Positions 1 through 64,000 of a stretch of 64,000 nt of DNA are shown one piece after another. Under the pieces are notes generated by a model that saw only the letters and a list, made by a program, of their open reading frames with translations, ran no database searches and was not told the DNA's origin. Origin of the DNA: Burkholderia savannae. GTDB taxonomy: Bacteria > Pseudomonadota > Gammaproteobacteria > Burkholderiales > Burkholderiaceae. Position 1 is the first letter of the stretch. Every line of letters begins with the position of its first letter. The stretch covers positions 2,760,255-2,824,254 of the forward strand of contig NZ_CP013418.1 in NCBI RefSeq assembly GCF_001524445.2. The letters run 5' to 3'. The translations under genes and the position numbers were made by a program.

Positions 1-294
1 GGACGCCTGACCATTGCCGACGCGCTGACGGCGGGCGGCGGCATCCTCGACACCGACGCGAATCCGCGCCAGGTGTACGTGCTGCGCGATTTGCAGGACA
101 AGCCGAACACGCCCGACATCTTCCGTCTCGACATGACGCAGCCCGACGCGCTGATGCTGTCGAGCCGCTTCCAGCTGAAGCCGCTCGACGTCGTGTACGT
201 CGGCACGTCGGGATCGGTGCGCTTCAACCGCCTGCTGCAGCAGATTTTCCCGACGATCCAGTCGATTTACTACATGAAGCAGATCACGCGCTGA
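1..294 (+). CDS. bceE: Polysaccharide export outer-membrane protein, C-terminal end (partial)
   Basis: The gene enters from the left edge in frame 1, and only the last 97 residues are visible. They contain a SLBB-like stretch (TIADALTAGGGI) and the ending typical of Wza/BceE-type exporters (RFQLKPLDVVYVGTSG, then a C-terminal helix QQIFPTIQSIYYMKQI). These lipoproteins form the outer-membrane pore through which polysaccharide leaves the cell. The tyrosine autokinase gene follows 50 bases later. The whole order exporter-autokinase-GT-GT-polymerase-GT-GT is that of cepacian bceE to bceK, and the symbol rests on this order. Confidence 0.85.
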   Translation, partial: GRLTIADALTAGGGILDTDANPRQVYVLRDLQDKPNTPDIFRLDMTQPDALMLSSRFQLKPLDVVYVGTSGSVRFNRLLQQIFPTIQSIYYMKQITR

Positions 295-344
295 TCGGTC
301 CCGGGCCGTCGCGCGCGGCCCGCCTCAACCTCAAGCGGGAATGC

Positions 345-2564
345 ATGGTGAATACGCAAGCGAAACATCCTTATGCCGACCTCGCGGTGAAGACCGACGA
401 GGAAGACGTCGTCCTGGGACAGATGATCCAGGTGATTCTCGACGATATCTGGCTGCTTCTCGGCATCGCGTTTGTCGTGATCGCGCTCGCCGGGCTCTAC
501 TGCTACGTCGCGAAGCCGGTTTATTCGGCCGATGCGCAGGTGCGCGTCGAGGTGGGCGACAACACGTCTCAGGCCCTCACGCAAACGCAGACAGGCGCGA
601 TGATCAACAGCGGGCCGCCCACGCCGCCGACCGATGCGGAGATCGAGATCATCAAGAGCCGCGGCGTCGTCGCGCCCGTCGTCGAGCAGTTCAAGCTGAA
701 CGCGTCGGTCACGCCGGACACGTTCCCGATTCTCGGCGCGATCGCCGCGCGGCTCGCGGCACCAGACCATCCGGCGAAGCCGTGGCTCGGGTTGTCGTCG
801 TACGCGTGGGGCGGCGAGGACGCGAACGTCGATTCGATCGACGTGTCGCCCGCGCTCGAGGGCAAGAAGCTGACGCTGACGGCCGGCACGGACGGCGGCT
901 ACACGCTGGCCGATCCGGACGGCAATGTGCTCGTGCGCGGCAAGGTCGGCGAGAGCGAGCAGGGCGGCGGCGTGACCATCAACGTATCGAAGCTCGTCGC
1001 GCGTCCCGGCACCCGCTTCACGGTGGTCCGGCAGAACGATCTCGATGCGATCACCGCGTTCCAGTCGGCGATTCAGGTGGCCGAGCAGGGCAAGCAGACG
1101 GGCGTGATCCAGATCTCGCTCGAAGGCAAGGACCCCGAACAAACCGCGCAGATCGCGAACGCGCTCGCGCAGTCGTACCTGCATCAGCACGTGACGAGCA
1201 AGCAGGCGGAAGCGACGAAGATGCTCGAGTTCCTGAAGAACGAAGAGCCGCGTCTGAAATCGGACCTCGAGCGTGCGGAGGCGGAGCTCACCCAATATCA
1301 GCGCACGTCCGGCTCGATCAACGCGAGCGACGAAGCGAAGGTCTACCTCGAAGGCAGCGTCCAGTACGAGCAGCAGATCGCCGCGCAGCGGCTGCAACTC
1401 GCGGCGCTCGCGCAGCGCTACACGGACGAGCATCCGCTCGTCGTCGCGGCAAAGCAGCAGCTCGCGCAGCTCGAAGGGGAGCGTGCGAAGTACGACGGCA
1501 AGTTCCGCGGGCTGCCGGCGACCGAGGTGAAGGCGGTCGCATTGCAGCGCAACGCGAAGGTTGCGGAAGACATCTACGTGCTGCTGCTCAACCGCGTGCA
1601 GGAGCTGTCGGTGCAGAAGGCCGGCACGGGCGGCAACATCCGGCTCGTCGACGCGGCGCTGCGCCCGGGCGTGCCGGTCAAGCCGAAGAAGGTGCTGATC
1701 CTGTCGGCGGCGGCGCTGCTCGGCCTGATTCTCGGCACGAGCGTCGTGTTCCTGCGCCGCAACCTGTTCCATGGCATCGAGGACCCGGATCGCGTCGAGC
1801 GCGCGTTCAATCTTCCGCTGTACGGCCTCGTGCCGATGAGCGCCGAGCAGGCGCGCTTCGACGCCGCCGACAAGGGCAGCCGCGTGCGGCCGATTCTCGC
1901 GTGCGCGCGCCCGAAGGACATGAGCGTCGAAAGCCTGCGCAGCCTGCGCACCGCGATGCAGTTCGCGCTGATGGACGCGAAGAACCGCGTGATCGTGCTG
2001 ACGGGCCCGACGCCCGGCATCGGCAAGAGCTTCCTCGCCGTGAATCTCGCCGCGCTCGTCGCGCATTCGGGCAAGCGCGTGCTGCTGATCGATGCGGACA
2101 TGCGGCGCGGCACGCTCGACCGCTACTTCGGCATGGGCGAGAAGAACGGCTTGTCGGAGTTGCTGAGCGATCAGGTCGCGCTCGAAGAGTCGATTCGCGA
2201 AACGTCGGTGCCGGGGCTGTCGTTCATCCCGTCCGGCTCGCGTCCGCCGAACCCGTCGGAGCTGCTGATGTCGCCGCGTCTGTCGCAATACCTCGACGGC
2301 CTCGCGAAGCGCTACGACATGGTGATCGTCGATTCGCCGCCGATTCTTGCCGTCACCGACGCGACGATCTTCGGCGAGCTCGCCGGATCGACGTTCCTCG
2401 TGCTGCGCTCCGGCATGCACACCGAGGGCGAGATCGGCGACGCGATCAAGCGGCTGCGTACCGCGGGCGTGCCGCTGCAAGGCGGGATCTTCAACGGCGT
2501 GCCGGCGCGCACGCGCGGCTACGGCCGAGGCTATGCCGCCGTGCACGAATACCTGAGCGCGTGA
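345..2564 (+). CDS. bceF: Polysaccharide co-polymerase / BY-kinase (Wzc/BceF type)
   Basis: This 739-residue inner-membrane protein sets polysaccharide chain length and export through cycles of tyrosine autophosphorylation. A Wzz domain begins near residue 25, with a first membrane helix around residues 34-54 and a second near 449-468. Between them lies a long periplasmic coiled-coil-rich part. The cytoplasmic kinase has the Walker A loop GPTPGIGKS near 552, the A' motif VLLIDADMRRG near 580 and Walker B VIVDSPP near 660. The C-terminus carries several tyrosines (GYGRGYAAVHEY), as expected for the phosphorylated tail. The start ATG at 345 fits the alignment with the family N-terminus. It lies between the exporter and glycosyltransferase genes of the same operon. 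Confidence 0.93.
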   Translation: MVNTQAKHPYADLAVKTDEEDVVLGQMIQVILDDIWLLLGIAFVVIALAGLYCYVAKPVYSADAQVRVEVGDNTSQALTQTQTGAMINSGPPTPPTDAEIEIIKSRGVVAPVVEQFKLNASVTPDTFPILGAIAARLAAPDHPAKPWLGLSSYAWGGEDANVDSIDVSPALEGKKLTLTAGTDGGYTLADPDGNVLVRGKVGESEQGGGVTINVSKLVARPGTRFTVVRQNDLDAITAFQSAIQVAEQGKQTGVIQISLEGKDPEQTAQIANALAQSYLHQHVTSKQAEATKMLEFLKNEEPRLKSDLERAEAELTQYQRTSGSINASDEAKVYLEGSVQYEQQIAAQRLQLAALAQRYTDEHPLVVAAKQQLAQLEGERAKYDGKFRGLPATEVKAVALQRNAKVAEDIYVLLLNRVQELSVQKAGTGGNIRLVDAALRPGVPVKPKKVLILSAAALLGLILGTSVVFLRRNLFHGIEDPDRVERAFNLPLYGLVPMSAEQARFDAADKGSRVRPILACARPKDMSVESLRSLRTAMQFALMDAKNRVIVLTGPTPGIGKSFLAVNLAALVAHSGKRVLLIDADMRRGTLDRYFGMGEKNGLSELLSDQVALEESIRETSVPGLSFIPSGSRPPNPSELLMSPRLSQYLDGLAKRYDMVIVDSPPILAVTDATIFGELAGSTFLVLRSGMHTEGEIGDAIKRLRTAGVPLQGGIFNGVPARTRGYGRGYAAVHEYLSA

Positions 2565-2595
2565 CGCGGGCCATTCTCCGATCGACGAGGTGACG

Positions 2596-3543
2596 ATGAA
2601 AATTTCCGTACTCGTGCCGACCTACCGGCGTCCGGCGGATCTCGCGCGCTGCCTGATCGCGTTGCAGCGGCAGCGCGTCGCGCCCGACGAGGTGATCGTC
2701 GTCGCGCGCGCCGACGACGACGCGACCCACGAGCGGCTCGCCGATCCGGGCGTGTGCGGCGCGCTTGCGCTGCGCGTGGTCGCGGTCGACGTGCCGGGGC
2801 AGGTGGCGGCGCTCAATCGTGGGCTCGACGCGGCGCGCGGCGACGTGATCGCGATCACCGACGACGATGCCGCGCCGCGCGCCGACTGGCTCGAACGGAT
2901 CGGCGCGATATTCGCCACCGATCCGCGCGTCGGCGCGGTAGGCGGCCGCGACTGGGTGCACGAAAAAGGCTGCCTGCTCGACGGCGAACGTCCGCTCGTC
3001 GGCCGGCTCACCGTGTCGGGCAAGATCATCGGCAATCATCATCTCGGCGTAGGTGGCGCGCGCGAAGTCGATACGCTGAAAGGCGCGAACATGAGCTATC
3101 GCCGCGCGGCGATCGAGGGCCTGCGTTTCGACACGCGCCTTCGCGGCGCGGGCGCGCAGACGCACAACGACACGTCGTTCAGCATGTGCGTGAAGCGCGC
3201 GGGGTGGAAGCTCGTCTACGACCCGGCTGTCGCGGTCGATCACTATCCGGCCGAGCGCTTCGACGACGACCGCCGCGACGCCGCATCGATGGCCGCGCTG
3301 TCGAACGCTGCATACAACCTGCATCTGACCTTGCGCGAGCATTTGCCGCCCGCGCGGCGCATGATCGCGTGGTGGTGGTGGACGTTCGTCGGTACCCGCG
3401 TGTATCCGGGGCTCGCGCACGTCGCGCTGACCGTCGCGGCGAAGAACGGCGCGAGCATGCGCGCGCGATGGCGTGCTGTGCGGCGAGGCGCACACGACGC
3501 GCGGCGCGTGACGCACGCGCCGCACGCCGGCGTCGCGCGATGA
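2596..3543 (+). CDS. bceG: Family 2 glycosyltransferase
   Basis: A GT-A fold glycosyltransferase of about 315 residues that adds a sugar to the lipid-linked repeat unit in the cytoplasm. The N-terminus KISVLVPTYRRP is the classical GT2 nucleotide-binding start, and ITDDDAAPRADWL carries the DxD metal/nucleotide motif. No membrane helices stand out. I chose ATG 2596, which has GAGG five bases upstream, over the in-frame GTG at 2590. It follows the autokinase by about 30 bases and precedes another transferase, so it belongs to the exopolysaccharide operon. Sugar specificity cannot be read from the sequence. Confidence 0.88.
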   Translation: MKISVLVPTYRRPADLARCLIALQRQRVAPDEVIVVARADDDATHERLADPGVCGALALRVVAVDVPGQVAALNRGLDAARGDVIAITDDDAAPRADWLERIGAIFATDPRVGAVGGRDWVHEKGCLLDGERPLVGRLTVSGKIIGNHHLGVGGAREVDTLKGANMSYRRAAIEGLRFDTRLRGAGAQTHNDTSFSMCVKRAGWKLVYDPAVAVDHYPAERFDDDRRDAASMAALSNAAYNLHLTLREHLPPARRMIAWWWWTFVGTRVYPGLAHVALTVAAKNGASMRARWRAVRRGAHDARRVTHAPHAGVAR

Positions 3544-3586
3544 GCGACACGTTTCGGATTCACTTGTTTCGGGCTGGAGTTACCGC

Positions 3587-4726
3587 ATGATCGCCACGAA
3601 GGTTCACGTTCATCTCTTTTACGGCGCCGATCCGCGCACCTATCGCAAGGGCGACGACATCGGCTGCCTGTACGGCTATCACCATGCGGAGTCCGAAGAG
3701 TTCGCACTGACGTATTCGCGCGATGCGCGCGAGAACAGGCTCATCAGCGTCGGCCGTCGTGCGCTGAAGTACGTGCTCGGCTTCGATCTGATGCATGCGT
3801 GGCGCAACCGCGCCGAGCTGCTGGGTTCCGACGTGATCTGGACGCACACCGAACAGGAGCATCTTGCGGTGGCGCTCGTGCTGAAGCTGTCCGGCGCGCG
3901 CGGCGCGAAGCCGCTGCTGCTCGCGCAAAGCGTGTGGCTGTTCGACAAATGGCCCGACTACGGCGGCGTGCGCCGTTGGGCGTATCGGATGCTGATCGGC
4001 CGCGCGGACGTGCTGACGACGCTCGCGCGCAACAACGCCGAGCTGTGCCGCCGCTACCTGCGGCGCGATGCACTGCACGTGTACTACGGGCTGAACACGC
4101 AGGATTTTCCGGTGCGCGTGCCGGACGCATGGTCGCCGCATCGGCCGTTGCGGATCGCCGCGATCGGCAATGATCGCGATCGCGACTGGAAGACGTTCGT
4201 CACCGCGTTCGGCGGCGATTCGCGCTATGACGTGCGGCTCGCCACGCGCCGCCGGATTTCGCGCGCGCTGCACGCGCCGAACGTCGAGATCGCGCCTGCT
4301 TCGGGCATCGTCAAGCAGCGCGAACTATATGACTGGGCGGATCTGATCGTCGTGCCGCTGCGGCCCAATCATCATGCGTCGGGCATTACGGTGATGCTCG
4401 AGGCGGCGGCCGTCGGGAAACCGATGATCGTGAGCGACGTCGGCGGGCTGCGCGACTATTTCCCGCACGGTACGGCGACATACGTGCAGCCGTTCGACGC
4501 TGGCGCGTTGCGGCGCGCGGCCGATGCGCTCGCCGCGCGGCCCGAGCAGGCGCTCGCGCGCGCGCGGGCGGCCGCGCGCCGGCTGAAGGCGCGCGATCTG
4601 ACGACGCAGCAGTTCGCCGAGCAGCACGTTCGGATCACGCGCGATCTGCTCAAGCGCCGGCGCGCGCACGCGACGGCCGCGGCGGCGCTGTCGTTCGCGG
4701 ATTCGCGTTCGCGCTCGAACGGGTGA
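3587..4726 (+). CDS. bceH: GT-B fold (family 4-like) glycosyltransferase
   Basis: This 379-residue protein resembles retaining GT-B glycosyltransferases. The C-terminal donor-binding half contains LYDWADLIVVPLRPNHHASG followed by ITVMLEAAAVGKPMIVSDVGG, the usual acidic EX7E-type region of family 4. The N-terminal half is less conserved, as is normal for acceptor-binding domains. Position between the GT2 gene and the polymerase gene matches bceH of the cepacian cluster. The very Arg/Ala-rich tail after residue 310 is probably poorly ordered. Donor and acceptor are unknown. Confidence 0.82.
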   Translation: MIATKVHVHLFYGADPRTYRKGDDIGCLYGYHHAESEEFALTYSRDARENRLISVGRRALKYVLGFDLMHAWRNRAELLGSDVIWTHTEQEHLAVALVLKLSGARGAKPLLLAQSVWLFDKWPDYGGVRRWAYRMLIGRADVLTTLARNNAELCRRYLRRDALHVYYGLNTQDFPVRVPDAWSPHRPLRIAAIGNDRDRDWKTFVTAFGGDSRYDVRLATRRRISRALHAPNVEIAPASGIVKQRELYDWADLIVVPLRPNHHASGITVMLEAAAVGKPMIVSDVGGLRDYFPHGTATYVQPFDAGALRRAADALAARPEQALARARAAARRLKARDLTTQQFAEQHVRITRDLLKRRRAHATAAAALSFADSRSRSNG

Positions 4727-4737
4727 GGGCCGCGACG

Positions 4738-6213
4738 GTGAGCGTGACGACCCTGCCCGTTCCCGCATCCGGCGGCGGCGCGAGCCGGCGAAAGCTGCTT
4801 GGCGATCCGAAGCATTGGGTCGCGCAGGCGGGATTGTGGACCGTCACGGGGCTGCTGATCGCCGCGCATCAGGGCACGCTTCTGACGTACGGTTTTCCGT
4901 GCCTCGCGGTGGCAACCGGCTTGTGGCTGTATTTCGTGAACCCGGCGCGCTACGTCGGCTTCATGTGGTGGATGTGGTTCCTGAGTCCGGAAGTGCGGCG
5001 TCTCGCCGACTGGTCGAAGGGCGCGTACACGCCCACGAGCCTGATCCAGATCGCGCCGCTCGCGGTCACGATGATCGCGGGGCTCGGCCTGCTGCGCCAC
5101 TACCGGGTGCTCGCGGAACGGCGCGGACTGCCGGTGCTGCTGATCCTGTTCGGCCTGATGTACGCGTTCCTCGTCGGCGTCGTGTCGAGCGGCCCGCTCG
5201 CCGCGACCTACGACCTCGCGAACTGGCTCTACCCGGTGGTGATCGGCTTTCACATCGTCGTGCATTCGCGCGATTACCCCGAGTACCGCAAGGTGATCCT
5301 GTCGACGTTCGTCTGGGGGATGTTCGTGATGGGCATCTACGGGATCGTGCAGTTCTTCGCGATGCCGAAATGGGATGCGCTGTGGATGATCGGCTCGCAG
5401 ATGAATTCGCAGGGCGATCCGGTGCCGTACGGCGTGCGTGTGTTCAGCACGATGAATTCGTCGGGCCCGTTCGCGTTCGCGATGATGGGCGCGCTCGTGT
5501 TCATGATCGCCGCGACCGAGCGCGTGCGCTGGCTCGCGGGGGCGGCGGGCTTCATCTCGTTCTGCCTGTGCCTCGTGCGTTCGACGTGGGGCGGCTGGGT
5601 GATCGCGCTCGCTATCCAGCTCGCGAAATCGAGCAATCGCGTGCGCGTGCGGATCATCGGCAGCGCGATCGTGCTGGCCGCGCTGTGCGTGCCGCTTTTG
5701 ACCGTCGGCCCCGTCGCGGACCGCCTCGGCCAGCGTCTGCAGACGATCACGAACCTGAAGGACGATCGCAGCTACGACGATCGCAACAAGTTCTACGCGA
5801 CGTTCGCGCAGACCGCGTTTACCGACGTCGCGGGCGAAGGGCTCGGCGCGACCGGCGCGTCGACGAAACTGTCGAGCGACAGCGGCAACCTCGGCAAGTA
5901 CGGCAGCTTCGACAGCGGCGTGATGAACGTGCCGTTCGTGCTCGGCTGGCCCGGCACGCTGCTCTACCTGCTCGGGCTCGTTTGGCTGCTCGCTCGTGCG
6001 CTGCGCGTGTCGTTCAGGCTGCGCAGCGACAAGTTCGTCGCCGCGTGCCTGAGTCTCAGTTTGTCTGTCTTCGCGATGCTCGTCTTTACCAATTCGTTCA
6101 TCGGCACAGGAGGGCTGTTGCTGTTCATGAGCATATTTTCGATCTTGTCCGCGGCGCACTGGCAAAAGCTACAGCGCGCGAGCGCCGCGCGTTTTCCGGG
6201 AGCCGAACAATGA
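4738..6213 (+). CDS. bceI: Polysaccharide polymerase / O-antigen ligase-like membrane protein
   Basis: A roughly 491-residue polytopic membrane protein with about ten to twelve hydrophobic helices and a large periplasmic loop in the second half (from about TVGPVADRLGQRL to FDSGVMNVPF). This is the pattern of Wzy-type polymerases and O-antigen ligases. Such proteins join repeat units at the periplasmic face. I prefer GTG 4738 because GAGGG lies eight bases before it; the in-frame GTG at 4723 overlaps the preceding stop. The end overlaps the next start (ATGA at 6210). The position equals bceI. Confidence 0.85.
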   Translation: MSVTTLPVPASGGGASRRKLLGDPKHWVAQAGLWTVTGLLIAAHQGTLLTYGFPCLAVATGLWLYFVNPARYVGFMWWMWFLSPEVRRLADWSKGAYTPTSLIQIAPLAVTMIAGLGLLRHYRVLAERRGLPVLLILFGLMYAFLVGVVSSGPLAATYDLANWLYPVVIGFHIVVHSRDYPEYRKVILSTFVWGMFVMGIYGIVQFFAMPKWDALWMIGSQMNSQGDPVPYGVRVFSTMNSSGPFAFAMMGALVFMIAATERVRWLAGAAGFISFCLCLVRSTWGGWVIALAIQLAKSSNRVRVRIIGSAIVLAALCVPLLTVGPVADRLGQRLQTITNLKDDRSYDDRNKFYATFAQTAFTDVAGEGLGATGASTKLSSDSGNLGKYGSFDSGVMNVPFVLGWPGTLLYLLGLVWLLARALRVSFRLRSDKFVAACLSLSLSVFAMLVFTNSFIGTGGLLLFMSIFSILSAAHWQKLQRASAARFPGAEQ

Positions 6214-7394
6214 GAATCGCTATCGTCACGCACGTCGTGCGGCATAACGACGGCCAGGGACGCGTCAATTACGAGATCGCGCGAGCCGCGCTCGCGGAGA
6301 ACTATCAAGTGACGCTCGTCGCGTCGCACGTCGCGCCGGAGCTGCTCGCCGATGCGCGCGTGCGCTGGATTCCGGTGAAATCCGGCCGCTTCTGGCCGTC
6401 GACCCTCGTCAAGCAGCAGGTGTTCGCGATCAAGAGCGCATGGTGGCTGCGCCGCCATCGCGATGCGTACGACGTGCTTCACGTCAACGGCTTCATCGCT
6501 TGGGTGCGCGCCGACGTGAACACCGCGCATTTCGTCCACGGCGGCTGGTTCGCGAGCCGTTATTACCCGTTCGGCCTCACGAAGGGAGTGTGGTCCGCGT
6601 ATCAGTACGTCTATACGCGAACCAACACGCTGCTCGAACGCTGGGCGTATCGCCGCTCGCGCGCGATCACGGCCGTGTCGCAGAAGGTGGCCGACGAGAT
6701 CCGCCGGATCGGCATCGACGGCGACCGGATCGGCGTGATCTACAACGGCGTCGACGCGCAGGCGTTTGCGAGCGCGACGCCCGATCGCCGCGCATTCGGT
6801 TTGCCGTCCGAACCGTTCATGCTGCTGTTCGTCGGCGATCTGCGCACGCCGCGCAAGAACCTCGGCACCGTGCTGAAGGCGCTGACGCAGTTGCCGCCCG
6901 ACGTGCACTTGGCGGTCGCGGGATCTTTGCCGGGAAGTCCGTATCCGGACGAGGCGCGTGCGCTGAAGATCGATTCGCGCGTGCACTTTCTCGGGCTCGT
7001 GAAGAACATGCCGACGCTGATGTCGTCGGTCGACGCGTATGTGTTTCCTTCGCGCTACGAAGCGATGAGCCTGTCGCTGCTCGAGGCGATGGCGGCGGGG
7101 CTGCCCGTCGTGACCGCGCGCACCGCGGGCGGGGCGGAGATCATCACGCCGGATTGCGGGATCGTGCTCGAGGACCCCGACGATCCGGCCGCGCTCGCGC
7201 AGGCGATCGGCCGTCTCGCGCGCTCGCGCGACGCGTGTCGCGCGATGGGCGATGCGGCACGCAAGCTGATGGACGGATTCGGTTGGGCGCGCATGGGCGC
7301 GCAATACATTGCGCTGTATCGCCGGCTGCGCCAGTCGTCGCAGTCGCCGTCGCTCGTCGGCGCCGAGCATGCCGTGACGCAGGAGCCATCGTAA
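6210..7394 (+). CDS. bceJ: Family 4 glycosyltransferase
   Basis: This 394-residue GT-B glycosyltransferase starts at ATG 6210, inside the stop of the polymerase gene (translational coupling). The N-terminal Rossmann half begins MRIAIVTHVVRHNDGQGRVNYE with the glycine-rich acceptor loop. The C-terminal half has LLFVGDLRTPRKNL and the donor-site motif VFPSRYEAMSLSLLEAMAAGLPVV with the paired glutamates of the family. It presumably adds one sugar of the exopolysaccharide repeat in the cytoplasm. Confidence 0.88.
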   Translation: MRIAIVTHVVRHNDGQGRVNYEIARAALAENYQVTLVASHVAPELLADARVRWIPVKSGRFWPSTLVKQQVFAIKSAWWLRRHRDAYDVLHVNGFIAWVRADVNTAHFVHGGWFASRYYPFGLTKGVWSAYQYVYTRTNTLLERWAYRRSRAITAVSQKVADEIRRIGIDGDRIGVIYNGVDAQAFASATPDRRAFGLPSEPFMLLFVGDLRTPRKNLGTVLKALTQLPPDVHLAVAGSLPGSPYPDEARALKIDSRVHFLGLVKNMPTLMSSVDAYVFPSRYEAMSLSLLEAMAAGLPVVTARTAGGAEIITPDCGIVLEDPDDPAALAQAIGRLARSRDACRAMGDAARKLMDGFGWARMGAQYIALYRRLRQSSQSPSLVGAEHAVTQEPS

Positions 7395-8560
7395 TGAATC
7401 ACACAGGAACGTCGATCAAGTCGCTGCAAATCGGCATGCACTGGTTTCCCGAGCGGGCGGGCGGGCTCGATCGCATGTATTACGCACTCGTCGGCGCGCT
7501 GCCGGGCGCGGGCGTCGCGGTGCGCGGCGTGGTCGCGGGCTCCGAGCGCGTCGCGGCCGACACGGGCGGCGCGATTCGCGGCTTCGGGCCGGCGACGTCG
7601 TCGCTGCCGCGCCGGATGATCGCCGCGCGCCACGCGCTGCGCGACGTGATCCGCGCCGAGCGGCCCGACGTGGTGTCGTCGCACTTCGCGCTGTACACGT
7701 TTCCCGGGCTCGACGTGACGCGCGGCATTCCGCAGGTGTCGCATTTTCAGGGGCCGTGGGCGGACGAGAGCCACGTCGAGGGCGCGGATTCGCTTGGGCA
7801 GAAGGTCAAGCACCGGCTCGAGCAGGCGGTCTACTCGCGCTCGTCGCGGTTCATCGTGCTGTCGCGCGCGTTCGGGCAGATTCTCACGTCGCGCTACAAC
7901 ATCGATCCGGCCCGCGTGCGCGTCGTGCCGGGCTGCGTCGACACCGCGCAGTTCGATCTGCCGATGATGCCCGCCGACGCGCGCCGCAAGCTGCAACTGC
8001 CGCAGGACCGGCCGATCGTGCTCGCGGTGCGGCGGCTCGTGCGGCGCATGGGGCTCGAGGATCTGATCGACGCGGTGAAGATCGTGCGCCGTCGGCATCC
8101 GGACGTGCTGCTGCTGATCGCGGGCAAGGGGCGGCTCGAAAGCGAATTGCAGAAGCGGATCGACGACGCCGAACTCGGCGACAACGTGAAGCTGCTCGGC
8201 TTCGTGCCCGACAACCATCTGGCCGCGCTGTATCGCGCGGCGACGGTGAGTGTCGTGCCGACCGTCGCGCTCGAAGGATTCGGGCTCATCACCGTCGAAT
8301 CGCTCGCGTCCGGCACGCCGGTGCTCGTGACGCCCGTCGGCGGGCTGCCGGAGGCGGTTGCCGGCTTGTCGGATGCGCTCGTGCTGCCCGAAATCGGCGC
8401 GCACGCGATCGCGGACGGGTTGACGGCCGCGCTGTCGGGCTCGCTCGTGCTGCCGGATGCGGACGCTTGCCGGCGATACGCGCGCGAGCATTTCGACAAC
8501 GCGGTGATCGCGCGGCGCGTTGCGCAGGTCTACGAGGAGGCGATTCGAGCGGGTGACTGA
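7394..8560 (+). CDS. bceK: Family 4 glycosyltransferase
   Basis: This 388-residue GT-B glycosyltransferase begins at ATG 7394, which shares its first base with the preceding stop; AGGAG lies at 7381-7385. Motifs are MHWFPERAGGLDR (acceptor loop), VRRLVRRMGLEDLIDAV and the EX7E region ALEGFGLITVESLASGTPVLV. It is the last gene of the visible exopolysaccharide operon, and no clear terminator follows. The gene order matches bceK at the end of the cepacian bce-I cluster. Confidence 0.88.
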   Translation: MNHTGTSIKSLQIGMHWFPERAGGLDRMYYALVGALPGAGVAVRGVVAGSERVAADTGGAIRGFGPATSSLPRRMIAARHALRDVIRAERPDVVSSHFALYTFPGLDVTRGIPQVSHFQGPWADESHVEGADSLGQKVKHRLEQAVYSRSSRFIVLSRAFGQILTSRYNIDPARVRVVPGCVDTAQFDLPMMPADARRKLQLPQDRPIVLAVRRLVRRMGLEDLIDAVKIVRRRHPDVLLLIAGKGRLESELQKRIDDAELGDNVKLLGFVPDNHLAALYRAATVSVVPTVALEGFGLITVESLASGTPVLVTPVGGLPEAVAGLSDALVLPEIGAHAIADGLTAALSGSLVLPDADACRRYAREHFDNAVIARRVAQVYEEAIRAGD

Positions 8561-8889
8561 TCGGTGCGCGGTAGCAGGGCGCGGAAGTGGTGCCTGGGCG
8601 CGTTCGCGCATCCGGGTTCCTTGAGTGGCGCCCGAGCGTTCGCGCATCCGGGGTCGATGTGCGTCGCGGGCGAACGGGCCGCGCGGCTTTGTCGTGGTGC
8701 TCCGCAATCGCCGGATGAGAACGCCGGATGGAGGCGCGGTGTGCCTCGCGGTGCAATGCCGCTTCGCTGGCCGCTCGAATGATCGACGACGAAATGGGCG
8801 AGCGCTTGGACGCGAGCAGGAGCCTGCTCGTCGCGCGCGCTCGTCGCGCGCGGCATGCGGCACGAGCAAGAACGCTCGCGCCGGAAGGC
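8561..8889. other. Intergenic region with a 17-bp direct repeat
   Basis: This gap lies between the convergent exopolysaccharide operon and the AraC gene. It contains two copies of GCGTTCGCGCATCCGGG (8600-8616 and 8636-8652), 36 bases apart. Short open frames here look like composition artefacts. I see no convincing gene or T-tailed terminator. Confidence 0.5.
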
Positions 8890-9642
8890 TCAGTGCCGGC
8901 CGCCGCGCCACCGGCCGGGCGCGAGCCCGAACCGTTTCGTGAATGCGTGCGTGAACGCGCTCTGATCGGCGAATCCGATTTCGCCGGCGATGTCGGCGAG
9001 CGAACGCTTCGGATCACCGAGCAATACGACGGCGGCGTCGAGCCGCAACCGCTGCAGATAGCGATGCGGCGTCTCGCCGAACGCGTCGCAGAAGAGCTGA
9101 TGGAAGCGGCGCATGCCGAAGCCGCAGTGTGCGGCGAGATCGGCGATGCGCAGCGGCTCGGCGAGATGCGCGCGCAGCCAGCGATCGATCCGCGCGAAGT
9201 CGAGCCCGGCGGCGGGCTGCATCGACGAAGCGCCGCCCAATTCGCCGACGAGCGCGCCGCATAGCCGTGCGGCCGCCTGCCAATGGAGGCGCCGGGCCGA
9301 CAGCGCGTCGACGCGCGCCGCGAGTTCGCCGACGAGCGCCGTGAGGCCCGGATCGATCGCGATCGTCTTCGCGCGCTCGAACAGCCGCTCGGGCACGGCG
9401 AGCGAGCCGAGCGGCAGGTCGAGCACCAGTTGGCTGTTGTCGGCGAGCCCCGCGTATTCGTGCCGCGAGCCGGCCGGAATCAGCCATGCGGAGCGGCGGT
9501 CGATCCGCTCGTCGACGCCGTCGACCATCATCGTCATCGCGCCGTCGACGCCGAGCACGATCTGATGGAAGTCGTGCACGTCCGATTCCTGCACGGCGCC
9601 GTAGCGGCGCAGCGAGAGAGTCGGCGAAGCGAAGCGGGCCAT
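8890..9642 (-). CDS. AraC family transcriptional regulator with cupin-like sensor domain
   Basis: A 250-residue regulator. The N-terminal half (DVHDFHQIVLGVDGAMTMMVDG, then AWLIPAGSRHEY) is the beta-barrel AraC ligand-binding domain. The C-terminal half carries two helix-turn-helix units, LRIADLAAHCGFGMRRFHQLF and SLADIAGEIGFADQSAFTHAF, ending in the family signature FGLAPGRWR. I chose the start at 9642 (MARFASPT), because the upstream extension is Arg/Ser-rich and unlike the family. No divergent metabolic gene identifies its target. Confidence 0.87.
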   Translation of the reverse strand: MARFASPTLSLRRYGAVQESDVHDFHQIVLGVDGAMTMMVDGVDERIDRRSAWLIPAGSRHEYAGLADNSQLVLDLPLGSLAVPERLFERAKTIAIDPGLTALVGELAARVDALSARRLHWQAAARLCGALVGELGGASSMQPAAGLDFARIDRWLRAHLAEPLRIADLAAHCGFGMRRFHQLFCDAFGETPHRYLQRLRLDAAVVLLGDPKRSLADIAGEIGFADQSAFTHAFTKRFGLAPGRWRGGRH

Positions 9643-9688
9643 GATGCGGCGACGGTCGGCGAAACGGGGGCGACGGGCGGCGCCTGCG

Positions 9689-10030
9689 TCAGACGTCGAG
9701 CAGTTCGACTTCGAACACGAGCGTCGCATTCGGCGGAATCACGCCGCCCGCGCCGCGCGCGCCGTAGCCGAGCTGCGGCGGGATCGTGAGGCGGCGCACG
9801 CCGCCCACCTTCATCCCCTGCACGCCTTCGTCCCAGCCCTTGATGACCATGCCGCCGCCGAGCACGAACGCGAACGGGTCGTTGCGGTCCTTGCTCGAAT
9901 CGAATTTCTGGCCGTCGGTGAGCCAGCCGGTGTAATGGACGCTCACGGTCTGGCCCGCTTGCGCTTGTGCGCCCGTGCCTTCGGTCAAGTCTTCGTATTT
10001 GAGGCCGGATTCGGTGGTGACGGCTGTCAT
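9689..10030 (-). CDS. FKBP-type peptidyl-prolyl cis-trans isomerase
   Basis: A single-domain 113-residue FKBP without signal peptide, so cytoplasmic. It catalyses cis-trans isomerisation of prolyl bonds. The family residues are clear: VSVHYTGWLTDGQKFDSS, VIKGWDEGVQGMKVGG, LTIPPQLGYGARGAGG and IPPNATLVFEVELLDV. The FK506-pocket aromatics (Tyr, Phe, Trp, Tyr, Phe) are all present, so it should be active. It ends 46 bases upstream of the AraC start on the same strand, without an obvious functional link. Confidence 0.95.
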   Translation of the reverse strand: MTAVTTESGLKYEDLTEGTGAQAQAGQTVSVHYTGWLTDGQKFDSSKDRNDPFAFVLGGGMVIKGWDEGVQGMKVGGVRRLTIPPQLGYGARGAGGVIPPNATLVFEVELLDV

Positions 10031-10528
10031 GAAATGCTCCTGATTGAAACGAAATGACCGCTATTGTAGGGGAGCCGCGCGAACTCGGCCGGATTTCGCG
10101 GCGCGCCGCGTTCGCCGCTTCGCGCGATGCGGCAAAAATGCGCCCGGCGATCGCGTTTGCAAGCCCGGGCGGCGGCCCGCGCCGTCGCGCCGAAACCCCC
10201 GCTGCACGGGGCTCACGGGCCGGCCGCACGGCGCTTCTCGCGCGGCCGGCGTTTGGAAGGCCGCCACTAACTCGCGCCTTGCCTATCCGCGGCTCCTCGC
10301 CATATTGTTTCAGTTATTAATGTAAAGGTCGGCGGCCGCACGGCGGGCGCGCGAGGCCGGGGCCGCTCGATGCGGCGGCCCCGGCGTGCGGAGCCGGAAG
10401 CGCGCGATCGACGTCGATCCGTCGGCCGCGCGAGCGTTCGCCGACGAACGCGACGAGCGCGACGCCGGCCGGATGCCGGGCATGGCTCGCATCGACGCCG
10501 TCCTCGGCCGCCCAGACAGGAGACATCG
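10031..10528. other. Intergenic region with GC hairpin
   Basis: About 500 bases lie between the divergent FKBP and metal-hydrolase genes. A perfect inverted repeat GCCGGCCGC/GCGGCCGGC (10219-10227 and 10242-10250, 14-base loop) is present without a T-run. An AT-rich patch at about 10300-10325 may hold the promoter of the plus-strand gene. I see no gene. Confidence 0.45.
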
Positions 10529-11437
10529 ATGAATCAACCCGCGAAGTCGACGGACCCCGTGTTCGTCATGCCCGTGCGCCGCGACCTGCGCTTCAATCTG
10601 CCGGTCGAGCGCGCGACGGATTGGCATGGGCAGGGCTCGCAAGTCTCGCACTTCTTCAATGCGCTGTCGCTGCTGTTTCCGGCGGGCGAGCGTTTCTTCA
10701 TGGATTCGGTGCGCAACTACCGCGACCGAATCGACGATCCGGTGCTGAAGAAACAGGTGCTCGGCTTCATCGGCCAGGAGGCGATGCACACGCGCGAGCA
10801 CGTCGAGTACAACGATCTGATGCAGGCGCACCGGTTGCCGGCGCGCACGATCGACAGGCGCGTGTGGAAAGTGACGGGCTGGATGAAGAAGGTGCTGCCG
10901 CATTCGGTGCAGCTCGCGCACACGGTCGCGGCCGAGCACTATACGGCGATGCTGGCCAACTGGCTGCTGACCGAGCCGTCCGCGCTGGCCGGCTCGCATG
11001 AAGGCTACAAGCAGATGTGGCAGTGGCACGCGCTCGAGGAGACCGAGCACAAGGCGGTGTCGTTCGACGTCTGGAATGCGGTGATGAAGCCAGGGCCGAA
11101 GCGATACCTGATCCGCATCGGCGTGTATTTGCTGACGACGATGACGTTCTGGCCGAACGTGTTCCTGATCCATTCGCAGTTGATCCGTTGGGACCGCACG
11201 TCGGACAAGAGCGTGCGCGGCCTTTGGCGCGTGGTCGGCCTGCTGTACGGGCCGCGTCGTGGACTGTTTCCGAAGATCGCGCGCGAGTGGCTGAGTTTCC
11301 TCCGGCCGGGCTTCCATCCATGGGACTACGACAACCGTCATCATCTCGCGCGCGTCGACGGCATCGTCGCGGCGACGCAGGCGCGCGCGGCGCTAACGCT
11401 GCCGCCGATCGAGCTCGACAGCGCGGAGCCGGCGTGA
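10529..11437 (+). CDS. Predicted metal-dependent hydrolase (PF10118-type)
   Basis: A 302-residue protein of the uncharacterised family annotated as predicted metal-dependent hydrolase. It begins after AGGAGA (10518-10523) with MNQPAKST. Candidate metal ligands are spread over helices: FIGQEAMHTREHVEYN, VAAEHYTAML and WHALEETEHKAVSFD, an E-x-x-H arrangement reminiscent of ferritin-like di-metal proteins. A hydrophobic segment (YLIRIGVYLLTTMTFWPNVFL) suggests membrane association. Substrate and role are unknown. Confidence 0.8.
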   Translation: MNQPAKSTDPVFVMPVRRDLRFNLPVERATDWHGQGSQVSHFFNALSLLFPAGERFFMDSVRNYRDRIDDPVLKKQVLGFIGQEAMHTREHVEYNDLMQAHRLPARTIDRRVWKVTGWMKKVLPHSVQLAHTVAAEHYTAMLANWLLTEPSALAGSHEGYKQMWQWHALEETEHKAVSFDVWNAVMKPGPKRYLIRIGVYLLTTMTFWPNVFLIHSQLIRWDRTSDKSVRGLWRVVGLLYGPRRGLFPKIAREWLSFLRPGFHPWDYDNRHHLARVDGIVAATQARAALTLPPIELDSAEPA

Positions 11438-11900
11438 GCCGGTGAGCTCGCGGGCGGGCCGTCGCACTGGCGGCTTGTCCGGTGCGGCATCGCGGCGCGC
11501 GGCGTGCGTTCTTCATGCGCTTTTCGTTCGCACTCGCGCGCGCTCCGGCCTATTTTTTTACGCTCCACGCGCGCTCCACGCGCTCCACGGCGCGCCGGGA
11601 AACATATCCGCGAGCGCGCTGCATCGGCCTCCCTTCATCCCGATTCCGTTTCTCGCCGGCTGCTCTTCCGGCAGCTTCAGCTCATCCCGCGCACGCGCGA
11701 ACGCATCCGGACATTTCGCGCGCGTGAGATCCGCATTTTTCGTCGCCCGAGCGGAGGCCGACGCTCGACCGCCAGGCGCGTTGCCGTCTCGCGTGCCGGC
11801 GTCGAATGGGCCACGCGCGATTCGCTGCGAGTGCCGCGCGCACGGGCGCGCAAGCCGGCGAGGGCGGCGGCGCGGAAGGCCGCATATGATTTCCGACCCC
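11438..11900. other. Intergenic region, no gene seen
   Basis: About 460 bases separate the hydrolase gene from the toxin-antitoxin promoter. Overlapping short frames here are rich in Arg, Ala and Ser and have no recognisable domain. An isolated ACTAA box at 11901-11905, just beyond this stretch, matches the half-sites near the antitoxin promoter. Confidence 0.4.
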
Positions 11901-11947
11901 ACTAATTCACCCAATCCGCAGCTTATTGGGATCAGCCATTATTTTCC

Positions 11948-12002
11948 TTGTAAAGATCCCGAAATGGACTAATATTGTTAGTAGATTCATTTTGAGACTA
12001 AC
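11948..12002 (+). promoter_or_regulatory. Promoter and likely autoregulatory operator of the Xre/RES pair
   Basis: A -35-like TTGTAA (11948-11953) and -10-like TAATAT (11970-11975) are 16 bases apart. Half-sites ACTAA (11968-11972), TTAGT (11978-11982) and ACTAA (11997-12001) form two overlapping inverted repeats across the -10 and start region. A further inverted pair GGGATC (11928-11933)/GATCCC (11955-11960) flanks the -35. Antitoxin or antitoxin-toxin complexes usually repress from such sites. Confidence 0.6.
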
Positions 12003-12006
12003 TGCC

Positions 12007-12426
12007 ATGTCCCGTCCTGCTTTGAAGCCGCTGCCGAATCCGCCGGAGGCGACGGTCGCGCAAATGTCGGCGGCCGGCCTGCGCGCGTTCTTCAACATCG
12101 CGCGCGACTGGGAGCTGTCGACCGACGAGCAGATCGTCCTGCTGGGCTCGCCCGGCCGCTCGACGTTCTTCAAATGGAAGGCGTCGCCGCAAACCGCGCG
12201 CCTCACGCACGATACGCTCGAGCGCCTGTCGCTCGTGCTCGGCATCTACAAGGCGCTGCAGATCCTGCTGCCGCAGCCCGCCGCGGCGGACGCGTGGGTC
12301 AAGCGGCCGAACGACGCCGCGCCGTTCAACGGCAGGCGCGCGCTCGACCGGATGCTCGCGGGGAACGTCAGCGATCTCGTCGCGGTGCGCCAATATCTCG
12401 ACGCGACGCGAGGCGGATGGGCGTGA
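12007..12426 (+). CDS. Xre/MbcA/ParS-type antitoxin of a RES-Xre module
   Basis: A 139-residue protein with the features of antitoxins paired with RES toxins. It has an N-terminal helix-turn-helix-like part (LSTDEQIVLLGSPGRSTFFKWK) and the C-terminal toxin-binding domain ending DRMLAGNVSDLVAVRQYLDATRGGW, close to the usual 'G...dL..V..YL' signature. It should bind DNA at its own promoter and block the active site of the neighbouring toxin. The end overlaps the toxin start by ten bases, which implies coupled translation. I took ATG 12007, since the upstream in-frame ATG at 11926 would lie in the promoter. Confidence 0.88.
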   Translation: MSRPALKPLPNPPEATVAQMSAAGLRAFFNIARDWELSTDEQIVLLGSPGRSTFFKWKASPQTARLTHDTLERLSLVLGIYKALQILLPQPAAADAWVKRPNDAAPFNGRRALDRMLAGNVSDLVAVRQYLDATRGGWA

Positions 12427-13124
12427 TCTTTCCCGAACGGCAGACGAACTGGCCCGTCGCGGCGCTCGACTGGGCACCCGCCTACCGCGTGATCCCCACG
12501 CGCTTTCCCGCGATCAATCTGTTCGACCGCGTCGCGTCGGCCGAGGATTTCGACGCGCTGTACGCGCTCGAGGCGTTGACCAACGATCGCGTGCGTACCG
12601 AGGTGGGCGTGCTCGGTCTCGTGCCGCCCGACGAGCGGCGCTTCGGGCCGGGCTACGGGCCGATCATGGCCGCGTTCACGCACCTGAATCCGAACGGCAG
12701 CCGTTTCTCCGACGGCAGCTACGGCGTGTTTTATTGCGCGCACACGCGCAACACGGCGATTGCGGAGACGCGCTATCACGCGTCGCTGTTCCTCGCGGCG
12801 ACGAAGGAGCCGCCGATGCGTCAGCAGATGCGTCTCTACACGGTGGCCGCGCACGGCGAGGTCGCCGACCTGCGCGCGTGGCGCGAGCGCGATCCGGCGT
12901 TTCTCGATCCCGCCGACTATGCAGCCGGGCAGGCGTTCGGCCGTGCGGTGCGCGAGGCGGGCGGCGCGGGCGTCGCGTATCCGTCGGTGCGGGACCCGGG
13001 AGGCGAATGTCTCGCGGCGTTCAGGACGCTGCTGCTGCGCGATTGTCACCACGCCGCGTATCTCGAGTACAACTGGAACGGCGCGGCGATCGACGCGGTG
13101 TTCGAGCTGAGTCAGATCGGCTGA
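12417..13124 (+). CDS. RES-domain toxin (NAD+-degrading)
   Basis: A 235-residue RES-domain protein. Members such as MbcT degrade NAD+ and stop growth unless bound by the partner antitoxin. The conserved residues are visible: Arg24 in AYRVIP, Arg96 in GSRFSDGSYGVFYCA, Glu117 in TAIAETRYH and Ser190 in GVAYPSVRDPGG. The name RES comes from this Arg-Glu-Ser set. Length is in the normal range, and nothing suggests inactivation. It lies directly downstream of and overlapping its antitoxin. Confidence 0.9.
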   Translation: MGVIFPERQTNWPVAALDWAPAYRVIPTRFPAINLFDRVASAEDFDALYALEALTNDRVRTEVGVLGLVPPDERRFGPGYGPIMAAFTHLNPNGSRFSDGSYGVFYCAHTRNTAIAETRYHASLFLAATKEPPMRQQMRLYTVAAHGEVADLRAWRERDPAFLDPADYAAGQAFGRAVREAGGAGVAYPSVRDPGGECLAAFRTLLLRDCHHAAYLEYNWNGAAIDAVFELSQIG

Positions 13125-13211
13125 CGATGCGGGCGGCGCGCGGCGGGACGCCCGGCGCAAGGCAGCATCGTTGCGCCGTCGCGGCTCCACGGTGGCGCCG
13201 CGGCCCGCGCA

Positions 13212-13946
13212 TCAAGGCAGCGGCACGTCCGCCGCGCCCTGTTGGCGCGCGGCCGCGACCGACAGCGACCAGCTTTCGCCGCTGCGCGTGTCGAGCAGCG
13301 TGAGCCGGCCCGACGGATCGAACGCGCCGGTGTCGATGAACGTCTGCGCGCCGATTCTCACGACGTCGTGCATCGGCGTGTGGCCGCAATACGTGGTCGA
13401 CATGCCGATCTGGCGTGCGGCCGGGTCGGTGCGGCCGTACGCGAGCTCGCGGCCCCACAGCAGGCGTGTGATCACGTCGGGCGCGTAGTCGCCGCGATCG
13501 AGGTCGGCGTCGCTGCCGAAGAATTCCGCGTGCAGCACGTTGAAGCGCTCGTCGCCTTCGCCGACGACGCGCACGAGCGGCAGTTCGCGCAGCCGTCGCG
13601 CATAGCATTCGAGCGTCGCGACGGGCAGGTCGGACGCCCAGTCGCCGCCGATGCGCTTCCAGACGCTCATCGGCAGCCTGCCGTCCGCGACCGAGCACAG
13701 CACGTCCTCGTGATTGCCGAGCACACAGTGGAACCACGGGCGCTCGAGCAGCGCGAGCGCCGCTTCCGACTGCGCGCCGCGGTCGACGAGATCGCCGACG
13801 GAGAACAGCCGGTCGCGCGCCGGATCGAAGCGCACGGTGTGCAGCAGCACGCGCAGCGGTTCGACGCAGCCGTGCAGATCGCCGACGACGAAATCGCGGC
13901 CGGCATGGTTCGCGGTATGGCGACGGATCAGGGGAGCGGTGTCCAT
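13212..13946 (-). CDS. Metallophosphoesterase (PrpA/ApaH-like protein phosphatase family)
   Basis: A 244-residue calcineurin-like phosphoesterase. The metal-binding motifs appear in order: VVGDLHG (GDxHG), SVGDLVDRG (GDxVDRG), CVLGNHED (GNHE), and a late CGHTPMHDV histidine motif. These place it near lambda/PrpA-type Ser/Thr phosphatases and symmetrical Ap4A hydrolases, and the sequence alone does not decide between them. It is cytoplasmic and stands alone on the minus strand. Confidence 0.88.
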   Translation of the reverse strand: MDTAPLIRRHTANHAGRDFVVGDLHGCVEPLRVLLHTVRFDPARDRLFSVGDLVDRGAQSEAALALLERPWFHCVLGNHEDVLCSVADGRLPMSVWKRIGGDWASDLPVATLECYARRLRELPLVRVVGEGDERFNVLHAEFFGSDADLDRGDYAPDVITRLLWGRELAYGRTDPAARQIGMSTTYCGHTPMHDVVRIGAQTFIDTGAFDPSGRLTLLDTRSGESWSLSVAAARQQGAADVPLP

Positions 13947-14067
13947 TCGCCCATCTTAGGACACAGCCGCCCTTGGCGCAGCGGGACAACATGACGATAA
14001 TCGCTGCGACGCGCCGCAGCAGCGGCGCGGTCTTTCACTCGACTTTCGATCGTCTCGACGAGGAATC

Positions 14068-14721
14068 ATGACGCTTTATCCGCAAGTGCTGCGCAATCGT
14101 CCGCGCATGATGATCGCGGCCGCCGCCGGCGTCGCGTTCGGCCTGCTGTTCCCGTATCCGCTGCGGCCGTTCGCGCGTGTGCTGATCGGCTGGGATTGCA
14201 CGATCTGGCTGTATCTCGTGCTGATGTGGGTGCGGATGGTGCGCGCGCAACATCACAGGGTGCGCGAGATCGCGATGCGCGAGGACGAGAACGCGACGAT
14301 CGTGCTGACCATCATCTGTTTCGCAACGGTCGCGAGCATCGCCGCGATCGTGCTCGAGCTCGTCAGCGCGAAGAGCGTCGGATTCCGCTACGGCCTCGGT
14401 CATTACGCGGTGACGGGCGCGACGATGTTCGGCGCATGGTTCCTGATTCCGACGATCTTCACGCTGCACTACGCGCGGCTCTACTATCTGTCGCCGAAGG
14501 ACGCGCGCGCGCTGTCGTTTCCCGATCGCGATCTCGAGCCCGATTATTGGGATTTCCTGTATTTCTCGTTCACGATCGCGGTCGCGTCGCAGACGTCCGA
14601 CGTATCGCTGCGCGGGCGATCGATCCGGCGCGCGGCGCTCGCGCAGTCGATTCTGTCGTTCTATTTCAACATGGCGGTGCTCGGGCTGTCGGTCAACGTC
14701 GCGGCGGGGCTCCTGAGCTGA
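14068..14721 (+). CDS. DUF1345 family membrane protein
   Basis: A 217-residue inner-membrane protein with about five hydrophobic segments (near residues 12-30, 35-55, 80-100, 115-135 and 190-210). The stretch [22 protein letters not shown] is the hallmark of DUF1345. It resembles the pore-lining TxxQTSDV region of small ion-channel-like proteins, but function is unknown. It is a stand-alone gene with a possible hairpin 33 bases after its stop. Confidence 0.85.
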
Positions 14722-14753
14722 ATTCGATTGCGCCGACGTCGCATGCCGCGTCA

Positions 14754-14773
14754 GCCGGCGCATTCGCGCCGGC
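14754..14773 (+). terminator. Possible hairpin after the DUF1345 gene
   Basis: A perfect 8-bp stem GCCGGCGC/GCGCCGGC with a four-base loop (ATTC). There is no T-run after it, so it may be only a partial terminator. Confidence 0.35.
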
Positions 14774-14864
14774 GCGGCGAGGCGGCGCATGCGATTTCCG
14801 GACAGGCAGCCGTTTCCTTGCATTTCACGAGTGCGCGGCCTAATGTGCAGCCAGGAGGCTGCAT

Positions 14865-15326
14865 ATGAACACATCGACCGATCGTATCGAAAGGCGGATC
14901 GTGCTGAGCGCGCCGCGCTCGCGCGTGTGGCGCGCGCTGACGAACGCCGACGAGTTCGGCGCGTGGTTTCGCGTCGATCTCGCAGGGCAGACCTTCGAGG
15001 CGGGACGCCACGTCGAAGGCCGCATCACGTATCCCGGTTACGAGCATGTAGTGTTGCAGATGCGGATCGAGCGGATCGAGCCGGAGCATCATTTCTCGTA
15101 CCGCTGGCATCCGGCCGCGGTCGATCCCGCGCTCGACTACTCGCAAGAGACGCCGACGCTCGTCGCGTTCGAGCTCGCCGACGTCGAAGCCGGCACGTTG
15201 CTCACCATCATCGAATCGGGCTTCGACAAGCTGCCCATCGAGCGCCGCGCGGATGCGTTCCGGATGAACGGCGGCGGCTGGGACGAGCAGATGAAGAACA
15301 TCGCCGTACATGTCGACGCGCGCTGA
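14865..15326 (+). CDS. SRPBCC/AHSA1-domain protein
   Basis: A 153-residue START-like (activator of Hsp90 ATPase homologue 1-type) protein, starting after AGGAGG (14853-14858). The family N-terminus IERRIVLSAPRSRVWRALTN and the ligand-cavity strand FGAWFRVDLAGQTFEAG are clear. Members bind hydrophobic ligands or act as stress-related accessory proteins. Such genes commonly sit beside an ArsR repressor, as here, where the next gene begins 17 bases before this one ends. The pair is probably autoregulated. Confidence 0.88.
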   Translation: MNTSTDRIERRIVLSAPRSRVWRALTNADEFGAWFRVDLAGQTFEAGRHVEGRITYPGYEHVVLQMRIERIEPEHHFSYRWHPAAVDPALDYSQETPTLVAFELADVEAGTLLTIIESGFDKLPIERRADAFRMNGGGWDEQMKNIAVHVDAR

Positions 15327-15675
15327 CGGCCGGCCGCCGCGCGCGCCGCTCAAGCGCGCGCAGTTGCGCGATTGCGCGACGGTGTTCGCCGCGCTCGGCG
15401 ACGAGACCCGCTTGCGCATCGTCGCCGCGCTGTGCGCGGGCACGGCGCTGTCGATCGCGCGGATCACCGCGGGCACCGACATCACGCGCCAGTCGGTCAC
15501 GCAGCATCTGCAGGTGCTGGCGGACGCGGGGCTCGTGCGTGACGCGAAGCTCGGGCGCGAGCGGCTGTGGAGCTTCGAGCCCGCGCAGATCGATATCGCG
15601 CGGGCGGCGCTCGACGCGATCGGCCGGCGGTGGGATCAGGCGTTGCTGCGGCTCGAGCACGCAGTTCAGGCATGA
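15310..15675 (+). CDS. ArsR-family transcriptional repressor
   Basis: A 121-residue winged-helix regulator. LRDCATVFAALGDETRLRIV is the ArsR helix-1/2 signature and DITRQSVTQHLQVLADAGLV is the recognition helix with the usual 'S.HL..L..aGLV' pattern. There is no cysteine metal-binding box of the ELCVCDL kind, so it is probably not a metal sensor. It overlaps the AHSA1 gene and probably controls that operon. Confidence 0.9.
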   Translation: MSTRADGRPPRAPLKRAQLRDCATVFAALGDETRLRIVAALCAGTALSIARITAGTDITRQSVTQHLQVLADAGLVRDAKLGRERLWSFEPAQIDIARAALDAIGRRWDQALLRLEHAVQA

Positions 15676-15929
15676 TGGCTGCGCTTGCGGCGCGCCGCTT
15701 CGCTTTCGCGGCGGGAACGGTCAGTTAAACGAACGATCGTCGATGGACGAACCGTTTCGCGCACGGCCGATGCGAGTGCCGTTTCGAAGCGGTCGCGAAC
15801 GTCTCGCGAAATATCTCGCCACGCGGCTACTTGCCGTCGTGCGCGCTCCGCCTGGCGCATGGAGACAGTCCCGCTCGCCGCGCTCATCCGGCGCGCTCGG
15901 CGGCAGACGCCGAATCGAGTGGCGAGACG

Positions 15930-16115
15930 CGCGGGCATCGCTTGCCTGTCCGATTTCATGACCGCACGGAATCGCGATCGATGAAGGGCGGCTCGTGCAA
16001 CTGCTCACGCGCCAGACGCACGACGTGCTGCAGCCGGTTCACGCAGTCTATCGCCGCAATACGGCGATCTCGTCGCGCATCGCATCGTTCGTCGATTGTC
16101 TGACATCTGACGAGA
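15930..16115 (+). pseudogene. Remnant of a LysR-type regulator gene (3' end, frameshifted)
   Basis: Two reading frames together give a typical LysR C-terminus. One frame reads ARRAGIACLSDFMTAR (about 15930-15970). The second, from about 15965, reads HGIAIDEGRLVQLLTR, then QPVHAVYRRNTAISSRIASF and VDCL. The frames join near 15965-15980, so a small indel has broken the gene. No DNA-binding N-terminus is visible upstream, so most of the gene is lost. It sits at the left border of the halogenase cluster. Confidence 0.65.
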
Positions 16116-16775
16116 TGAAACGCATCGGATCGCAACGCGCTCGGCGCGGAAGTGCCGGGCGCCTAATCGGCGAATGCGTCGGGCCTGCAGCGACACGCGC
16201 TTGCCTCCTCTTTTACGATCGCATTCAACGCGAAACCGCGCTTTTCCGCTCTTGCTAAAGAATTCAACCGCGCGCGCAGCGGCATGCTTTGAATCATCCA
16301 TTTATTTAGGCAGCCAAAAATACATCAACAAACGCTTAAATATCAGGTTCGGAGCTTATTCTTGAATCGCGCTGAAATCGTGCGGACATATTCTGGAAGT
16401 GATCTAAGTATTTCCGCAGGGAATTTCATCTAGCCTATCAATCAACGAATGCGGCGACGAACGACACGCATTCGAGCCGACGTCGAGCAACGCGCATTCC
16501 GCCTGTTCGACGTGCGCTCGCCAGCATTGCATCCGGGTGCGGGCGCGTCCGCTTCATCGGCGGATCGGCGGTGCAGCGGCAGAACGATTCGAACAAGCAG
16601 CCAGCAGTCTGAGAGAAAGCAGCACGCAGTCAAATGACGAGGGGCCGGTAGTCGACGGCGAACGAACGTGCATCGCAAGCGCGCATGCAGGGTCGTTCGC
16701 CCGTTAGCCGGTGCGCAATGCCGCCTGAATCTCGAAGGTGCCCGTAAAGAGACATCGCAAAGAGGATTCATTCAG
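16116..16775 (+). promoter_or_regulatory. AT-rich upstream region of the halogenase operon
   Basis: About 660 bases without a credible gene. From about 16255 to 16450 the sequence is much richer in A/T than its surroundings and probably holds the operon promoter. A small dyad TTCC-GCAG-GGAA lies at 16412-16423. I could not find a convincing 18-20 bp lux-type box by eye. The 16450-16775 part may be a long 5' leader. AGAGGA at 16761-16766 is the ribosome site for the first gene. Confidence 0.45.
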
Positions 16776-18365
16776 ATGGCCAGACACATCGTTCAAGCAA
16801 TCCAGTCTCATGCGTTCGCCACGCCGTATAAATGCGCGTTGTCCGATTCTCGCGGCGATCTCGGCTACGCCGATCTCGACAGCTTCAGCACCCGTTTCGC
16901 GATGCGCCTGCAGGATCTGGGCTGCCGCCCGGGAGATCGCGTCGTGATGCTCGCGAGCCGCCGCGCGTTGCTCGTCGCGGCGATCGTCGGCGTGTTCAAG
17001 GCCGGCTGCGTGCACGTGCCGCTCGATCCGCGCATGCCGACGGACCGCCTGCGATACATCCTGCACGACGTCGCGCCGGCGCTCGTGATCGCCGACGAAG
17101 ATCTGACCGAAGCGCTCGAGCACGCGTTGCCGTCGGCCGCGCCGATCCTGCCGCTGAGCGAGCTCGAGCGGCTCCTCGCCGACGCAGATTCGGCGCGGCT
17201 CGACGCGCTCGTGCAGCCGTTGCCGCTGCCGCCGTTCGACGAAACCGCGATCGCATATTGCATCTACACCTCCGGCTCGACAGGCCGCCCGAAGGGCGTG
17301 CTGATCAACCACCGCAGCATCGCGGATTTCTTCGAAGGTACGCGCGCCGTCTACGACGTCACGTCGCAATCGAGATGCGCGAGCTTTTCGCCGCTGCATT
17401 TCGACGTGTATCTGATGGACATGATGTTTCCGCTCGCGCAGGGCGCGTCGCTGTACGTGCACGACGACGTGAACGCGCCTGACTTGCTGTTCGACGCGAT
17501 CCGCGCGCACGACGTCACGCATTTCTCCGCGTGGGGCATGATGCTCGGCCTGATCGCGCAGGCGGACGCGTTCGAAGCCGCGCCGCTGCCGCACCTGAAG
17601 ACGATCCTTACAGGCACCGACGTGCCCGACGTGAAGACGATCCAGCGCTGGCTGAAGAAAAACGCGGGCGTGCAGGTGATCAACGCGTACGGTCCGACCG
17701 AGGCCACATGCGCGGCGGTCGCGCACGTGATCCGAGAGGTCGAGCCCGAGCGGCGCGCGCTCTATCCGATCGGCAAGCCGCTCGAGCACGTGAGGGCGTT
17801 GCTCGCCGACGAGCGCGGCGAGCGGATCACGGCGCCGGGTGTGCCGGGCGAGCTGATGATCGGCGGCACGCAGGTCATGCAGGGCTATTGGAACTTGCCC
17901 GAGGAGACGGCGGCGCGGCTCGTTCGCATGAACGGCGTGCCGTTTTATCGAACGGGCGACGTCTGCACGTATCTCGCCGACGGCAGCCTGTATTACATGG
18001 GCCGCAAGGATAACGAAGTGAAGATCGGCGGTTACCGGATTCATCTGAGCGAAATCCAGCGGGTCGTCAACGGCGTGCCGCACGTGCATGGATCGGAGGT
18101 CGTGCTGCTCGAATCGCGCTACGGCGAGACGCTGCTTGCCGCGGGCGTGCTGCTCGAGCGCGGCGCGTCGCTCGACGCCGATTCGAAGGTCGACGAAATC
18201 AGGCGGCGCCTCGCGGCGGAGCTTCCCGCCTACATGGTGCCTCGCCACGTCATGGTTCTCGAGCAGTTTCCGCAGTTGTCATCGGGAAAGACGGATCGCA
18301 AAGCGCTTCTGTCGATATTGCAACACCGCGTCAATGAAAGTAACCAGGAGGAAGTGAATCCATGA
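16776..18365 (+). CDS. Stand-alone amino-acid adenylation enzyme (NRPS A domain)
   Basis: This 529-residue A domain activates an amino acid with ATP and loads it onto the carrier protein encoded next. Core motifs are A3 YTSGSTGRPKG (near 163), A4 FSPLHFDVYLMDMM (near 206), A5 NAYGPTEATCA (near 303), A7 YRTGD, A8 GRKDNEVKIGGYRIHLSEIQ and A10 SSGKTDRKAL with the catalytic lysine near 504. Hand alignment with GrsA gives the pocket D-V-M-S-L-G-A-C-A-K. The Asp at the first position indicates an alpha-amino acid, and the remaining residues suggest a small or medium, fairly non-polar side chain. I do not recognise this code. There is no condensation or carrier domain in the same chain, as with the A-T-halogenase sets of coronamic acid and syringomycin chlorothreonine. 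The stop overlaps the carrier gene start. Confidence 0.93.
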   Translation: MARHIVQAIQSHAFATPYKCALSDSRGDLGYADLDSFSTRFAMRLQDLGCRPGDRVVMLASRRALLVAAIVGVFKAGCVHVPLDPRMPTDRLRYILHDVAPALVIADEDLTEALEHALPSAAPILPLSELERLLADADSARLDALVQPLPLPPFDETAIAYCIYTSGSTGRPKGVLINHRSIADFFEGTRAVYDVTSQSRCASFSPLHFDVYLMDMMFPLAQGASLYVHDDVNAPDLLFDAIRAHDVTHFSAWGMMLGLIAQADAFEAAPLPHLKTILTGTDVPDVKTIQRWLKKNAGVQVINAYGPTEATCAAVAHVIREVEPERRALYPIGKPLEHVRALLADERGERITAPGVPGELMIGGTQVMQGYWNLPEETAARLVRMNGVPFYRTGDVCTYLADGSLYYMGRKDNEVKIGGYRIHLSEIQRVVNGVPHVHGSEVVLLESRYGETLLAAGVLLERGASLDADSKVDEIRRRLAAELPAYMVPRHVMVLEQFPQLSSGKTDRKALLSILQHRVNESNQEEVNP

Positions 18366-18622
18366 AGACCGAAACGATGTTGATTCAGATTCTGGAGAGC
18401 GTGATCGGCGTCAAGAAGGTGACGGGCGATACCCGTTTTCTGGATATCGGCGGCAATTCGCTCAATCTCGTCGAAGTGCTGAAGCAGATCAAGGCGAAAA
18501 CGGGCGTCGCGCCGTCGCCGAGGCTGTTTTTCGACAAGACGCGCTCGACGGTGGCGGCGTTGAGCGGCGAAATCGACGCACTGCGCGAGCTCAGCGGCGC
18601 CGAGGCCCCGGTCGCGGGCTGA
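18362..18622 (+). CDS. Stand-alone peptidyl/acyl carrier protein
   Basis: An 86-residue carrier protein starting inside the stop of the adenylation gene. The phosphopantetheine site is FLDIGGNSLN, with Ser33 as the attachment residue. Helix 2 (NLVEVLKQIKAKTG) and the LFFDKTRSTVAAL end are typical of NRPS-type carriers (T domains). It should hold the activated amino acid as a thioester for the halogenase encoded next. A phosphopantetheinyl transferase is not in this window. Confidence 0.93.
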   Translation: MKTETMLIQILESVIGVKKVTGDTRFLDIGGNSLNLVEVLKQIKAKTGVAPSPRLFFDKTRSTVAALSGEIDALRELSGAEAPVAG

Positions 18623-18716
18623 TTCCGGAGGGCGTTTCACGAGCCGCGAAAGCGGCGGCCGCGACAAGCGGATTTTTCAAGACATGGCTCTTTACGCCAT
18701 ATTTAGGAGAACTGAG

Positions 18717-19622
18717 ATGCAAAAGCGTTTTCACATGTCGGAAGCCGAAAAGAAATCTTTTTACGAGAACGGCTTCGCCGGCCCGTTCACGCTGTACGAA
18801 CCGGAGGAGATGACCCGCGTCTGGAACGAAGTGCGGATGGACCTGCTCGATGCGACGAAGGCGGCGTTCCCGAACAGCCGGCTCAACTATGACCGTCATC
18901 TCGACATGCCCGATCTGAACCAGATCATTAGTCATCCGAAGATCGTCGATCGGATCTCGAGCATCCTCGGCCCGGACGTGCTGAGCTGGCGAACCGAGTG
19001 GTTTCCGAAATACCCGGGCGACGAAGGTACCGACTGGCACCAGGCCGAGAGCTTCGTGGAGTTCGAAGGCACCGAGAAGCTCGAGCCGACGGCGGCGGAA
19101 GAAGGGCGGCCGTGGGAGCTGACCGCGTGGATCGCGATGAGCGAGGCGACGAAGGAGAACGGCTGCCTGAAGCTGATGCCGGGCAGCCACCGCACCTGGT
19201 TCTTCGACGAGAAGCGCAACATCCCGTTCGAGCCGGAGAACTTCAACAAGCGCGTGCTCGACGACGGCCAGAAATCAGGCTTCTACGGCTACGACTACGA
19301 GAAGCTGAAGCTCGATCCGAGCTGGAAGCCGGACGAGTCGCGCGCGGTGCACATGGAAGTGAAGCCGGGCCAGTTCTTCATCTTCACGTCGCGCTGCATG
19401 CATGGCTCGAATCCGAACACGAGCAAGGATTCGGTGCGTTTCGGCTGGGCGACGCGCTTCGTGCCGACGCACGTGAAGGTGTATTCGGGTCAGGAGTCGT
19501 TCCACCACTTCGGCGAAGTGCTGCCGCTCGACCGCTACTCGACGGTGTTGGTGGCGGGCGAGGACCGCTATGGCCATAACCGCGTGACGAAGCCGCTCGC
19601 CGCAGTTGCGGCGATCGCGTAA
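18717..19622 (+). CDS. SyrB2-type non-haem Fe(II)/2-oxoglutarate-dependent halogenase
   Basis: A 301-residue enzyme beginning at ATG 18717 after AGGAGA (18705-18710). It looks at first like a phytanoyl-CoA dioxygenase, but the iron-binding motif is His108-Gln-Ala110 (EGTDWHQAES). Hydroxylases have Asp or Glu at the third position, and the Ala leaves room for chloride, as in SyrB2 and CmaB. The second His is His229 (SRCMHGSNPN) and the 2-oxoglutarate arginine is Arg247 (WATRFVP). Long stretches follow SyrB2 as I remember it: NYDRHLD, ILGPDVLSWRTEWFPKYPG, GFYGYDY and SWKPDESRAVHM. SyrB2-like enzymes chlorinate unactivated carbons of an amino acid tethered to a carrier protein. The adenylation and carrier genes just upstream supply such a substrate. 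Confidence 0.94.
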   Translation: MQKRFHMSEAEKKSFYENGFAGPFTLYEPEEMTRVWNEVRMDLLDATKAAFPNSRLNYDRHLDMPDLNQIISHPKIVDRISSILGPDVLSWRTEWFPKYPGDEGTDWHQAESFVEFEGTEKLEPTAAEEGRPWELTAWIAMSEATKENGCLKLMPGSHRTWFFDEKRNIPFEPENFNKRVLDDGQKSGFYGYDYEKLKLDPSWKPDESRAVHMEVKPGQFFIFTSRCMHGSNPNTSKDSVRFGWATRFVPTHVKVYSGQESFHHFGEVLPLDRYSTVLVAGEDRYGHNRVTKPLAAVAAIA

Positions 19623-19640
19623 GCGAAGGAAGGCGCCGAC

Positions 19641-20423
19641 ATGAATGCATGCGAGGCCCGCTGGTTCCTGTTCGGCGCCGACGAACGGAAACCCGATGTA
19701 CGAATCCGGCTGTTCTGCTTTCACTACGCGGGCAGCGGCGGCTCAATCTTCAGGAACTGGGTCGAGTCGCTGCCGGACGGCGTCGAGCTTGTCGCGGTGC
19801 AGATGCCCGGCCGCGAGAACCGGCTGAACGAGCCGCTGTTGCACTCGATGGACGAAGTCGCGTCTCCGCTCGTCGACGCGCTCGCTCCGCTGCTCGACCG
19901 GCCGTTTGCGTTCTTCGGGCACAGCACGGGCGCGCTGATCGGTTTCGAGGTCGCGCGGGTACTGCGCGCTCGCGGATATCCGCAGCCGAGGCTTCTGATC
20001 GCGTCCGCGCAGAACGCGCCCGACGTGAAGCCGGAAGTGATTCGGCATCGGTTGTCGGATGCCGAGTTCGTCGAAGTGCTGCGCGGCTGCAACGGCACGC
20101 CCGACGCGATTCTGCAGGACCCGGCGCTGCTCGAGCTGCTGCTGCCGCGGATTCGCGCGGACGGCGCCGTGTTCGAGACGTACCGCTACGAGCCACAAGC
20201 GCCGCTCGATTGCCGGATCGTCGTCTTTCACGGCGTTCACGACGGCCTCGTGCGCGAAGACGGGCTCGCACGCTGGGCGAGCGAGACGCGGCAAAGCTTC
20301 GCACGCTACCGGTTTGCCGGCGACCACTTCTTCATTCACGACGAAGAGGCGTCGGTACTCGACCACATCAACCGCGAGCTCGAGCCGCTCTTGAGCGATG
20401 CGAGCTCCACTCTAATCGGATGA
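19641..20423 (+). CDS. Type II thioesterase (alpha/beta hydrolase) 1
   Basis: A 260-residue GrsT/TEII-type hydrolase. The N-terminus RIRLFCFHYAGSGGSIFRNW and VAVQMPGRENRLNEPL are signature strands. The nucleophile elbow is FFGHSTGA with Ser95, and the likely Asp and His are in FHGVHDGLV and AGDHFFIHDE. Such enzymes release acyl groups from carrier proteins, for editing or product release. Related alpha/beta hydrolases (SyrC, CmaE) act as aminoacyl shuttles but use Cys, while this one has Ser. Starts 18 bases after the halogenase stop. Confidence 0.9.
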   Translation: MNACEARWFLFGADERKPDVRIRLFCFHYAGSGGSIFRNWVESLPDGVELVAVQMPGRENRLNEPLLHSMDEVASPLVDALAPLLDRPFAFFGHSTGALIGFEVARVLRARGYPQPRLLIASAQNAPDVKPEVIRHRLSDAEFVEVLRGCNGTPDAILQDPALLELLLPRIRADGAVFETYRYEPQAPLDCRIVVFHGVHDGLVREDGLARWASETRQSFARYRFAGDHFFIHDEEASVLDHINRELEPLLSDASSTLIG

Positions 20424-20430
20424 CAGACAA

Positions 20431-21114
20431 ATGGCGCAGTGGAATTCAGATGACGAGCTGTTCGCGCTGATGCGCGCCGAGCTCTCGACCTGCCCCGTCA
20501 GCGACGTGATGGAGCAGCTCGGGTTCGCGTACCCGATGCTGCCGCCGGAGATCCGCCCGCTGCGGCGGGACATGGTGATGATCGGCCGCGCGATGCCCGT
20601 GCAGGACGAGCCGCCCGTGCCGCACGGCGGTCTCAAGCGTTACGACGCGAAACCGTTTGGACTGCTGTTCGAATCGGTCGAGGCGTTGCGTCCGGGCGAG
20701 GTCTACGTCGCGAGCGGCGGCCCGACGGCTGTCGCGCGGCTCGGCGATCTGCTTGTCACGCGCGCGCGCAATCTCGGTGCGGCGGGTGTCGTGTTGAACG
20801 CGCACGTGCGCGACGCGAACGCGATTGCCGATCTGAACCTGCCGGCGTTCGCGCACGGCACGTACGCATACGGGCTGCAGGGGCGCCACAACGTCGTCGA
20901 CTATCGCTGTTCGATCACCGTTGGCCACGTGCGAATCCGGCCGGGCGACCTGATCTTCGGCGACGGTGACGGCGTCTGCGTGATTCCGCGCGAAGCGGAG
21001 CAGGAAGTGATCAACCGCGCGATCGCGAAGAACCGGCTCGAACGCAAGGTTCGCGACGCGATCGTCGAAGGCCGCAGCGTCGTCGACGCATTCAATCAAT
21101 ACAACGTCATGTGA
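20431..21114 (+). CDS. RraA-fold HMG aldolase/oxaloacetate decarboxylase-like protein
   Basis: A 227-residue protein of the RraA / 4-hydroxy-4-methyl-2-oxoglutarate aldolase family. The family active-site pattern is present: ARLGDLLVTRARNLGAAGVV with Gly105-Asp106, followed by NAHVRDAN with Arg127-Asp128. Enzymes of this fold bind a divalent metal and cleave or form C-C bonds of 2-oxo acids, or decarboxylate oxaloacetate. RraA proper inhibits RNase E, but this copy keeps the catalytic residues and lies inside a biosynthetic operon. An aldolase/decarboxylase role, or handling of the pyruvate enolate, is therefore more likely. The substrate is unknown. Confidence 0.82.
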   Translation: MAQWNSDDELFALMRAELSTCPVSDVMEQLGFAYPMLPPEIRPLRRDMVMIGRAMPVQDEPPVPHGGLKRYDAKPFGLLFESVEALRPGEVYVASGGPTAVARLGDLLVTRARNLGAAGVVLNAHVRDANAIADLNLPAFAHGTYAYGLQGRHNVVDYRCSITVGHVRIRPGDLIFGDGDGVCVIPREAEQEVINRAIAKNRLERKVRDAIVEGRSVVDAFNQYNVM

Positions 21115-21128
21115 GGAGCGCAACAGCG

Positions 21129-22073
21129 ATGAAAGCGAGCTACGTGTGGAAGAACGGCGAACTGGTGCCGTGGGAGCGTGCGCAGGTGCACGTGATGAGC
21201 CATGCGCTGCATTACGGAACCAGCGTGTTCGAGGGCGTGCGCGCCTACGAGATCGGCGAGAAGGCGGCGATTCTCTGCGGCCGCGAGCACTTCGAGCGCT
21301 TGCTGTTCAGCTGCAAGGTCGCGCGGATTCCATCGCCGATGAGCGTCGGGCAGTGGATGGAGGCGACGGTCGAGACGCTGCGCGCGAACGGTCAGCGCAG
21401 CGCGTACATCCGGCCGCTCGTCTATCGCGGCGCGGGCGAGTCGCTCGGGCTCGACGCGCGGCAATGCCCGGCCGAAGCGCTGCTCGTGACGATGCCGTGG
21501 GGCGCGTATCTCGGCGACGAGGCGCTGGAGCAGGGTGTCGACGTGCAGGTCAGCAGCTGGCGGCGCAACGGCGCGGGCGCGGCGAGCACGCTCGCGAAGA
21601 TCGGCGGCCAGTACGTCAACGGCCAGGCGATCGTGATGGAGGCGCACGAGAACGGGATGAGCGAGGGCATCGCGCTCGACGCGAACGGTTTCGTGAGCGA
21701 AGGCAGCGGCGAGAACGTGTTCCTCGTCTACAAGAACGAGATCTTCACGCCGTCGATCGGCAGCAGCATCCTGAGCGGCATCACGCGCAATTGCGTGATT
21801 CGGATCGCGCGCGACCTCGGCTACACCGTGACCGAGACGAGCATCCCGCGCGAGATGCTTTATCTCGCCGACGAGATCTTCTTCACCGGCACCGCGGTCG
21901 AGATCTGTCCGGTGCGCTCGGTCGACAGGATGTTCGTCGGCGGCGGCAAGCGCGGCCCCGTGACGAAGGCGATCCAGGATCAGTACTTCGGCATCGTGCG
22001 CGGCACGCACGCGGACAAATGGAACTGGCTTACGCCCGTGCCGGTGCCGGCGCGCGACGGAGCGCGGTCATGA
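21129..22073 (+). CDS. Class IV (branched-chain-type) PLP aminotransferase
   Basis: A 314-residue fold-type IV aminotransferase close to IlvE in length and motifs: HALHYGTSVFEGVRAY at the N-terminus, STLAKIGGQYVNGQ with the PLP lysine Lys157, EGSGENVFLV, and ILSGITRNCVI for phosphate binding. It exchanges an amino group between glutamate and a 2-oxo acid. Starts at ATG 21129, 15 bases after the RraA-like stop, behind GAGGAG. In this operon it probably aminates the 2-oxo acid made by the pyruvate aldolase, or deaminates the amino-acid precursor. A role in ordinary Ile/Leu/Val synthesis is less likely. Confidence 0.88.
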   Translation: MKASYVWKNGELVPWERAQVHVMSHALHYGTSVFEGVRAYEIGEKAAILCGREHFERLLFSCKVARIPSPMSVGQWMEATVETLRANGQRSAYIRPLVYRGAGESLGLDARQCPAEALLVTMPWGAYLGDEALEQGVDVQVSSWRRNGAGAASTLAKIGGQYVNGQAIVMEAHENGMSEGIALDANGFVSEGSGENVFLVYKNEIFTPSIGSSILSGITRNCVIRIARDLGYTVTETSIPREMLYLADEIFFTGTAVEICPVRSVDRMFVGGGKRGPVTKAIQDQYFGIVRGTHADKWNWLTPVPVPARDGARS

Positions 22074-22912
22074 GCGCGCGCGAATCGGCGGCCGCTTCGC
22101 CGTGGCTGATCGTCCACGCGGCGCGGGATGCGCGCGTACGGCTCTTCTGCTTTCACTACGCGGGCGCGACCGCGTCGATCTTTCGGACGTGGCCGCGCGG
22201 CTTGCCCGACTGGGTCGAAGTGGTCGCGGTGCAACTGCCCGGCCGCGAGTATCGCCTGGGCGAGCCGCTGATCGAGGACGCCGAGCCGATCGTCGCGGCG
22301 CTCGCGGAGGTCGTGCCGCCGCTGCTCGATCTGCCGTACGCGTTCTTCGGCCACAGCATGGGCGCGCTGATCGCGTTCGACCTCGCACGCCTGCTGCGCG
22401 CGCGCGGCTTCGCCAAGCCTTCGCTGTTCGTCGCGTCGGGCCGCAGCGCGCCGCGTTTTCGCTGGCGGGACGCGGGCATTCAGACGCTGCCCGACGATGC
22501 GTTCATCGCCGCGGTGCGCGACTACAACGGCACGCCCGACGCGCTGATCGCCGATCCGGCGCTGCGCGACCTCTGGCTGCCCCGGCTGCGGGCGGATCTG
22601 ACGATCTCCGCGACGTACCGATACGTCGAAGCGCCGCCGCTCGATTGCCCGCTGCTCGTGCTGCACGGCTCGAACGACGGCCTCGTGAGCGACGCCGGGC
22701 TGTCGGGCTGGCTCGCCGAGACGAGCGGAGCCGCGCGCTACGTCGGTTTTTCGGGCGGCCATTTCTTCATGCACGGCGAAGAAGAGGGCGTGCTCGGCGA
22801 AATCGGCCGCGAGCTGGAGCGTGTGCTCGCACGCGAAGCGGCGGGTGTGCAAAGCGGCATGCGCGGTTCGGCGGCGCGCATGCGTCATTTGACGGAGGAG
22901 AGCGGCATATGA
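22070..22912 (+). CDS. Type II thioesterase (alpha/beta hydrolase) 2
   Basis: A 280-residue second TEII-type protein, starting with an ATGA overlap on the aminotransferase stop. RVRLFCFHYAGATASIFRTW, VAVQLPGREYRLGEPL and the elbow FFGHSMGA with Ser96 are clear; the likely Asp is in LHGSNDGLV and the His in SGGHFFMHGE. It resembles the first thioesterase strongly enough to suggest an old duplication. Two such enzymes for one carrier protein suggests distinct jobs, for example removal of misloaded groups versus release of product. The last 25 residues are an Arg-rich extension. Confidence 0.88.
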   Translation: MSARESAAASPWLIVHAARDARVRLFCFHYAGATASIFRTWPRGLPDWVEVVAVQLPGREYRLGEPLIEDAEPIVAALAEVVPPLLDLPYAFFGHSMGALIAFDLARLLRARGFAKPSLFVASGRSAPRFRWRDAGIQTLPDDAFIAAVRDYNGTPDALIADPALRDLWLPRLRADLTISATYRYVEAPPLDCPLLVLHGSNDGLVSDAGLSGWLAETSGAARYVGFSGGHFFMHGEEEGVLGEIGRELERVLAREAAGVQSGMRGSAARMRHLTEESGI

Positions 22913-23802
22913 AGAACAAATCATCGCGCACGCGCGTGGCGATCCTCGGGTCGGGCAGCATCGGGCTCGATCTGATGTTCAAAGTGAAGGCATCCGAACA
23001 ATTCGATCTGAGGTTCGTCGTCGGGCGTAATGCGCAGAGCGACGGACTCAAGCTCGCGCGCAGCTGCAACGTCGAGACGTCGAGCGACGGTCTCGACTTC
23101 CTGAAGGAGAACGAGGGGGCGTACGACCTCGTGTTCGACGCGACGTCGGCCGCCGCGCACAAAATCAACAATCGCTTCTTCTCGGACGCGGGCAAGTTCG
23201 TGATCGACCTGACGCCCGCGAAGCTCGGCCGCCTGTGCGTGCCGTGCATCAATCTGGACGACATGGGCGCCGAGCAGAACGTGAACCTCATCACCTGCGG
23301 CGGGCAGGCGAGCCTGCCGCTTGCGTACGCACTGAAGCAGGCGGTCGACGAGATCGAATACCTGGAGGTGGTGTCGGCGATCGCGTCGCGCAGCGCCGGC
23401 ATCGCGACGCGCGAGAACATCGACGAATACATGACGACGACCGAATACGCGCTCGCGAAATTCAGCGGTGCGAAGAAGACGAAGGCGATCCTCAACATCA
23501 ATCCCGCCGAGCCCGGCGTGCGGATGCAGACCACGCTCTATGCGTACGCGCGCTATCGCGATTTCGATCGGGTGCGTGCGTGCGTCGCCGGCATGGTCGA
23601 GAAGGTTCGCGAATACGTGCCCGGCTATCGGCTTGTCGTCGAACCGCTCGAAAGCCAGGGCAGGATCACGATCGGCCTGACGGTGCGCGGGCGCGGCGAC
23701 TACCTGCCCGAGTACGCGGGCAATCTGGACATCATCAATTGCGCGGCGCTCGCGGTCGCCTCGCATCGACATGCAACCGCCAGACAAGGAGCCACACAAT
23801 GA
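22909..23802 (+). CDS. Acylating acetaldehyde dehydrogenase-like enzyme (MhpF/DmpF family)
   Basis: A 297-residue CoA-acylating aldehyde dehydrogenase-type protein overlapping the preceding stop (ATGA). The NAD-binding loop VAILGSGSIGLDLM is at residues 10-23. The catalytic cysteine is Cys130 in NLITCGGQAS, and the C-terminal dimer and channel region is LNINPAEPGVRMQTTLYAYA. In meta-cleavage pathways this enzyme works in a channelled complex with the aldolase encoded next and interconverts aldehyde and acyl-CoA. Here no catabolic genes flank it. It may run in the reductive direction on a carrier-bound or CoA-bound thioester to give an aldehyde. Confidence 0.9.
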   Translation: MKNKSSRTRVAILGSGSIGLDLMFKVKASEQFDLRFVVGRNAQSDGLKLARSCNVETSSDGLDFLKENEGAYDLVFDATSAAAHKINNRFFSDAGKFVIDLTPAKLGRLCVPCINLDDMGAEQNVNLITCGGQASLPLAYALKQAVDEIEYLEVVSAIASRSAGIATRENIDEYMTTTEYALAKFSGAKKTKAILNINPAEPGVRMQTTLYAYARYRDFDRVRACVAGMVEKVREYVPGYRLVVEPLESQGRITIGLTVRGRGDYLPEYAGNLDIINCAALAVASHRHATARQGATQ

Positions 23803-24842
23803 TACTGATCAGCGATGCGACCTTGCGCGACGGCAATCACGCGATTCGCCATCAACTGAGCGCTGCGCAGATTCATGCGTATGCGCGCGCGGCCGACGAG
23901 GCCGGCATCGACGTCGTCGAAGTCGGGCACGGCAACGGTCTCGGCGGTTCGTCGTGCCTGCTCGGACAGACGCCCATCGGCGATCGCCTGATGCTCGAGA
24001 CCGCGCGCGCCGCGCTGCGCACGAGCCGGCTCGGCGTGCATTTCATTCCCGGGCTCGGCAAGGCGGCGGACATCGCGCTCGCGCTCGAGATCGGCGTCGA
24101 CGTCGTGCGCGTCGCGACGCATTGCACCGAAGCGAACGTGTCCGCGCGCTTCATCGAGCAGACGCGACACGCGGGCCGCACAGCGTTCGGTGTGCTGATG
24201 ATGTCGCACATGGCGCCGCCCGACGTGCTGCTCGCGCAAGCGAGGCTGATGGAGCGTTACGGCGCGCAGGCGGTCGTGCTGATGGACAGCGCCGGCTACT
24301 CGACGCCGTCGCTCGTGCGCGCGAAGGTCGAGCGCCTCGTCGACGGCCTCGATATCGACGTCGGCTTTCATGCGCACAACAATCTCGGGCTCGCGGTCGC
24401 GAACAGCCTCGTCGCGCTCGAGGCAGGCGCGCGCATCGTCGATGCCTGCGTGAAAGGCTTCGGCGCGGGCGCGGGCAACACGCAGCTCGAGACGCTCGTC
24501 GCCGCGATGGAACGCGAAGGGCACGGCGCGCGAACGACGTTCGAGCGCGTGATGACGCTCGCGCGCAGCACCGAGGCTTTCCTGAATCCGAAGACGCCGC
24601 ACATCCAGCCGGCGAACATCGCGAGCGGCCTGTACGGCCTCTTTTCCGGCTATGTGCCGCACATCCAGAAGGCGGCGCAGGAGTTCGGCGTCAACGAGTT
24701 CGATCTGTACAAGCGGCTCGCGGAACGCAAGCTCGTCGCCGGCCAGGAGGACATCATCATCGAGGAGGCGAGCCGTCTCGCGCGCGAGCGGGACGTGCAG
24801 CGCGCGAGCGACGGCGTGCGGATTCGCGAGCTGTCCGCGTGA
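23799..24842 (+). CDS. 4-Hydroxy-2-oxovalerate aldolase-like enzyme (MhpE/DmpG family)
   Basis: A 347-residue class II (metal-dependent) pyruvate aldolase overlapping the dehydrogenase stop. The active-site segment DATLRDGNHAIRHQL supplies Arg10, Asp11 and His14. The metal histidines are His191 and His193 in GFHAHNNLG. The C-terminal communication domain (ANIASGLYGLFSGYVPHIQKA) that binds the partner dehydrogenase is present. The reaction is reversible: aldehyde + pyruvate gives a 4-hydroxy-2-oxo acid. Coupled genes and an intact interface imply a channelled pair. In this setting synthesis of a 4-hydroxy-2-oxo acid for the aminotransferase is attractive. Confidence 0.92.
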   Translation: MILISDATLRDGNHAIRHQLSAAQIHAYARAADEAGIDVVEVGHGNGLGGSSCLLGQTPIGDRLMLETARAALRTSRLGVHFIPGLGKAADIALALEIGVDVVRVATHCTEANVSARFIEQTRHAGRTAFGVLMMSHMAPPDVLLAQARLMERYGAQAVVLMDSAGYSTPSLVRAKVERLVDGLDIDVGFHAHNNLGLAVANSLVALEAGARIVDACVKGFGAGAGNTQLETLVAAMEREGHGARTTFERVMTLARSTEAFLNPKTPHIQPANIASGLYGLFSGYVPHIQKAAQEFGVNEFDLYKRLAERKLVAGQEDIIIEEASRLARERDVQRASDGVRIRELSA

Positions 24843-24881
24843 GCGCGGACGCATTTCACACGATCGAACGAGGAGGGAATC

Positions 24882-25298
24882 GTGACAGGTTTGAGCGAAC
24901 GAGGTTTTGGTGCATGGGATCGAGTCGAGCGCGAAGTGCTGACCGATCGGATCGAGCGTCAGGTCGTCTCGGGCGACGCGCTGACGCTGGCGAAGCTGTT
25001 CCTGAAGAAAGGCGCGTTCGTCGGAACGCATTCGCATCCGAACGAGCAGTTCACCTACATCCTCGAAGGACGCCTGCTGTTCCGTTACGGCGAGCGCCTC
25101 GAGCACGAGGTCGAGGTGGGGCCCGGCGAGATCCTGCATCTTCCGGCGAACGTGCCGCACAACGCGTTGTGTCTCGAGGACGCGGTCGATCTCGACGTGT
25201 TTACGCCGCCGCGGGCCGACTGGCTCGCGCCGGACGGCAATCGCTACTTCGCCGGCGCACCGGCCGCGGCTTCGTCCGCGCCGGCGGCCGGCCGATGA
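24882..25298 (+). CDS. Small cupin-domain protein
   Basis: A 138-residue single cupin starting at GTG 24882, well placed after AGGAGGG (24871-24877). The two cupin motifs are GTHSHPNEQFTYILEGRLLFRYG (His, His, Glu ligands) and PGEILHLPANVPHNALC (final His), so a metal site is probable. Small cupins act as isomerases, dioxygenases, lyases or ligand sensors, and the function here is open. Its place near the end of the biosynthetic operon suggests a late tailoring step or stabilisation of a reactive intermediate. Confidence 0.85.
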   Translation: MTGLSERGFGAWDRVEREVLTDRIERQVVSGDALTLAKLFLKKGAFVGTHSHPNEQFTYILEGRLLFRYGERLEHEVEVGPGEILHLPANVPHNALCLEDAVDLDVFTPPRADWLAPDGNRYFAGAPAAASSAPAAGR

Positions 25299-25335
25299 AC
25301 GACCACCATCGAAGCCGACGAACCGAGGAGGCGCC

Positions 25336-25938
25336 GTGCTCATCCAGGATGCATTGCTCAAGATGTCGTTATACGTGTCGCTCGTGCTGATCGTGCCGGG
25401 GCCGACGAACACGCTGCTGCTGTCGTCGGGCCTGAAGGCCGGCCTGCGCGGCACCTGGCACCTCGTGATCGCGGAGGCGCTGGGCTATGTCGTCGCGATC
25501 TCGCTATGGGGGTTCTTCCTGCTGTCGGTGGCGGCGAGCCGGCCCTGGCTCTTCGGCGCGATCAAGCTGCTGAGCGCCGCGTACATCCTGTGGCTCGCGG
25601 TCAAGATGTGGACGAAGAGCCGCGCGCTGCACGAGCTGACCGCGGGGCCGATCAGTTTCGCGGATCTGTTCGTCGCGACGCTGATGAACCCGAAGGCACT
25701 GCTGTTTGCGAGCACGATGTTTCCGCTAGAAGCGTTCCGGTCGCTCAGCTACTTCGGATGGGCGGTCGTCGTGTTCCTGATCGTGCTCGCGCCGATCGGC
25801 GTCGGCTGGTCGAGCCTGGGCGGGCTGCTGACGTCGCAGCGCTCGTGGGCCGCGCATACGTCGACGTTCATGCGCTGCGCGTCGCTCGTGCTCGCGACGT
25901 TTTCTGGATCGCTCGCGTATTCGGTGTTGGGGCGCTGA
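25336..25938 (+). CDS. LysE/RhtB-family amino-acid exporter
   Basis: A 200-residue inner-membrane protein with five to six hydrophobic helices, starting at GTG 25336 after GAGGAG. IVPGPTNTLLLSSGLKAGLRG is the LysE-family signature (PGP...G...G..G), and LMNPKALLFASTMFP is the second conserved loop. Members export amino acids and amino-acid analogues by proton exchange. As the last gene of the halogenase operon it probably exports the product and provides self-protection, which supports an amino-acid-like product. Confidence 0.9.
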   Translation: MLIQDALLKMSLYVSLVLIVPGPTNTLLLSSGLKAGLRGTWHLVIAEALGYVVAISLWGFFLLSVAASRPWLFGAIKLLSAAYILWLAVKMWTKSRALHELTAGPISFADLFVATLMNPKALLFASTMFPLEAFRSLSYFGWAVVVFLIVLAPIGVGWSSLGGLLTSQRSWAAHTSTFMRCASLVLATFSGSLAYSVLGR

Positions 25939-25940
25939 AT

Positions 25941-25969
25941 CCGCTCGCGGGCGGGCGGCCCGCGAGCGG
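25941..25969 (+). terminator. GC hairpin ending the halogenase operon
   Basis: A perfect 12-bp stem CCGCTCGCGGGC/GCCCGCGAGCGG with a five-base loop, two bases after the LysE stop and between convergent genes. It lacks a T-run, so it may need Rho or act as a two-way barrier. Confidence 0.5.
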
Positions 25970-26014
25970 CCATCGACGATAGGAGAGACGGGCGGGCCGT
26001 GCGCCGCGCCCCGT

Positions 26015-27046
26015 TCATTCGGAGATGTAGCCCTCCGCCAGGAAACCGAGCTGCTTCGCCTTGTTCGCGCTCGTCTTGATGTGGCTGCTATTCATCTTCT
26101 TGTTGATCGACGTGAACAGCTGATAGACCGCATGTTCGTCGAGCTGTAGTTCCTCGGCGACGTGGCGCGCGTTGCCGCCCCGGCCGACGAGCCGCAACGC
26201 GACGAGTTCGCGACGGCTCAGCGACATTTCTCGGGCAAGCATCTGGCGCTGCGCCGTGACTTTCCATTCGAGCATCTCGGTCGCTAGTCCGCGCAGCGTT
26301 CGCCGGTTGCGCCAGATGATTTCTTCGCCTTGCGCGGGCGGCAGCGACGAACTGACGTGCAACAAACCGATCGTGTCGTCGTCGCGGCGGTGTGCAGGAA
26401 AGAACACGTTGCTGGCCAGGCCGAGCAATTGCGTCTGCTGATTCAGCCAATGATCGGACGGCAGCGTTGCGAGCGTTGACGCACGCAGCGGGCGCGTGTC
26501 GTTGCGTGCATGCGCGATGGCGGGATCGTTCAAATACCAATGGCGATGCACATAACGGTGTGCCCAAACGGGCGTTCCGCCGATTAATAATTCATGGTTC
26601 TTCAAGTTTCCGGTTTTCTCGTCGATTCTGAAGTAATGGTAAAAACAGTTTGTTGCACCACATTCGGCGGCTGTGTTGCGCATTACAGTCAGTAAGCCGC
26701 TTTCGCTGACGCATTCAGACGCGAATTCGGGTTGAATCGCCTTGTATTCGGTGGATTCCACGGTGTTTTCGGGAACGCCAACTACTGCTCGATATAGACT
26801 TTCGAGCTCCACCGAATAAGGATCGTGTTCGATGAACGACGTAACGGTCGCGCCGTCGAATAAATCCAGACGTTGCACGAACGATGGCTGGCGCGGCGCC
26901 GCGTGGTGTCGCTCGAGCAAGTATCCTTGGGCCGCGTCGCCACATATCCTGAGCGATATCTGTTTGTCGCCGACAACGCCGTTGCGTTCCTGGGTGACGT
27001 CCATTCGCGCGTGTTCGATAGGAAATACGGTGCGATTTCGAGCCAT
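26015..27046 (-). CDS. LuxR-type quorum-sensing-like regulator (no synthase gene in window)
   Basis: A regulator of up to 343 residues, convergent with the halogenase operon. An autoinducer-binding domain is visible around residues 110-250: NCFYHYFRI, then VWAHRYVHRHWYLNDPAIAH, which keeps the aromatic residues and the Asp-Pro of the acyl-homoserine-lactone pocket. The C-terminal LuxR helix-turn-helix is LSRRELVALRLVGRGGNARHVA, followed by HAVYQLFTSINKKMNSS. About 95 N-terminal residues have no counterpart in usual 240-residue LuxR proteins; the true start may be internal. The gene is more AT-rich than its neighbours. No LuxI-type synthase is in the window, so it may respond to a signal made elsewhere or to the cluster product. 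Confidence 0.82.
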   Translation of the reverse strand: MARNRTVFPIEHARMDVTQERNGVVGDKQISLRICGDAAQGYLLERHHAAPRQPSFVQRLDLFDGATVTSFIEHDPYSVELESLYRAVVGVPENTVESTEYKAIQPEFASECVSESGLLTVMRNTAAECGATNCFYHYFRIDEKTGNLKNHELLIGGTPVWAHRYVHRHWYLNDPAIAHARNDTRPLRASTLATLPSDHWLNQQTQLLGLASNVFFPAHRRDDDTIGLLHVSSSLPPAQGEEIIWRNRRTLRGLATEMLEWKVTAQRQMLAREMSLSRRELVALRLVGRGGNARHVAEELQLDEHAVYQLFTSINKKMNSSHIKTSANKAKQLGFLAEGYISE

Positions 27047-27797
27047 ACGCGCCAGGCCGTGCTTCGAGGATTCCGAACTTCATGACGATTCGCCGCGACC
27101 TACCGGAGCGCCGAGCTGATGGCGACGGGCGCGACGGGAAATTGCTCGCGGTGTGCGGGGTCGGAGGCATATGCCGAATTATGTCCTTTAACTTACTGCG
27201 ACTATAGATTGGTTGGCAATACAAACTTTTAATTACTTGTATCGCTCTGAATGAGTAATTTGAGATTTGTAAATTTAGTTTTTTGGTGACCAATAAACTC
27301 GATGGAAATCGAATCGGAAAATTCCTAGATCACCATTCGATCCGCAGATGCACATCGAGATTCGACGAGGCGATTCTTCCGGCGATGCGTGCGGTTCCCG
27401 TCTCGGCGTGAATGGATGGTTGTGCACTCAATCATCGACGGACGAGTCCCTATCGTCTCTCTGGCGACACGATCCCCATATGTGCTGGCACGCGACTTCG
27501 CCGGCCATGCGTTCCGATGGCGTGAGCTCGAACGGCGTTGGCTGCCGTCATCGAGATGCGCCAGCGCGATGGATGTCGAGTAACGAGCGGTTCGCAACGT
27601 TTGTCTCGCTGGTTGGTTTATGCGAAGCCAGGCGGATATGCCGCCGACGGCGCGCCGAATGTCGAGCGCGGCCGGATGGGCCGCGCGTGCGCGCAAGCGC
27701 TCGGACGAGGACGCCCGCATCCACCTGGTGGGCGGATGCGGCGGTCGGAAGAGGCGGGGCGAGGGGTGTTCGGCCGCCGCCGGGTGGTCGAATGTCT
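27047..27797. other. AT-rich intergenic region upstream of the LuxR-type gene
   Basis: About 750 bases between the LuxR-type gene and the AraC gene. The 27160-27330 part is strongly AT-rich and contains a perfect palindrome TTGGT-G-ACCAA (27283-27293) and ATTG-GTTGG-CAAT at about 27208-27220. These could be regulator sites. Frames in the remainder have no recognisable domain. Confidence 0.4.
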
Positions 27798-28652
27798 TTA
27801 GTGGTCTGCCTGGTGCTGCGAGCGCCGGCCGCGGACCGCGGAAATCCACGAACCCGGCGTGATGCCGTAAGTGCTCTTGAAGTGCCGCGACATATGGCTT
27901 TGATCGGAGAAGCCCGCGTCGGTGGACGAGGTCGACAGCGATTCGCCTTCCATCAACAGTTTGCGCACGAGATTGAGCTGCCGTTGAGTGCGAAAGCGGC
28001 TCGGGCTCGTGCCGAACAGCGTGCGGAACTGGCGGGCGATTGTCCAGCGGTCGAGCCCCGAGGCGTGTTCGAGCGCGTCCATCGAGATCGCCGTGTGCGG
28101 GCGGGACGCGATGATATCGCGTATGCGCGTCAATTCGGCCACGGCGAGCGTGCCGGTCTTGGGCGCGCCGCGGTTCGCGGCGGCGGCCGTCAGCAGGTTC
28201 GCGACGGCGACGGCGATGTCGAAGCGGGACAGGTTGTCGATTTCCTCGTCCAGGTTCCAGACGCCGGCTGCGAGTCCTTCGGCGACGGCGGGCGCCTGAA
28301 CGATCGGTGAGCGGACGAACGGAAGCATGCGTCCGCCAAGGGCTTCCTGGACGAGCGCGGGGTCAACGTAGACGATCCGGTAGCCGAAGCCTTCGTCGGT
28401 TCCCGCGCGGCCGTCGTGCAGTTCGTCCGGGTGAAGGATATGGCACTGCCCCGGCAGGCAGTGGTGGGTTTCGCCGAGATAGCGGAAGGTCTGCACGCCC
28501 GAGAGCGTGATGCCGATCGCGTACGTGTCGTGACGATGGGGCGTGAACGCGTGATCGAGGAAGTGCGCCTCTGCGCGCTCGATGCCCGTGGCGCCGGAGC
28601 CGATCCGAATGTGGTTCCTGTCGGGCGCGGTGTCGCGTGCACAATCGTTCAA
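27798..28652 (-). CDS. AraC-family regulator of the adjacent LysE-type exporter
   Basis: A 284-residue regulator. I chose the TTG start at 28652 because GGAGG lies five bases upstream. The longer ATG frame (to 28724) would overlap the divergent exporter gene. The N-terminal cupin-like sensor has AHFLDHAFTPHRHDTYAIG and HILHPDELHDG. The C-terminal pair of helix-turn-helix motifs is ISMDALEHASGLDRWTIARQF and SSTDAGFSDQSHMSRHFKSTYG. AraC/LysE divergent pairs usually form a ligand-induced export system, so its ligand is probably an amino acid. Confidence 0.87.
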   Translation of the reverse strand: MNDCARDTAPDRNHIRIGSGATGIERAEAHFLDHAFTPHRHDTYAIGITLSGVQTFRYLGETHHCLPGQCHILHPDELHDGRAGTDEGFGYRIVYVDPALVQEALGGRMLPFVRSPIVQAPAVAEGLAAGVWNLDEEIDNLSRFDIAVAVANLLTAAAANRGAPKTGTLAVAELTRIRDIIASRPHTAISMDALEHASGLDRWTIARQFRTLFGTSPSRFRTQRQLNLVRKLLMEGESLSTSSTDAGFSDQSHMSRHFKSTYGITPGSWISAVRGRRSQHQADH

Positions 28653-28712
28653 GACAGCCTCCGTGGCGCTTCCATAAGCTACCTGTTCAAAAAATGGTGC
28701 ATTGGAGCCTCG

Positions 28713-29339
28713 ATGGTAAACCAAGTCGATCTAGTTTCGGATATGTTGCGCTCACTTCTGGCCCTGCTCCTTGCGGCGACCGTGGTGATGGGCAGCCCCG
28801 GGCCGTCGACGGTCAGTGCGACGGCGATGGGCGCGTCCTACGGGGTGCGCAGGTCGCTCAAATATGCTTGGGGCCTCATTGCCGGCACGGTCGCCGTGCT
28901 GCTTCTCGTGTCGACGGGCGTGACGGCTTTCGTGATGTCGATGCCGAACGGCGCGAGGATGCTCAACATCATTTCCGCTGTCTACATTCTCTATCTTGCG
29001 TACAAGATTGCGACTGCGCCACCGCTCGACGCGCGCAAAGGAGACGTCTCGTCTCCCGCGTTCAAGGGCGGCTTCCTTTTGGCCGTCGCCAATCCGAAGG
29101 CGTACATCGCGATCGGCGCGGTGTTTGCAGGGACGACGCTCGTTGCCAGCAACTATGGCCTGGATGCTGCCGCCAAAATTGCCCTGCTGAGCGTGATGAT
29201 CATCGTTATCCATCTCGGCTGGCTGCTGGCAGGCGTGTCGTTGTCCCGTTTCCTGCACGATCCGGTTGCGTCCCGCATCATCAATGTTTCCTTGGCGGCG
29301 ATATTGGTGCTTGTTTCGCTGATTGCGCTATTCGAATGA
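28713..29339 (+). CDS. LysE/RhtB-family amino-acid exporter
   Basis: A 208-residue membrane protein with about six hydrophobic segments, starting at ATG 28713 behind GGAG. TVVMGSPGPSTVSATAMGASYG and LAVANPKAYIAIGAVF are the LysE-family loops. It is divergent from the AraC gene, with 60 bases between the two chosen starts, where both promoters must lie. This is the second LysE-type exporter within 3.5 kb of the first (25336-25938), but the sequences are clearly different. Confidence 0.88.
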   Translation: MVNQVDLVSDMLRSLLALLLAATVVMGSPGPSTVSATAMGASYGVRRSLKYAWGLIAGTVAVLLLVSTGVTAFVMSMPNGARMLNIISAVYILYLAYKIATAPPLDARKGDVSSPAFKGGFLLAVANPKAYIAIGAVFAGTTLVASNYGLDAAAKIALLSVMIIVIHLGWLLAGVSLSRFLHDPVASRIINVSLAAILVLVSLIALFE

Positions 29340-29579
29340 AGTAATTGCCTTGGGGGCGTTATCGATTGCGGCTCTTCGTTTTCGTCTCGGCTCGGTTGGA
29401 GCGGCCGATTCGGCGTTGGAGCCGATCCGCTGTTCGCCGTCGGCGGTATGAGATTTGCGCCGTCGGCGCGTGCATTCGATCAGGCGGCCCGTTGGCATCG
29501 GAAGGGTGCGGGCGCTATCGCGATGCGATGCCGATGCCCGTCGGCTTGGGCATCGGTGCGGAGCGTCTTCGGCCGTGCA

Positions 29580-29990
29580 TCAGCGTGCGGCGCGCGGGTG
29601 TTTTTCCATTCGTTGCAACGAGATGCCTAGCGTGCGCAACAATTCCCATCCACCGGTTTTGCTATATGCGACGCCGAATTCTCGCTCGATCAACATGCAT
29701 ACTCGCGCGACCGTCCACTGCGGGCTCGTGAAACCCGCCGCGAGCGCGCCGTCGTCGAGCATGGCGCGAAGTACCGCGCATTTTGCGGAAGTCAATCGCC
29801 TTGGCCGTCCCAGCGGCTTTGCGACATGCAACTCGCGTTGCGCAAGCCGTCTCGCCCATCTGCACACCGACTGCCGCGACACGACCAGCGTTCGCGCAAC
29901 GTCGGCCTGAGACATGCCCATCTCGAGCAAGTCGAGACCCTTCATGCGCCGTTCGGCGACCGACGATCCTCTATCTTGCTTCGTGCCCAT
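29580..29990 (-). CDS. IS630-type helix-turn-helix protein (transposase N-terminus, orphan)
   Basis: A 136-residue protein with two DNA-binding parts: MKGLDLLEMGMSQADVARTLVVSRQSVCRWARRL, then the PRRLT... and WTVARVCMLIEREFGVAYSKTGGWELLRTLG winged-helix unit. This is the N-terminal half of IS630-family transposases. The DDE catalytic domain that should follow is missing on both strands. It is therefore either a truncated transposase or a domesticated DNA-binding protein. It marks the right edge of the accessory stretch. No terminal inverted repeats were identified. Confidence 0.72.
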   Translation of the reverse strand: MGTKQDRGSSVAERRMKGLDLLEMGMSQADVARTLVVSRQSVCRWARRLAQRELHVAKPLGRPRRLTSAKCAVLRAMLDDGALAAGFTSPQWTVARVCMLIEREFGVAYSKTGGWELLRTLGISLQRMEKHPRAAR

Positions 29991-30241
29991 ATGCTTTCAC
30001 CATTTAAAAGTCATCGTTGATGAAATGGAGTACTAAATAATTAAAAAATCAGTGAAAGGTCGATGAAAATAACATTAGAATGTCGATGAGACAGCTAGTG
30101 AAAAAATCCTGCCGAATCCGAGCCGCTGCCATGAAAACATGGCCGTAATGCCTCGGTGCGAGTGAGATGCACGCCCGCTACGGCGCCCGTGCATGGAAGA
30201 GGCGAACGCCCGCGTTGCGGCGGCAAATGGAGAGGGTCAAG
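29991..30241. other. Intergenic, AT-rich promoter region
   Basis: Bases 30000-30110 are markedly AT-rich and probably carry the promoter of the hydroxy-acid dehydrogenase gene. GGAGAGGG at 30229-30236 is its ribosome site. No gene is seen. Confidence 0.4.
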
Positions 30242-31480
30242 ATGAGCGACGTCGGAAAGGCATGGAACATCGATGATTTGAGAAAAATGGCGCAAAAACG
30301 GGTGCCGAAGTATTTCTTCGATTATCTGGACGGCGGTGCGAACAGCGAAACCACGATGCGCGCGAATGAAAGCGATTTCGCACGCTGGCGGTTGCGTCAG
30401 AAGGTGTTGACCGGGGCGCAGAGCAGTGCGGCGGGTTTGAACGCGACGTACCTCGGCGCCGAACATCGGCTTCCGATCCTGCTCGGGCCGGTGGGATTCG
30501 CAGGCATGTATTGGCCGCAAGGGGAAATCGCGGCGGGGCGTGCGGCCGACGAGGCGGGCATTGGTCAGTGCTTGTCGACGTTTTCGATCTGTTCGCTCGA
30601 AGATGTCGCCGCGGCGCGGTTCGGTCCGCTGTATTTCCAGCTCTACATGTTCCGCAATCGCGATCTGACCGAGGACATTCTCGCGCGTTGCCGGCAGACG
30701 AACGTAGACGTTGTCTTCCTGACGGTCGACACGTGCTACATCCCGATTCGCGAACGTGATGCGCGCAACGGTTTTCGCGCCGATACGCGTTTGTCGGCGC
30801 GAGGTGTGTGGTCGATGCTCAAGCACCCAGGCTGGTGCGTCGGCGCGCTGTCCAACGGAATGCCGAAAATCGGCAACGTCTTGCGCTATCCGGATCTCGG
30901 CGCATCGTTGCTCGAGCAGTCCGCGGCGGTCGGCCGGATGATCGACTCGCGTTTGTCTTGGGCCGACGTCAAGTGGTTGCGCGCGCGCTGGCCCGGCAAG
31001 ATCGTCATCAAGGGCATTCTCGATCCCGACGATGCGCGGCGCGCGGTCGACGAAGGCGTCGACGGCATTCTGATTTCGAATCACGGCGGACGGCAACTCG
31101 ATCCGGCGCCCTCGGCGATGGATGTGCTGCCGGAGATCGCCGACGCGGTCGGCAAGCGGACCGAGATTCTGATGGACGGCGGCGTGCGCCGCGGCGCGGA
31201 CGTGATCAAGGCGCTGGCGCTCGGGGCGAGCGCGGTCTCGATCGGGCGCGCGTATGTCTACGGCCTCGGCGCGGCGGGCGGGAAGGGCGTCGAGCGGTGC
31301 CTCGAACTGTTGAAGAGTGAGATGCTGCCCGCGCTCAACATGATGGGCTTCGAATCGATTGCGGAACTCAGGGCGGCGGGCAAGTCGGCGTTGCGGATGG
31401 CGGGGGCGGTCCATCGTGCGGTGACTGCGGTTGCAAAACCGGAGGAAGCATCGCGCAAGCTGATGGAGCGTGCGCTGTAA
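30242..31480 (+). CDS. FMN-dependent alpha-hydroxy-acid dehydrogenase (L-lactate dehydrogenase/mandelate dehydrogenase family)
   Basis: A 412-residue TIM-barrel flavoprotein that oxidises an L-2-hydroxy acid to the 2-oxo acid. The family N-terminus RVPKYFFDYLDGGANSETT and the active-site signature ISNHGGRQLDPAPS with catalytic His and Arg near residues 281-284 are complete. ILMDGGVRRGADVIKALALGA binds the FMN phosphate. A hydrophobic loop after residue 180 (SARGVWSMLKHPGW) corresponds to the membrane-association segment of lactate and mandelate dehydrogenases, so electrons probably go to the quinone pool. Substrate cannot be decided. ATG 30242 was chosen for its good ribosome site. Confidence 0.9.
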   Translation: MSDVGKAWNIDDLRKMAQKRVPKYFFDYLDGGANSETTMRANESDFARWRLRQKVLTGAQSSAAGLNATYLGAEHRLPILLGPVGFAGMYWPQGEIAAGRAADEAGIGQCLSTFSICSLEDVAAARFGPLYFQLYMFRNRDLTEDILARCRQTNVDVVFLTVDTCYIPIRERDARNGFRADTRLSARGVWSMLKHPGWCVGALSNGMPKIGNVLRYPDLGASLLEQSAAVGRMIDSRLSWADVKWLRARWPGKIVIKGILDPDDARRAVDEGVDGILISNHGGRQLDPAPSAMDVLPEIADAVGKRTEILMDGGVRRGADVIKALALGASAVSIGRAYVYGLGAAGGKGVERCLELLKSEMLPALNMMGFESIAELRAAGKSALRMAGAVHRAVTAVAKPEEASRKLMERAL

Positions 31481-31542
31481 GGCGCCGACAGTCATTGACG
31501 CACGCCGCCGCAACCGGTAACCGACGGCGCGCGGCGCGCCGG

Positions 31543-31998
31543 CTATTTGCAGACGTCGACCCACTCTGCTTCGACGAGTTCGGCCAGCCGGACCGGATCG
31601 ATGCGCAGCGCGGCGTGCGTCGAGCCGGCGGCCGGCACGACGAAATCGTACGATTTCAACATCACGTCGCAATAAACGGGCAACGGCGTCGAGAGTCCGA
31701 ACGGACATACGCCGCCCACCGGATGGCCGGTGACGGCGACCGTTTCGTCCGCGGAGAGCATTTTCGCCTTGCCGCCCAGCGCGGTTTTGACTTTCTGGTT
31801 GTCGAGACGGGAATCGCCGCAGGATACGAGCAGCAAATGGGTGTCGCCGACCTTCATCGCGAGCGTCTTGGCGATCTGCGCGGGCTTGATGTCCCAGGCT
31901 GCCGACAACGTCAACGTGGAACTGCTTTCGTTCAAGGGAATGACGTCGATGTCCGGCGCCTTTTCCGCCAGAAACCGGCGAACCGATTCAACACTCAT
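31543..31998 (-). CDS. YbaK/EbsC-type aminoacyl-tRNA deacylase
   Basis: A 151-residue single-domain protein. SVESVRRFLAEKAPDIDVI, QIAKTLAMKVGDTHLLLVSCGDSRLDNQKV and the active-site strand TGHPVGGVCPFGL identify the YbaK/ProX editing family. These enzymes hydrolyse mischarged tRNA such as Cys-tRNA(Pro) or Ala-tRNA(Pro). The lysine in AKTLAMK corresponds to the family's substrate-binding lysine. Stand-alone gene convergent with the flavoprotein gene. Confidence 0.9.
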   Translation of the reverse strand: MSVESVRRFLAEKAPDIDVIPLNESSSTLTLSAAWDIKPAQIAKTLAMKVGDTHLLLVSCGDSRLDNQKVKTALGGKAKMLSADETVAVTGHPVGGVCPFGLSTPLPVYCDVMLKSYDFVVPAAGSTHAALRIDPVRLAELVEAEWVDVCK

Positions 31999-32253
31999 AT
32001 TCTTTGCACTCCTTGCGGCCGACTTGTCTGTCTTCGCATGATCGGCGGGAGAAAAGGCTGGCTCGGCAGCCTTTGCGCTCGCATTGTTGGTGAACGCTCG
32101 GAACGGATAAGCTATCGCCCGTGGGGCAGAATGTATTGAACGATTGTGCAGTGACCGTTGCGGCCGTTCGCCGAGCCGGCCGAGCGGTCATGCATCGCAC
32201 GACGCGCGAAAACGCAACTGGCGCTGTGGAGCGCGCCGCCGGCAAGCTCGCGC

Positions 32254-32967
32254 TCATGCGTCACGCGTCGCGACCCACGCACCCCAGAACAGGCTCGCGA
32301 AAAAACGTACCGGCTCGCGGAACCCCGCAGCGTCGAGCAGCGCATGCACGGCGTCCTCGGACGCGGGCGGATCGGCGCCGCGCAGGATCGTCGCGAGCTT
32401 TTGCGTGACTTCGTCGGGCGATGCCCCATGCATCCGCCAGCGCTGCGCCCACGCGCACAGCAGGCGCGGATGCTCGGCATAGCGACGGTAGTTGCCCGCG
32501 ACGACGAGCGGCGCGCCGGGCTTCAGGCGCCGCGCGATCGAGCCGAGCAGCGCGGCCTTAGCGTCGTCGCCGGGCACGTGGTGCAGCACGCCGATCAGCG
32601 TCGCGCCGTCGAAGCGCGCGTCGGCGGGCAGATCGTCGACGTAGCCGTGATGTAGCCGCGCGCGCGCGTCGAGGCCGGCCGCCGCGAGGTTCGCGCTCGC
32701 GAGCTCGAGCATCGGCCGCGACGGATCGACAGCGGTGAAGCGCCAGGCGGGCTCCAGGGCCGCGAGCGCGACGATTTCGCGCGCGGTGCCGCCCGCGCCC
32801 GCGACGAGGATCTGCGCGGCGCCCGCTTCCGATGCGACCGACGATGCGAGCATGCATGCGGCGAGATCGTGGCACGCGTCGTAGCCCGCGAGCGCGATGC
32901 GGCTTTGCTCCGCGTATTCGGCGGCGCGCGACGGATCGAATTTGGCTGCGCCGGATGGCGTGGACAT
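32254..32967 (-). CDS. SAM-dependent class I methyltransferase
   Basis: A 237-residue protein starting at 32967 behind AGGAG. Motif I is ILVAGAGGTAREIV, followed by an acidic residue at the end of strand 2 (FTAVDPSRPMLELA). GATLIGVLHHVPGDD is motif IV of the class I Rossmann methyltransferases, and RRLKPGAPLVVAG is the post-motif. It resembles UbiE/Methyltransf_25 proteins. The methyl acceptor is unknown, and neighbours give no clue. Confidence 0.85.
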   Translation of the reverse strand: MSTPSGAAKFDPSRAAEYAEQSRIALAGYDACHDLAACMLASSVASEAGAAQILVAGAGGTAREIVALAALEPAWRFTAVDPSRPMLELASANLAAAGLDARARLHHGYVDDLPADARFDGATLIGVLHHVPGDDAKAALLGSIARRLKPGAPLVVAGNYRRYAEHPRLLCAWAQRWRMHGASPDEVTQKLATILRGADPPASEDAVHALLDAAGFREPVRFFASLFWGAWVATRDA

Positions 32968-33240
32968 GACGTCGGACTCCTGAAGAATCGCGCGCGCGGG
33001 ATCGTACGCGAAACCGCAGCGTAGGCGCCGACGCTGTGCGCAACAAGACAAGCGGCGATCATGGTATCGCGGCTACCGGCCATTTTCGGGGTCGCTTCAC
33101 GTTTAAAACCCCGCGTCGACGCTCGCATCGCAACGCGAATCGGCGCATACTGATTGCCCCTCTTCGTCGGGCCACGCGTGTCATGCATGCACGCCGCAAG
33201 CGGCGCATCGTCATGCCTCTGAACGCAGGAGGATCGCATC

Positions 33241-34884
33241 ATGTCCGAATGTCCTCACGATCCATATGCGCGGCACTATTCGCACTGCCTGCCTTTCGGC
33301 GCACAGCCGTGCGGCGCCGCGGGCGCGACCACGCGCACGCACTTCCGCGTCTGGGCGCCCGCGCATGCGAGCGCGACGCTCGCGCTCGAAACCGCGGGCG
33401 GCCCGCATGAACTTCAGATGGCGCCCGCGGGCGACGGCTGGTTCGAGGCTTTTGCCGATTGCGGCGCGCACACACGCTATCGCTACCGGCTCGACGATGC
33501 GCTGACGATTCCCGATCCCGCATCGCGCTCGCAGCCGGAAGGCATCGAAGGGCCGAGCGAAGTGGTCGACCCGCGTGCGTTCACCTGGCGCCATACGTTC
33601 TGGCGGGGCCGGCCGTGGGAGGAGATCGCGCTTTACGCGATCCAGCCCGGCGCGGCGGGCGGCTACGACGGCATTCGCCGGCGCTTGCCGCAACTTGCGC
33701 AGCTCGGCATTACGGCGCTCGAATTGCTCGCGGCGCCGCATGCGCGCGACGACAGCCTGCCGTTTGTGCCGCTCGCCGACTACGGCGGCCCCGACGCGCT
33801 GAAGCAACTGATCGACGAAGCGCACGGCTTCGGCCTCGCGGTGCTGCTCGATCTCGACTACGCGCGCTTCGGCTGCGGCACGGACGAGATGCGGCGCTAC
33901 GCGCAACCGTTCTTCCACACGCGCGACGATCCGCTGCAAGCGCCGCCGCTCGCGCTCGATCATCCGCAGGTCTGCGAGTTCTTCTGCGACAACGCGCTGT
34001 ACTGGCTCGAAGAGTACCGATGCGACGGGTTGCGGATTCGCGAGGCGGACCGCATCGACAGCACGTGGTTGCGCGAGATCGCGGATCGCGTGCACGCGGT
34101 GATGCCGACCGATCGGATCGTGCATCTCGTGCTCGGCAGCGAGCGGCATCCGTCGCATCTCGCCGACACGCATTTCGACGCGCAATGGAACGGCTGCGGC
34201 GAACGCGCGCTGTACCGGCTCACGGGCCGCCGCGACCGCGCGCGCGGCGACGGCGTGTCGACCCATCAGTCGATTCACGCGCTCGCGCGCGCATTGACCG
34301 CGGACGGCGCGGTGTTCCAGCGCGCGCAACCGATCGGCGACGGCGGGATGGCCGACGTCGGGCTGTCGCTGACGTCGCTCGTGCTGTCCGACGGCGTGGT
34401 GCGCGATGCGCGCGAGGCGGATCTCGCGGCGCTCGCGCTGTCGTTGCTGACGCCGCAGATTCCGCTGATCTTCGACGAAGCCGCGGGCGATCCGTCGCGT
34501 CGGCATTTCCTGCAGTCGGCGCTCGCGGTGCGCGCGAAGCTGATCGCGCCGCGCCTGCTCGACGTGCGCCCGCGCAGTGCCGACATGCTGAGGACCAACG
34601 ACGGCGTCGAAGCCGATGCGCTCGTTGCCGCATGGCGGCTTGGCGACGGCGAGACGCTCAGCATCGCGCTGAACCTGTCGCCGCAGCCGTTGCCGTTCTA
34701 TGGCGCGCCGGACGGAATGATCGTGTTCGAGACGCCGGCGCGCGCGCGGGATCGCGTCGACGAAGGCGAGCTGCCGCCGTACGCGCTCGTAGCGTGGCTG
34801 ACGGGCGACGTCAATCAGTACGCGCTGACGCACGATGCGCGTCGCTACGCGGATGTCGCGCCGCGCCCGTTGGGCGGTGTTTGA
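33241..34884 (+). CDS. Malto-oligosyltrehalose trehalohydrolase-like protein, probably catalytically inactive
   Basis: A 547-residue protein with the domain order of TreZ (GH13): an N-terminal E-set domain (THFRVWAPAHASATL), a barrel (IRRRLPQLAQLGITALEL... GFGLAVLLDLDY... ALYWLEEYRCDGLRI) and a C-terminal beta domain. The catalytic positions are altered. The usual DGLRLDAVHAI reads DGLRIREADRI (nucleophile Asp replaced by Arg, near residue 266). The glutamate region HLVLEND reads HLVLGSER. QWNDDxHH reads QWNGCGER, and the NHDQ motif is absent. It is therefore unlikely to hydrolyse maltooligosyl trehalose; it may bind carbohydrate or have another role. No treY or treS lies next to it. Length and frame are intact, so it is not simply a decayed gene. 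Confidence 0.8.
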   Translation: MSECPHDPYARHYSHCLPFGAQPCGAAGATTRTHFRVWAPAHASATLALETAGGPHELQMAPAGDGWFEAFADCGAHTRYRYRLDDALTIPDPASRSQPEGIEGPSEVVDPRAFTWRHTFWRGRPWEEIALYAIQPGAAGGYDGIRRRLPQLAQLGITALELLAAPHARDDSLPFVPLADYGGPDALKQLIDEAHGFGLAVLLDLDYARFGCGTDEMRRYAQPFFHTRDDPLQAPPLALDHPQVCEFFCDNALYWLEEYRCDGLRIREADRIDSTWLREIADRVHAVMPTDRIVHLVLGSERHPSHLADTHFDAQWNGCGERALYRLTGRRDRARGDGVSTHQSIHALARALTADGAVFQRAQPIGDGGMADVGLSLTSLVLSDGVVRDAREADLAALALSLLTPQIPLIFDEAAGDPSRRHFLQSALAVRAKLIAPRLLDVRPRSADMLRTNDGVEADALVAAWRLGDGETLSIALNLSPQPLPFYGAPDGMIVFETPARARDRVDEGELPPYALVAWLTGDVNQYALTHDARRYADVAPRPLGGV

Positions 34885-35036
34885 ACGGGTGAAAGCGCCC
34901 GGCGTGGCGTCGCGCCGGCCGAGCCGGCGGCGCCTGCGCCGTTTCTTCCGATCAGGACGCCTGAACGAACGCGGGCCGAAGGCGGCGTGCGCGTGACGAG
35001 GCGACAGGCGCGTGGCGTCCGTTGCCGGATCGCTTC

Positions 35037-35627
35037 CTACCAGAGCCCCCGAATGCTGGCGATGCCGTGCGCGCGATGCTCGCGCGCCGTCGCCAGATGC
35101 TCGCGCGTCATCCCGCCGAGCGCGTAGACGGGCATGCGCGCTTGCGCCGCGTAGTCGGCGAAGCGGGTCCAGCCGAGCGTCGGCGCGCCGGGATGCGTGA
35201 GTGTCGGCAGGACCGGCGACAGCGTCGCGAAATCCGCGCCGATGCGCTCCGCGTGCAGCAGCTCGTCGAGCGAGTGGCACGCGGCCGACAGCAGGCAGTC
35301 CGACGTGAGCGGGCGGGCGGTCGCGACGCGCAGCGCCGCGCTGCCGAGGTGCACGCCGCTCGCGCCGAGCGCGAGCGCGGTTCCGGCATCGATCGGCCCG
35401 TTGACGATCAGGCGCGCGCGTTGCGCGCGGCAGCGCGCGATCGCGTCGGCGGCGAGCGCCGCATACGCGGCGGCATCGAGCGTCTTCACGCGCAATTGAA
35501 CGAGCGCGAGCCCGGTCGAGAGCGCGGCCGACAGCCGATCGAGAAACGCCGCGAGATCCGCGTCGGAATCCGAGTCCGGTTCCGGCGTGATCAGGTAGTA
35601 CGGCGGCAGCGCGAGATCTTCGGGCAT
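35037..35627 (-). CDS. Thiamine-phosphate synthase (ThiE/TenI)-like protein
   Basis: A 196-residue TIM-barrel protein. YYLITPEP, GLALVQLRVKTLDAAAYA, ARLIVNGPIDAGTALALGASGVHLGS and VYALGGMTREHL follow ThiE/TenI. This is the type also found fused behind Nudix domains in proteobacteria. It could make thiamine phosphate, act as a TenI-type aromatase-like isomerase, or serve in repair. The Nudix partner is not fused here. It lies 62 bases downstream of the CorC-type gene on the same strand. Confidence 0.75.
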   Translation of the reverse strand: MPEDLALPPYYLITPEPDSDSDADLAAFLDRLSAALSTGLALVQLRVKTLDAAAYAALAADAIARCRAQRARLIVNGPIDAGTALALGASGVHLGSAALRVATARPLTSDCLLSAACHSLDELLHAERIGADFATLSPVLPTLTHPGAPTLGWTRFADYAAQARMPVYALGGMTREHLATAREHRAHGIASIRGLW

Positions 35628-35689
35628 TTCGTCATCCTACGCACTTGCGCGCGCGGCCGCGTTTGCCGCGTCGAGCGCCGTATTCCCGC

Positions 35690-37030
35690 TCATTCGTCCG
35701 CCTCCTTGAACGCCTTCGGATACACGCGCACGAGCACGATCCGCGGGCCGATCATCTTCTTCACGACGACGTCGAAGCGCTCGAACGACACGCGCTGGCC
35801 TTCGGTCGGCAGATCGTTGAGCGCCTGGATCACGAGGCCGCCGACCGATTCCGCGCGGCCTTCGTCGATGTCGATCCCGAGCGCCTGCTCGAGCGACACG
35901 ACGGGCAGGCTGCCCTTGCCGATCAGCGTGCCGTCGTCGAGGCGGTTCCAATCGGAATCGCCCTGCCGGAATTCGTCGTGGATCTGGCCGACGAGCGCGC
36001 CGAGCAGGTTGTCGAGCGTGAGGAAGCCGATCGGCTTCTCGCCCTTCTTGCCGACGAGCGCGAAGTGCGGCGCGCCCTTGCGGAAGCGGCGGAACAGGTC
36101 GAGAGCGGGCGTGTCGGGCTTCACGTACTGCACCGGGCGTACGTAGTCGGAAAGATCGGCGAGCGCCGCGCCCGCGTGCCGCGCGAGCAGCAGATCCTTC
36201 AGGTGGATGAGGCCGTTCACGCGCTCGCGCGAGTGGTCGTCGAAGAGCGGGTAGCGGCTGAAGCGGTGGCGCGCGACGACTTCCATGTTGTCCGCGAGCG
36301 GCACGTCGCGGCGCAGGCCGACCATCTCGTGCGCGGGCCGCATCAGGTCGGATACGGTCATCGACGAAAAATCGAGCGAATGCGCGAGCGTGTTCCATTC
36401 GTCGGTGCTGTACGCGTCCTTCGACGTCTTCGCGGAGCTGGCCGTGTTGCGCCGGCTGCGCAGGATCAGCTTCAGCTCGTCGGTCGAGTAGTGCGCGTCG
36501 CCGCCGTGCTCGGCGGACAGCCCAGCGAGCCGCAGCACGGCGTTCGCGCTCGTGTTGAGCACCCAGATCGCCGGATACATCGCCCAGTAGAACGCGTAGA
36601 GCGGGATCGCGACCCACAGGCCCGTCTTCTCGGCTTGCCGGATCGCCATCGATTTCGGCGCGAGCTCGCCGACGACGATGTGCAGGAACGAGATCACCGA
36701 GAACGCGAACACGAGCGAGATCAGGTGCACGAGCTTCTCGGACTCGACGCCGACGAGCGCGAGAACGGGCGACAGCAGCGCGGCGAACGCCGGCTCGCCG
36801 ATCCAGCCGAGGCCGAGCGACGCGAGCGTGATGCCGAGCTGGCATGCGGACAGATACGCGTCGAGCCGCGCATGGACGACGCGCAGGATGCGCCCGCGCA
36901 AACCGTGCTGGCGGGCGAGGGTTTTGACGCGCGTCGCGCGCAGCTTGACGAGACCGAATTCGGCGGCGACGAAGAAGCCGTTGAGGGCCACGAGGAACAA
37001 CGCGCCGACGAGCGCGAAGATCTGTATCAA
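35690..37030 (-). CDS. CNNM/CorC-type membrane protein (DUF21-CBS-CorC_HlyC)
   Basis: A 446-residue inner-membrane protein. The DUF21 part has about four helices and the signatures FFVAAEFGLVKLRATRV and VVGELAPKSMAIRQAEKTG. Two CBS domains follow (MTVSDLMRPAHEMVGLRRDV; YVRPVQYVKPDTPALDLFRRF), then the C-terminal CorC_HlyC domain (TLIGKGSLPVVSLEQAL). Related proteins take part in magnesium/cobalt efflux or resistance; the old name 'hemolysin' does not imply a toxin. Confidence 0.92.
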   Translation of the reverse strand: MIQIFALVGALFLVALNGFFVAAEFGLVKLRATRVKTLARQHGLRGRILRVVHARLDAYLSACQLGITLASLGLGWIGEPAFAALLSPVLALVGVESEKLVHLISLVFAFSVISFLHIVVGELAPKSMAIRQAEKTGLWVAIPLYAFYWAMYPAIWVLNTSANAVLRLAGLSAEHGGDAHYSTDELKLILRSRRNTASSAKTSKDAYSTDEWNTLAHSLDFSSMTVSDLMRPAHEMVGLRRDVPLADNMEVVARHRFSRYPLFDDHSRERVNGLIHLKDLLLARHAGAALADLSDYVRPVQYVKPDTPALDLFRRFRKGAPHFALVGKKGEKPIGFLTLDNLLGALVGQIHDEFRQGDSDWNRLDDGTLIGKGSLPVVSLEQALGIDIDEGRAESVGGLVIQALNDLPTEGQRVSFERFDVVVKKMIGPRIVLVRVYPKAFKEADE

Positions 37031-37123
37031 CGAAGGGACTCCGGAAATGAACGAAGCGACAGTATAAGGTTGGAAAGGAAAACGTAATTTATTGTCGCGC
37101 AGTGCGACATGCGCGGCCGCCCA

Positions 37124-37903
37124 TTACGCGCGGGCGGCGGCGATCGTCAGCGCGAGCGTGGCCGGCGCGCCGGCCTCGAGCGGCGTCTGCGCGAACGTGC
37201 CGCCGTGCGCGCGCGCGACGCGCTGCGCGAGCGCGAACACCGCCACCGGACGCTCGCCGTGGCGCTCGGCCAGCGCGTCGCGCCGCGCGAACGTCTCGAA
37301 CACGTGCGGCAGCGCGGCGTCGGTCAGCGCCGACGGCTGCGCGCGGAACGTCACGCCGAAACGCGTCGCGTCGGCCGCGACGTCGCAGCCGAGCGCGATT
37401 TCGCCACCCGGCGCGCTCGCTTCGATCGCGAACGTGAGCATCGACCACAACGCTTGCGCGACGCGCTCGCGATCGCAATCGAGCGAGCCGCCGGGCAGCG
37501 CGGGAGGCGCGACCGTCACGGCCGCGCCGCGCGCATCGCCGAGCGCGGCGCGCGCGAGCGCCGCGCATTCGCCGACGAGCGCGTCGAGCGAGACGTCAGC
37601 GCGTGTGATCGAGAGCGCGCGCGTCTCGGCGCGCGGCGCGTCGACGATCGTTTCCAGCAATTTCGTCTGCTGTTCGATTCCGGTCCGGATGCCGTCGAGC
37701 GCGCGCCGCACGCTGTCGTCGCTCGGCGCGAGCCGGCGCTCGAGCACGTACGCCCAGCTGTGCATCGCGTTGAGCGGGCCGCGCAGATCGTGCGACGCGA
37801 TCGACAGCGCGTGGTCGCGGACGAACAGCGCCACCTCGGCGGCGTAGCGTGCGGCGCGTTCGCGCAGCAGCGCGACGGCCGGATCGGCGGCGGACGGAAT
37901 CAC
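37124..37903 (-). CDS. Soluble histidine-kinase-like protein with degenerate ATPase domain
   Basis: A 259-residue protein. I chose the GTG at 37903 because AAGGGA precedes it and a TATAAT box lies about 43 bases upstream. The dimerisation/phospho-acceptor helix is intact: LSIASHDLRGPLNAMHSWAYVL with His38. The ATP-binding part is poorly conserved. The N-box, normally NLLxNAxK, reads SMLTFAIEAS, and G1/G2 glycine boxes are not clear until a late AHGGTF. No membrane helix or sensor domain is present. It may be a phosphatase, a phosphotransfer protein, or an inactive kinase partner. Confidence 0.7.
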   Translation of the reverse strand: MIPSAADPAVALLRERAARYAAEVALFVRDHALSIASHDLRGPLNAMHSWAYVLERRLAPSDDSVRRALDGIRTGIEQQTKLLETIVDAPRAETRALSITRADVSLDALVGECAALARAALGDARGAAVTVAPPALPGGSLDCDRERVAQALWSMLTFAIEASAPGGEIALGCDVAADATRFGVTFRAQPSALTDAALPHVFETFARRDALAERHGERPVAVFALAQRVARAHGGTFAQTPLEAGAPATLALTIAAARA

Positions 37904-37945
37904 AGTGTTTCCCTTGTGTGAAATCGTGATGAAGGGCGAATCGAC

Positions 37946-37951
37946 ATTATA
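37946..37951 (-). promoter_or_regulatory. -10 box (TATAAT) upstream of the kinase-like gene
   Basis: On the minus strand the sequence reads TATAAT, unusual in this GC-rich region and well placed for the GTG start at 37903. No good -35 hexamer is visible. Confidence 0.45.
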
Positions 37952-37987
37952 GGGACCGGACACGCGCGCGGCGGCCGGCGCGCGTCG

Positions 37988-38911
37988 TCACGCGGGGAGC
38001 GCGTCGTTGTCGTCGGCGCGCCGCGCGTGGCCCGGCAGCAACTGGCAGACGAGGAGCCCGGCGAGCATCAGCGCGCAGCCCATCAGCGCGCGCAGCGACA
38101 GCGTCTCGCCGAGCGCGGCCCAGCCGGCGATCGCGGCGAACACGCCTTCCATGCTGAAGATCACGGCCGCGTGCGCGGGCGCGGCGTCGCGTTGCGCGAC
38201 GACCTGCAGCGTGTAGCCGACGCCGACCGACAGCAGCCCGCCGTACAGCAGCGTCGGCAGCGCGCGCACGAGCGTCGCGCGGTCGACGGGCTCGATCGCG
38301 AGCCCGATGGTGACGCACAGCGCGCCGCAGACGGCGAATTGCATGAACGACAGCACGAGCGGATCGTGCCGGCGCGCGAGGTGTCCGACCGCGATCACGT
38401 GGAACGCGATCACGATCGCGCCCGCGAGCTGGAACCAGTCGCCGTACAGCATCGAGAAATGCTCGTCGACGCTCAGGAAGTACAGGCCGATCGCCGCGAG
38501 CAGCGCGCCGAGCCAAGTGCCCATGCCGGTGCGATGCCGGAAGAACACGCCGATGATCGGCACGAGCACGACGTAGAGCGAGCTGATGAAGCCCGCGTTC
38601 GCGATCTTCGTGTATTGCAGCCCGATCTGCTGCAGCGAGATCGACACCGCGAGCAGCACGCCCAGCACGAGCCCCGGCAGCAATAGCGTCCGATCGCGCG
38701 TGAGCGCCGCGCAGTGCGCGCGCGCCGCGCCGTTGATGCGCAACAGCGGCACGAGCACCGCCGCGCCGAGCAGGAAGCGCAGCCCGGTGAACAGGAACGG
38801 GCCGATCACGGCGAGGCTCAGCCGCTGCGCGACGAACGCCGATCCCCAGATCGCGGCGGCGGCGAGCATCAGCAGGTTGGCGCGGAGGTGTTTGCGGGCG
38901 TCGTGGGTCAT
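37988..38911 (-). CDS. EamA/DMT-superfamily transporter
   Basis: A 307-residue membrane protein with ten predicted helices in two EamA repeats. The first contains LMLAAAIWGSAFVAQRLSL, GPFLFTGLRFLLGAAVL; the second contains HAAVIFSMEGVFAAIAGWAALGE. Such drug/metabolite transporters export small organic molecules. The adjacent LysR gene lies on the same strand upstream (67 bases), so they may form one unit. Substrate unknown. Confidence 0.92.
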   Translation of the reverse strand: MTHDARKHLRANLLMLAAAAIWGSAFVAQRLSLAVIGPFLFTGLRFLLGAAVLVPLLRINGAARAHCAALTRDRTLLLPGLVLGVLLAVSISLQQIGLQYTKIANAGFISSLYVVLVPIIGVFFRHRTGMGTWLGALLAAIGLYFLSVDEHFSMLYGDWFQLAGAIVIAFHVIAVGHLARRHDPLVLSFMQFAVCGALCVTIGLAIEPVDRATLVRALPTLLYGGLLSVGVGYTLQVVAQRDAAPAHAAVIFSMEGVFAAIAGWAALGETLSLRALMGCALMLAGLLVCQLLPGHARRADDNDALPA

Positions 38912-38977
38912 GCGGCGGCGGAAGGGCGGGCGAAAGTCGCGCGAAAGGCGAGAAATCGACAGACGAAATCCGACAGT

Positions 38978-39853
38978 CTACTCGCGTCCGGCCGATTGCG
39001 TCGGCCCCGCCAGGCTGTCGGCGAAGCGCCGCAGCGTGTCCTTCGAGCGGGCGTCGCGCACCCGCGAATACAGCGCGACTTGCGAGTCGGGCAGCGCGGG
39101 CAGGCCGAAGCGCGCGCCGACGTCGACGAGCGCGTGCGGCGCGACGCGGCGCGCAAGCGGACATACCGCGAGACCCGCGGCGGCGGCCGCCGCCACGGCC
39201 GCCACGCCGCCGCCCGTGAAGCGCTCGCGCCACGGCACGCCGGCACGGTCGAGCGCGCGCAGCGCGGCCGCGCGCACGCCGCACGGGCCCGCCAGCACCG
39301 CGAGCGGCAGCGGCTCGCCCGCGCGCGGCGTCCAGCCCGGCGCGGCGAGCCATGCGAGCGGCTCGGTGAAGAGCGGCGTCGCGTCGTCGCGCGGCGGATC
39401 TTCGCCCGGCTCGTGGCGCACGAACGCCGCGTCGAGACGCCGCTCGTCGTACTGCGCGAGCAGCCCGGTCGACATCCCGACGTGCATTTCGAGCACGAGG
39501 CCGGGGTCGTGCCGGCTTAGGCCCGTGAGGACGGCCGGCAGATCCGGCACCGCGACGTGCTCGCTGACGCCGATCGAGAGCCTGCGTCGCTCGGGCGCAA
39601 GCGATGCGAGCGCGCGCTCGTGCGCGTCGAGCAGCTCGCGCGCGGCGGGCAGGAACGCGGCGCCGACGGCGCCGAGCGTCACGCGCCGCGGCGTGCGTTC
39701 GAGAAGCGGCGTGCCGAGCTGCGCCTCGAGCCGCTTGAGCTTCAGGCTGACGGCCGATTGCGTGGTGCCGAGCGCGTCGGCGGCGCGCGTGAAGCTCGCC
39801 AAGTCGGCGACGAGGACGAATGCGCGAACGGCGTCCAGATCGAGCGGTTTCAT
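38978..39853 (-). CDS. LysR-family transcriptional regulator
   Basis: A 291-residue LysR-type regulator. The N-terminal helix-turn-helix is LDAVRAFVLVADLASFTRAADA, followed by GTTQSAVSLKLKRLEAQLGTPL. The effector-binding domain follows to the C-terminus. It is divergent from the tautomerase gene, with 97 bases between starts, and upstream of the EamA gene. It probably controls the tautomerase gene and possibly itself and the transporter. Confidence 0.93.
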   Translation of the reverse strand: MKPLDLDAVRAFVLVADLASFTRAADALGTTQSAVSLKLKRLEAQLGTPLLERTPRRVTLGAVGAAFLPAARELLDAHERALASLAPERRRLSIGVSEHVAVPDLPAVLTGLSRHDPGLVLEMHVGMSTGLLAQYDERRLDAAFVRHEPGEDPPRDDATPLFTEPLAWLAAPGWTPRAGEPLPLAVLAGPCGVRAAALRALDRAGVPWRERFTGGGVAAVAAAAAAGLAVCPLARRVAPHALVDVGARFGLPALPDSQVALYSRVRDARSKDTLRRFADSLAGPTQSAGRE

Positions 39854-39895
39854 TTCAAATGAAAATAGATAAAATGTTCATCGATATCTGTTCAT
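39848..39895. promoter_or_regulatory. Likely LysR binding region between regulator and tautomerase gene
   Basis: The perfect palindrome TTTCATT-TCA-AATGAAA (39848-39864) overlaps the regulator start codon. Two direct copies of TGTTCAT follow (39875-39881 and 39889-39895; starts 14 bases apart). The region is AT-rich in a GC-rich background, as expected for a divergent promoter. Confidence 0.5.
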
Positions 39896-39950
39896 TATAG
39901 ATGGCGGGCCCTAAGCTGCATGCGTGTCCCAACCCGTGAGGAGAAACACG

Positions 39951-40334
39951 ATGCCGTTCACCCGTATCGCATTGCGCGAAGGCAAGCCCGCCGAATACCG
40001 ACGGGCGCTGTCGGAGGGCATTCACCGTGCGTTGCAGCGCGCGTTCGACGTGCCCGCCGACGATATTTTCATGACCGTGACCGAATACAGCGCCGATAAT
40101 TTCTTTTATGGCCGCGACTATCTCGGGATCGCGCGCAGCGACGATCTGGTGATGATCCAGATCACCGCGAACAACACGCGCACGCTCGAGCAGAAGCGCG
40201 AACTGTACCGGTTGATCGCCGAGCATCTCGCCGAACGTCCGGGCTTGCGCCGCGAAGACGTGTTCATTAGTCTCGTCGAGGTGCTGAAGGAGGATTGGTC
40301 GTTCGGCAACGGCATTGCGCAGTACGTGAGCTGA
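39951..40334 (+). CDS. Tautomerase-family protein
   Basis: A 127-residue protein starting at ATG 39951, seven bases after GAGGAG. After loss of Met the N-terminus is Pro (MPFTRIALREGK), the catalytic base of the 4-oxalocrotonate tautomerase/MIF superfamily. The length is of the type with two beta-alpha-beta units in one chain (compare MSAD and cis-CaaD-like proteins). IFMTVTEYSADNFFYGRDYLG and VMIQITANNTRTLEQKRELY are typical. The substrate is unknown, and the divergent LysR gene is the likely regulator. Confidence 0.88.
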   Translation: MPFTRIALREGKPAEYRRALSEGIHRALQRAFDVPADDIFMTVTEYSADNFFYGRDYLGIARSDDLVMIQITANNTRTLEQKRELYRLIAEHLAERPGLRREDVFISLVEVLKEDWSFGNGIAQYVS

Positions 40335-40547
40335 AACTCGGCGCAGCCGCGCCGGTCGGACGGCTGAAGGCCGAGCGGCCGGCATCGCAAGCCGAGGCGC
40401 GGTGCGCGGGGGCGCGCACGATGCGCGGAGCTTGCGCGCGGCGTTCCGCCTCACTGGCCGTAAAAAGGGCCGTGTACTATGGAGAACGTCGGGTCCGTCG
40501 ACGCGTGCGCGGCGGCAGCGGGCGGCCCGACCTACGCCGGAGCTTCC

Positions 40548-42452
40548 ATGGCGCGCGTTCTGGAAATCGTGTTGGACTTTCCGTTGCAGGGCTGGCAGGC
40601 CGGGCGCGGATCGCGGGCGCGCGCGTCGCGCGACCTCGGCGCGGAACTCGCGCGGGCATGGCGGATCTGTCCGCCGGTGAAGATGCGTCGCGGGCACGAG
40701 CGCGTGACGATCGAGCCGTGCCGATTCGCCGAAGCGGAGCCCGACGACGGCGGCCGCTGGCAGGCCTGGATCGAGACGACCGCGCAGGCGCGGCGCGCGC
40801 TCGCGTCGCGCAGTCACCCGTTCGTGCCCGGCGTGATGGTGCGCGAGCGCTTCGACGGCGATCGCGGCGGCGTGCGCGTCGCGATGGCGATCGTGGCGGA
40901 GCGCCCGGCGACGGCGGCTGCGTCCGCATCCGATTCGCCCCATTTACCCGATTTGCCCGATTCGATGGCCGCGGCGAGCGACGCACGGCGTTCGCACGGC
41001 CGGACGTCGAAGACGGCTGTCGCGCGGGCGGCGGCGCAAGCTTTGACAAGCACGCGCGCTTCTTCCGATTCCTCAGTCGCAACCGATGCGAGCGCACGCG
41101 TTCTATCCGCCGCCTCCGCGCCGACCGGCTCCGCGCTTCCGTCGGCCGATTCCGCCTCGCCTGCCGCTCCTGCCGCTCCTGCCGCCGCCGGCGCGGCGGG
41201 TCCCGAATCGCAGGCTGCCGGCCAGCCGGCCTATGGTTTCGTCGCCGAACGCCGGCGCGGACGATGGCTCGACACCGACGGCATCGAAGTCGAACTGACG
41301 CTCGACGACGTCACGTTCGCGCCGGCCGCCGCCGCTTCGTCGGCTGCCGCGTCGTCCGCCGCCACCCGCGCCGCGCCGCTGCGTGTGTGCGAATTGCGTC
41401 TCGCCGCCGCCGATGCGGACGAACCCGACGCGCGTGCCGCCGCGCTGCGCGCGCTCTTTCGCGCGGCCCGCGAGCTGAGCGGCGCGTGGCCGGCGTCGCT
41501 GTTGCTGACGAGCGTCCTCGATCGCGCGTGCGCGGGCGAGGCGCCGGACGCAATCGGGGCGCCGATGAAGGCGCAATCGGCCGATTTGTCGAACACGCGC
41601 ACGCAGCGCGCGGCGTTTTTCACGCTCGGCTGCAGCGTGACCGGGCAGTGGCTCGGCAACGAGGCCGGCGTGCGCGGCGGAGCCGATCCGGAATACGTAC
41701 ATCAGATGCGCGTCGCGCTGCGCCGGCTGCGCACGCTCGCGCGACTCTTCCCGCGCTACGCGGACACCGCCTGGAAGGACGCGTTCTCGGGCGACCTTCG
41801 CTGGATCGCCGCGATGCTCGGCGCGGTGCGCGACTGGGACGTCTGCATGACGTCGACGCTGCCCGCGCTCGCCGCAGCGCACGGCGAGGACGCGACGTGG
41901 GCGGGCACGCTCGATGCGGCCCGCGCGCAGCGCGACGCGGCGCACGTCGAGCTGCGGCAGGCGCTCGGCACCGCGCGCTATGCGCGGCTCGTGTTCGCGT
42001 GGCTCGAATGGCTGAGCCTGCTGCCGCTCACGCGGGACGATCCGGCGCGCGGCAAGGCCCCGTCGCTCAAGCGGCACGCGGCGAAGCGCGTGAGCCGGCT
42101 GTTCGGCCATCTTTACGGCTCGGGGCGGCTGACGACGCTCGACGCCGCCGCGCGCCACCGCGTGCGGATCGACGCGAAGCGGCTGCGCTACGCATTGGAA
42201 TTCTTTTCGTCGCTCGCGTCGCGCCGCACGCGCGTGGACACGGTGCGGCTGCTCGCGCGCGTGCAGAACGCGCTCGGCGACGCGAACGACGCGGCCGTCG
42301 CGCTGCGCTGTCTCGAGCAACTGTCCGCGCCGCCGTATCAGCTCGGTTTCGCGCGCGGCTACGGCGCGGCGGCGCAGCGCTACACGGCGGAGGCGGCCGA
42401 GCAGATGCTGCGCGGATTGCGGCCGCCGAGGATCGGCGGCAGAAAGGCGTGA
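40548..42452 (+). CDS. CYTH-CHAD domain protein with degenerate CYTH part
   Basis: A protein of about 634 residues. ATG 40548 has GGAG five bases upstream; ATG 40479 is an alternative. The start RVLEIVLDFPL resembles the CYTH (triphosphate tunnel) entry EIELKF, but the ExExK motif is lost. An Ala/Ser/Pro-rich insert of about 100 residues (roughly 118-225) splits the CYTH region, which resumes with RGRWLDTDGIEVELTLD and VCELRLAAADADEPDA. The C-terminal CHAD domain (about 350-630) has the conserved histidines in YVHQMRVALRRLRTLARLF and HRVRIDAKRLRYALEFF. CHAD domains bind polyphosphate and occur on PHB/polyphosphate granules. The CYTH part is unlikely to be catalytic. Confidence 0.85.
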   Translation: MARVLEIVLDFPLQGWQAGRGSRARASRDLGAELARAWRICPPVKMRRGHERVTIEPCRFAEAEPDDGGRWQAWIETTAQARRALASRSHPFVPGVMVRERFDGDRGGVRVAMAIVAERPATAAASASDSPHLPDLPDSMAAASDARRSHGRTSKTAVARAAAQALTSTRASSDSSVATDASARVLSAASAPTGSALPSADSASPAAPAAPAAAGAAGPESQAAGQPAYGFVAERRRGRWLDTDGIEVELTLDDVTFAPAAAASSAAASSAATRAAPLRVCELRLAAADADEPDARAAALRALFRAARELSGAWPASLLLTSVLDRACAGEAPDAIGAPMKAQSADLSNTRTQRAAFFTLGCSVTGQWLGNEAGVRGGADPEYVHQMRVALRRLRTLARLFPRYADTAWKDAFSGDLRWIAAMLGAVRDWDVCMTSTLPALAAAHGEDATWAGTLDAARAQRDAAHVELRQALGTARYARLVFAWLEWLSLLPLTRDDPARGKAPSLKRHAAKRVSRLFGHLYGSGRLTTLDAAARHRVRIDAKRLRYALEFFSSLASRRTRVDTVRLLARVQNALGDANDAAVALRCLEQLSAPPYQLGFARGYGAAAQRYTAEAAEQMLRGLRPPRIGGRKA

Positions 42453-42453
42453 C

Positions 42454-42459
42454 TATAAT
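42454..42459 (+). promoter_or_regulatory. -10 box (TATAAT) upstream of modE
   Basis: TATAAT begins immediately after the CHAD gene stop and 27 bases before the modE ATG. This suggests that modE has its own promoter inside the end of the preceding gene. Confidence 0.45.
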
Positions 42460-42486
42460 GGCCGTTCGTCCTGTTTGGCTGCGTCG

Positions 42487-43335
42487 ATGACCGCCGATTC
42501 GTCCTCTTCCCGTTTCGATGCGCGCGCCGCGCGCGAGCCGCTCGCGCTGCGCGGCGAGCTGTGGCTGCGTGCGGGCGCCGAGACGCTCGGCGGCGCGGCG
42601 CGCATCGCGCTGCTCGCCGCGATCGGCGAAACCGGCTCGATCACGCGCGCGGCGAAGGCGGTCGGCCTGAGCTACAAGGGCGCGTGGGACGCGATCGACA
42701 CGATGAACAACCTTGCGGGCGAGCCGCTCGTGCTGCGCTCGACAGGCGGCAAGGGCGGCGGCGGCACGACGCTCACGCCGCGCGCAACGGCGCTGATCGC
42801 GGCGTTTCGCGCGATCGAGCGCGAGCATCGACGCTTCATCGACGCGGCGAGCGCGGCGGTCGAAGGCTTCGAGGTCAATTGGGAACTTATCGGGAGAATC
42901 GGCATGAAGACGAGCGCACGCAACCAACTGTTCGGCAAGGTGCTGGCGGTCAAGCATGGCGCGGTGAACGACGAAGTGGTGCTCGCGCTGCCGGGCGAGC
43001 ACACGATCGCGGCGGTGGTGACGCACGAGAGCACGCAGGAACTGGGGCTCGAGCCGGGCGTCGACGCGTGCGCGCTCGTGAAGGCGTCGTGGATCGTGCT
43101 CGCGGTCGAAGACGGTGCGCCGCTCAAGTTGTCGGCGCGCAACCAGTTGCGCGGCGTCGTCGAGGCGGTCACGCGCGGTGCTGTAAATAGCGAAGTGGCG
43201 CTTGCGCTCGACGGCGGCATGACGCTCGCCGCGATCGTCACGAACGACAGCGTCGATGCGCTCGGGCTCGCGAAGGGCGTGAACGCGGTGGCGGCGTTCA
43301 AGGCGTCGAGCGTGATTCTGGCGGTCAACGGATGA
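42487..43335 (+). CDS. modE: Molybdate-responsive regulator ModE
   Basis: A 282-residue regulator: N-terminal winged helix-turn-helix (AARIALLAAIGETGSITRAAKAVGLSYKGAWDAIDTMNN) followed by two Mop/TOBE repeats. Each repeat carries the molybdate-binding SARNQL motif (TSARNQLFGKVLAVKHGAVN near 141 and LSARNQLRGVVEAVTRGAVN near 217). When molybdate is bound, ModE represses molybdate transport genes. A ModE-like operator lies in front of modA (45900-45928). It is convergent with modABC and ends at a strong terminator. Confidence 0.94.
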   Translation: MTADSSSSRFDARAAREPLALRGELWLRAGAETLGGAARIALLAAIGETGSITRAAKAVGLSYKGAWDAIDTMNNLAGEPLVLRSTGGKGGGGTTLTPRATALIAAFRAIEREHRRFIDAASAAVEGFEVNWELIGRIGMKTSARNQLFGKVLAVKHGAVNDEVVLALPGEHTIAAVVTHESTQELGLEPGVDACALVKASWIVLAVEDGAPLKLSARNQLRGVVEAVTRGAVNSEVALALDGGMTLAAIVTNDSVDALGLAKGVNAVAAFKASSVILAVNG

Positions 43336-43391
43336 TGTCGCGGCCGCGCCTGCCGAGCGGGACTCGGCGGCGCGGGCGGCGGTACGAAGCC

Positions 43392-43417
43392 AAGCCGGCT
43401 TGGTGCCGGCTTTTTTT
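43392..43417 (+). terminator. Rho-independent terminator after modE
   Basis: The stem AAGCCGGC/GCCGGCTT with loop TTGGT is followed by a run of seven T, 57 bases after the modE stop. Confidence 0.85.
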
Positions 43418-43667
43418 GCGTCCGTCCGCCCGCCGATTCGATCGGCGAGCGAATGCGCGATCCTGAGTTTTAGCGAGAGAAAGCGCCAAGAACATCGCTA
43501 AATGCTGTTGGATGGCCGGCGTTGCTGAAAGATCGCGGCGGCTGGCGATGGGCGTGAGCCGGGTTGTCGGACCGCGTGATGAGCAATCGCGTCCGGGCTC
43601 GGCGAGCGGCAAGTGGGGAGCGGTGAACGGTGAACGGCGCTCGCGCGGAAGGTGCGAGCCGATCCCG
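43418..43667. other. Gap between the modE terminator and modC, no gene seen
   Basis: About 250 bases between convergent genes. I see no coding pattern or hairpin with a T-run on the minus strand that would end the modABC message. Confidence 0.4.
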
Positions 43668-44369
43668 TCACCGAACGCTCGTCACCCATTCGGCGATCGG
43701 CGTGTCGGGCAGCACGCGGCCCTCCTGAAGCCGCACGACCTGATCGCCGAACGCGGCGACGTCGTCGGGATCGTGCGTGATCAGCACCATCGGAATGTCG
43801 AGCCTCATCTGCAAGTCGGTCAGTTCACGGCGCATCCGCTGGCGCATCGCGACGTCGAGCGCCGAGAACGGCTCGTCGAGCAACAGTATCCGCGGCTGCG
43901 CGATCAGCGCGCGCGCGAGCGCGACGCGCTGCTTCTGCCCGCCCGACAACTGCGCCGGATAGTGCCCGGCGAGCGCTTCGAGCTCGAACGCGCGCAGCCA
44001 GTACGCGGCGTCGTCGGGCAGCTCCTTCGCGCGCGGATTGCGCCAGCCGCGTTTCAGGCCGAACGCGAGATTCTGCCGGACGTTCAGATGCGGGAAGAGC
44101 GCGTAGTCCTGGAACAGGTACGCCACGCGGCGCGCCTGCGTCGGCACGTCGATGCCGCGCGCATCGTCGAACAAGGTGTCGCCGCCGATCGAGATCGTGC
44201 CTTGGTCGGGCGCGAGCAGACCGGCGATCGCTTGCAGCGTGAGGCTCTTGCCTGCGCCGGACGGCCCGAACAGCACGATGCGCTGCGCGGTCGACGCGAA
44301 CGACACATCGAGCGTGAAACGCCGCTCCGGCGTGACGAGCGTCTTGCGGATGTCGACGACGAGGCTCAT
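43668..44369 (-). CDS. modC: Molybdate ABC transporter ATP-binding protein, short form without TOBE domain
   Basis: A 233-residue ATPase that powers molybdate import with ModB. Walker A LFGPSGAGKS, the signature AQLSGGQKQRVALARAL, Walker B ILLLDEPFSALD and the His of ITHDPDDV are intact. E. coli ModC has about 350 residues with a C-terminal molybdate-binding TOBE domain, and this protein stops at the end of the ATPase domain. It lacks that built-in regulation, so control may rest on ModE, which has two Mop repeats. Confidence 0.93.
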   Translation of the reverse strand: MSLVVDIRKTLVTPERRFTLDVSFASTAQRIVLFGPSGAGKSLTLQAIAGLLAPDQGTISIGGDTLFDDARGIDVPTQARRVAYLFQDYALFPHLNVRQNLAFGLKRGWRNPRAKELPDDAAYWLRAFELEALAGHYPAQLSGGQKQRVALARALIAQPRILLLDEPFSALDVAMRQRMRRELTDLQMRLDIPMVLITHDPDDVAAFGDQVVRLQEGRVLPDTPIAEWVTSVR

Positions 44370-44370
44370 C

Positions 44371-45045
44371 TCACCGTGCTCCGACGAGCGCGCGCTGCGG
44401 CACGAGCCGCCCCGCGACGAGAAGGATCAGCACGCAGGTCGCCGACGTGACGAGCACGAGGAAGTTCGCGGTGGCGTCGTCGCCCGCCTGCACGGCCGCG
44501 TAGACGGCGACCGACAGCGTCTGCGTGCGTCCGGGCAGGTTGCCCGCGATCATCAGCGTCGCGCCGAATTCGCCGAGCGCGCGCGCGAACGCGAGCAGCG
44601 CACCCGCGAGAATGCCGCGCGCGGCGAGCGGCAGCGTCACGCGAAAGAAAATCCCGGCTTCGCTGATGCCGAGCGTGCGCGCCGCGCGCTCGAGCTGCGG
44701 ATCGACCGCTTCGAAAGCGGCGCGCGCGGACTTCAGGATCAACGGAAACGCGACCACCATCGACGCGATTACCGCGCCTTGCCACGTGAACACGAGCTGG
44801 ATGCCGAGCTCGTCGAGCCACGCGCCGAACATGCCGCGCCGGCCGAGCAGCACGAGCAGGTAATAGCCGAGCACCGTCGGCGGGAGCACGAGCGGCAGCG
44901 TCAGCAGCGAATCGATCACGTCGCGCGCGCCCGAGCGCCAGCGCGCGAGCGCGTAGCCGGTCGCGACGCCGAGCATGAGATCGAGCGCCGTCGCCCAGCC
45001 GGCCACCTTCAGCGACAACAGCAGCGGAACCCAGGCGTCGTGCAT
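44371..45045 (-). CDS. modB: Molybdate ABC transporter permease
   Basis: A 224-residue inner-membrane permease with about five helices. The coupling loop that contacts the ATPase is LERAARTLGISEAGIFFRVTLPLAARGILAG (EAA motif). The start WVPLLLSLKVAGWATALDLMLG and VLPPTVLGYYLLVLLG follow ModB. It lies one base upstream of modC and 12 bases downstream of modA, in one operon. Confidence 0.95.
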   Translation of the reverse strand: MHDAWVPLLLSLKVAGWATALDLMLGVATGYALARWRSGARDVIDSLLTLPLVLPPTVLGYYLLVLLGRRGMFGAWLDELGIQLVFTWQGAVIASMVVAFPLILKSARAAFEAVDPQLERAARTLGISEAGIFFRVTLPLAARGILAGALLAFARALGEFGATLMIAGNLPGRTQTLSVAVYAAVQAGDDATANFLVLVTSATCVLILLVAGRLVPQRALVGAR

Positions 45046-45057
45046 CGCGCGCCCCGA

Positions 45058-45867
45058 TCAGTTCGCGGCGTTCGTCGCGTTCGCGGCCGGCTTGAAGCCG
45101 TATTTCGCGAGCACCGCCTGGCCCGCAGGCGACAGCACGAACGCGACGAAGCCCTGCGCGGCGCCCGCGTGCCGGCTGTCCTTGACGACGGCGATCGGAT
45201 AGGTGATCGGCGTTTGCGTCGGGACGGTCAACGCGACTTTCACGCGCTCGGGCATCACGGCCGCATCGGTGCCGAACACGAAGCCCGCGTCGACTTCGCC
45301 GCGCGCGACGTAGTCGAGGCTTTGGCGCACGTTCGCGGCGAGCACGCCCTTCGCGCTGACGTCGCTCCACACGCCGGCCGCCTTCAGCGCGCCCTCGGTG
45401 TAGCGGCCGACGGGCACCGACGCCGGATCGCCGAACGCGACGCGCTTCACGGCGGGCGACGTCAGGTCGCGCAGCGAGCCGAACGTCGCGCGGCTGTCGG
45501 CGGGCACGATCAGCACGAGCGAGTTCGCGGCGAAATCGCGGCGCGTGCCGTCGGCGATCACGTGTTCGGCGATCGCGCGATCCATCGCTTTCTGGTCGGC
45601 CGATGCGAACACGTCGGCCGGCGCGCCCTTCGCGATCTGCTGCATCAACACGTCGGACGCGCCGAAGTTGAACAGGATCTTCGTATCCGGATGCTGCTTT
45701 TCGTATGCGTCGCCGACCGCCTTGAACGCGTTGGTGAGGCTTGCCGCGGCCGACACGACGAGTTCGTCGGCGGCATGCGCGGCCGGCGCGGCGAAACCGG
45801 CGGCGAGCGCGGACAGCGTGACGAGACGCAGGAACAGACGGCGGGCGGAGCGGGCGGGAGCGGACAT
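45058..45867 (-). CDS. modA: Periplasmic molybdate-binding protein
   Basis: A 269-residue substrate-binding protein. Start at 45867 gives a normal signal peptide: basic N-terminus SAPARSARRLF, a hydrophobic core, and cleavage after AAPAAHA. The mature part begins DELVVSAAASLTNAF, whose Ser residues bind oxyanion; NFGASDVLMQQIAKGAPADVFASAD and PITYPIAVVKDS complete the family pattern. The upstream in-frame extension to 45957 would cover the operator. First gene of modABC. Confidence 0.94.
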   Translation of the reverse strand: MSAPARSARRLFLRLVTLSALAAGFAAPAAHAADELVVSAAASLTNAFKAVGDAYEKQHPDTKILFNFGASDVLMQQIAKGAPADVFASADQKAMDRAIAEHVIADGTRRDFAANSLVLIVPADSRATFGSLRDLTSPAVKRVAFGDPASVPVGRYTEGALKAAGVWSDVSAKGVLAANVRQSLDYVARGEVDAGFVFGTDAAVMPERVKVALTVPTQTPITYPIAVVKDSRHAGAAQGFVAFVLSPAGQAVLAKYGFKPAANATNAAN

Positions 45868-45899
45868 GGCGGGAAACACTGACGTGGGCGGAAACCGTA

Positions 45900-45928
45900 A
45901 TCGTAATATACGCGAGGTTATAACGGAT
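45900..45928 (-). promoter_or_regulatory. ModE-like operator upstream of modA
   Basis: The imperfect inverted repeat ATCGTAATATA (45900-45910), seven-base spacer, TTATAACGGAT (45918-45928) resembles the E. coli ModE box (CGTTATAT...ATAACG). It lies about 33 bases before the modA start, where bound ModE would block transcription. Confidence 0.7.
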
Positions 45929-46050
45929 TGGATTTCCGAACTGTGCCGGTGCTGCATGACGCCGCAGTGCGGCGGGCGGCGCGGCTGGGGCGGGAAAAGG
46001 CGGGGATGGTGCGATCCGCGGTGGAACGGTGGTGCAGCGCAGATGCGGAA

Positions 46051-46074
46051 AAGCTGAGAAGCTGAGAAGCTGAG
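46051..46074. repeat. Short octamer repeat (AAGCTGAG x3)
   Basis: Three exact tandem copies of AAGCTGAG, about 75 bases before a much longer octamer array. Confidence 0.8.
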
Positions 46075-46150
46075 AAGTGGTCGGCTGTTGAGTGGTAGAT
46101 CGGTTGACTGATAAACCGATTAACCGTCGCCAGATCAATAGATCGACAAG

Positions 46151-46294
<144 letters not shown>

Positions 46295-46341
46295 CCGAGC
46301 CGGCAGCCCGGCAGCCCCGCACGGCGCAACCCGCGCTCGCG

Positions 46342-47040
46342 TTACACGTGCTCGACGATCGCGGGCAAGCCGAGCGTCTGCTGCTGGGCCGGCCGCGACG
46401 CGGGCCGGTAGTTCGGATTCGCCTTCCAGCGCGCCCGCACGTACGGGCGTTCATGGCCAGAAAGATGCAGCGCGACCGCGGTCACCCACCGATGCGACGG
46501 CACGGTAACGCCGTGCAGCGCGATCGTGACGGCCACGAGGCTCGTCGCGACGGCGGGCGCGGACCAGCGGTGCGGCATCGCGCGCCATGAGCCGGCGATG
46601 AACGACATCGCGGCGACCGCGCCGATGACGCAGCCCGTCACCGCCTCGGACGGCGAATGCGCATCGAGCGCGACGCGCGACAGTCCGACGGCGACGCCCG
46701 CCGCGAGCCCGACGATGATCCCGCCGATGCGCACGACGGGTTTCGCGCGGGCGAGCGCGAGGAACATCGCGACCGGATAGACTGACGTCGACAGCATCGC
46801 GTGGCCGCTAAAGCCCGTGAAATCCCACGCGCGCACGCCGATGCCCCAGCCGAGGAACGCGATCTTCGTGAGCGCGACGACGCCGATCGCGACGCCGAGC
46901 ACGGCGAGCCATGCGGCGGCGCGACGAAGCGAATAGCCGAGCGCGAGCCAGACGGCGATCGTGACGGCGAGGGGCAGTGTCAGGCCGGCACCGCCTAGGG
47001 CGGTGATCGAGATCCACAGACGGGGCGGCAAATCGAACAT
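46342..47040 (-). CDS. PAP2-superfamily membrane phosphatase-like protein
   Basis: A 232-residue protein with about five hydrophobic helices. PAP2 motif 2 is DFTGFSGHAMLS (S-G-H) and motif 3 is GLSRVALDAHSPSEAVTG (SR-x5-H-x3-D-like, with Glu for Asp). Motif 1 (KxxxxxxRP) is weak, with only TKIAFLGWGIGVR in that place. Members dephosphorylate lipid phosphates such as undecaprenyl pyrophosphate or phosphatidic acid at the membrane. The gene is alone on the minus strand with the octamer array behind it. Confidence 0.82.
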   Translation of the reverse strand: MFDLPPRLWISITALGGAGLTLPLAVTIAVWLALGYSLRRAAAWLAVLGVAIGVVALTKIAFLGWGIGVRAWDFTGFSGHAMLSTSVYPVAMFLALARAKPVVRIGGIIVGLAAGVAVGLSRVALDAHSPSEAVTGCVIGAVAAMSFIAGSWRAMPHRWSAPAVATSLVAVTIALHGVTVPSHRWVTAVALHLSGHERPYVRARWKANPNYRPASRPAQQQTLGLPAIVEHV

Positions 47041-47218
47041 CGGAAGCTGCGGGCGGATACGGGGAATGCGGGATACTTGCTTAACGCATGAGCCGTGAAT
47101 AGCGACTACAACGAAGACAAGCGCGAGCGCCCAGTATACCGGTCGTCGCGGGCCGCGCTCCGTTCGGACGCCGGCAGGGAACTATCGGGTGTCAGGATAA
47201 ATCCCAGAAATAGTGCTA

Positions 47219-47233
47219 TTGTGCATTGCACAA
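47219..47233. promoter_or_regulatory. Perfect palindrome upstream of the PHB depolymerase-like gene
   Basis: TTGTGC-ATT-GCACAA is a perfect 15-bp inverted repeat, 57 bases before the esterase start. Its TGC...GCA core resembles sites of the polyhydroxyalkanoate regulator PhaR; this assignment is an inference from position and core. Confidence 0.5.
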
Positions 47234-47290
47234 TCCTGAATGGTCGCGCCCACTGCGGCGTCCCTAATTTCTGACTGCGAGCCCCGACCG

Positions 47291-48439
47291 ATGACCAAAA
47301 GTCTGACGAAATTCTGGCTGGGCGGTGTGAAACGCATGCTGCACTTGCCGAACGCGCGCACGCCGAAGTCCGCCGCGCCCGAGTCCGTATTGATGGCGGC
47401 CCAAAAGATGGCGGCCGACTGGCCGTTCGACGATTCGATTTCCACTGCGGCTGCCGTCGCGATGCCCGTCGAGCCGGCCCCGCCCGTCGCGCGCGAATCG
47501 CGCGTTCGGCCGCGCGCCGCCGCATGGGCGGCCGGTGAATGGACCCGTGCCGACCACCCGCTGCCGCCCGCGTTCGGGCGCTTCGTCAAGCATCTCGAAT
47601 ATGGGCTGTACGTGCCGCCCGGCGCGGATACGGACGGCCTGCCGCTCCTCGTGATGCTGCACGGCTGCAAGCAGGACATGGATCAGTTCGCGCAAGGCAC
47701 GCGGATGAACCTGCTCGCGGATCGGCACGGCTTCGCCGTGATCTATCCGGAGCAGTCGCTCAACGCGCACGCGCACGGCTGCTGGCACTGGTACGACGAC
47801 ACCGCGCGCGGCGGGCGCGGCGAGGCGCAAGCGGTCGTCGCGCTCGTCGACACGCTCGTTACCGAGCGGGGCTTCGACGCGTCGCGCGTGTACGCGGCCG
47901 GCCTGTCGGCGGGGGCTGGACTCGTGTCGCTGCTCTCGCTGCACTTTCCGCAGCGTTTTGCCGCCGTGGCGCTCCATTCGGGGCCCGCGTTCGGCGACGC
48001 GCATTCCGGGATCACCGCGATGGACGTGATGCGCCGCGGCCTGCATCGCCATCCCGCCGTCGTCACTGACGCGCTCGTCGCGCCGGGCTCGCATCCGGGG
48101 ATGCCGGCCCTCATCGTGCACGGCGACGACGATCGCGTCGTCGCGCCGAAGAATGCAGACGAACTCGCGGTCCAGTTCCTGCGGCTGAATGGCCTCGCGA
48201 ACGCCGAAGGCGAACCGGCCGCCGTCGAGCGCGTCGAGACGAGCGCGGCGGACGCCCGCACGATCGATTATCGTCGCGACGGCGAGTCCGTCGTGCGCCT
48301 CTGCCGGGTCCACGGCCTTGCGCACGCGTGGGCGGGCGGCGACGACAGCGTGCCGTTTCACTCGGCGGCCGGCCCGGACGCGAGCGAGTTGATTTGGTCC
48401 TTTTTTGCGTCGCGCACGCGGGCGGTTGTCGCGTCGTAA
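47291..48439 (+). CDS. PHB depolymerase-family esterase
   Basis: A 382-residue alpha/beta hydrolase of the poly(3-hydroxybutyrate) depolymerase/LpqC type. The catalytic core begins GLYVPPGADTDGLPLLVMLHGCKQD (oxyanion loop), the nucleophile is in YAAGLSAGAGLVSLLS, the Asp in IVHGDDDRVVAPKN and the His in CRVHGLAHAWAGGDDS. No signal peptide is present, so it is probably intracellular. The N-terminus SLTKFWLGGVKRMLHLPN is a typical lead-in of this Burkholderia family. It likely acts on PHB or short esters. Confidence 0.88.
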   Translation: MTKSLTKFWLGGVKRMLHLPNARTPKSAAPESVLMAAQKMAADWPFDDSISTAAAVAMPVEPAPPVARESRVRPRAAAWAAGEWTRADHPLPPAFGRFVKHLEYGLYVPPGADTDGLPLLVMLHGCKQDMDQFAQGTRMNLLADRHGFAVIYPEQSLNAHAHGCWHWYDDTARGGRGEAQAVVALVDTLVTERGFDASRVYAAGLSAGAGLVSLLSLHFPQRFAAVALHSGPAFGDAHSGITAMDVMRRGLHRHPAVVTDALVAPGSHPGMPALIVHGDDDRVVAPKNADELAVQFLRLNGLANAEGEPAAVERVETSAADARTIDYRRDGESVVRLCRVHGLAHAWAGGDDSVPFHSAAGPDASELIWSFFASRTRAVVAS

Positions 48440-48484
48440 CGACGCACGATTCGAGAACGGCTGGAGTCGGCTCGGGGTTTTCCC

Positions 48485-48490
48485 TATAAT
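48485..48490 (+). promoter_or_regulatory. -10 box (TATAAT) for the DUF3563 gene
   Basis: TATAAT with a weak -35 (TGGAGT, 48462-48467, 17-base spacer), about 47 bases before the ATG at 48537. Confidence 0.5.
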
Positions 48491-48536
48491 GCGGGTAAAT
48501 ACCTAAGTGAAAGCCCTTGGATTGGAGTGACCGATC

Positions 48537-48695
48537 ATGTACCTGTTGAGCCGCCTGTTCCTGTTTCTGACGAAGTCGCCCGAACAACGCGCGAAGGAGC
48601 GCGCCGATGCGTATCTCGCCGGCGCATCCGATCTGTATGACCTCGAATTCCGTATGCGCAAGCTTGATCGCGAAGCCGCACTCGAACGCTCGTGA
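48537..48695 (+). CDS. DUF3563 family mini-protein
   Basis: A 52-residue protein of a family common in Burkholderia. It starts with MYLLSRLFLFLTKSPEQR and ends in an acidic/basic helix SDLYDLEFRMRKLDREAAL. GGAG lies about nine bases before the ATG. The hydrophobic first 12 residues may form an amphipathic or membrane-touching helix. No function is known. It has its own promoter-like box and a strong terminator 50 bases downstream, so it is a single-gene unit. Confidence 0.85.
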   Translation: MYLLSRLFLFLTKSPEQRAKERADAYLAGASDLYDLEFRMRKLDREAALERS

Positions 48696-48744
48696 TTTCG
48701 CGTTAAGCGCGTACTAAATTTATACGCATAAAGTTGTAAAGTCG

Positions 48745-48783
48745 AAGAGGGCGCGCCGGCTCGATGGCCGGCGCGCCCTCTTT
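48745..48783 (+). terminator. Strong hairpin terminator after DUF3563
   Basis: A perfect 16-bp stem (arms AAGAGGGCGCGCCGGC and GCCGGCGCGCCCTCTT) with a six-base loop and a short T-run. It lies between convergent DUF3563 and ohr and may serve both. Confidence 0.8.
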
Positions 48784-48811
48784 GTCATTTCGGCGCGTGC
48801 GCACCGCGGCG

Positions 48812-49231
48812 TCAAGCGACGACGAGGCGTACCGCGACGTTGTTGCGCGTCGCGTTCGAATACGGGCACACCTGGTGCGCGCGATCGACGATTGCCTTCG
48901 CGGTCGCCACATCAAGGCCGGGCAGCGCGACGCGCAGCTCGACGTCCAGCGCAAATCCGCCTTCCTCGTTCGGGCCGATGCCCACTTCCGCGGTGACGGT
49001 CGTATCCGCGGGCAACGTCTGCTTGCTTTGGCCCGCCACATACTTCATTGCGCTCAGGAAGCATGCGGAATAGCCGGCGGCGAACAGCTGCTCGGGATTC
49101 GTGCCGTCCGCGCCCGTGCCGCCGAGTTCTCGCGGCGCGGCAAGCTTCACGTCGAGCTTCTGGTCTTGGGACGTCGCGCGGCCGTCACGGCCGCCGGTGC
49201 TGGTTGCTGCCGTCTTGTACAGAATGTTCAT
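48812..49231 (-). CDS. ohr: Organic hydroperoxide reductase Ohr
   Basis: A 139-residue OsmC/Ohr-family peroxidase. It starts at 49231 after AGGAG. The catalytic cysteines are Cys57 (GYSACFLSAMKYVA) and Cys122 (HQVCPYSNATRNN), and the activating Arg is in GGRDGRATS. It reduces fatty-acid and alkyl hydroperoxides in the cytoplasm, using lipoylated proteins as donor in known cases. The ohrR gene lies directly upstream on the same strand, with an inverted repeat in the gap. Confidence 0.95.
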   Translation of the reverse strand: MNILYKTAATSTGGRDGRATSQDQKLDVKLAAPRELGGTGADGTNPEQLFAAGYSACFLSAMKYVAGQSKQTLPADTTVTAEVGIGPNEEGGFALDVELRVALPGLDVATAKAIVDRAHQVCPYSNATRNNVAVRLVVA

Positions 49232-49305
49232 GCTGGACTCCTGTGTCGTGAGAGAAAGGGCCTCGGCGAATCGGGAAGCGCGGGCCACGGCATAAATATA
49301 GTTCG

Positions 49306-49316
49306 CTAATCATTAG
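49306..49316 (-). promoter_or_regulatory. Candidate OhrR operator upstream of ohr
   Basis: CTAAT-C-ATTAG is a perfect inverted repeat in the AT-rich gap between ohrR and ohr, about 75 bases before the ohr start. Confidence 0.55.
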
Positions 49317-49378
49317 TGCGCAAATTATTTTTTTTGGGCGTGACTTACCGGGCAGAGCGCGGGCAGAGCGACAGTCGA

Positions 49379-49831
49379 TCAGGCGTCGCTGGCGTCCGTC
49401 AGCGCTTGCCGCAGCCGCGTCAGATCTTCGCGCAGCCGGATCAGGAAATCGGGCGTCTGGCGCATCGCGCAAAACAGCTCGGCGGGCACGGATCGGGCCT
49501 TTTGCTTCAGCGCGGCGCCTTCTGCGGTGAGCCGCGCGTGGACGATCCGCTCATCGTTCGTGTCGCGCACCCGCTCGATGTAGCCGAGCGCCTCCAGGCG
49601 CTTGAGGAGGGGCGTGACCGTCGCGGGATCGAGGCTGAGCCGGGCGGCGATGTCCTTGACGGCCATGTCGTCGGATTCCCACAGCACGAGCATCGCGAGG
49701 TACTGCGGATACGTGAGCGCGAGCTTGTCGAGAAGCGGTTTGTAAGCCTTCGTCATCGCGAGCGACGTCGAATAGAGCGCGAAGCAGAGCTGGTCGTCGA
49801 GCGTGAGCGGGAAGGTTGGCGAATCGTTCAT
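49379..49831 (-). CDS. ohrR: MarR-family peroxide-sensing repressor OhrR
   Basis: A 150-residue MarR-type repressor. With the start at 49831 the sensor cysteine is Cys16 in [24 protein letters not shown], the position of the reactive Cys in OhrR proteins. The winged helix has [27 protein letters not shown] and the wing [16 protein letters not shown]. Oxidation of the Cys by organic peroxide releases it from the ohr promoter. Candidate sites lie before ohr (49306-49316) and before its own gene. Confidence 0.93.
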
Positions 49832-49852
49832 GATGGAGTTTTGGTAAAGCAC

Positions 49853-50328
49853 AAAAGATTTGTATGCAAATGATTTTGCGCCTAACTGCGACGATTGGCG
49901 AGAGGCGCCGAGCGCTCAAGAAGGGGATGAATCGAAAAGGGGATGAATCGATGGTCGACGACGAAGAGGGCGGCGAACTTGGCCGCGACTTCGTTGGCAT
50001 AAGGCCGGCCCGGCAAGGCGCCGCGGCGACACCGGCGCCGGAGGCCGAATCGGCGGGGCGCGCGAGGGGTGCCAGGTAGCGACGAAAGGTCGAAAGAAGA
50101 ATCGGAGAGCGTGCTCTATGGCTAGCGGTGCCTATGTGTCTCGCTTCGGCGGCGAAGCGGCACCGGATGCCCGACGCCAGGCAGGCAGCGATCTTCACTC
50201 GTGCGCTGCGTGAACGCCGCTTTCTCCGTCGAAACATCCGCCGCGTGTGCTCCGGCGATTCCGAACCGCGCGACGACACGCGAAACGCGCGTGCATCGGC
50301 GCGGCCGCGCCGCTCCCGCTTGCGGCGA
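49853..50328. other. Intergenic region upstream of ohrR
   Basis: The inverted repeat ATTTG-TATG-CAAAT (49858-49871) directly upstream of ohrR is a candidate autoregulatory site. A 16-bp direct repeat (AAGGGGATGAATCGA, 49921-49935 and 49937-49951) follows. The remainder holds no recognisable gene. Confidence 0.5.
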
Positions 50329-51138
50329 TTACCGGGAAGAATCCGGCAGTGTCGGCGCGCCCGGCTCCTGCACGCCGTAGCAGCCGCGATAGGTTGCGTA
50401 GAACGAGCAGTAGAGCATCGCCGTGATGACGATCGATGCCGGCATCATTACCGTGAGCGCGTACGCGCTGGCGCCGAGCGCCTGCATCAGCGCGGCGAGC
50501 CCGAACGACACGCCGAGCGCGACCGCGAACCACAGCAGCCCGTAGACGGTGAACGCCCCCTTGTTGCGCCAGCAGCTCACGATGCTGAAAAACAGCGCCT
50601 TCATCGGCGGAACGTCGTGCCATGCGGTCAGCACCGGGGCGAACCAGAACATCATCGCGACCGGCACGTACAGCGTGGCCGCGATCAGCACCGCGACGGC
50701 GACGCCCGGCGACGCGAGCGCTTCCGATTCGAGGTTCTCGGCGCCTAGGCCGAACATGATCTTCAGCAGCGTGCCGCCGTCGCCGAGCGACGAGCAAGCG
50801 AACACGAGCGCCATCGACACGATATAGATTCCGCCGAGCGCGAGGAGCCGCTGCGTGACGACGGGGCCGTATGAGCGGAAGCCGTCGATCAGGATCGTCG
50901 GCAGCACCTGCTTGCCGGCGATCGTATCGCGGCACGCCGCCATGAAGCCGACCGCGATGCCGGGAATGAACAGGAGCGGCAGCGCCGCGCCGATCACCGG
51001 CACGAGCGACACCAGCATCATCGCGAGCAGGTACGTGAAGAACAGCGTGACGAACGCGAGCGGATTGCGCCGGAACAGCCAGATGCCCTGGCGGAACCAC
51101 ACGTAGCCGGTCTTGGCGGAGACTTCGATCAGTTGCAT
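50329..51138 (-). CDS. BPSS1780-family membrane protein
   Basis: A 269-residue membrane protein of the Burkholderia family named after BPSS1780. The N-terminus [29 protein letters not shown] is followed by about six membrane helices and [19 protein letters not shown] in the first loop. Function is unknown. Its first codons overlap the end of thrB by ten bases, so the two genes are co-translated. Confidence 0.85.
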
Positions 51139-52124
51139 GCGTGGGTCTCGGGGAGCGTGCCCGCGTGCGCGATGCGCTCGCGCAGGATGCGTTCGAAATG
51201 GCCCGGGTCGTGCGGCTTGAGCATCTGCGCGGCGCGGGGAAGATGGAAATCATACAGGCGCGACACCCAGAAGCGGTACGCGCCCGCGCGCAGCATGTCG
51301 CCCCAGTGGCGGCGCTCGCCGGCCGTGAACGGACGCACCGTCTGGTATGCGCGCAGCAGCGCGTCGGCGCGTGCGGCGTCGAGCGCGCCGCTCGAGAGGT
51401 CGACGCACCAGTCGTTGACCGTCACGGCGACGTCGAACAGCCACTTGTCGCAGCCGGCGAAGTAGAAATCGAAGAAGCCGCCGAGCCGCACCGTGTGGCC
51501 GGTGTCCGCATCCGCGTGCGCGAAGAGCGCGTTGTCGCGGAACAGGTCGCAATGGCAGGGGCCTTCGGGCAGCGCCGCGTAGTCGTCCGATGCGAAGAAC
51601 GCGGCCTGGTGCGCGAGCTCGCTTTCCAGCAGCGCGCGCTGCTCGCCGGTGATGAGCGGCGCGATCTCGGGCACCGTCTCGCGCCACCACGACAGGCTGC
51701 GCAGGTTCGGCTGATGCCGCGGATAGTCGCGGCCGGCGAGGTGCATGCGCGCGAGCATCTGGCCGACTTCGACGCAGTGCTCGACGCTCGGCGCGAGCTC
51801 CGCCGCGCCCTCGAGCTTGGTGACGATCGCGGCCGGCTTGCCGTGCAGCTCGCCGAACAGCGCGCCGTCGTCGCGCGCGACGGGAGCGGGCACGGGCACG
51901 CCGTGCTTCGCGAGATGGCTCATCAAGTCGATGTAGAACGGCAACTGCGCGGCCGTCAGATTCTCGAAGATCGTGAGCACGTATTCGCCGCGCGTCGTCG
52001 TCAGGAAGAAGTTGCTGTTCTCGATGCCGGACGGGATGCCGCGGAACGCGACAACGTCGCCGAGATCGTAGTGGCGCATCCAGAGTGCGAGGTCAGCGTC
52101 GGAAACTGCGGTGAAAACGGCCAT
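51129..52124 (-). CDS. thrB: Homoserine kinase (ThrB, choline-kinase-like form)
   Basis: A 331-residue kinase of the APH/choline-kinase fold that phosphorylates homoserine in threonine synthesis. It starts at 52124 ([22 protein letters not shown]). [22 protein letters not shown] is the family nucleotide-binding strand. The catalytic loop is [14 protein letters not shown] (H-x-D-x4-N), and [27 protein letters not shown] carries the metal Asp. This form is unrelated to the GHMP ThrB of E. coli. It overlaps the BPSS1780-family gene downstream. Confidence 0.93.
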
Positions 52125-52220
52125 GCAAGAGACGTCGGATCGGGTTGGCGTGCCGGCGGCGCGCCGGTGTCGCAAAAAGGGCGGAAGAGGAGCCGGCGCC
52201 GCGGGGCGCCGGCGGTGGCG

Positions 52221-52619
52221 TCAGTAGTGCAAGTTGACCGACGGCAGGCGCGTGATCGGCACGCCCGCGTCGTGCGGACGCGGAGACGTGTCGGGCGACG
52301 CGCTCATCTGATATCGGGTGCCGAAATTCGATTTCACGTTGATCTCGACCGGCTTGCCGCGATCGCGGTATTCGGTGACTTCGGTGCCGTTCTTGCTTTT
52401 TTCGTGAAAGCTCGGCGTGCGTCGCACGTCGTTGAAATCGACCTTCGACGTCACTTCGGCGCCCGGGCGGTTGATCTGCGCGAGATCGGGCAGCCCGGCC
52501 GCCTCGTTGGCCGCGGCCTGGGCCTTTGCGTCGGCGGCCGCTTGAGCGGCGTCGGCGGCGTAGGCGGGGCCGCCGAGAGCGAGTGCCGTCAGGGCGGCGG
52601 CGAAAAGGAGCGGCTTCAT
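52221..52619 (-). CDS. DUF2782-family periplasmic protein
   Basis: A 132-residue protein with a signal peptide (MKPLLFAAALTALALGGPAYAAD, cleavage after AYA). A helical Ala-rich section (AAQAAADAKAQAAANEAAG) follows, then a small beta-rich domain (VTEYRDRGKPVEINVKSNFGTRYQMSA). Function unknown. It is commonly found near thrB and polA in Burkholderiales, as here. Confidence 0.85.
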   Translation of the reverse strand: MKPLLFAAALTALALGGPAYAADAAQAAADAKAQAAANEAAGLPDLAQINRPGAEVTSKVDFNDVRRTPSFHEKSKNGTEVTEYRDRGKPVEINVKSNFGTRYQMSASPDTSPRPHDAGVPITRLPSVNLHY

Positions 52620-52775
52620 CGTGTTTCTCCCAGTGAACCATTGGATTTTAGCAAATACCGGCGTCGTGCCGATGCCGTTCGTCGATGCGCGGCCGGCCTT
52701 GCCGCCGCGAAGGGCATCGGCCGCGCGCGCGGGTTCCGTGGTAATGTCGAAGCGATCTTGAAGAGGCATTGCTAC

Positions 52776-54302
52776 ATGAAGAACGATCCCAATCGCCGTT
52801 CCCGGATGCACATGCCGGGCAGTCCGTCCGTCGAAGCGTTCGATGACCCGATCGCCGCCGTCGCGCGGCTCTCCGAGATCTACGAGACGAACACCGCGTT
52901 CCTGCGAGACGCGTTTGCGCGCTACCGCCGCAACGACTCGTTCGACGAGCGCGTGCGCGCATGCTATCCGTTCGTGCGCATCCGCACCGACGTCAACACG
53001 CACGTCGATTCGCGCCGCTCGTACGGCTTCGTCGCGGGCCCGGGCGTGTTCGAGACGACCGTCACGCGCCCGGATCTGTTCGCGAGCTACTACCGCGAGC
53101 AACTGCGCCTGCTCGCGAAGAACCATCATGTGCGGATCGAAGTGGGCGTGTCGACGCAGCCGATTCCGGTTCACTTCGCGTTTTCCGAAGGAATCCATCT
53201 CGAAGGCGAGCTCGACCGCGACCGCCTCGTCGCGATGCGCGACGTGTTCGATACGCCGGATCTCACTTACCTCGACGACCGGATCGTCAACGGCACGTAC
53301 GAGCCCGCGCCGGGTGAGCCGCACCCGCTCGCGCTCTTCACGGCCGCGCGCGTCGATTTCTCGCTGCATCGGCTGCGCCACTACACGGCGACGCTGCCGA
53401 CGCATTTCCAGAACTACGTGCTCTACACGAACTACCAGTTCTACATCGACGAATTCGTGAAGCTCGGCCGCGCGATGATGTCGGAGAGCGACGATCCGCA
53501 AGTGCGTGCGTACCGCAGCGAATACACGGCGTTCGTCGAGCCGGGCGACATGATCACGTACAACGCGAACCTCGGCGACGAGGCGACCGAAGGCACGCCG
53601 CCGCCGCGCGGGCCGCAGATGCCCGCATATCACCTGAAGCGCGCGGACGGCAGCGGGATCACGATGATCAACATCGGCGTGGGGCCGTCGAACGCGAAGA
53701 CGATCACCGATCACATCGCGGTGCTGCGTCCGCACGCATGGGTGATGCTCGGCCACTGCGCGGGGCTGCGCAACACGCAGCGCCTCGGCGATTACGTGCT
53801 CGCGCACGGTTACGTCCGCGAGGATCACGTGCTCGACGCCGATCTGCCGCTGTGGGTGCCGATCCCGGCGCTCGCCGAGGTGCAGGTCGCGCTCGAGCGC
53901 GCGGTCGCGCAGGTCACGCAGCTCGAAGGCGTCGAGCTCAAGCGCGTGATGCGCACGGGCACCGTCGCGAGCGTCGACAACCGCAACTGGGAATTGCGCG
54001 ATCATCGCGAGCCGGTGCAGCGGCTGTCGCAGAGCCGCGCGATCGCGCTCGACATGGAAAGCGCGACGATCGCCGCGAACGGCTTCCGCTTCCGCGTGCC
54101 GTACGGGACGCTCTTGTGCGTGTCGGACAAACCGCTGCACGGCGAGCTGAAGCTGCCTGGGATGGCCGATCAGTTCTATCGCGCGCAGGTCGATCAGCAT
54201 TTGCAGATCGGCGTGAAGGCGATGGAGATTCTTCGCACGAACGGGCTCGACCGGTTGCATAGCCGCAAGCTGCGCAGCTTTGCGGAAGTGGCGTTTCAGT
54301 AA
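52776..54302 (+). CDS. amn: AMP nucleosidase
   Basis: A 508-residue enzyme that splits AMP into adenine and ribose 5-phosphate. The N-terminal regulatory domain (YPFVRIRTDVNTHVDSRRSYGF) is followed by the nucleoside-phosphorylase-like domain: GITMINIGVGPSNAKTITDHIAVLRPHAW, HCAGLRNTQRLGDYVLAHGY and the base/ribose site IALDMESATIAANGFRFRVPYGTLLCVSDKP. Length is close to E. coli Amn (484). Two hairpins follow the stop. Confidence 0.94.
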   Translation: MKNDPNRRSRMHMPGSPSVEAFDDPIAAVARLSEIYETNTAFLRDAFARYRRNDSFDERVRACYPFVRIRTDVNTHVDSRRSYGFVAGPGVFETTVTRPDLFASYYREQLRLLAKNHHVRIEVGVSTQPIPVHFAFSEGIHLEGELDRDRLVAMRDVFDTPDLTYLDDRIVNGTYEPAPGEPHPLALFTAARVDFSLHRLRHYTATLPTHFQNYVLYTNYQFYIDEFVKLGRAMMSESDDPQVRAYRSEYTAFVEPGDMITYNANLGDEATEGTPPPRGPQMPAYHLKRADGSGITMINIGVGPSNAKTITDHIAVLRPHAWVMLGHCAGLRNTQRLGDYVLAHGYVREDHVLDADLPLWVPIPALAEVQVALERAVAQVTQLEGVELKRVMRTGTVASVDNRNWELRDHREPVQRLSQSRAIALDMESATIAANGFRFRVPYGTLLCVSDKPLHGELKLPGMADQFYRAQVDQHLQIGVKAMEILRTNGLDRLHSRKLRSFAEVAFQ

Positions 54303-54347
54303 CGCGCCACGGCGGCGGCGCGGGGCTGCGGCGATCGCACGAAACAC

Positions 54348-54386
54348 GACGAGGCCGCCCATGATCGATTCATGGACGGCCTCGTC
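54348..54386. other. Long nested hairpin downstream of amn
   Basis: Outer arms GACGAGGCCG (54348-54357) and CGGCCTCGTC (54377-54386), inner arms CATGA (54360-54364) and TCATG (54370-54374) around TCGAT. There is no T-run. It may be an RNA 3'-end structure placed before the main terminator. Confidence 0.55.
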
Positions 54387-54407
54387 GGGAACATAGTCAG
54401 CCTAACT

Positions 54408-54445
54408 GAAACAGCCCGATCGGTTCGCACCGATCGGGCTGTTTC
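54408..54445 (+). terminator. Strong hairpin terminator after amn
   Basis: A perfect 16-bp stem, GAAACAGCCCGATCGG and CCGATCGGGCTGTTTC, with a six-base loop. The A-rich left and T-rich right feet make it terminator-like, and it could work in both directions for the convergent small secreted protein gene. Confidence 0.75.
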
Positions 54446-54535
54446 GTTTCGCATCGGCGGGCTGCGTCGACGGCGGCCGCCGATGGTCTTCGCGCGGCGG
54501 CGTCGCGCCGCGCGGCGCGATTCAGGCGCGGCGCA

Positions 54536-54820
54536 TCAGCACTCGCCCTTCTTCGCGTGCCCCGGCGGGCAGAAGCCGCGGTGACGGTGATGCTCTTCCC
54601 ACTCGCGGCGCTCCCAATAGCGGTGGCCGTCCCAGTAGCGGTCGCCGTGCCAGCCGACGACGACGACGGGCGCGGGGGCGACAATGACGGGCGCGGGTGC
54701 CGGCGCGACCACGACGGGCGCGGGCGTGCCGATGTTGACGTCGACGTTTACGGCGTGCGCCGCGCCGGACAGCGCGATGCCGATACCGGTCAATGCAAAG
54801 GCGATCAACGAGCGTTTCAT
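54536..54820 (-). CDS. Small secreted PXPV-repeat protein
   Basis: A 94-residue protein with a clear signal peptide (MKRSLIAFALTGIGIALSGAAHA). The mature part contains VNIGTPAPVVVAPAPAPVIV, a Pro/Ala/Val repeat, and a His/Trp/Arg-rich part (WHGDRYWDGHRYWERREWEEHHRHRG) ending in two cysteines (FCPPGHAKKGEC). Such small proteins are common in Burkholderia and have no known role; the His-rich tail could bind metal or the cell wall. Confidence 0.8.
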   Translation of the reverse strand: MKRSLIAFALTGIGIALSGAAHAVNVDVNIGTPAPVVVAPAPAPVIVAPAPVVVVGWHGDRYWDGHRYWERREWEEHHRHRGFCPPGHAKKGEC

Positions 54821-55158
54821 GTTTTTTTCCTCACGAGTTGAGACGAGCGTCCGTTCCGACGTGTGCGGGCTTCGAGCCCCGAACCCGCCGCGTCCGTTCC
54901 GACGGACACGCTGCAGGACGAAGTGTGGCGGCGTGGCGGATTAATTGGCGTGTGGATTTGTAACGGTGCGTTCGCGCACGGTTCGCGTGGCTGGATGCGG
55001 CTAGAGCGTCGCTTGACAATTCGATTGACGCACGCGTCGATCCACGGCGCGTCGCGCGCCGAATTTGACATTTACCCTGCGGTCCGCGAAATGAGCGGTT
55101 ACGAAGTGCGCGGCGTGCCGCGTTCCGCTCGCCGGTTTTCGATCGCGGCAACGCACAA
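54821..55158. other. Intergenic region, promoter of the small secreted protein
   Basis: About 340 bases between two minus-strand genes. Patches around 54945-54970 and 55010-55080 are AT-richer than the surroundings. I see no gene; two overlapping short Arg-rich frames are not convincing. Confidence 0.4.
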
Positions 55159-55194
55159 GAAAAAACGGGCGGGCGCCTGATCGGCCCCGCCCGT
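55159..55194 (-). terminator. Rho-independent terminator of the LOG-family gene (minus strand)
   Basis: Read on the minus strand, ACGGGCGGG pairs with CCCGCCCGT around a 12-base loop and is followed by a run of T (A-run at 55159-55165 on the plus strand), 57 bases after the stop. Confidence 0.8.
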
Positions 55195-55250
55195 GCGCGT
55201 GTGGCGATGCGCGCCGCGCGCGCCGCAACGGCATGCGGCGCGCGCGTTCG

Positions 55251-56000
55251 TCACAGATAGAACATCCGGTCCTCTTCCGGCCGCGGCGGGTGCGCCTCCT
55301 CGGCCTCCTCGCCGCGATCCTCGTAGAACGCGAGCACCGCTTCGAGCACCTGATCCGGATCGTCGATCACCTTCATCAGGTTCATGTCGTCCGGATTGAT
55401 GAGGCCCATCGGGATCATCTGGTCGCGGAACCATTGCAGCAGGCCGCTCCAGAATTCGCTGCCGACGAGCACGATCGGCACGAGGCGCGATTTCTTCGTC
55501 TGAATCAGCGTGAGCACTTCGGACAGCTCATCGAGCGTGCCGAAGCCGCCCGGCATCACGATCACCGCGTCCGAGTTCTTCACGAACGTGACCTTGCGCG
55601 TGAAGAAGTGGCGGAAGCGCAGCGAGATGTCCTGGAAGTGGTTGCCGGCCTGCTCGTGCGGCAGCTCGATGTTCAGGCCGACGGACGGCGCCTTGCCCGC
55701 GTGCGCGCCCTTGTTCGCCGCTTCCATGATGCCCGGGCCGCCGCCGGAGATCACGGCGAAGCCCGCGTCGGACAGCTTGCGCGCGATCTGCACGGCGAGC
55801 TTGTAGTGCGGCGAATCCGGCTTCAGACGCGCGGAACCATAGATGCTGACGGCAGGGCGGATCTCGGACAGGTACTCGGTCGCCTCGATAAACTCTGCCA
55901 TAATCGTGAACATCTGCCACGAAGCGCGGGCCTTCTTCGCCGTCGCGCGTTCTTGATCTGCGAGCGAACGCAGACTCGGAATCACTTTTCTCTTATTCAT
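55251..56000 (-). CDS. LOG/TIGR00730-family protein (nucleoside 5'-monophosphate phosphoribohydrolase-like)
   Basis: A 249-residue Rossmann-fold protein of the 'lysine decarboxylase-like' LOG family. The two signatures are VISGGGPGIMEAANKGAHAG and VMPGGFGTLDELSEVLTLIQ. LOG proteins split cytokinin nucleotides or related nucleoside monophosphates into base and ribose 5-phosphate; older lysine-decarboxylase labels are wrong. The start codon at 55998-56000 is one base from the divergent polA ATG. Confidence 0.88.
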   Translation of the reverse strand: MNKRKVIPSLRSLADQERATAKKARASWQMFTIMAEFIEATEYLSEIRPAVSIYGSARLKPDSPHYKLAVQIARKLSDAGFAVISGGGPGIMEAANKGAHAGKAPSVGLNIELPHEQAGNHFQDISLRFRHFFTRKVTFVKNSDAVIVMPGGFGTLDELSEVLTLIQTKKSRLVPIVLVGSEFWSGLLQWFRDQMIPMGLINPDDMNLMKVIDDPDQVLEAVLAFYEDRGEEAEEAHPPRPEEDRMFYL

Positions 56001-56001
56001 A

Positions 56002-58773
56002 ATGCCTGAAGAACGAAATCTGGAAGGTAAGACCCTGCTATTGGTTGATGGTTCAAGCTATCTGTATCGGGCTTACCATGCGATGCCTGATTTGCGCGGC
56101 CCTGGCGGGGAGCCGACCGGAGCGCTCTACGGAATCATCAATATGCTGCGCCGCATGCGCAAGGATGTCAGTGCAGAGTATAGCGCGTGCGTGTTCGACG
56201 CAAAGGGCAAAACCTTCCGCGATGATCTGTACGCCGAATACAAGGCGCACCGCCCGCCGATGCCGCCCGATCTCGCGCTGCAGATCGAGCCGATCCACGC
56301 GGCGGTGCGTGCGCTCGGCTGGCCGCTCCTGATGATCGAGGGCGTCGAGGCCGACGACGTGATCGGCACGCTCGCCAAGCAGGCCGAGCGGCGCGGGATG
56401 CAGGTGATCGTGTCGACGGGCGACAAGGATCTCGCGCAACTCGTCACCGATCGCGTCACGCTGATCAACACGATGACGAACGAGGCGCTCGATCGCGACG
56501 GCGTGCTCGCGAAATTCGGCGTGCCGCCGGAACTGATCGTCGATTACCTGTCGCTGATCGGCGACACCGTCGACAACGTGCCGGGCGTCGAGAAGTGCGG
56601 CCCGAAGACGGCCGTCAAATGGCTGACGCAGTACGGCTCGCTCGACGGCGTCGTCGAGCACGCGGGCGAGATCAAGGGCGTCGTCGGCGACAACCTGCGC
56701 CGCGCGACGGATTTCCTGCCGCTCGCGCGCAAGCTCGTGACGGTCGAGACCGCATGCGGTCTCGCGCCGCACGTCGAATCGATCGAGACGTCGCTCGCGA
56801 CCGAAGGCGAAGGCTGCGAAGCGCTGCGCGACATCTTCGCGACTTACGGCTTCAAGACCTGGCTGCGCGAGCTCGACAGCGAGCCCGCCGCAAACGGCGC
56901 GGGCGCGGCGGCGGGCGCGGTGCAGGACCCGGCGGGCGGCGCGACGGCCGAGCTGCCGCTCGCCGCCGCGCGAGACTATGCGACCGTGCAGACATGGGAG
57001 CAGTTCGACGCGTGGCTCGCGAAAATCTCGGCCGCCGGGCTGACCGCATTCGATACCGAGACGACTTCGCTCGATCCGATGCTCGCGCAGATCGTCGGCC
57101 TGTCGTTCTCGGTGGAGCCGGGGCAGGCCGTGTACGTGCCGCTCGCGCATCGCGGGCCGGATCTGCCCGCCCAGTTGCCGCGCGACGACGTGCTCGCGAA
57201 ACTGAAGCCGTGGCTCGAGGATGCAGGCAAGAAAAAGCTCGGCCAGCATCTGAAGTACGACGCGCAGGTGCTCGCGAATTACGGGATCGCGCTGAACGGC
57301 ATCGAGCACGACACGCTGCTCGAATCGTACGTGCTCGAATCGCACCGCACGCACGACATGGACAGCCTCGCGCTGCGCCATCTCGGCGTGAAGACGATCA
57401 AGTACGAGGACGTCGCGGGCAAGGGCGCGCAGCAGATCGGCTTCGACGAAGTGCCGCTCGACAAGGCGTCCGAGTACGCGGCCGAGGACGCGGACGTCAC
57501 GCTGCAACTGCATCACGCGCTGTATCCGCAGATCGCGCGCGAGCCGGGGCTTGCGCGCGTGTATCGCGACATCGAGATGCCGGTGTCGCTCGTGCTGCGC
57601 AAGATGGAGCGCACGGGCGTGCTGATCGACAGCGACCGGCTGAGCCGGCAGAGCAGCGAGATCGCGACTCGGCTCGTCGAGCTCGAGCAGGGCGCGTATG
57701 CGCTCGCGGGCGGCGAATTCAATCTCGGCTCGCCGAAGCAGATCGGCCAGATCTTCTTCGAGCGGCTGCAACTGCCCGTCGTCAAGAAAACGCCGAGCGG
57801 TGCGCCGTCGACCGACGAAGAGGTGCTGCAGAAACTCGCGGAAGACTATCCGCTGCCGAAGCTGCTGCTCGAGCATCGCGGCCTATCGAAGCTGAAGTCG
57901 ACCTACACCGACAAGCTGCCGCGGATGGTCAATCCGAACACGGGCCGCGTGCATACGAATTACGCGCAGGCGGTGGCGGTCACGGGGCGGCTCGCGTCGA
58001 ACGATCCGAACCTGCAGAACATCCCGGTGCGCACGCCCGAAGGGCGGCGCATCCGCGAGGCGTTCATCGCGGCGCCGGGCTGCAAGATCGTGTCGGCCGA
58101 CTATTCGCAAATCGAGTTGCGCATCATGGCGCACATCTCGGAGGACGATTCGCTGCTGCGCGCGTTCGCGCAAGGCGAGGACATCCATCGCGCGACCGCG
58201 GCCGAGGTGTTCGGCGTGACGCCGCTCGAAGTGACGTCCGATCAGCGGCGCATCGCGAAGGTGATCAACTTCGGCCTGATCTATGGGATGAGCTCGTTCG
58301 GCCTCGCATCGAACCTCGGCATCACGCGCGACGCGGCGAAGCTCTACATCGACCGCTACTTCCTTCGCTATCCGGGCGTCGCGCGCTACATGGAAGAGAC
58401 GCGCGCGCGCGCGAAGGAGAAGGGCTACGTCGAAACCGTGTTCGGCCGCCGCCTGTGGCTGCCCGAGATCAACGGCGGCAACGGCCCGCGCCGTCAGGCC
58501 GCCGAGCGCGCGGCGATCAACGCGCCGATGCAGGGCACGGCCGCCGACCTGATCAAGCTGTCGATGATCGCGGTCGACGATTGGCTCGAGCGCGGAGGCT
58601 TCGGCGCGCGGATGATCATGCAGGTGCACGACGAACTCGTGCTCGAGGTGCCGGAGAGCGAACTGTCGGTCGTGCGCGAGAAGCTGCCCGAGATGATGTG
58701 CGGCGTCGCGAAGCTGAAGGTGCCGCTCGTCGCCGAAGTCGGCGTCGGCGAGAACTGGGAAGAGGCGCACTGA
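56002..58773 (+). CDS. polA: DNA polymerase I
   Basis: A 923-residue full-length Pol I for Okazaki-fragment processing and repair. The 5'-3' exonuclease domain (1-290) begins GKTLLLVDGSSYLYRAYHAMP and has EGVEADDVIGTLA and STGDKDLAQLV. The 3'-5' proofreading domain has its first acidic pair in TAFDTETTSLDP (near 350) and appears active. The polymerase domain carries SADYSQIELRIMAH (near 697), RRIAKVINFGLIYGMSSFG (O helix) and MQVHDELVLEV. A Gly/Ala-rich linker of about 30 residues lies between the first two domains. Confidence 0.97.
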   Translation: MPEERNLEGKTLLLVDGSSYLYRAYHAMPDLRGPGGEPTGALYGIINMLRRMRKDVSAEYSACVFDAKGKTFRDDLYAEYKAHRPPMPPDLALQIEPIHAAVRALGWPLLMIEGVEADDVIGTLAKQAERRGMQVIVSTGDKDLAQLVTDRVTLINTMTNEALDRDGVLAKFGVPPELIVDYLSLIGDTVDNVPGVEKCGPKTAVKWLTQYGSLDGVVEHAGEIKGVVGDNLRRATDFLPLARKLVTVETACGLAPHVESIETSLATEGEGCEALRDIFATYGFKTWLRELDSEPAANGAGAAAGAVQDPAGGATAELPLAAARDYATVQTWEQFDAWLAKISAAGLTAFDTETTSLDPMLAQIVGLSFSVEPGQAVYVPLAHRGPDLPAQLPRDDVLAKLKPWLEDAGKKKLGQHLKYDAQVLANYGIALNGIEHDTLLESYVLESHRTHDMDSLALRHLGVKTIKYEDVAGKGAQQIGFDEVPLDKASEYAAEDADVTLQLHHALYPQIAREPGLARVYRDIEMPVSLVLRKMERTGVLIDSDRLSRQSSEIATRLVELEQGAYALAGGEFNLGSPKQIGQIFFERLQLPVVKKTPSGAPSTDEEVLQKLAEDYPLPKLLLEHRGLSKLKSTYTDKLPRMVNPNTGRVHTNYAQAVAVTGRLASNDPNLQNIPVRTPEGRRIREAFIAAPGCKIVSADYSQIELRIMAHISEDDSLLRAFAQGEDIHRATAAEVFGVTPLEVTSDQRRIAKVINFGLIYGMSSFGLASNLGITRDAAKLYIDRYFLRYPGVARYMEETRARAKEKGYVETVFGRRLWLPEINGGNGPRRQAAERAAINAPMQGTAADLIKLSMIAVDDWLERGGFGARMIMQVHDELVLEVPESELSVVREKLPEMMCGVAKLKVPLVAEVGVGENWEEAH

Positions 58774-59067
58774 CGCGCGGCGCTCGCGTCGCGGGTATGC
58801 GCCGTGCATCGCGCACGGTGCGTACCGTTTCCATCGTGCCGCCCACGGTTTCCTTCGCGCCCGATTCGTTTTGAGCGCTTGCGGCCGTCACACAAACTCC
58901 GTGACAATGCAGACACAGGCGCCGCCGCATTCGTGCCGCACGGATGCGCGACGCCGAGGCGCTCGCGTGCCTGAAGTGTCCGAACTAGTTAGGATGTCGA
59001 TTGGCGGCGAATGCAGTCGCGCTCGCCGCCTTGACCGCAAGCAGTCTCGAATCGTAAGGGGAATCGG

Positions 59068-60441
59068 ATGCATCGTTTCATCATCGTCGGCGGCGGCGCG
59101 GGCGGACTCGAACTGGCGACCCGCCTCGGGGACCGCTATGGCGCGCGCGGCAACCGGCCCGCGCGCGCGCTCGTGACGCTCGTCGATCGTTACCCGACCC
59201 ATATCTGGAAGCCCCTGCTGCACGAAGTGGCGGCGGGCAGCATGGACCCGTTCACGCAGGAGCTCGAATACGCGGCGCAGGCGCGCTGGCACGGCTTCGA
59301 ATTCCATCAGGGCGAGCTGATCGCGCTCGACCGCGCGTCGCGGCGCGTGACGCTCGCGCCCGTTGCCGACAATGACGGCGCCGAGCTGCTGCCGCGGCGC
59401 GAGCTCGAGTACGACACGCTCGTCATCGCGATTGGCAGCACGACGCATTATTTCGGTGTGCAGGGCGCGCAGGAGCATTCGATCGCGCTCGATACGGTCG
59501 CGGAGGCAGAGCGGTTCCGCAAGCGCCTGATCGCCGCATGCATGCGCGCCGAGCACCAGCCCGCCGAGCCCGTCGCGCAAACCGTTTCCGCGACGGATTC
59601 CGCGGACCCGGCAGATCCGGTGGACGCGGGCGCGCCGCGCATCCAGGTCGCGATCGTCGGCGGCGGCGCGACGGGCGTCGAGCTGTCGGCGGAACTGCGC
59701 AACACCGCGCAGGTGTTGTCCGCGTATGGGCTGCATAAGCTCGATCCGCGGCACGACGTCGGCATCGTGCTGATCGAATCGGGGCCGCGCATCCTGCCGG
59801 CGTTGCAGGAGCGCGTGTCGACGGCGACCGCCGAACTGCTCGAGAAGCTCGGCGTGCGCCTGATGCTCGGCGAGCGTGTGACCGAAGTCGCGCCGGGCGT
59901 CGTACGCACCGCGAGCGGCAAGAGCGTGCGGGCGGACTTGACGGTGTGGGCGGCGGGCATCAAGGCGCCGTCGGTGCTCGCGAAGCTCGACGGCCTCGAG
60001 GTGAACAAGCTCGGTCAACTGACCGTGCGCCGCACACTTCAAACCGAGACCGATCCGAACGTGTTCGCGCTTGGCGACTGCGCGGGTTGCGTGTGGCCGG
60101 GGCACGACCGCAACGTGCCGCCGCGCGCGCAGGCCGCGCACCAGCAGGCGAGCTTCATGCTGCGCGCGCTCGGTTGCCGGCTCGAGGGCCGGCCGCTGCC
60201 GGAATTCACTTATCGCGATTTCGGCTCGCTCGTGTCGCTCGGGCACTTCAGCGCGGTCGGCAATCTGATGGGCGGGTTGATCGGCGGCAATATGTTGATC
60301 GAAGGGCTCTTTGCGCGCTTCATGTACATGTCGCTGTATCGGCTGCATGTCGCGGCGCTGCACGGCTACCCGCGGATGGTGCTCGACACGATCGCGCATT
60401 GGCTGCGGCGCTCGACGCTGCCGCGCGTGAAGTTGCACTAG
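59068..60441 (+). CDS. ndh: Type II NADH dehydrogenase (NDH-2)
   Basis: A 457-residue FAD enzyme that passes electrons from NADH to quinone without pumping protons. The FAD loop is FIIVGGGAGGLELATRLG at the N-terminus, the NADH loop is VAIVGGGATGVELSAEL near 194, and NVFALGDCAG near 332 closes the FAD site. THIWKPLLHEVAAGSMD and PPRAQAAHQQASF are typical of NDH-2. The C-terminus is amphipathic and probably lies on the membrane. It stands alone; a perfect heptamer array begins 64 bases downstream. Confidence 0.92.
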   Translation: MHRFIIVGGGAGGLELATRLGDRYGARGNRPARALVTLVDRYPTHIWKPLLHEVAAGSMDPFTQELEYAAQARWHGFEFHQGELIALDRASRRVTLAPVADNDGAELLPRRELEYDTLVIAIGSTTHYFGVQGAQEHSIALDTVAEAERFRKRLIAACMRAEHQPAEPVAQTVSATDSADPADPVDAGAPRIQVAIVGGGATGVELSAELRNTAQVLSAYGLHKLDPRHDVGIVLIESGPRILPALQERVSTATAELLEKLGVRLMLGERVTEVAPGVVRTASGKSVRADLTVWAAGIKAPSVLAKLDGLEVNKLGQLTVRRTLQTETDPNVFALGDCAGCVWPGHDRNVPPRAQAAHQQASFMLRALGCRLEGRPLPEFTYRDFGSLVSLGHFSAVGNLMGGLIGGNMLIEGLFARFMYMSLYRLHVAALHGYPRMVLDTIAHWLRRSTLPRVKLH

Positions 60442-60505
60442 CGGAGCGAGGCTGCGAGCGGCGGCGTGGCGAGAGGATGCTGACGCTTGCCGCTTGCCGC
60501 TAGTC

Positions 60506-60743
60506 GTTCGACGTTCGACGTTCGACGTTCGACGTTCGACGTTCGACGTTCGACGTTCGACGTTCGACGTTCGACGTTCGACGTTCGACGTTCGACGTTC
60601 GACGTTCGACGTTCGACGTTCGACGTTCGACGTTCGACGTTCGACGTTCGACGTTCGACGTTCGACGTTCGACGTTCGACGTTCGACGTTCGACGTTCGA
60701 CGTTCGACGTTCGACGTTCGACGTTCGACGTTCGACGTTCGAC
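60506..60743. repeat. 34 exact tandem copies of the heptamer GTTCGAC
   Basis: A perfect, uninterrupted array of 238 bases (34 x 7) between ndh and the TadG-like gene. Because 7 x 3 = 21, every frame on both strands reads an endless seven-residue peptide repeat, so the frames here are not genes. Perfect identity of all units suggests recent expansion and a highly variable copy number. Confidence 0.97.
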
Positions 60744-60888
60744 GCGTGCGTGACCCCCGATCGGCATGTTTGGTTCAAAGCGATTGCAAGCCGTGGAGTC
60801 GCTCCGACGCGCGCCCGCCGTCACGTCACTCGATCGCCGACGCGAATCCACCCGCACGCCGCGCTCCTCTTCACCCGCACTCGCATCG

Positions 60889-62685
60889 TCAATACACGAG
60901 CTGCGACACGCCGCAAGTCAGCGACATGTCGTGGATCGTGCTTTCGCCGATCTGCACGCCGAGCAACTGCAGGAGCGGCACGACCGCGGCGTCGAGCCCC
61001 GACAGCATCGGCGGCAGCACGCCGCCCAGGAACGAGTTGAGATCGGTCTGAATCGGGCCGAGCGGCAGGCTGACGCCGAGCAGCGTGATCTGCGTCTGTT
61101 GCAGCGAGGTGCCGAGGCCCGACAGCGCATTGCCGAGCACGCTGCCGACGCCGTTCGAGTTCGTGCTCTGATAGCCGCCTGTCGTGCCGTAGAACGTGAG
61201 CGTCGGCGCGCTGCCCGCGGGCACGTCGGCCGGTAACGACGCGAGCGCCTTGATCGTCACGAGGTTCGCGACGTTGACGAGCGTCGCGGGTGTCGAGCAG
61301 GTGAAAGGCAGCGATGTGGACAGATTGGCCGGCGTGTCGCCGATGCACAGGTTCGCGAGGCCCGTCTGCACGCCGATGGCCGATGCGCAGGTTGAAGGCG
61401 AGGACGTGCAGCTCGCCGATTGGAGCCACGCCTGCCCCGGCGCGATCTGCATCGACAGCGGCAGGTTCACCTGCACCGGCACGAGCGCGCCGAGGGTGCC
61501 GACCGGCAGGTTCGCGGTGCCGAGACCGATGTTCAGATAGAGCCGCACCTGTGCCGTGCGCGCGATCGTACGCCATGTCTTCGTGACGGGATCGATGCCC
61601 GCTTCGCCGATGCCGAGCACGGGCGGCTGGATGATCTGCACTTGCAGAGTCGCATTCAGCCCGCCGATGTTGAGCCCGTTCGCCAGCGAGAACGCGTTCT
61701 GGCCGGTGGCGATCTCGGCCGCGACGAACAGCGCGTCGAACGGGCTGAACGTCGCGTCGAGCGCGGCCTGCGGGTCGGACAGGCCGATCGAGAAGATGCC
61801 GGGCGAATTCGCGGTGCCGCCGATCGTGAAAGTCTGTCCGCCCGCGATGTTCGCGCTGACGATCGTCTGCAATGCGCCGAGGCTCGTCTGCAGGTTCGCA
61901 TTCGCAACCGAGGTTTGCGACAGCGCGGTCAACATCCAGCTGGCGAGTTGAGGGACGCTCGTCTGCGTGTTCAGCAGCGCGTTCACGGTGCCGACGTTCG
62001 CGGCGGCCATCAGGTCCTTGATCTTGATCCGCGAATTCGCGAGGCCCTGATACGACAGCACCGACAGATTCAGATTCGTGCCGAGCAGCCCGTTGAGCAG
62101 CGCGTTCACGACGCCGCCTTGGAGTTGCGCGAGCGTCGTGCCGATCGAGTAGGTGCCGACATTGGTCGCCTGCGCGGTGCTGATTGCCGTAACCGTGCGC
62201 TGCGAGCCGAGAAAGTAGTACGGCACGCTGCGCGTGATCGTTACCTGAACCGCATTGAGCTGTGCGTCTGCGCCCGTGGCCGTGCCCGACGCCGAGCCCG
62301 CGAAGAAGCTCGGCCCCGCGTTGTCCTTCACGTCCCATCGGCCGCAGACGACCGTCATCGATTGTCCCGACGCGGTGCTGTCGAAGCCGTTGCCGAGCGC
62401 CGCCGATTGCGCCGTTGCGGTGGGTTTCGCGCAGCCGTCGTCCATCGTCTGGGCGGCCGCGAGCGCGGCCATGTCGGCGCTGCTTTGCAGCGCGCGGCGC
62501 TGATAGAACAGATTGCCGAGATCGACCGCGCCGAGCGCGGCGATCACGACGCCGATCGCGATCGCCGCGATGACGGCGAGCGAGCCGCGCTCGCGGGTGG
62601 GCGAACGTCGCGGGCGGCGCGGCCGATTCGGCTCGCGACGGTTGGAAAGATCACCGGTGGTCGGGCGGCGTGTCGGCTTGTTCAT
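60889..62685 (-). CDS. TadG-like protein (TadE/TadG pilus-associated family)
   Basis: A 598-residue protein starting at 62685 (MNKPTRRPTTG), six bases after GAGG. After an Arg/Pro-rich cytoplasmic start there is one membrane helix, GSLAVIAAIAIGVVIAALGAVDLGNLFYQRRALQSSADMAALAAA, the signature of Flp-pilus TadG/TadE proteins. The long remainder is periplasmic, rich in Ser/Thr/Asn/Gln/Val. Known relatives in Burkholderia belong to tad (Flp pilus) loci, but no other tad gene is visible here. I took the internal ATG because the extension to 63198 is Arg-rich and low-complexity. Confidence 0.75.
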   Translation of the reverse strand: MNKPTRRPTTGDLSNRREPNRPRRPRRSPTRERGSLAVIAAIAIGVVIAALGAVDLGNLFYQRRALQSSADMAALAAAQTMDDGCAKPTATAQSAALGNGFDSTASGQSMTVVCGRWDVKDNAGPSFFAGSASGTATGADAQLNAVQVTITRSVPYYFLGSQRTVTAISTAQATNVGTYSIGTTLAQLQGGVVNALLNGLLGTNLNLSVLSYQGLANSRIKIKDLMAAANVGTVNALLNTQTSVPQLASWMLTALSQTSVANANLQTSLGALQTIVSANIAGGQTFTIGGTANSPGIFSIGLSDPQAALDATFSPFDALFVAAEIATGQNAFSLANGLNIGGLNATLQVQIIQPPVLGIGEAGIDPVTKTWRTIARTAQVRLYLNIGLGTANLPVGTLGALVPVQVNLPLSMQIAPGQAWLQSASCTSSPSTCASAIGVQTGLANLCIGDTPANLSTSLPFTCSTPATLVNVANLVTIKALASLPADVPAGSAPTLTFYGTTGGYQSTNSNGVGSVLGNALSGLGTSLQQTQITLLGVSLPLGPIQTDLNSFLGGVLPPMLSGLDAAVVPLLQLLGVQIGESTIHDMSLTCGVSQLVY

Positions 62686-63460
62686 TCCAACCTCGTCGTG
62701 CTTCGTCGGCGTTGCGTATTCTGATGCGCCGATGCGAGATCGATCGGCATCGGACGTTCGTTGTCGCCGACGACGCTCCCGGGCCATATGAATCGCGCGA
62801 TATTCGCGCGTGCGGGCGTTTTCCATTCCGCCGAGATCGTTGGCGGGAGCGTCGTCGGCTGCGCGCAGGGCGCGCCAGCGAATCATGCGGGCAATCGTGC
62901 TTGTTTTGCAATCCGATGTTTTCCCGAAATGCGTGTGTCGACGGTGACTTATCTCGTTATAAAAGGAGAAAAGAAATGTGTGGATAGGAATCCGTATGAA
63001 TGTGAATGAGAAATTGCAAGTGCGATTCGACCATCGCCGCGGCGTGAACGTGGCGATGCGCAACGCTTGCGTTGCGCGCGCGTCGCGACGGCCGATCGTT
63101 CGTGTCGCGCTCGTGCGTCGCGCGGCGTTCGAGGGCGTTGGCAGTTTGCGGATGCGCGCGTGCGTCGTCCGTCGCCGAGCTGCATCTCGACGCGGCATAC
63201 CGGAATCGCAGGAAAAGGCGATTCGGCGGCGGCGCGCGATTATCCGCTCGCGAACGCGCGGCCGGCGCGGCGATCGCTTTAACTTCTGACAAAAGGTTGA
63301 CGCCTTTCCGTATGGCGGGCATCGTGTGCGGGTTCCGCTTCGGCGGGGCGGGCGGCGACGCCCGGCGCGGCTGCGTCGCGCGCGGGCCGCCGCGGTTCGA
63401 ATTCATGTCGCCGCCGCGTGTGCCGCGCGGCCGCGACCACGAGAGGAGAGGAGCGCATCC
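62686..63460. other. Intergenic region between TadG-like and DLH-family genes
   Basis: About 775 bases. Bases 62940-63020 are AT-rich and contain AAAGGAGAAAAG followed by an ATG with only a three-codon frame. A possible frame from 62978 (103 residues) is Arg-rich without domain. This region probably holds the divergent promoters of both neighbours. Confidence 0.4.
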
Positions 63461-64000
63461 ATGTTGAAACCCGAAGTCGACAGCCTAGTTCCGCACGTTC
63501 CGTTCAGCCGTCGCACGTTCGTCAAGGCGGCGCTCGGCGGCACCTTCGCCGCCGCCGTGCTGCCCGTGTCCGCGCAGACGATCACGACCGACAGCGCCGG
63601 CCTCGACGTCGATACCGTCGAGATCCGCTCGGGCGATTCGAGCGTGCCCGCCTATCGCGCGCAACCGGCCGGCAAGAGCAACTTGCCCGTGATCGTCGTG
63701 ATCCATGAGATTTTCGGCGTGCACGCGCACATCGCCGACATCTGCCGACGCTTCGCGAAACTCGGCTATCTGGCGATCGCGCCGGATCTGTTCGCGCGGC
63801 AGGGCGATCCGTCGAAGTATCCGTCGATCCAGGCGGTGCTCGAGCAGGTGGTCGGCAAGGTGCCGGATCGCCAGGTGAGCGAGGACCTCGACGCGACGCT
63901 CGCGTGGGCGGGAAAGAACGGGGGCGATCTATCGCGGCTCGGCGTGACGGGTTTCTGCTGGGGCGGCCGGCAGGCGTGGCTGTTCGCCGAGCACAACCCG
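63461..64000 (+). CDS. Dienelactone-hydrolase-family protein with Tat signal (partial)
   Basis: The first 180 residues are visible; the gene runs off the right edge. It starts at ATG 63461 after a purine-rich GAGAGGAGAGGAG. The N-terminus has a twin-arginine signal, PFSRRTFVKAALGGTFAAAVLPVSA, so export to the periplasm in folded form is likely. The hydrolase part has VIVVIHEIFGVHAHIADICRR and YLAIAPDLFARQGDP. The nucleophile elbow GVTGFCWGGRQAW carries the Cys of dienelactone hydrolases. Substrate unknown. Confidence 0.88.
   Translation, partial: MLKPEVDSLVPHVPFSRRTFVKAALGGTFAAAVLPVSAQTITTDSAGLDVDTVEIRSGDSSVPAYRAQPAGKSNLPVIVVIHEIFGVHAHIADICRRFAKLGYLAIAPDLFARQGDPSKYPSIQAVLEQVVGKVPDRQVSEDLDATLAWAGKNGGDLSRLGVTGFCWGGRQAWLFAEHNP

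Follow-up and report, generated by a model that had tools for sequence, protein, structure and literature searches.

A predicted barbamide-like halogenase cassette combined with an RraA-like protein and an MhpF/MhpE aldolase module in Burkholderia

In Streptomyces, the CytC system handles a small amino acid with a free-standing adenylation enzyme (A), carrier protein (T), halogenase and thioesterase (TE), and we know of no aldolase module in it. Its substrate is aminobutyrate, giving gamma,gamma-dichloroaminobutyrate (PMC8407142). The barbamide genes of Moorena (Lyngbya), barA-barB1-barB2-barC-barD, encode a T, two tandem carrier-dependent halogenases, a TE and a stand-alone A; BarB1/BarB2 trichlorinate BarA-bound leucine (PMC8407142), and the pathway continues into NRPS/PKS genes (PMC3252866). 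Similar clusters have been recorded in Burkholderia: BTH_II0562-0574 of B. thailandensis was called barbamide-like (PMC12322963), and antiSMASH gave cluster 18 of B. plantarii KACC 18964 33% similarity to barbamide, with no mention of RraA, MhpF/E or a product in the parts of these accounts concerned with the clusters. Judged by description, including a gene called BarB2 and a preceding exopolysaccharide cluster as in the DNA analysed here, both are very likely the same cluster. The kind of cluster was thus already known and the present one is a variant of that kind; a search of the open-access literature found no product of it in print.

An eleven-gene cluster with a barbamide-like cassette

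The window, a 64,000-nucleotide stretch of Burkholderia savannae DNA, carries eleven tightly packed + strand genes at 16776-25938 in the order A, T, halogenase (Hal), TE1, RraA, BCAT, TE2, MhpF, MhpE, cupin and LysE, with a linked regulator gene beyond them:

16776..18365, + strand: stand-alone amino-acid adenylation enzyme (A), BarD-like; code DVMSLGACAK
18362..18622, + strand: stand-alone carrier protein (T); PP-binding, phosphopantetheine Ser33 in GGNSL
18717..19622, + strand: predicted Fe(II)/2-oxoglutarate halogenase; HxA H108/A110, second His H229; groups with BarB1/BarB2
19641..20423, + strand: thioesterase 1; Thioesterase domain, GHSTG
20431..21114, + strand: RraA-fold class II pyruvate aldolase/decarboxylase-like protein; D106-X20-R127-D128
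21129..22073, + strand: branched-chain-type (IlvE-like, class IV) aminotransferase, BCAT; Aminotran_4/IlvE
22070..22912, + strand: thioesterase 2, BarC-like; Thioesterase domain, GHSMG
22909..23802, + strand: MhpF/DmpF-like acylating aldehyde dehydrogenase; TIGR03215
23799..24842, + strand: MhpE/DmpG-like pyruvate aldolase, altered aldehyde pocket; HMGL-like and DmpG_comm, H81, F82, V132, F282
24882..25298, + strand: small single-domain cupin; Cupin_2
25336..25938, + strand: predicted LysE-type exporter; LysE domain
26015..27046, - strand: cluster-linked LuxR-type regulator that carries an autoinducer-binding domain; relatives beside other loci

The ten junctions comprise four 4-nt overlaps, five gaps of 7-39 nt and one gap of 94 nt (T to halogenase), with starts chosen at 18717 (halogenase), 22909 (MhpF) and 23799 (MhpE). 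A preliminary description had reported a compact eleven-gene cluster with A, T and halogenase directly adjacent, and the gene order bears this out, with every named family present; both thioesterases were also found, but RraA and BCAT lie between them. The A protein matched AMP-binding in Pfam (3.1e-79) and AA-adenyl-dom (367.7 bits, cut-off 317.4), and MhpF matched the acetylating acetaldehyde dehydrogenase model TIGR03215 (397.5 bits, cut-off 282.25). As had been claimed, Pfam scans of the eleven proteins revealed no condensation domain; in contrast to barbamide, the eleven genes hold no NRPS/PKS assembly-line domains.

The halogenase matched PhyH in Pfam and the 'chlorinating enzyme' model TIGR01762 (436 bits, cut-off 226.3). 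Its HxA motif, H108-Q109-A110, is unvarying across a 16-row alignment; the iron-binding Asp/Glu position, where an acidic residue had been named as the observation that would overturn the halogenase assignment, is Ala110, and the T and A partners are encoded alongside. The top PDB matches were CytC3 and SyrB2 (structures of CytC3 and CytC1 are both present in the PDB), yet CytC3 (295 bits) is more distant than BarB1 (480 bits). In the halogenase tree, the window clade (98/95) falls inside a 28-row group (96/85) that also holds BarB1/BarB2 (98/98) and an Acidobacteriota/Sorangium branch and stands apart from ten other Burkholderia halogenases, with no settled order for the three branches around BarB. 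Identities to the Moorena cassette, arranged T-Hal-Hal-TE-A, are 51% (T), 66 and 68% (Hal), 44% (TE2) and 49% (A). Among characterised proteins, those nearest in sequence to the halogenase, T, TE and A were BarB, BarA, BarC and BarD of the trichloroleucine pathway. The SyrB2-type label of the preliminary description gives way to a BarB-type one on the strength of the cassette comparison and the tree, while its underlying proposal, a cassette whose HxA halogenase depends on a carrier protein and which leads to a small product resembling an amino acid, is supported, and we consider chlorination by this cluster very probable. The likeness to a known marine pathway is confined to the chlorinating part. 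The window has one halogenase where barbamide has two, and RraA, BCAT, MhpF/E, cupin and LysE, all present here, have no match in the Moorena locus.

The halogenase was the only match of its kind in the window genome at E <= 0.001, and the nearest database records are named B. oklahomensis and B. plantarii, with one labelled B. pseudomallei. The expectation that annotation pipelines would hide such a pathway holds for the Pfam name; NCBIfam and NCBI records, however, use 'chlorinating enzyme', and both the antiSMASH result and the B. thailandensis study had pointed to barbamide.

Leucine as the likely substrate, and distribution of the cluster

The A code, read at positions taken from the GrsA motifs, is the same in the window as in nine other loci, carries one change in locus L038, and differs from the Moorena code (DAMALGGCAK) at 3/10 positions. 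This shared code makes leucine the most likely substrate, a probable assignment at the level of sequence. A LeuA-like gene adjoins the core in five loci (four alphaproteobacterial, one acidobacterial); the allosteric domain is missing from all five but present in the control, the housekeeping LeuA encoded in the genome of the window. An alternative of the CytC type, with aminobutyrate, valine or threonine as substrate, would have MhpF/E supply a precursor resembling norvaline for loading, ending in a free chlorinated amino acid. The stand-alone state of A, T, halogenase and TE, the rank of CytC3 as best PDB match, and the straight C5 oxo acid that MhpE would yield with acetaldehyde all fit this scheme; we nevertheless regard it as unlikely, as the tree and cassette similarity favour BarB/BarD and the code is unchanged in loci L037 and L040, which have adjoining LeuA-like genes and no adjoining MhpE-like ones.

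Beside four alphaproteobacterial clusters lie LeuRS-like genes in which, by E. coli LeuRS residue numbering, the leucine pocket is remodelled and the editing Asp is missing. These features indicate that they are not plain resistance copies; the idea of a LeuRS-like self-resistance copy is weakened, as is the inference of an antimetabolite. No LeuRS duplication was found in six Burkholderia cluster genomes, each having one full-length copy over the cut-off, and genome G017 has one divergent LeuRS-like gene ~0.7 Mb away from the cluster.

Orthologues of the halogenase (at least 90%), MhpE (at least 83%) and RraA (at least 77%) occur in the same six of 65 Burkholderia genomes, where next-best matches reach at most 47%, 43% and 36%, respectively, so that the proposed co-occurrence of halogenase and aldolase, with MhpE and RraA counted, was observed. 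Around 16 of the 18 next-best Burkholderia halogenase places, RraA, MhpE/F and BCAT were absent, in line with the earlier remark that no SyrB2 relative was known in combination with an MhpE/MhpF pair and an RraA protein. Among halogenase rows on long contigs, 19/56 pair with an RraA row of identical contig size (0.11 expected). Six further loci, five from Burkholderia and one from Ramlibacter, match all eleven genes, and a second Ramlibacter locus matches ten, a conservation which indicates that the cluster is more than chance; the four alphaproteobacterial loci and the acidobacterial one have the LeuA without allosteric domain instead. Loci L036, L039 and L040 gave no aminotransferase match, and the aminotransferase role is thus not essential to the core. 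The cluster type was seen in Burkholderia, Ramlibacter, alphaproteobacteria and an acidobacterium, and is represented by many additional database proteins. In a Breoghania sp. locus (L047), T is accompanied by a broken halogenase, and RraA gave no match.

The RraA-like protein and the altered pyruvate aldolase

The RraA motif D106-X20-R127-D128 is preserved in 12/12 loci tested; D-X20-R-D is the metal/catalysis motif of this family. The HMG/CHA aldolase (3NOJ) shares family and motif with the window protein, which scores 50.8 bits against it and differs in sitting in a biosynthetic cluster. Scores against curated aldolase models were both below cut-off (NF006731, 78.6 bits against 179; TIGR02798, 71.5 against 304.5), and three other genomes have RraA relatives (43-44%) that stand without the remaining cluster genes. 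For an aldolase of the RraA-like family, Arg-123/Asp-124 have been described (PMC5065237). Since known relatives cleave 4-hydroxy-4-methyl-2-oxo acids, which have the carbon skeleton of oxidised leucine, we tentatively propose a metal-dependent enolate enzyme acting on a 2-oxo acid of the leucine skeleton. One further RraA match (28%) was seen at locus L170.

The same protein could instead use chlorine as a leaving group, deprotonating C3 of the chlorinated 2-oxo acid so that the enolate displaces chloride to form a cyclopropane, or eliminating HCl, with export of a chlorine-free product. Such a route is favoured by the motif in 12/12 loci tested and by the lack of an RraA match across 14 kb at the Moorena locus, whose product barbamide keeps its chlorine. 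Halogenation as a step towards a cyclopropane or alkene also has precedents in jamaicamide, curacin A, coronatine and kutzneride (PMC8407142). The eleven genes, however, include no CmaC-like or ECH/ER-like gene, trichlorination would be an obstacle, and we judge the route improbable. We know of no RraA-fold enzyme that performs such a displacement or elimination.

MhpF and MhpE form the same protein pair as DmpF-DmpG, MhpF-MhpE and BphJ-BphI, here outside a degradation operon. MhpE keeps the metal-binding/catalytic residues R10, D11, H14, H191 and H193 (DmpG R17, D18, H21, H200 and H202) and differs from DmpG by L88H, L89F, F139V and Y291F. At DmpG positions 88/291, His/Phe occurs in 6/6 cluster copies, compared with Leu/Tyr in 24/24 other (non-cluster) Burkholderia copies checked. 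In BphI, engineered changes at these positions redirect the enzyme to (4R) substrates, the L87N/Y290F variant cleaving (4R) and not (4S) (PMC3962088). The window MhpE thus belongs, on its sequence, to a natural pyruvate aldolase subfamily altered at both positions used to invert BphI stereochemistry, and is not a catabolic copy; it quite probably runs in the anabolic direction. The subfamily, known in databases as 4-hydroxy-2-oxovalerate aldolase, has biosynthetic settings wherever its neighbourhood was inspected: MhpF-MhpE-cupin occurs without the halogenase (the operon at locus L181 has a cupin relative), and halogenase-free MhpF-MhpE pairs neighbour TPP enzymes or CDP-sugar genes. RraA, MhpE and MhpF, whose families are best known from catabolism, might alternatively serve for clean-up or self-protection, degrading excess product or side products to pyruvate and acyl-CoA. 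The pocket unlike that of the 24 non-cluster copies, the CDP-sugar and TPP-enzyme operons, and the alphaproteobacterial loci, in which MhpF was not found, make such a role unlikely.

Proposed pathway and its regulation

Our overall reading, to which we assign a probability of roughly 55%, is that two joined modules lead to an exported small chlorinated (or formerly chlorinated) leucine-type acid. For the first module we infer activities from parts present in the sequence: A would load a branched amino acid, most likely L-leucine, onto T; the halogenase would chlorinate the side chain, most likely at the delta-methyl; a thioesterase would release chlorinated leucine, which the IlvE-like aminotransferase may interconvert with its 2-oxo acid, the putative substrate of the RraA-like enzyme. 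In the second, whose roles are likewise proposals, MhpF would reduce an acyl-CoA to an aldehyde, to which MhpE would add pyruvate, probably giving a (4R)-4-hydroxy-2-oxo acid for processing by the cupin or aminotransferase. LysE would export the resulting amino or oxo acid, under control of the LuxR-type regulator. The cluster probably makes an undiscovered small molecule, in all likelihood non-peptide, and the odds that it acts as a leucine antimetabolite appear even. Here a halogenase of the barbamide type would act independently of an assembly line, in a small pathway that lends itself to testing.

A bolder version, which we offer as speculation, has two portable modules fused: a cassette for chloroleucine and an MhpF-MhpE-cupin set that is anabolic and selective for (4R). 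The RraA-fold protein would then be a new kind of biosynthetic enzyme acting through an enolate, one that exploits the installed chlorine to close a ring or drive an elimination, or else builds a tertiary 4-hydroxy group on the leucine skeleton, and the outcome would be a new leucine-antimetabolite class across several phyla. That chlorinated leucine instead primes an NRPS encoded at another place in the genome, in the manner of barbamide and as the resemblance to barA-barD might suggest, is very unlikely given eleven genes free of condensation domains and two thioesterases plus an exporter that fit a free product.

LuxR relatives (50-56%) adjoin the cluster in five of seven other betaproteobacterial loci; locus L031 has a 58-residue match, and none was found in the 20 kb of locus L032. 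No convincing lux box was found, and promoter/terminator scans stayed at or below shuffled expectation. In stationary-phase B. thailandensis, BTH_II0564 ('BarB2') showed a log2 fold of 7.2 (PMC12322963).

Layout and occurrence of the cluster

The compact cluster set out in the preliminary description is real: eleven plus-strand genes form one operon-like run (window 16776-25938), with 4-nt overlaps at four junctions and a largest gap of 94 nt, between the carrier protein and the halogenase. The proposed HxA site with Ala110 is likewise present.

Genes of the run (window position, strand, product)
16776-18365, +, adenylation enzyme (A)
18362-18622, +, carrier protein (T)
18717-19622, +, halogenase (H108-Q109-A110, H229, TIGR01762)
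19641-20423, +, thioesterase TE1
20431-21114, +, RraA-like protein (D106-X20-R127-D128)
21129-22073, +, aminotransferase
22070-22912, +, thioesterase TE2
22909-23802, +, MhpF
23799-24842, +, MhpE
24882-25298, +, cupin
25336-25938, +, LysE

The window genome (7.43 Mb) contains a single match to this halogenase, and orthologues at ≥90% occur in 6 of 65 genomes of the genus. The same six genomes, and no others at these levels, carry MhpE at ≥83% (elsewhere ≤43%) and RraA at ≥77% (elsewhere ≤36%), a positive outcome of the suggested search for co-occurrence of halogenase and aldolase genes. The full set of eleven genes is matched in L031-L035, the five other Burkholderia loci, as well as in Ramlibacter L043; Ramlibacter L036 has matches to all but the aminotransferase. 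As controls, 13-20 kb were taken around the next-best halogenases of the genus, at 16 of 18 places; none of these 16 neighborhoods had matches to RraA, MhpF, MhpE or the aminotransferase, and several had TE or LysE matches (27-50%). The combination of MhpE/MhpF with RraA is unusual, as had been proposed, and conserved. Across 398 genomes of the family, a halogenase match at E ≤ 1e-100 was found in eight, five of the window clade and three at 57-58%. In L033-L035 halogenase identity to the window is 90-93% versus 61-86% for the remaining cluster proteins, so the halogenase evolves unusually slowly.

On the opposite strand, the run is followed by a LuxR-type gene whose product has an autoinducer-binding domain; relatives (50-56%) adjoin the cluster in L033-L036 and L043, and none was found beside the cluster of L032. 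A second LysE-type exporter and a divergent AraC regulator lie near the cluster (27798-29339), and the AraC gene is also present in L031, where the LuxR match spans only 58 residues. At 11926-13124, an Xre/MbcA/ParS-type antitoxin gene precedes one for a RES-domain protein, resembling a type II toxin-antitoxin pair.

Halogenase kinship and likely substrate

The halogenase passes TIGR01762 (‘chlorinating enzyme’); among proteins of solved structure, CytC3 and SyrB2 match it best. The earlier label of SyrB2-type enzyme is to be corrected: by the tree and the Moorena barbamide cassette it is nearer to the BarB type. In a tree of 41 rows, the 21 rows of the window clade (support 98/95) fall inside a 28-row group (96/85) with a Moorena pair including BarB1 (98/98) and an Acidobacteriota/Sorangium branch, these three having no supported branching order. 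Ten other Burkholderia halogenases fall outside this group (100/98; the tool flagged long branches). The Moorena locus (L042) matches the window in T (51%), two halogenases (66% and 68%), TE (44%) and A (49%). Read by motif at what we take to be the GrsA code positions, the A code is DVMSLGACAK in the window, L031-L037, L040 and L043, DVMSLGACGK in L038 and DAMALGGCAK in Moorena; L039 and L041, whose A genes are cut at the locus end, were left out. Published work assigns trichlorination of BarA-bound leucine to BarB1/BarB2, dichlorination of aminobutyrate to CytC3 and chlorination of threonine to SyrB2 (PMC8407142; PMC3252866). Because halogenase and cassette kinship and the A code stand beside this BarB chemistry, leucine is our best guess for the substrate, not a result.

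The halogenation half is of a known kind, the barbamide type, noticed earlier in two species. A study of B. thailandensis calls BTH_II0562-0574 homologous to barbamide enzymes; at stationary-phase entry BTH_II0564 (‘BarB2’) rises by log2 7.2 and BTH_II0563 (‘peptide synthetase’) by 7.1, and the proteome table gives 2.29 for BarB2. Next to these genes the study names a cepacian cluster, BTH_II0542-0552 (PMC12322963). Since the window also carries a Wzc-like kinase and glycosyltransferases (345-8557), probably a cepacian-like exopolysaccharide cluster, we take the BTH genes as putatively orthologous, likened by description and neighborhood rather than sequence comparison. AntiSMASH cluster 18 of B. 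plantarii KACC 18964 is given as 33% similar to barbamide (PMC11153758). The excerpts of published descriptions cited here name no product for these related clusters and make no mention of RraA or MhpF/E genes.

The RraA-like protein and the aldolase module

The RraA motif is kept in the window and 12 of 12 loci tested, with the protein scoring far below curated aldolase models. Known RraA-like relatives act on 4-hydroxy-4-methyl-2-oxo acids, which share the leucine carbon skeleton; on this chemical argument, placement beside a presumed leucine halogenase and an IlvE-like aminotransferase would fit leucine-skeleton 2-oxo acids. In HMG/CHA aldolase, the Arg of the motif is reported to stabilize the enolate of pyruvate and the Asp to bind metal (PMC5065237).

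The altered-pocket MhpF-MhpE-cupin module is new. Relative to DmpG, the window MhpE keeps R17, D18, H21, H200 and H202 and carries L88->H, L89->F, F139->V and Y291->F. The altered pocket recurs in 7/7 other cluster loci tested; within Burkholderia it occurs in 6/6 cluster copies, versus L and Y in 24/24 checked non-cluster copies. Among the 120 best-listed relatives (8000 database candidates scored), Phe occurs in all and His in 119, with pocket-bearing relatives named from Pseudomonas, Trinickia, Xenorhabdus and Marinomonas, among others. With BphI 87/290 equated to DmpG 88/291 by a one-residue offset, published work reports that Y290F loses stereocontrol and that L87N/Y290F or L87W/Y290F cleave (4R)-, not (4S)-4-hydroxy-2-oxopentanoate (PMC3962088). 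We infer that the window enzyme may be (4R)-selective, although its His is not the engineered Asn or Trp.

Three MhpF-MhpE loci are halogenase-free. In L181 (6862-11324), MhpF (63%), MhpE (68%) and cupin (57%) are accompanied by a protein of 130 residues and a TPP enzyme; L180 (7914-13112) combines MhpF (58%) and MhpE (63%) with a short-chain dehydrogenase, a protein of 127 residues and, again, a TPP enzyme. These two operons are a pathway separate from the halogenase cluster. In L169, MhpF (51%) and MhpE (47%, pocket H and F) lie downstream of glucose-1-phosphate cytidylyltransferase, CDP-glucose 4,6-dehydratase and RfbH and upstream of an acetolactate-synthase-like protein; cluster copies and L169 (long branch) form one group against the others (100/100). 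Settings of this sort argue that MhpF-MhpE work in the anabolic direction.

Loci outside the Betaproteobacteria

A scan of named genomes yielded 13 loci, among them Breoghania L037, Angelobacter L038 (Acidobacteriota), an alphaproteobacterium (L039), Roseobacter L040 and Rhodobacter L041. After the halogenase, these five carry RraA (5/5), TE2 (5/5) and TE1 (4/5, missing in L038); such an RraA-linked, putatively chloroleucine core in several phyla is new. No MhpF match was found in L037-L041, nor an aminotransferase match in L036, L039 or L040. In place of MhpF stands a LeuA-like protein of 415-424 residues, which matches 2-isopropylmalate synthase models to about position 389 of 516 (NCBIfam, four scanned). 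The catalytic and next domains are present and the allosteric LeuA_dimer domain absent in all five (Pfam); the housekeeping LeuA of the window genome, as control, shows it. This substitution of a LeuA without allosteric domain for the MhpF-MhpE-cupin module is also new. Directly after the LeuA-like gene, L040 (14561-16399) and L039 (14513-16339) encode a luciferase-like monooxygenase fused to a GNAT acetyltransferase (domains scanned in L040).

A LeuRS-like gene immediately precedes A in L037, L039, L040 and L041. Aligned with housekeeping LeuRS, these proteins (L061-L064) are without the C-terminal domain and the editing Asp and share a conserved, remodeled leucine pocket, which makes them divergent paralogues rather than simple resistant copies. 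Full LeuRS is also encoded in the genomes of L037, L040 and L041; in the L039 bin the cluster copy was the only one found over the cut-off.

In another Breoghania locus, L047, T is accompanied by a broken halogenase split over frames (10001-10862), with no RraA match in the locus, and L044-L046 and L048 (halogenase 52-58%) have different neighbor genes. The protein database held 1368 halogenase relatives at E 1e-60 and 904 RraA relatives at E 1e-40. Among the halogenase rows listed, 56 have ≥70% identity and a contig of at least 5 kb. For 19 of these the longest contig is exactly as long as that of a listed RraA row, whereas jittered lengths give 0.11 such coincidences on average and at most 2; this is an indirect sign of linkage.
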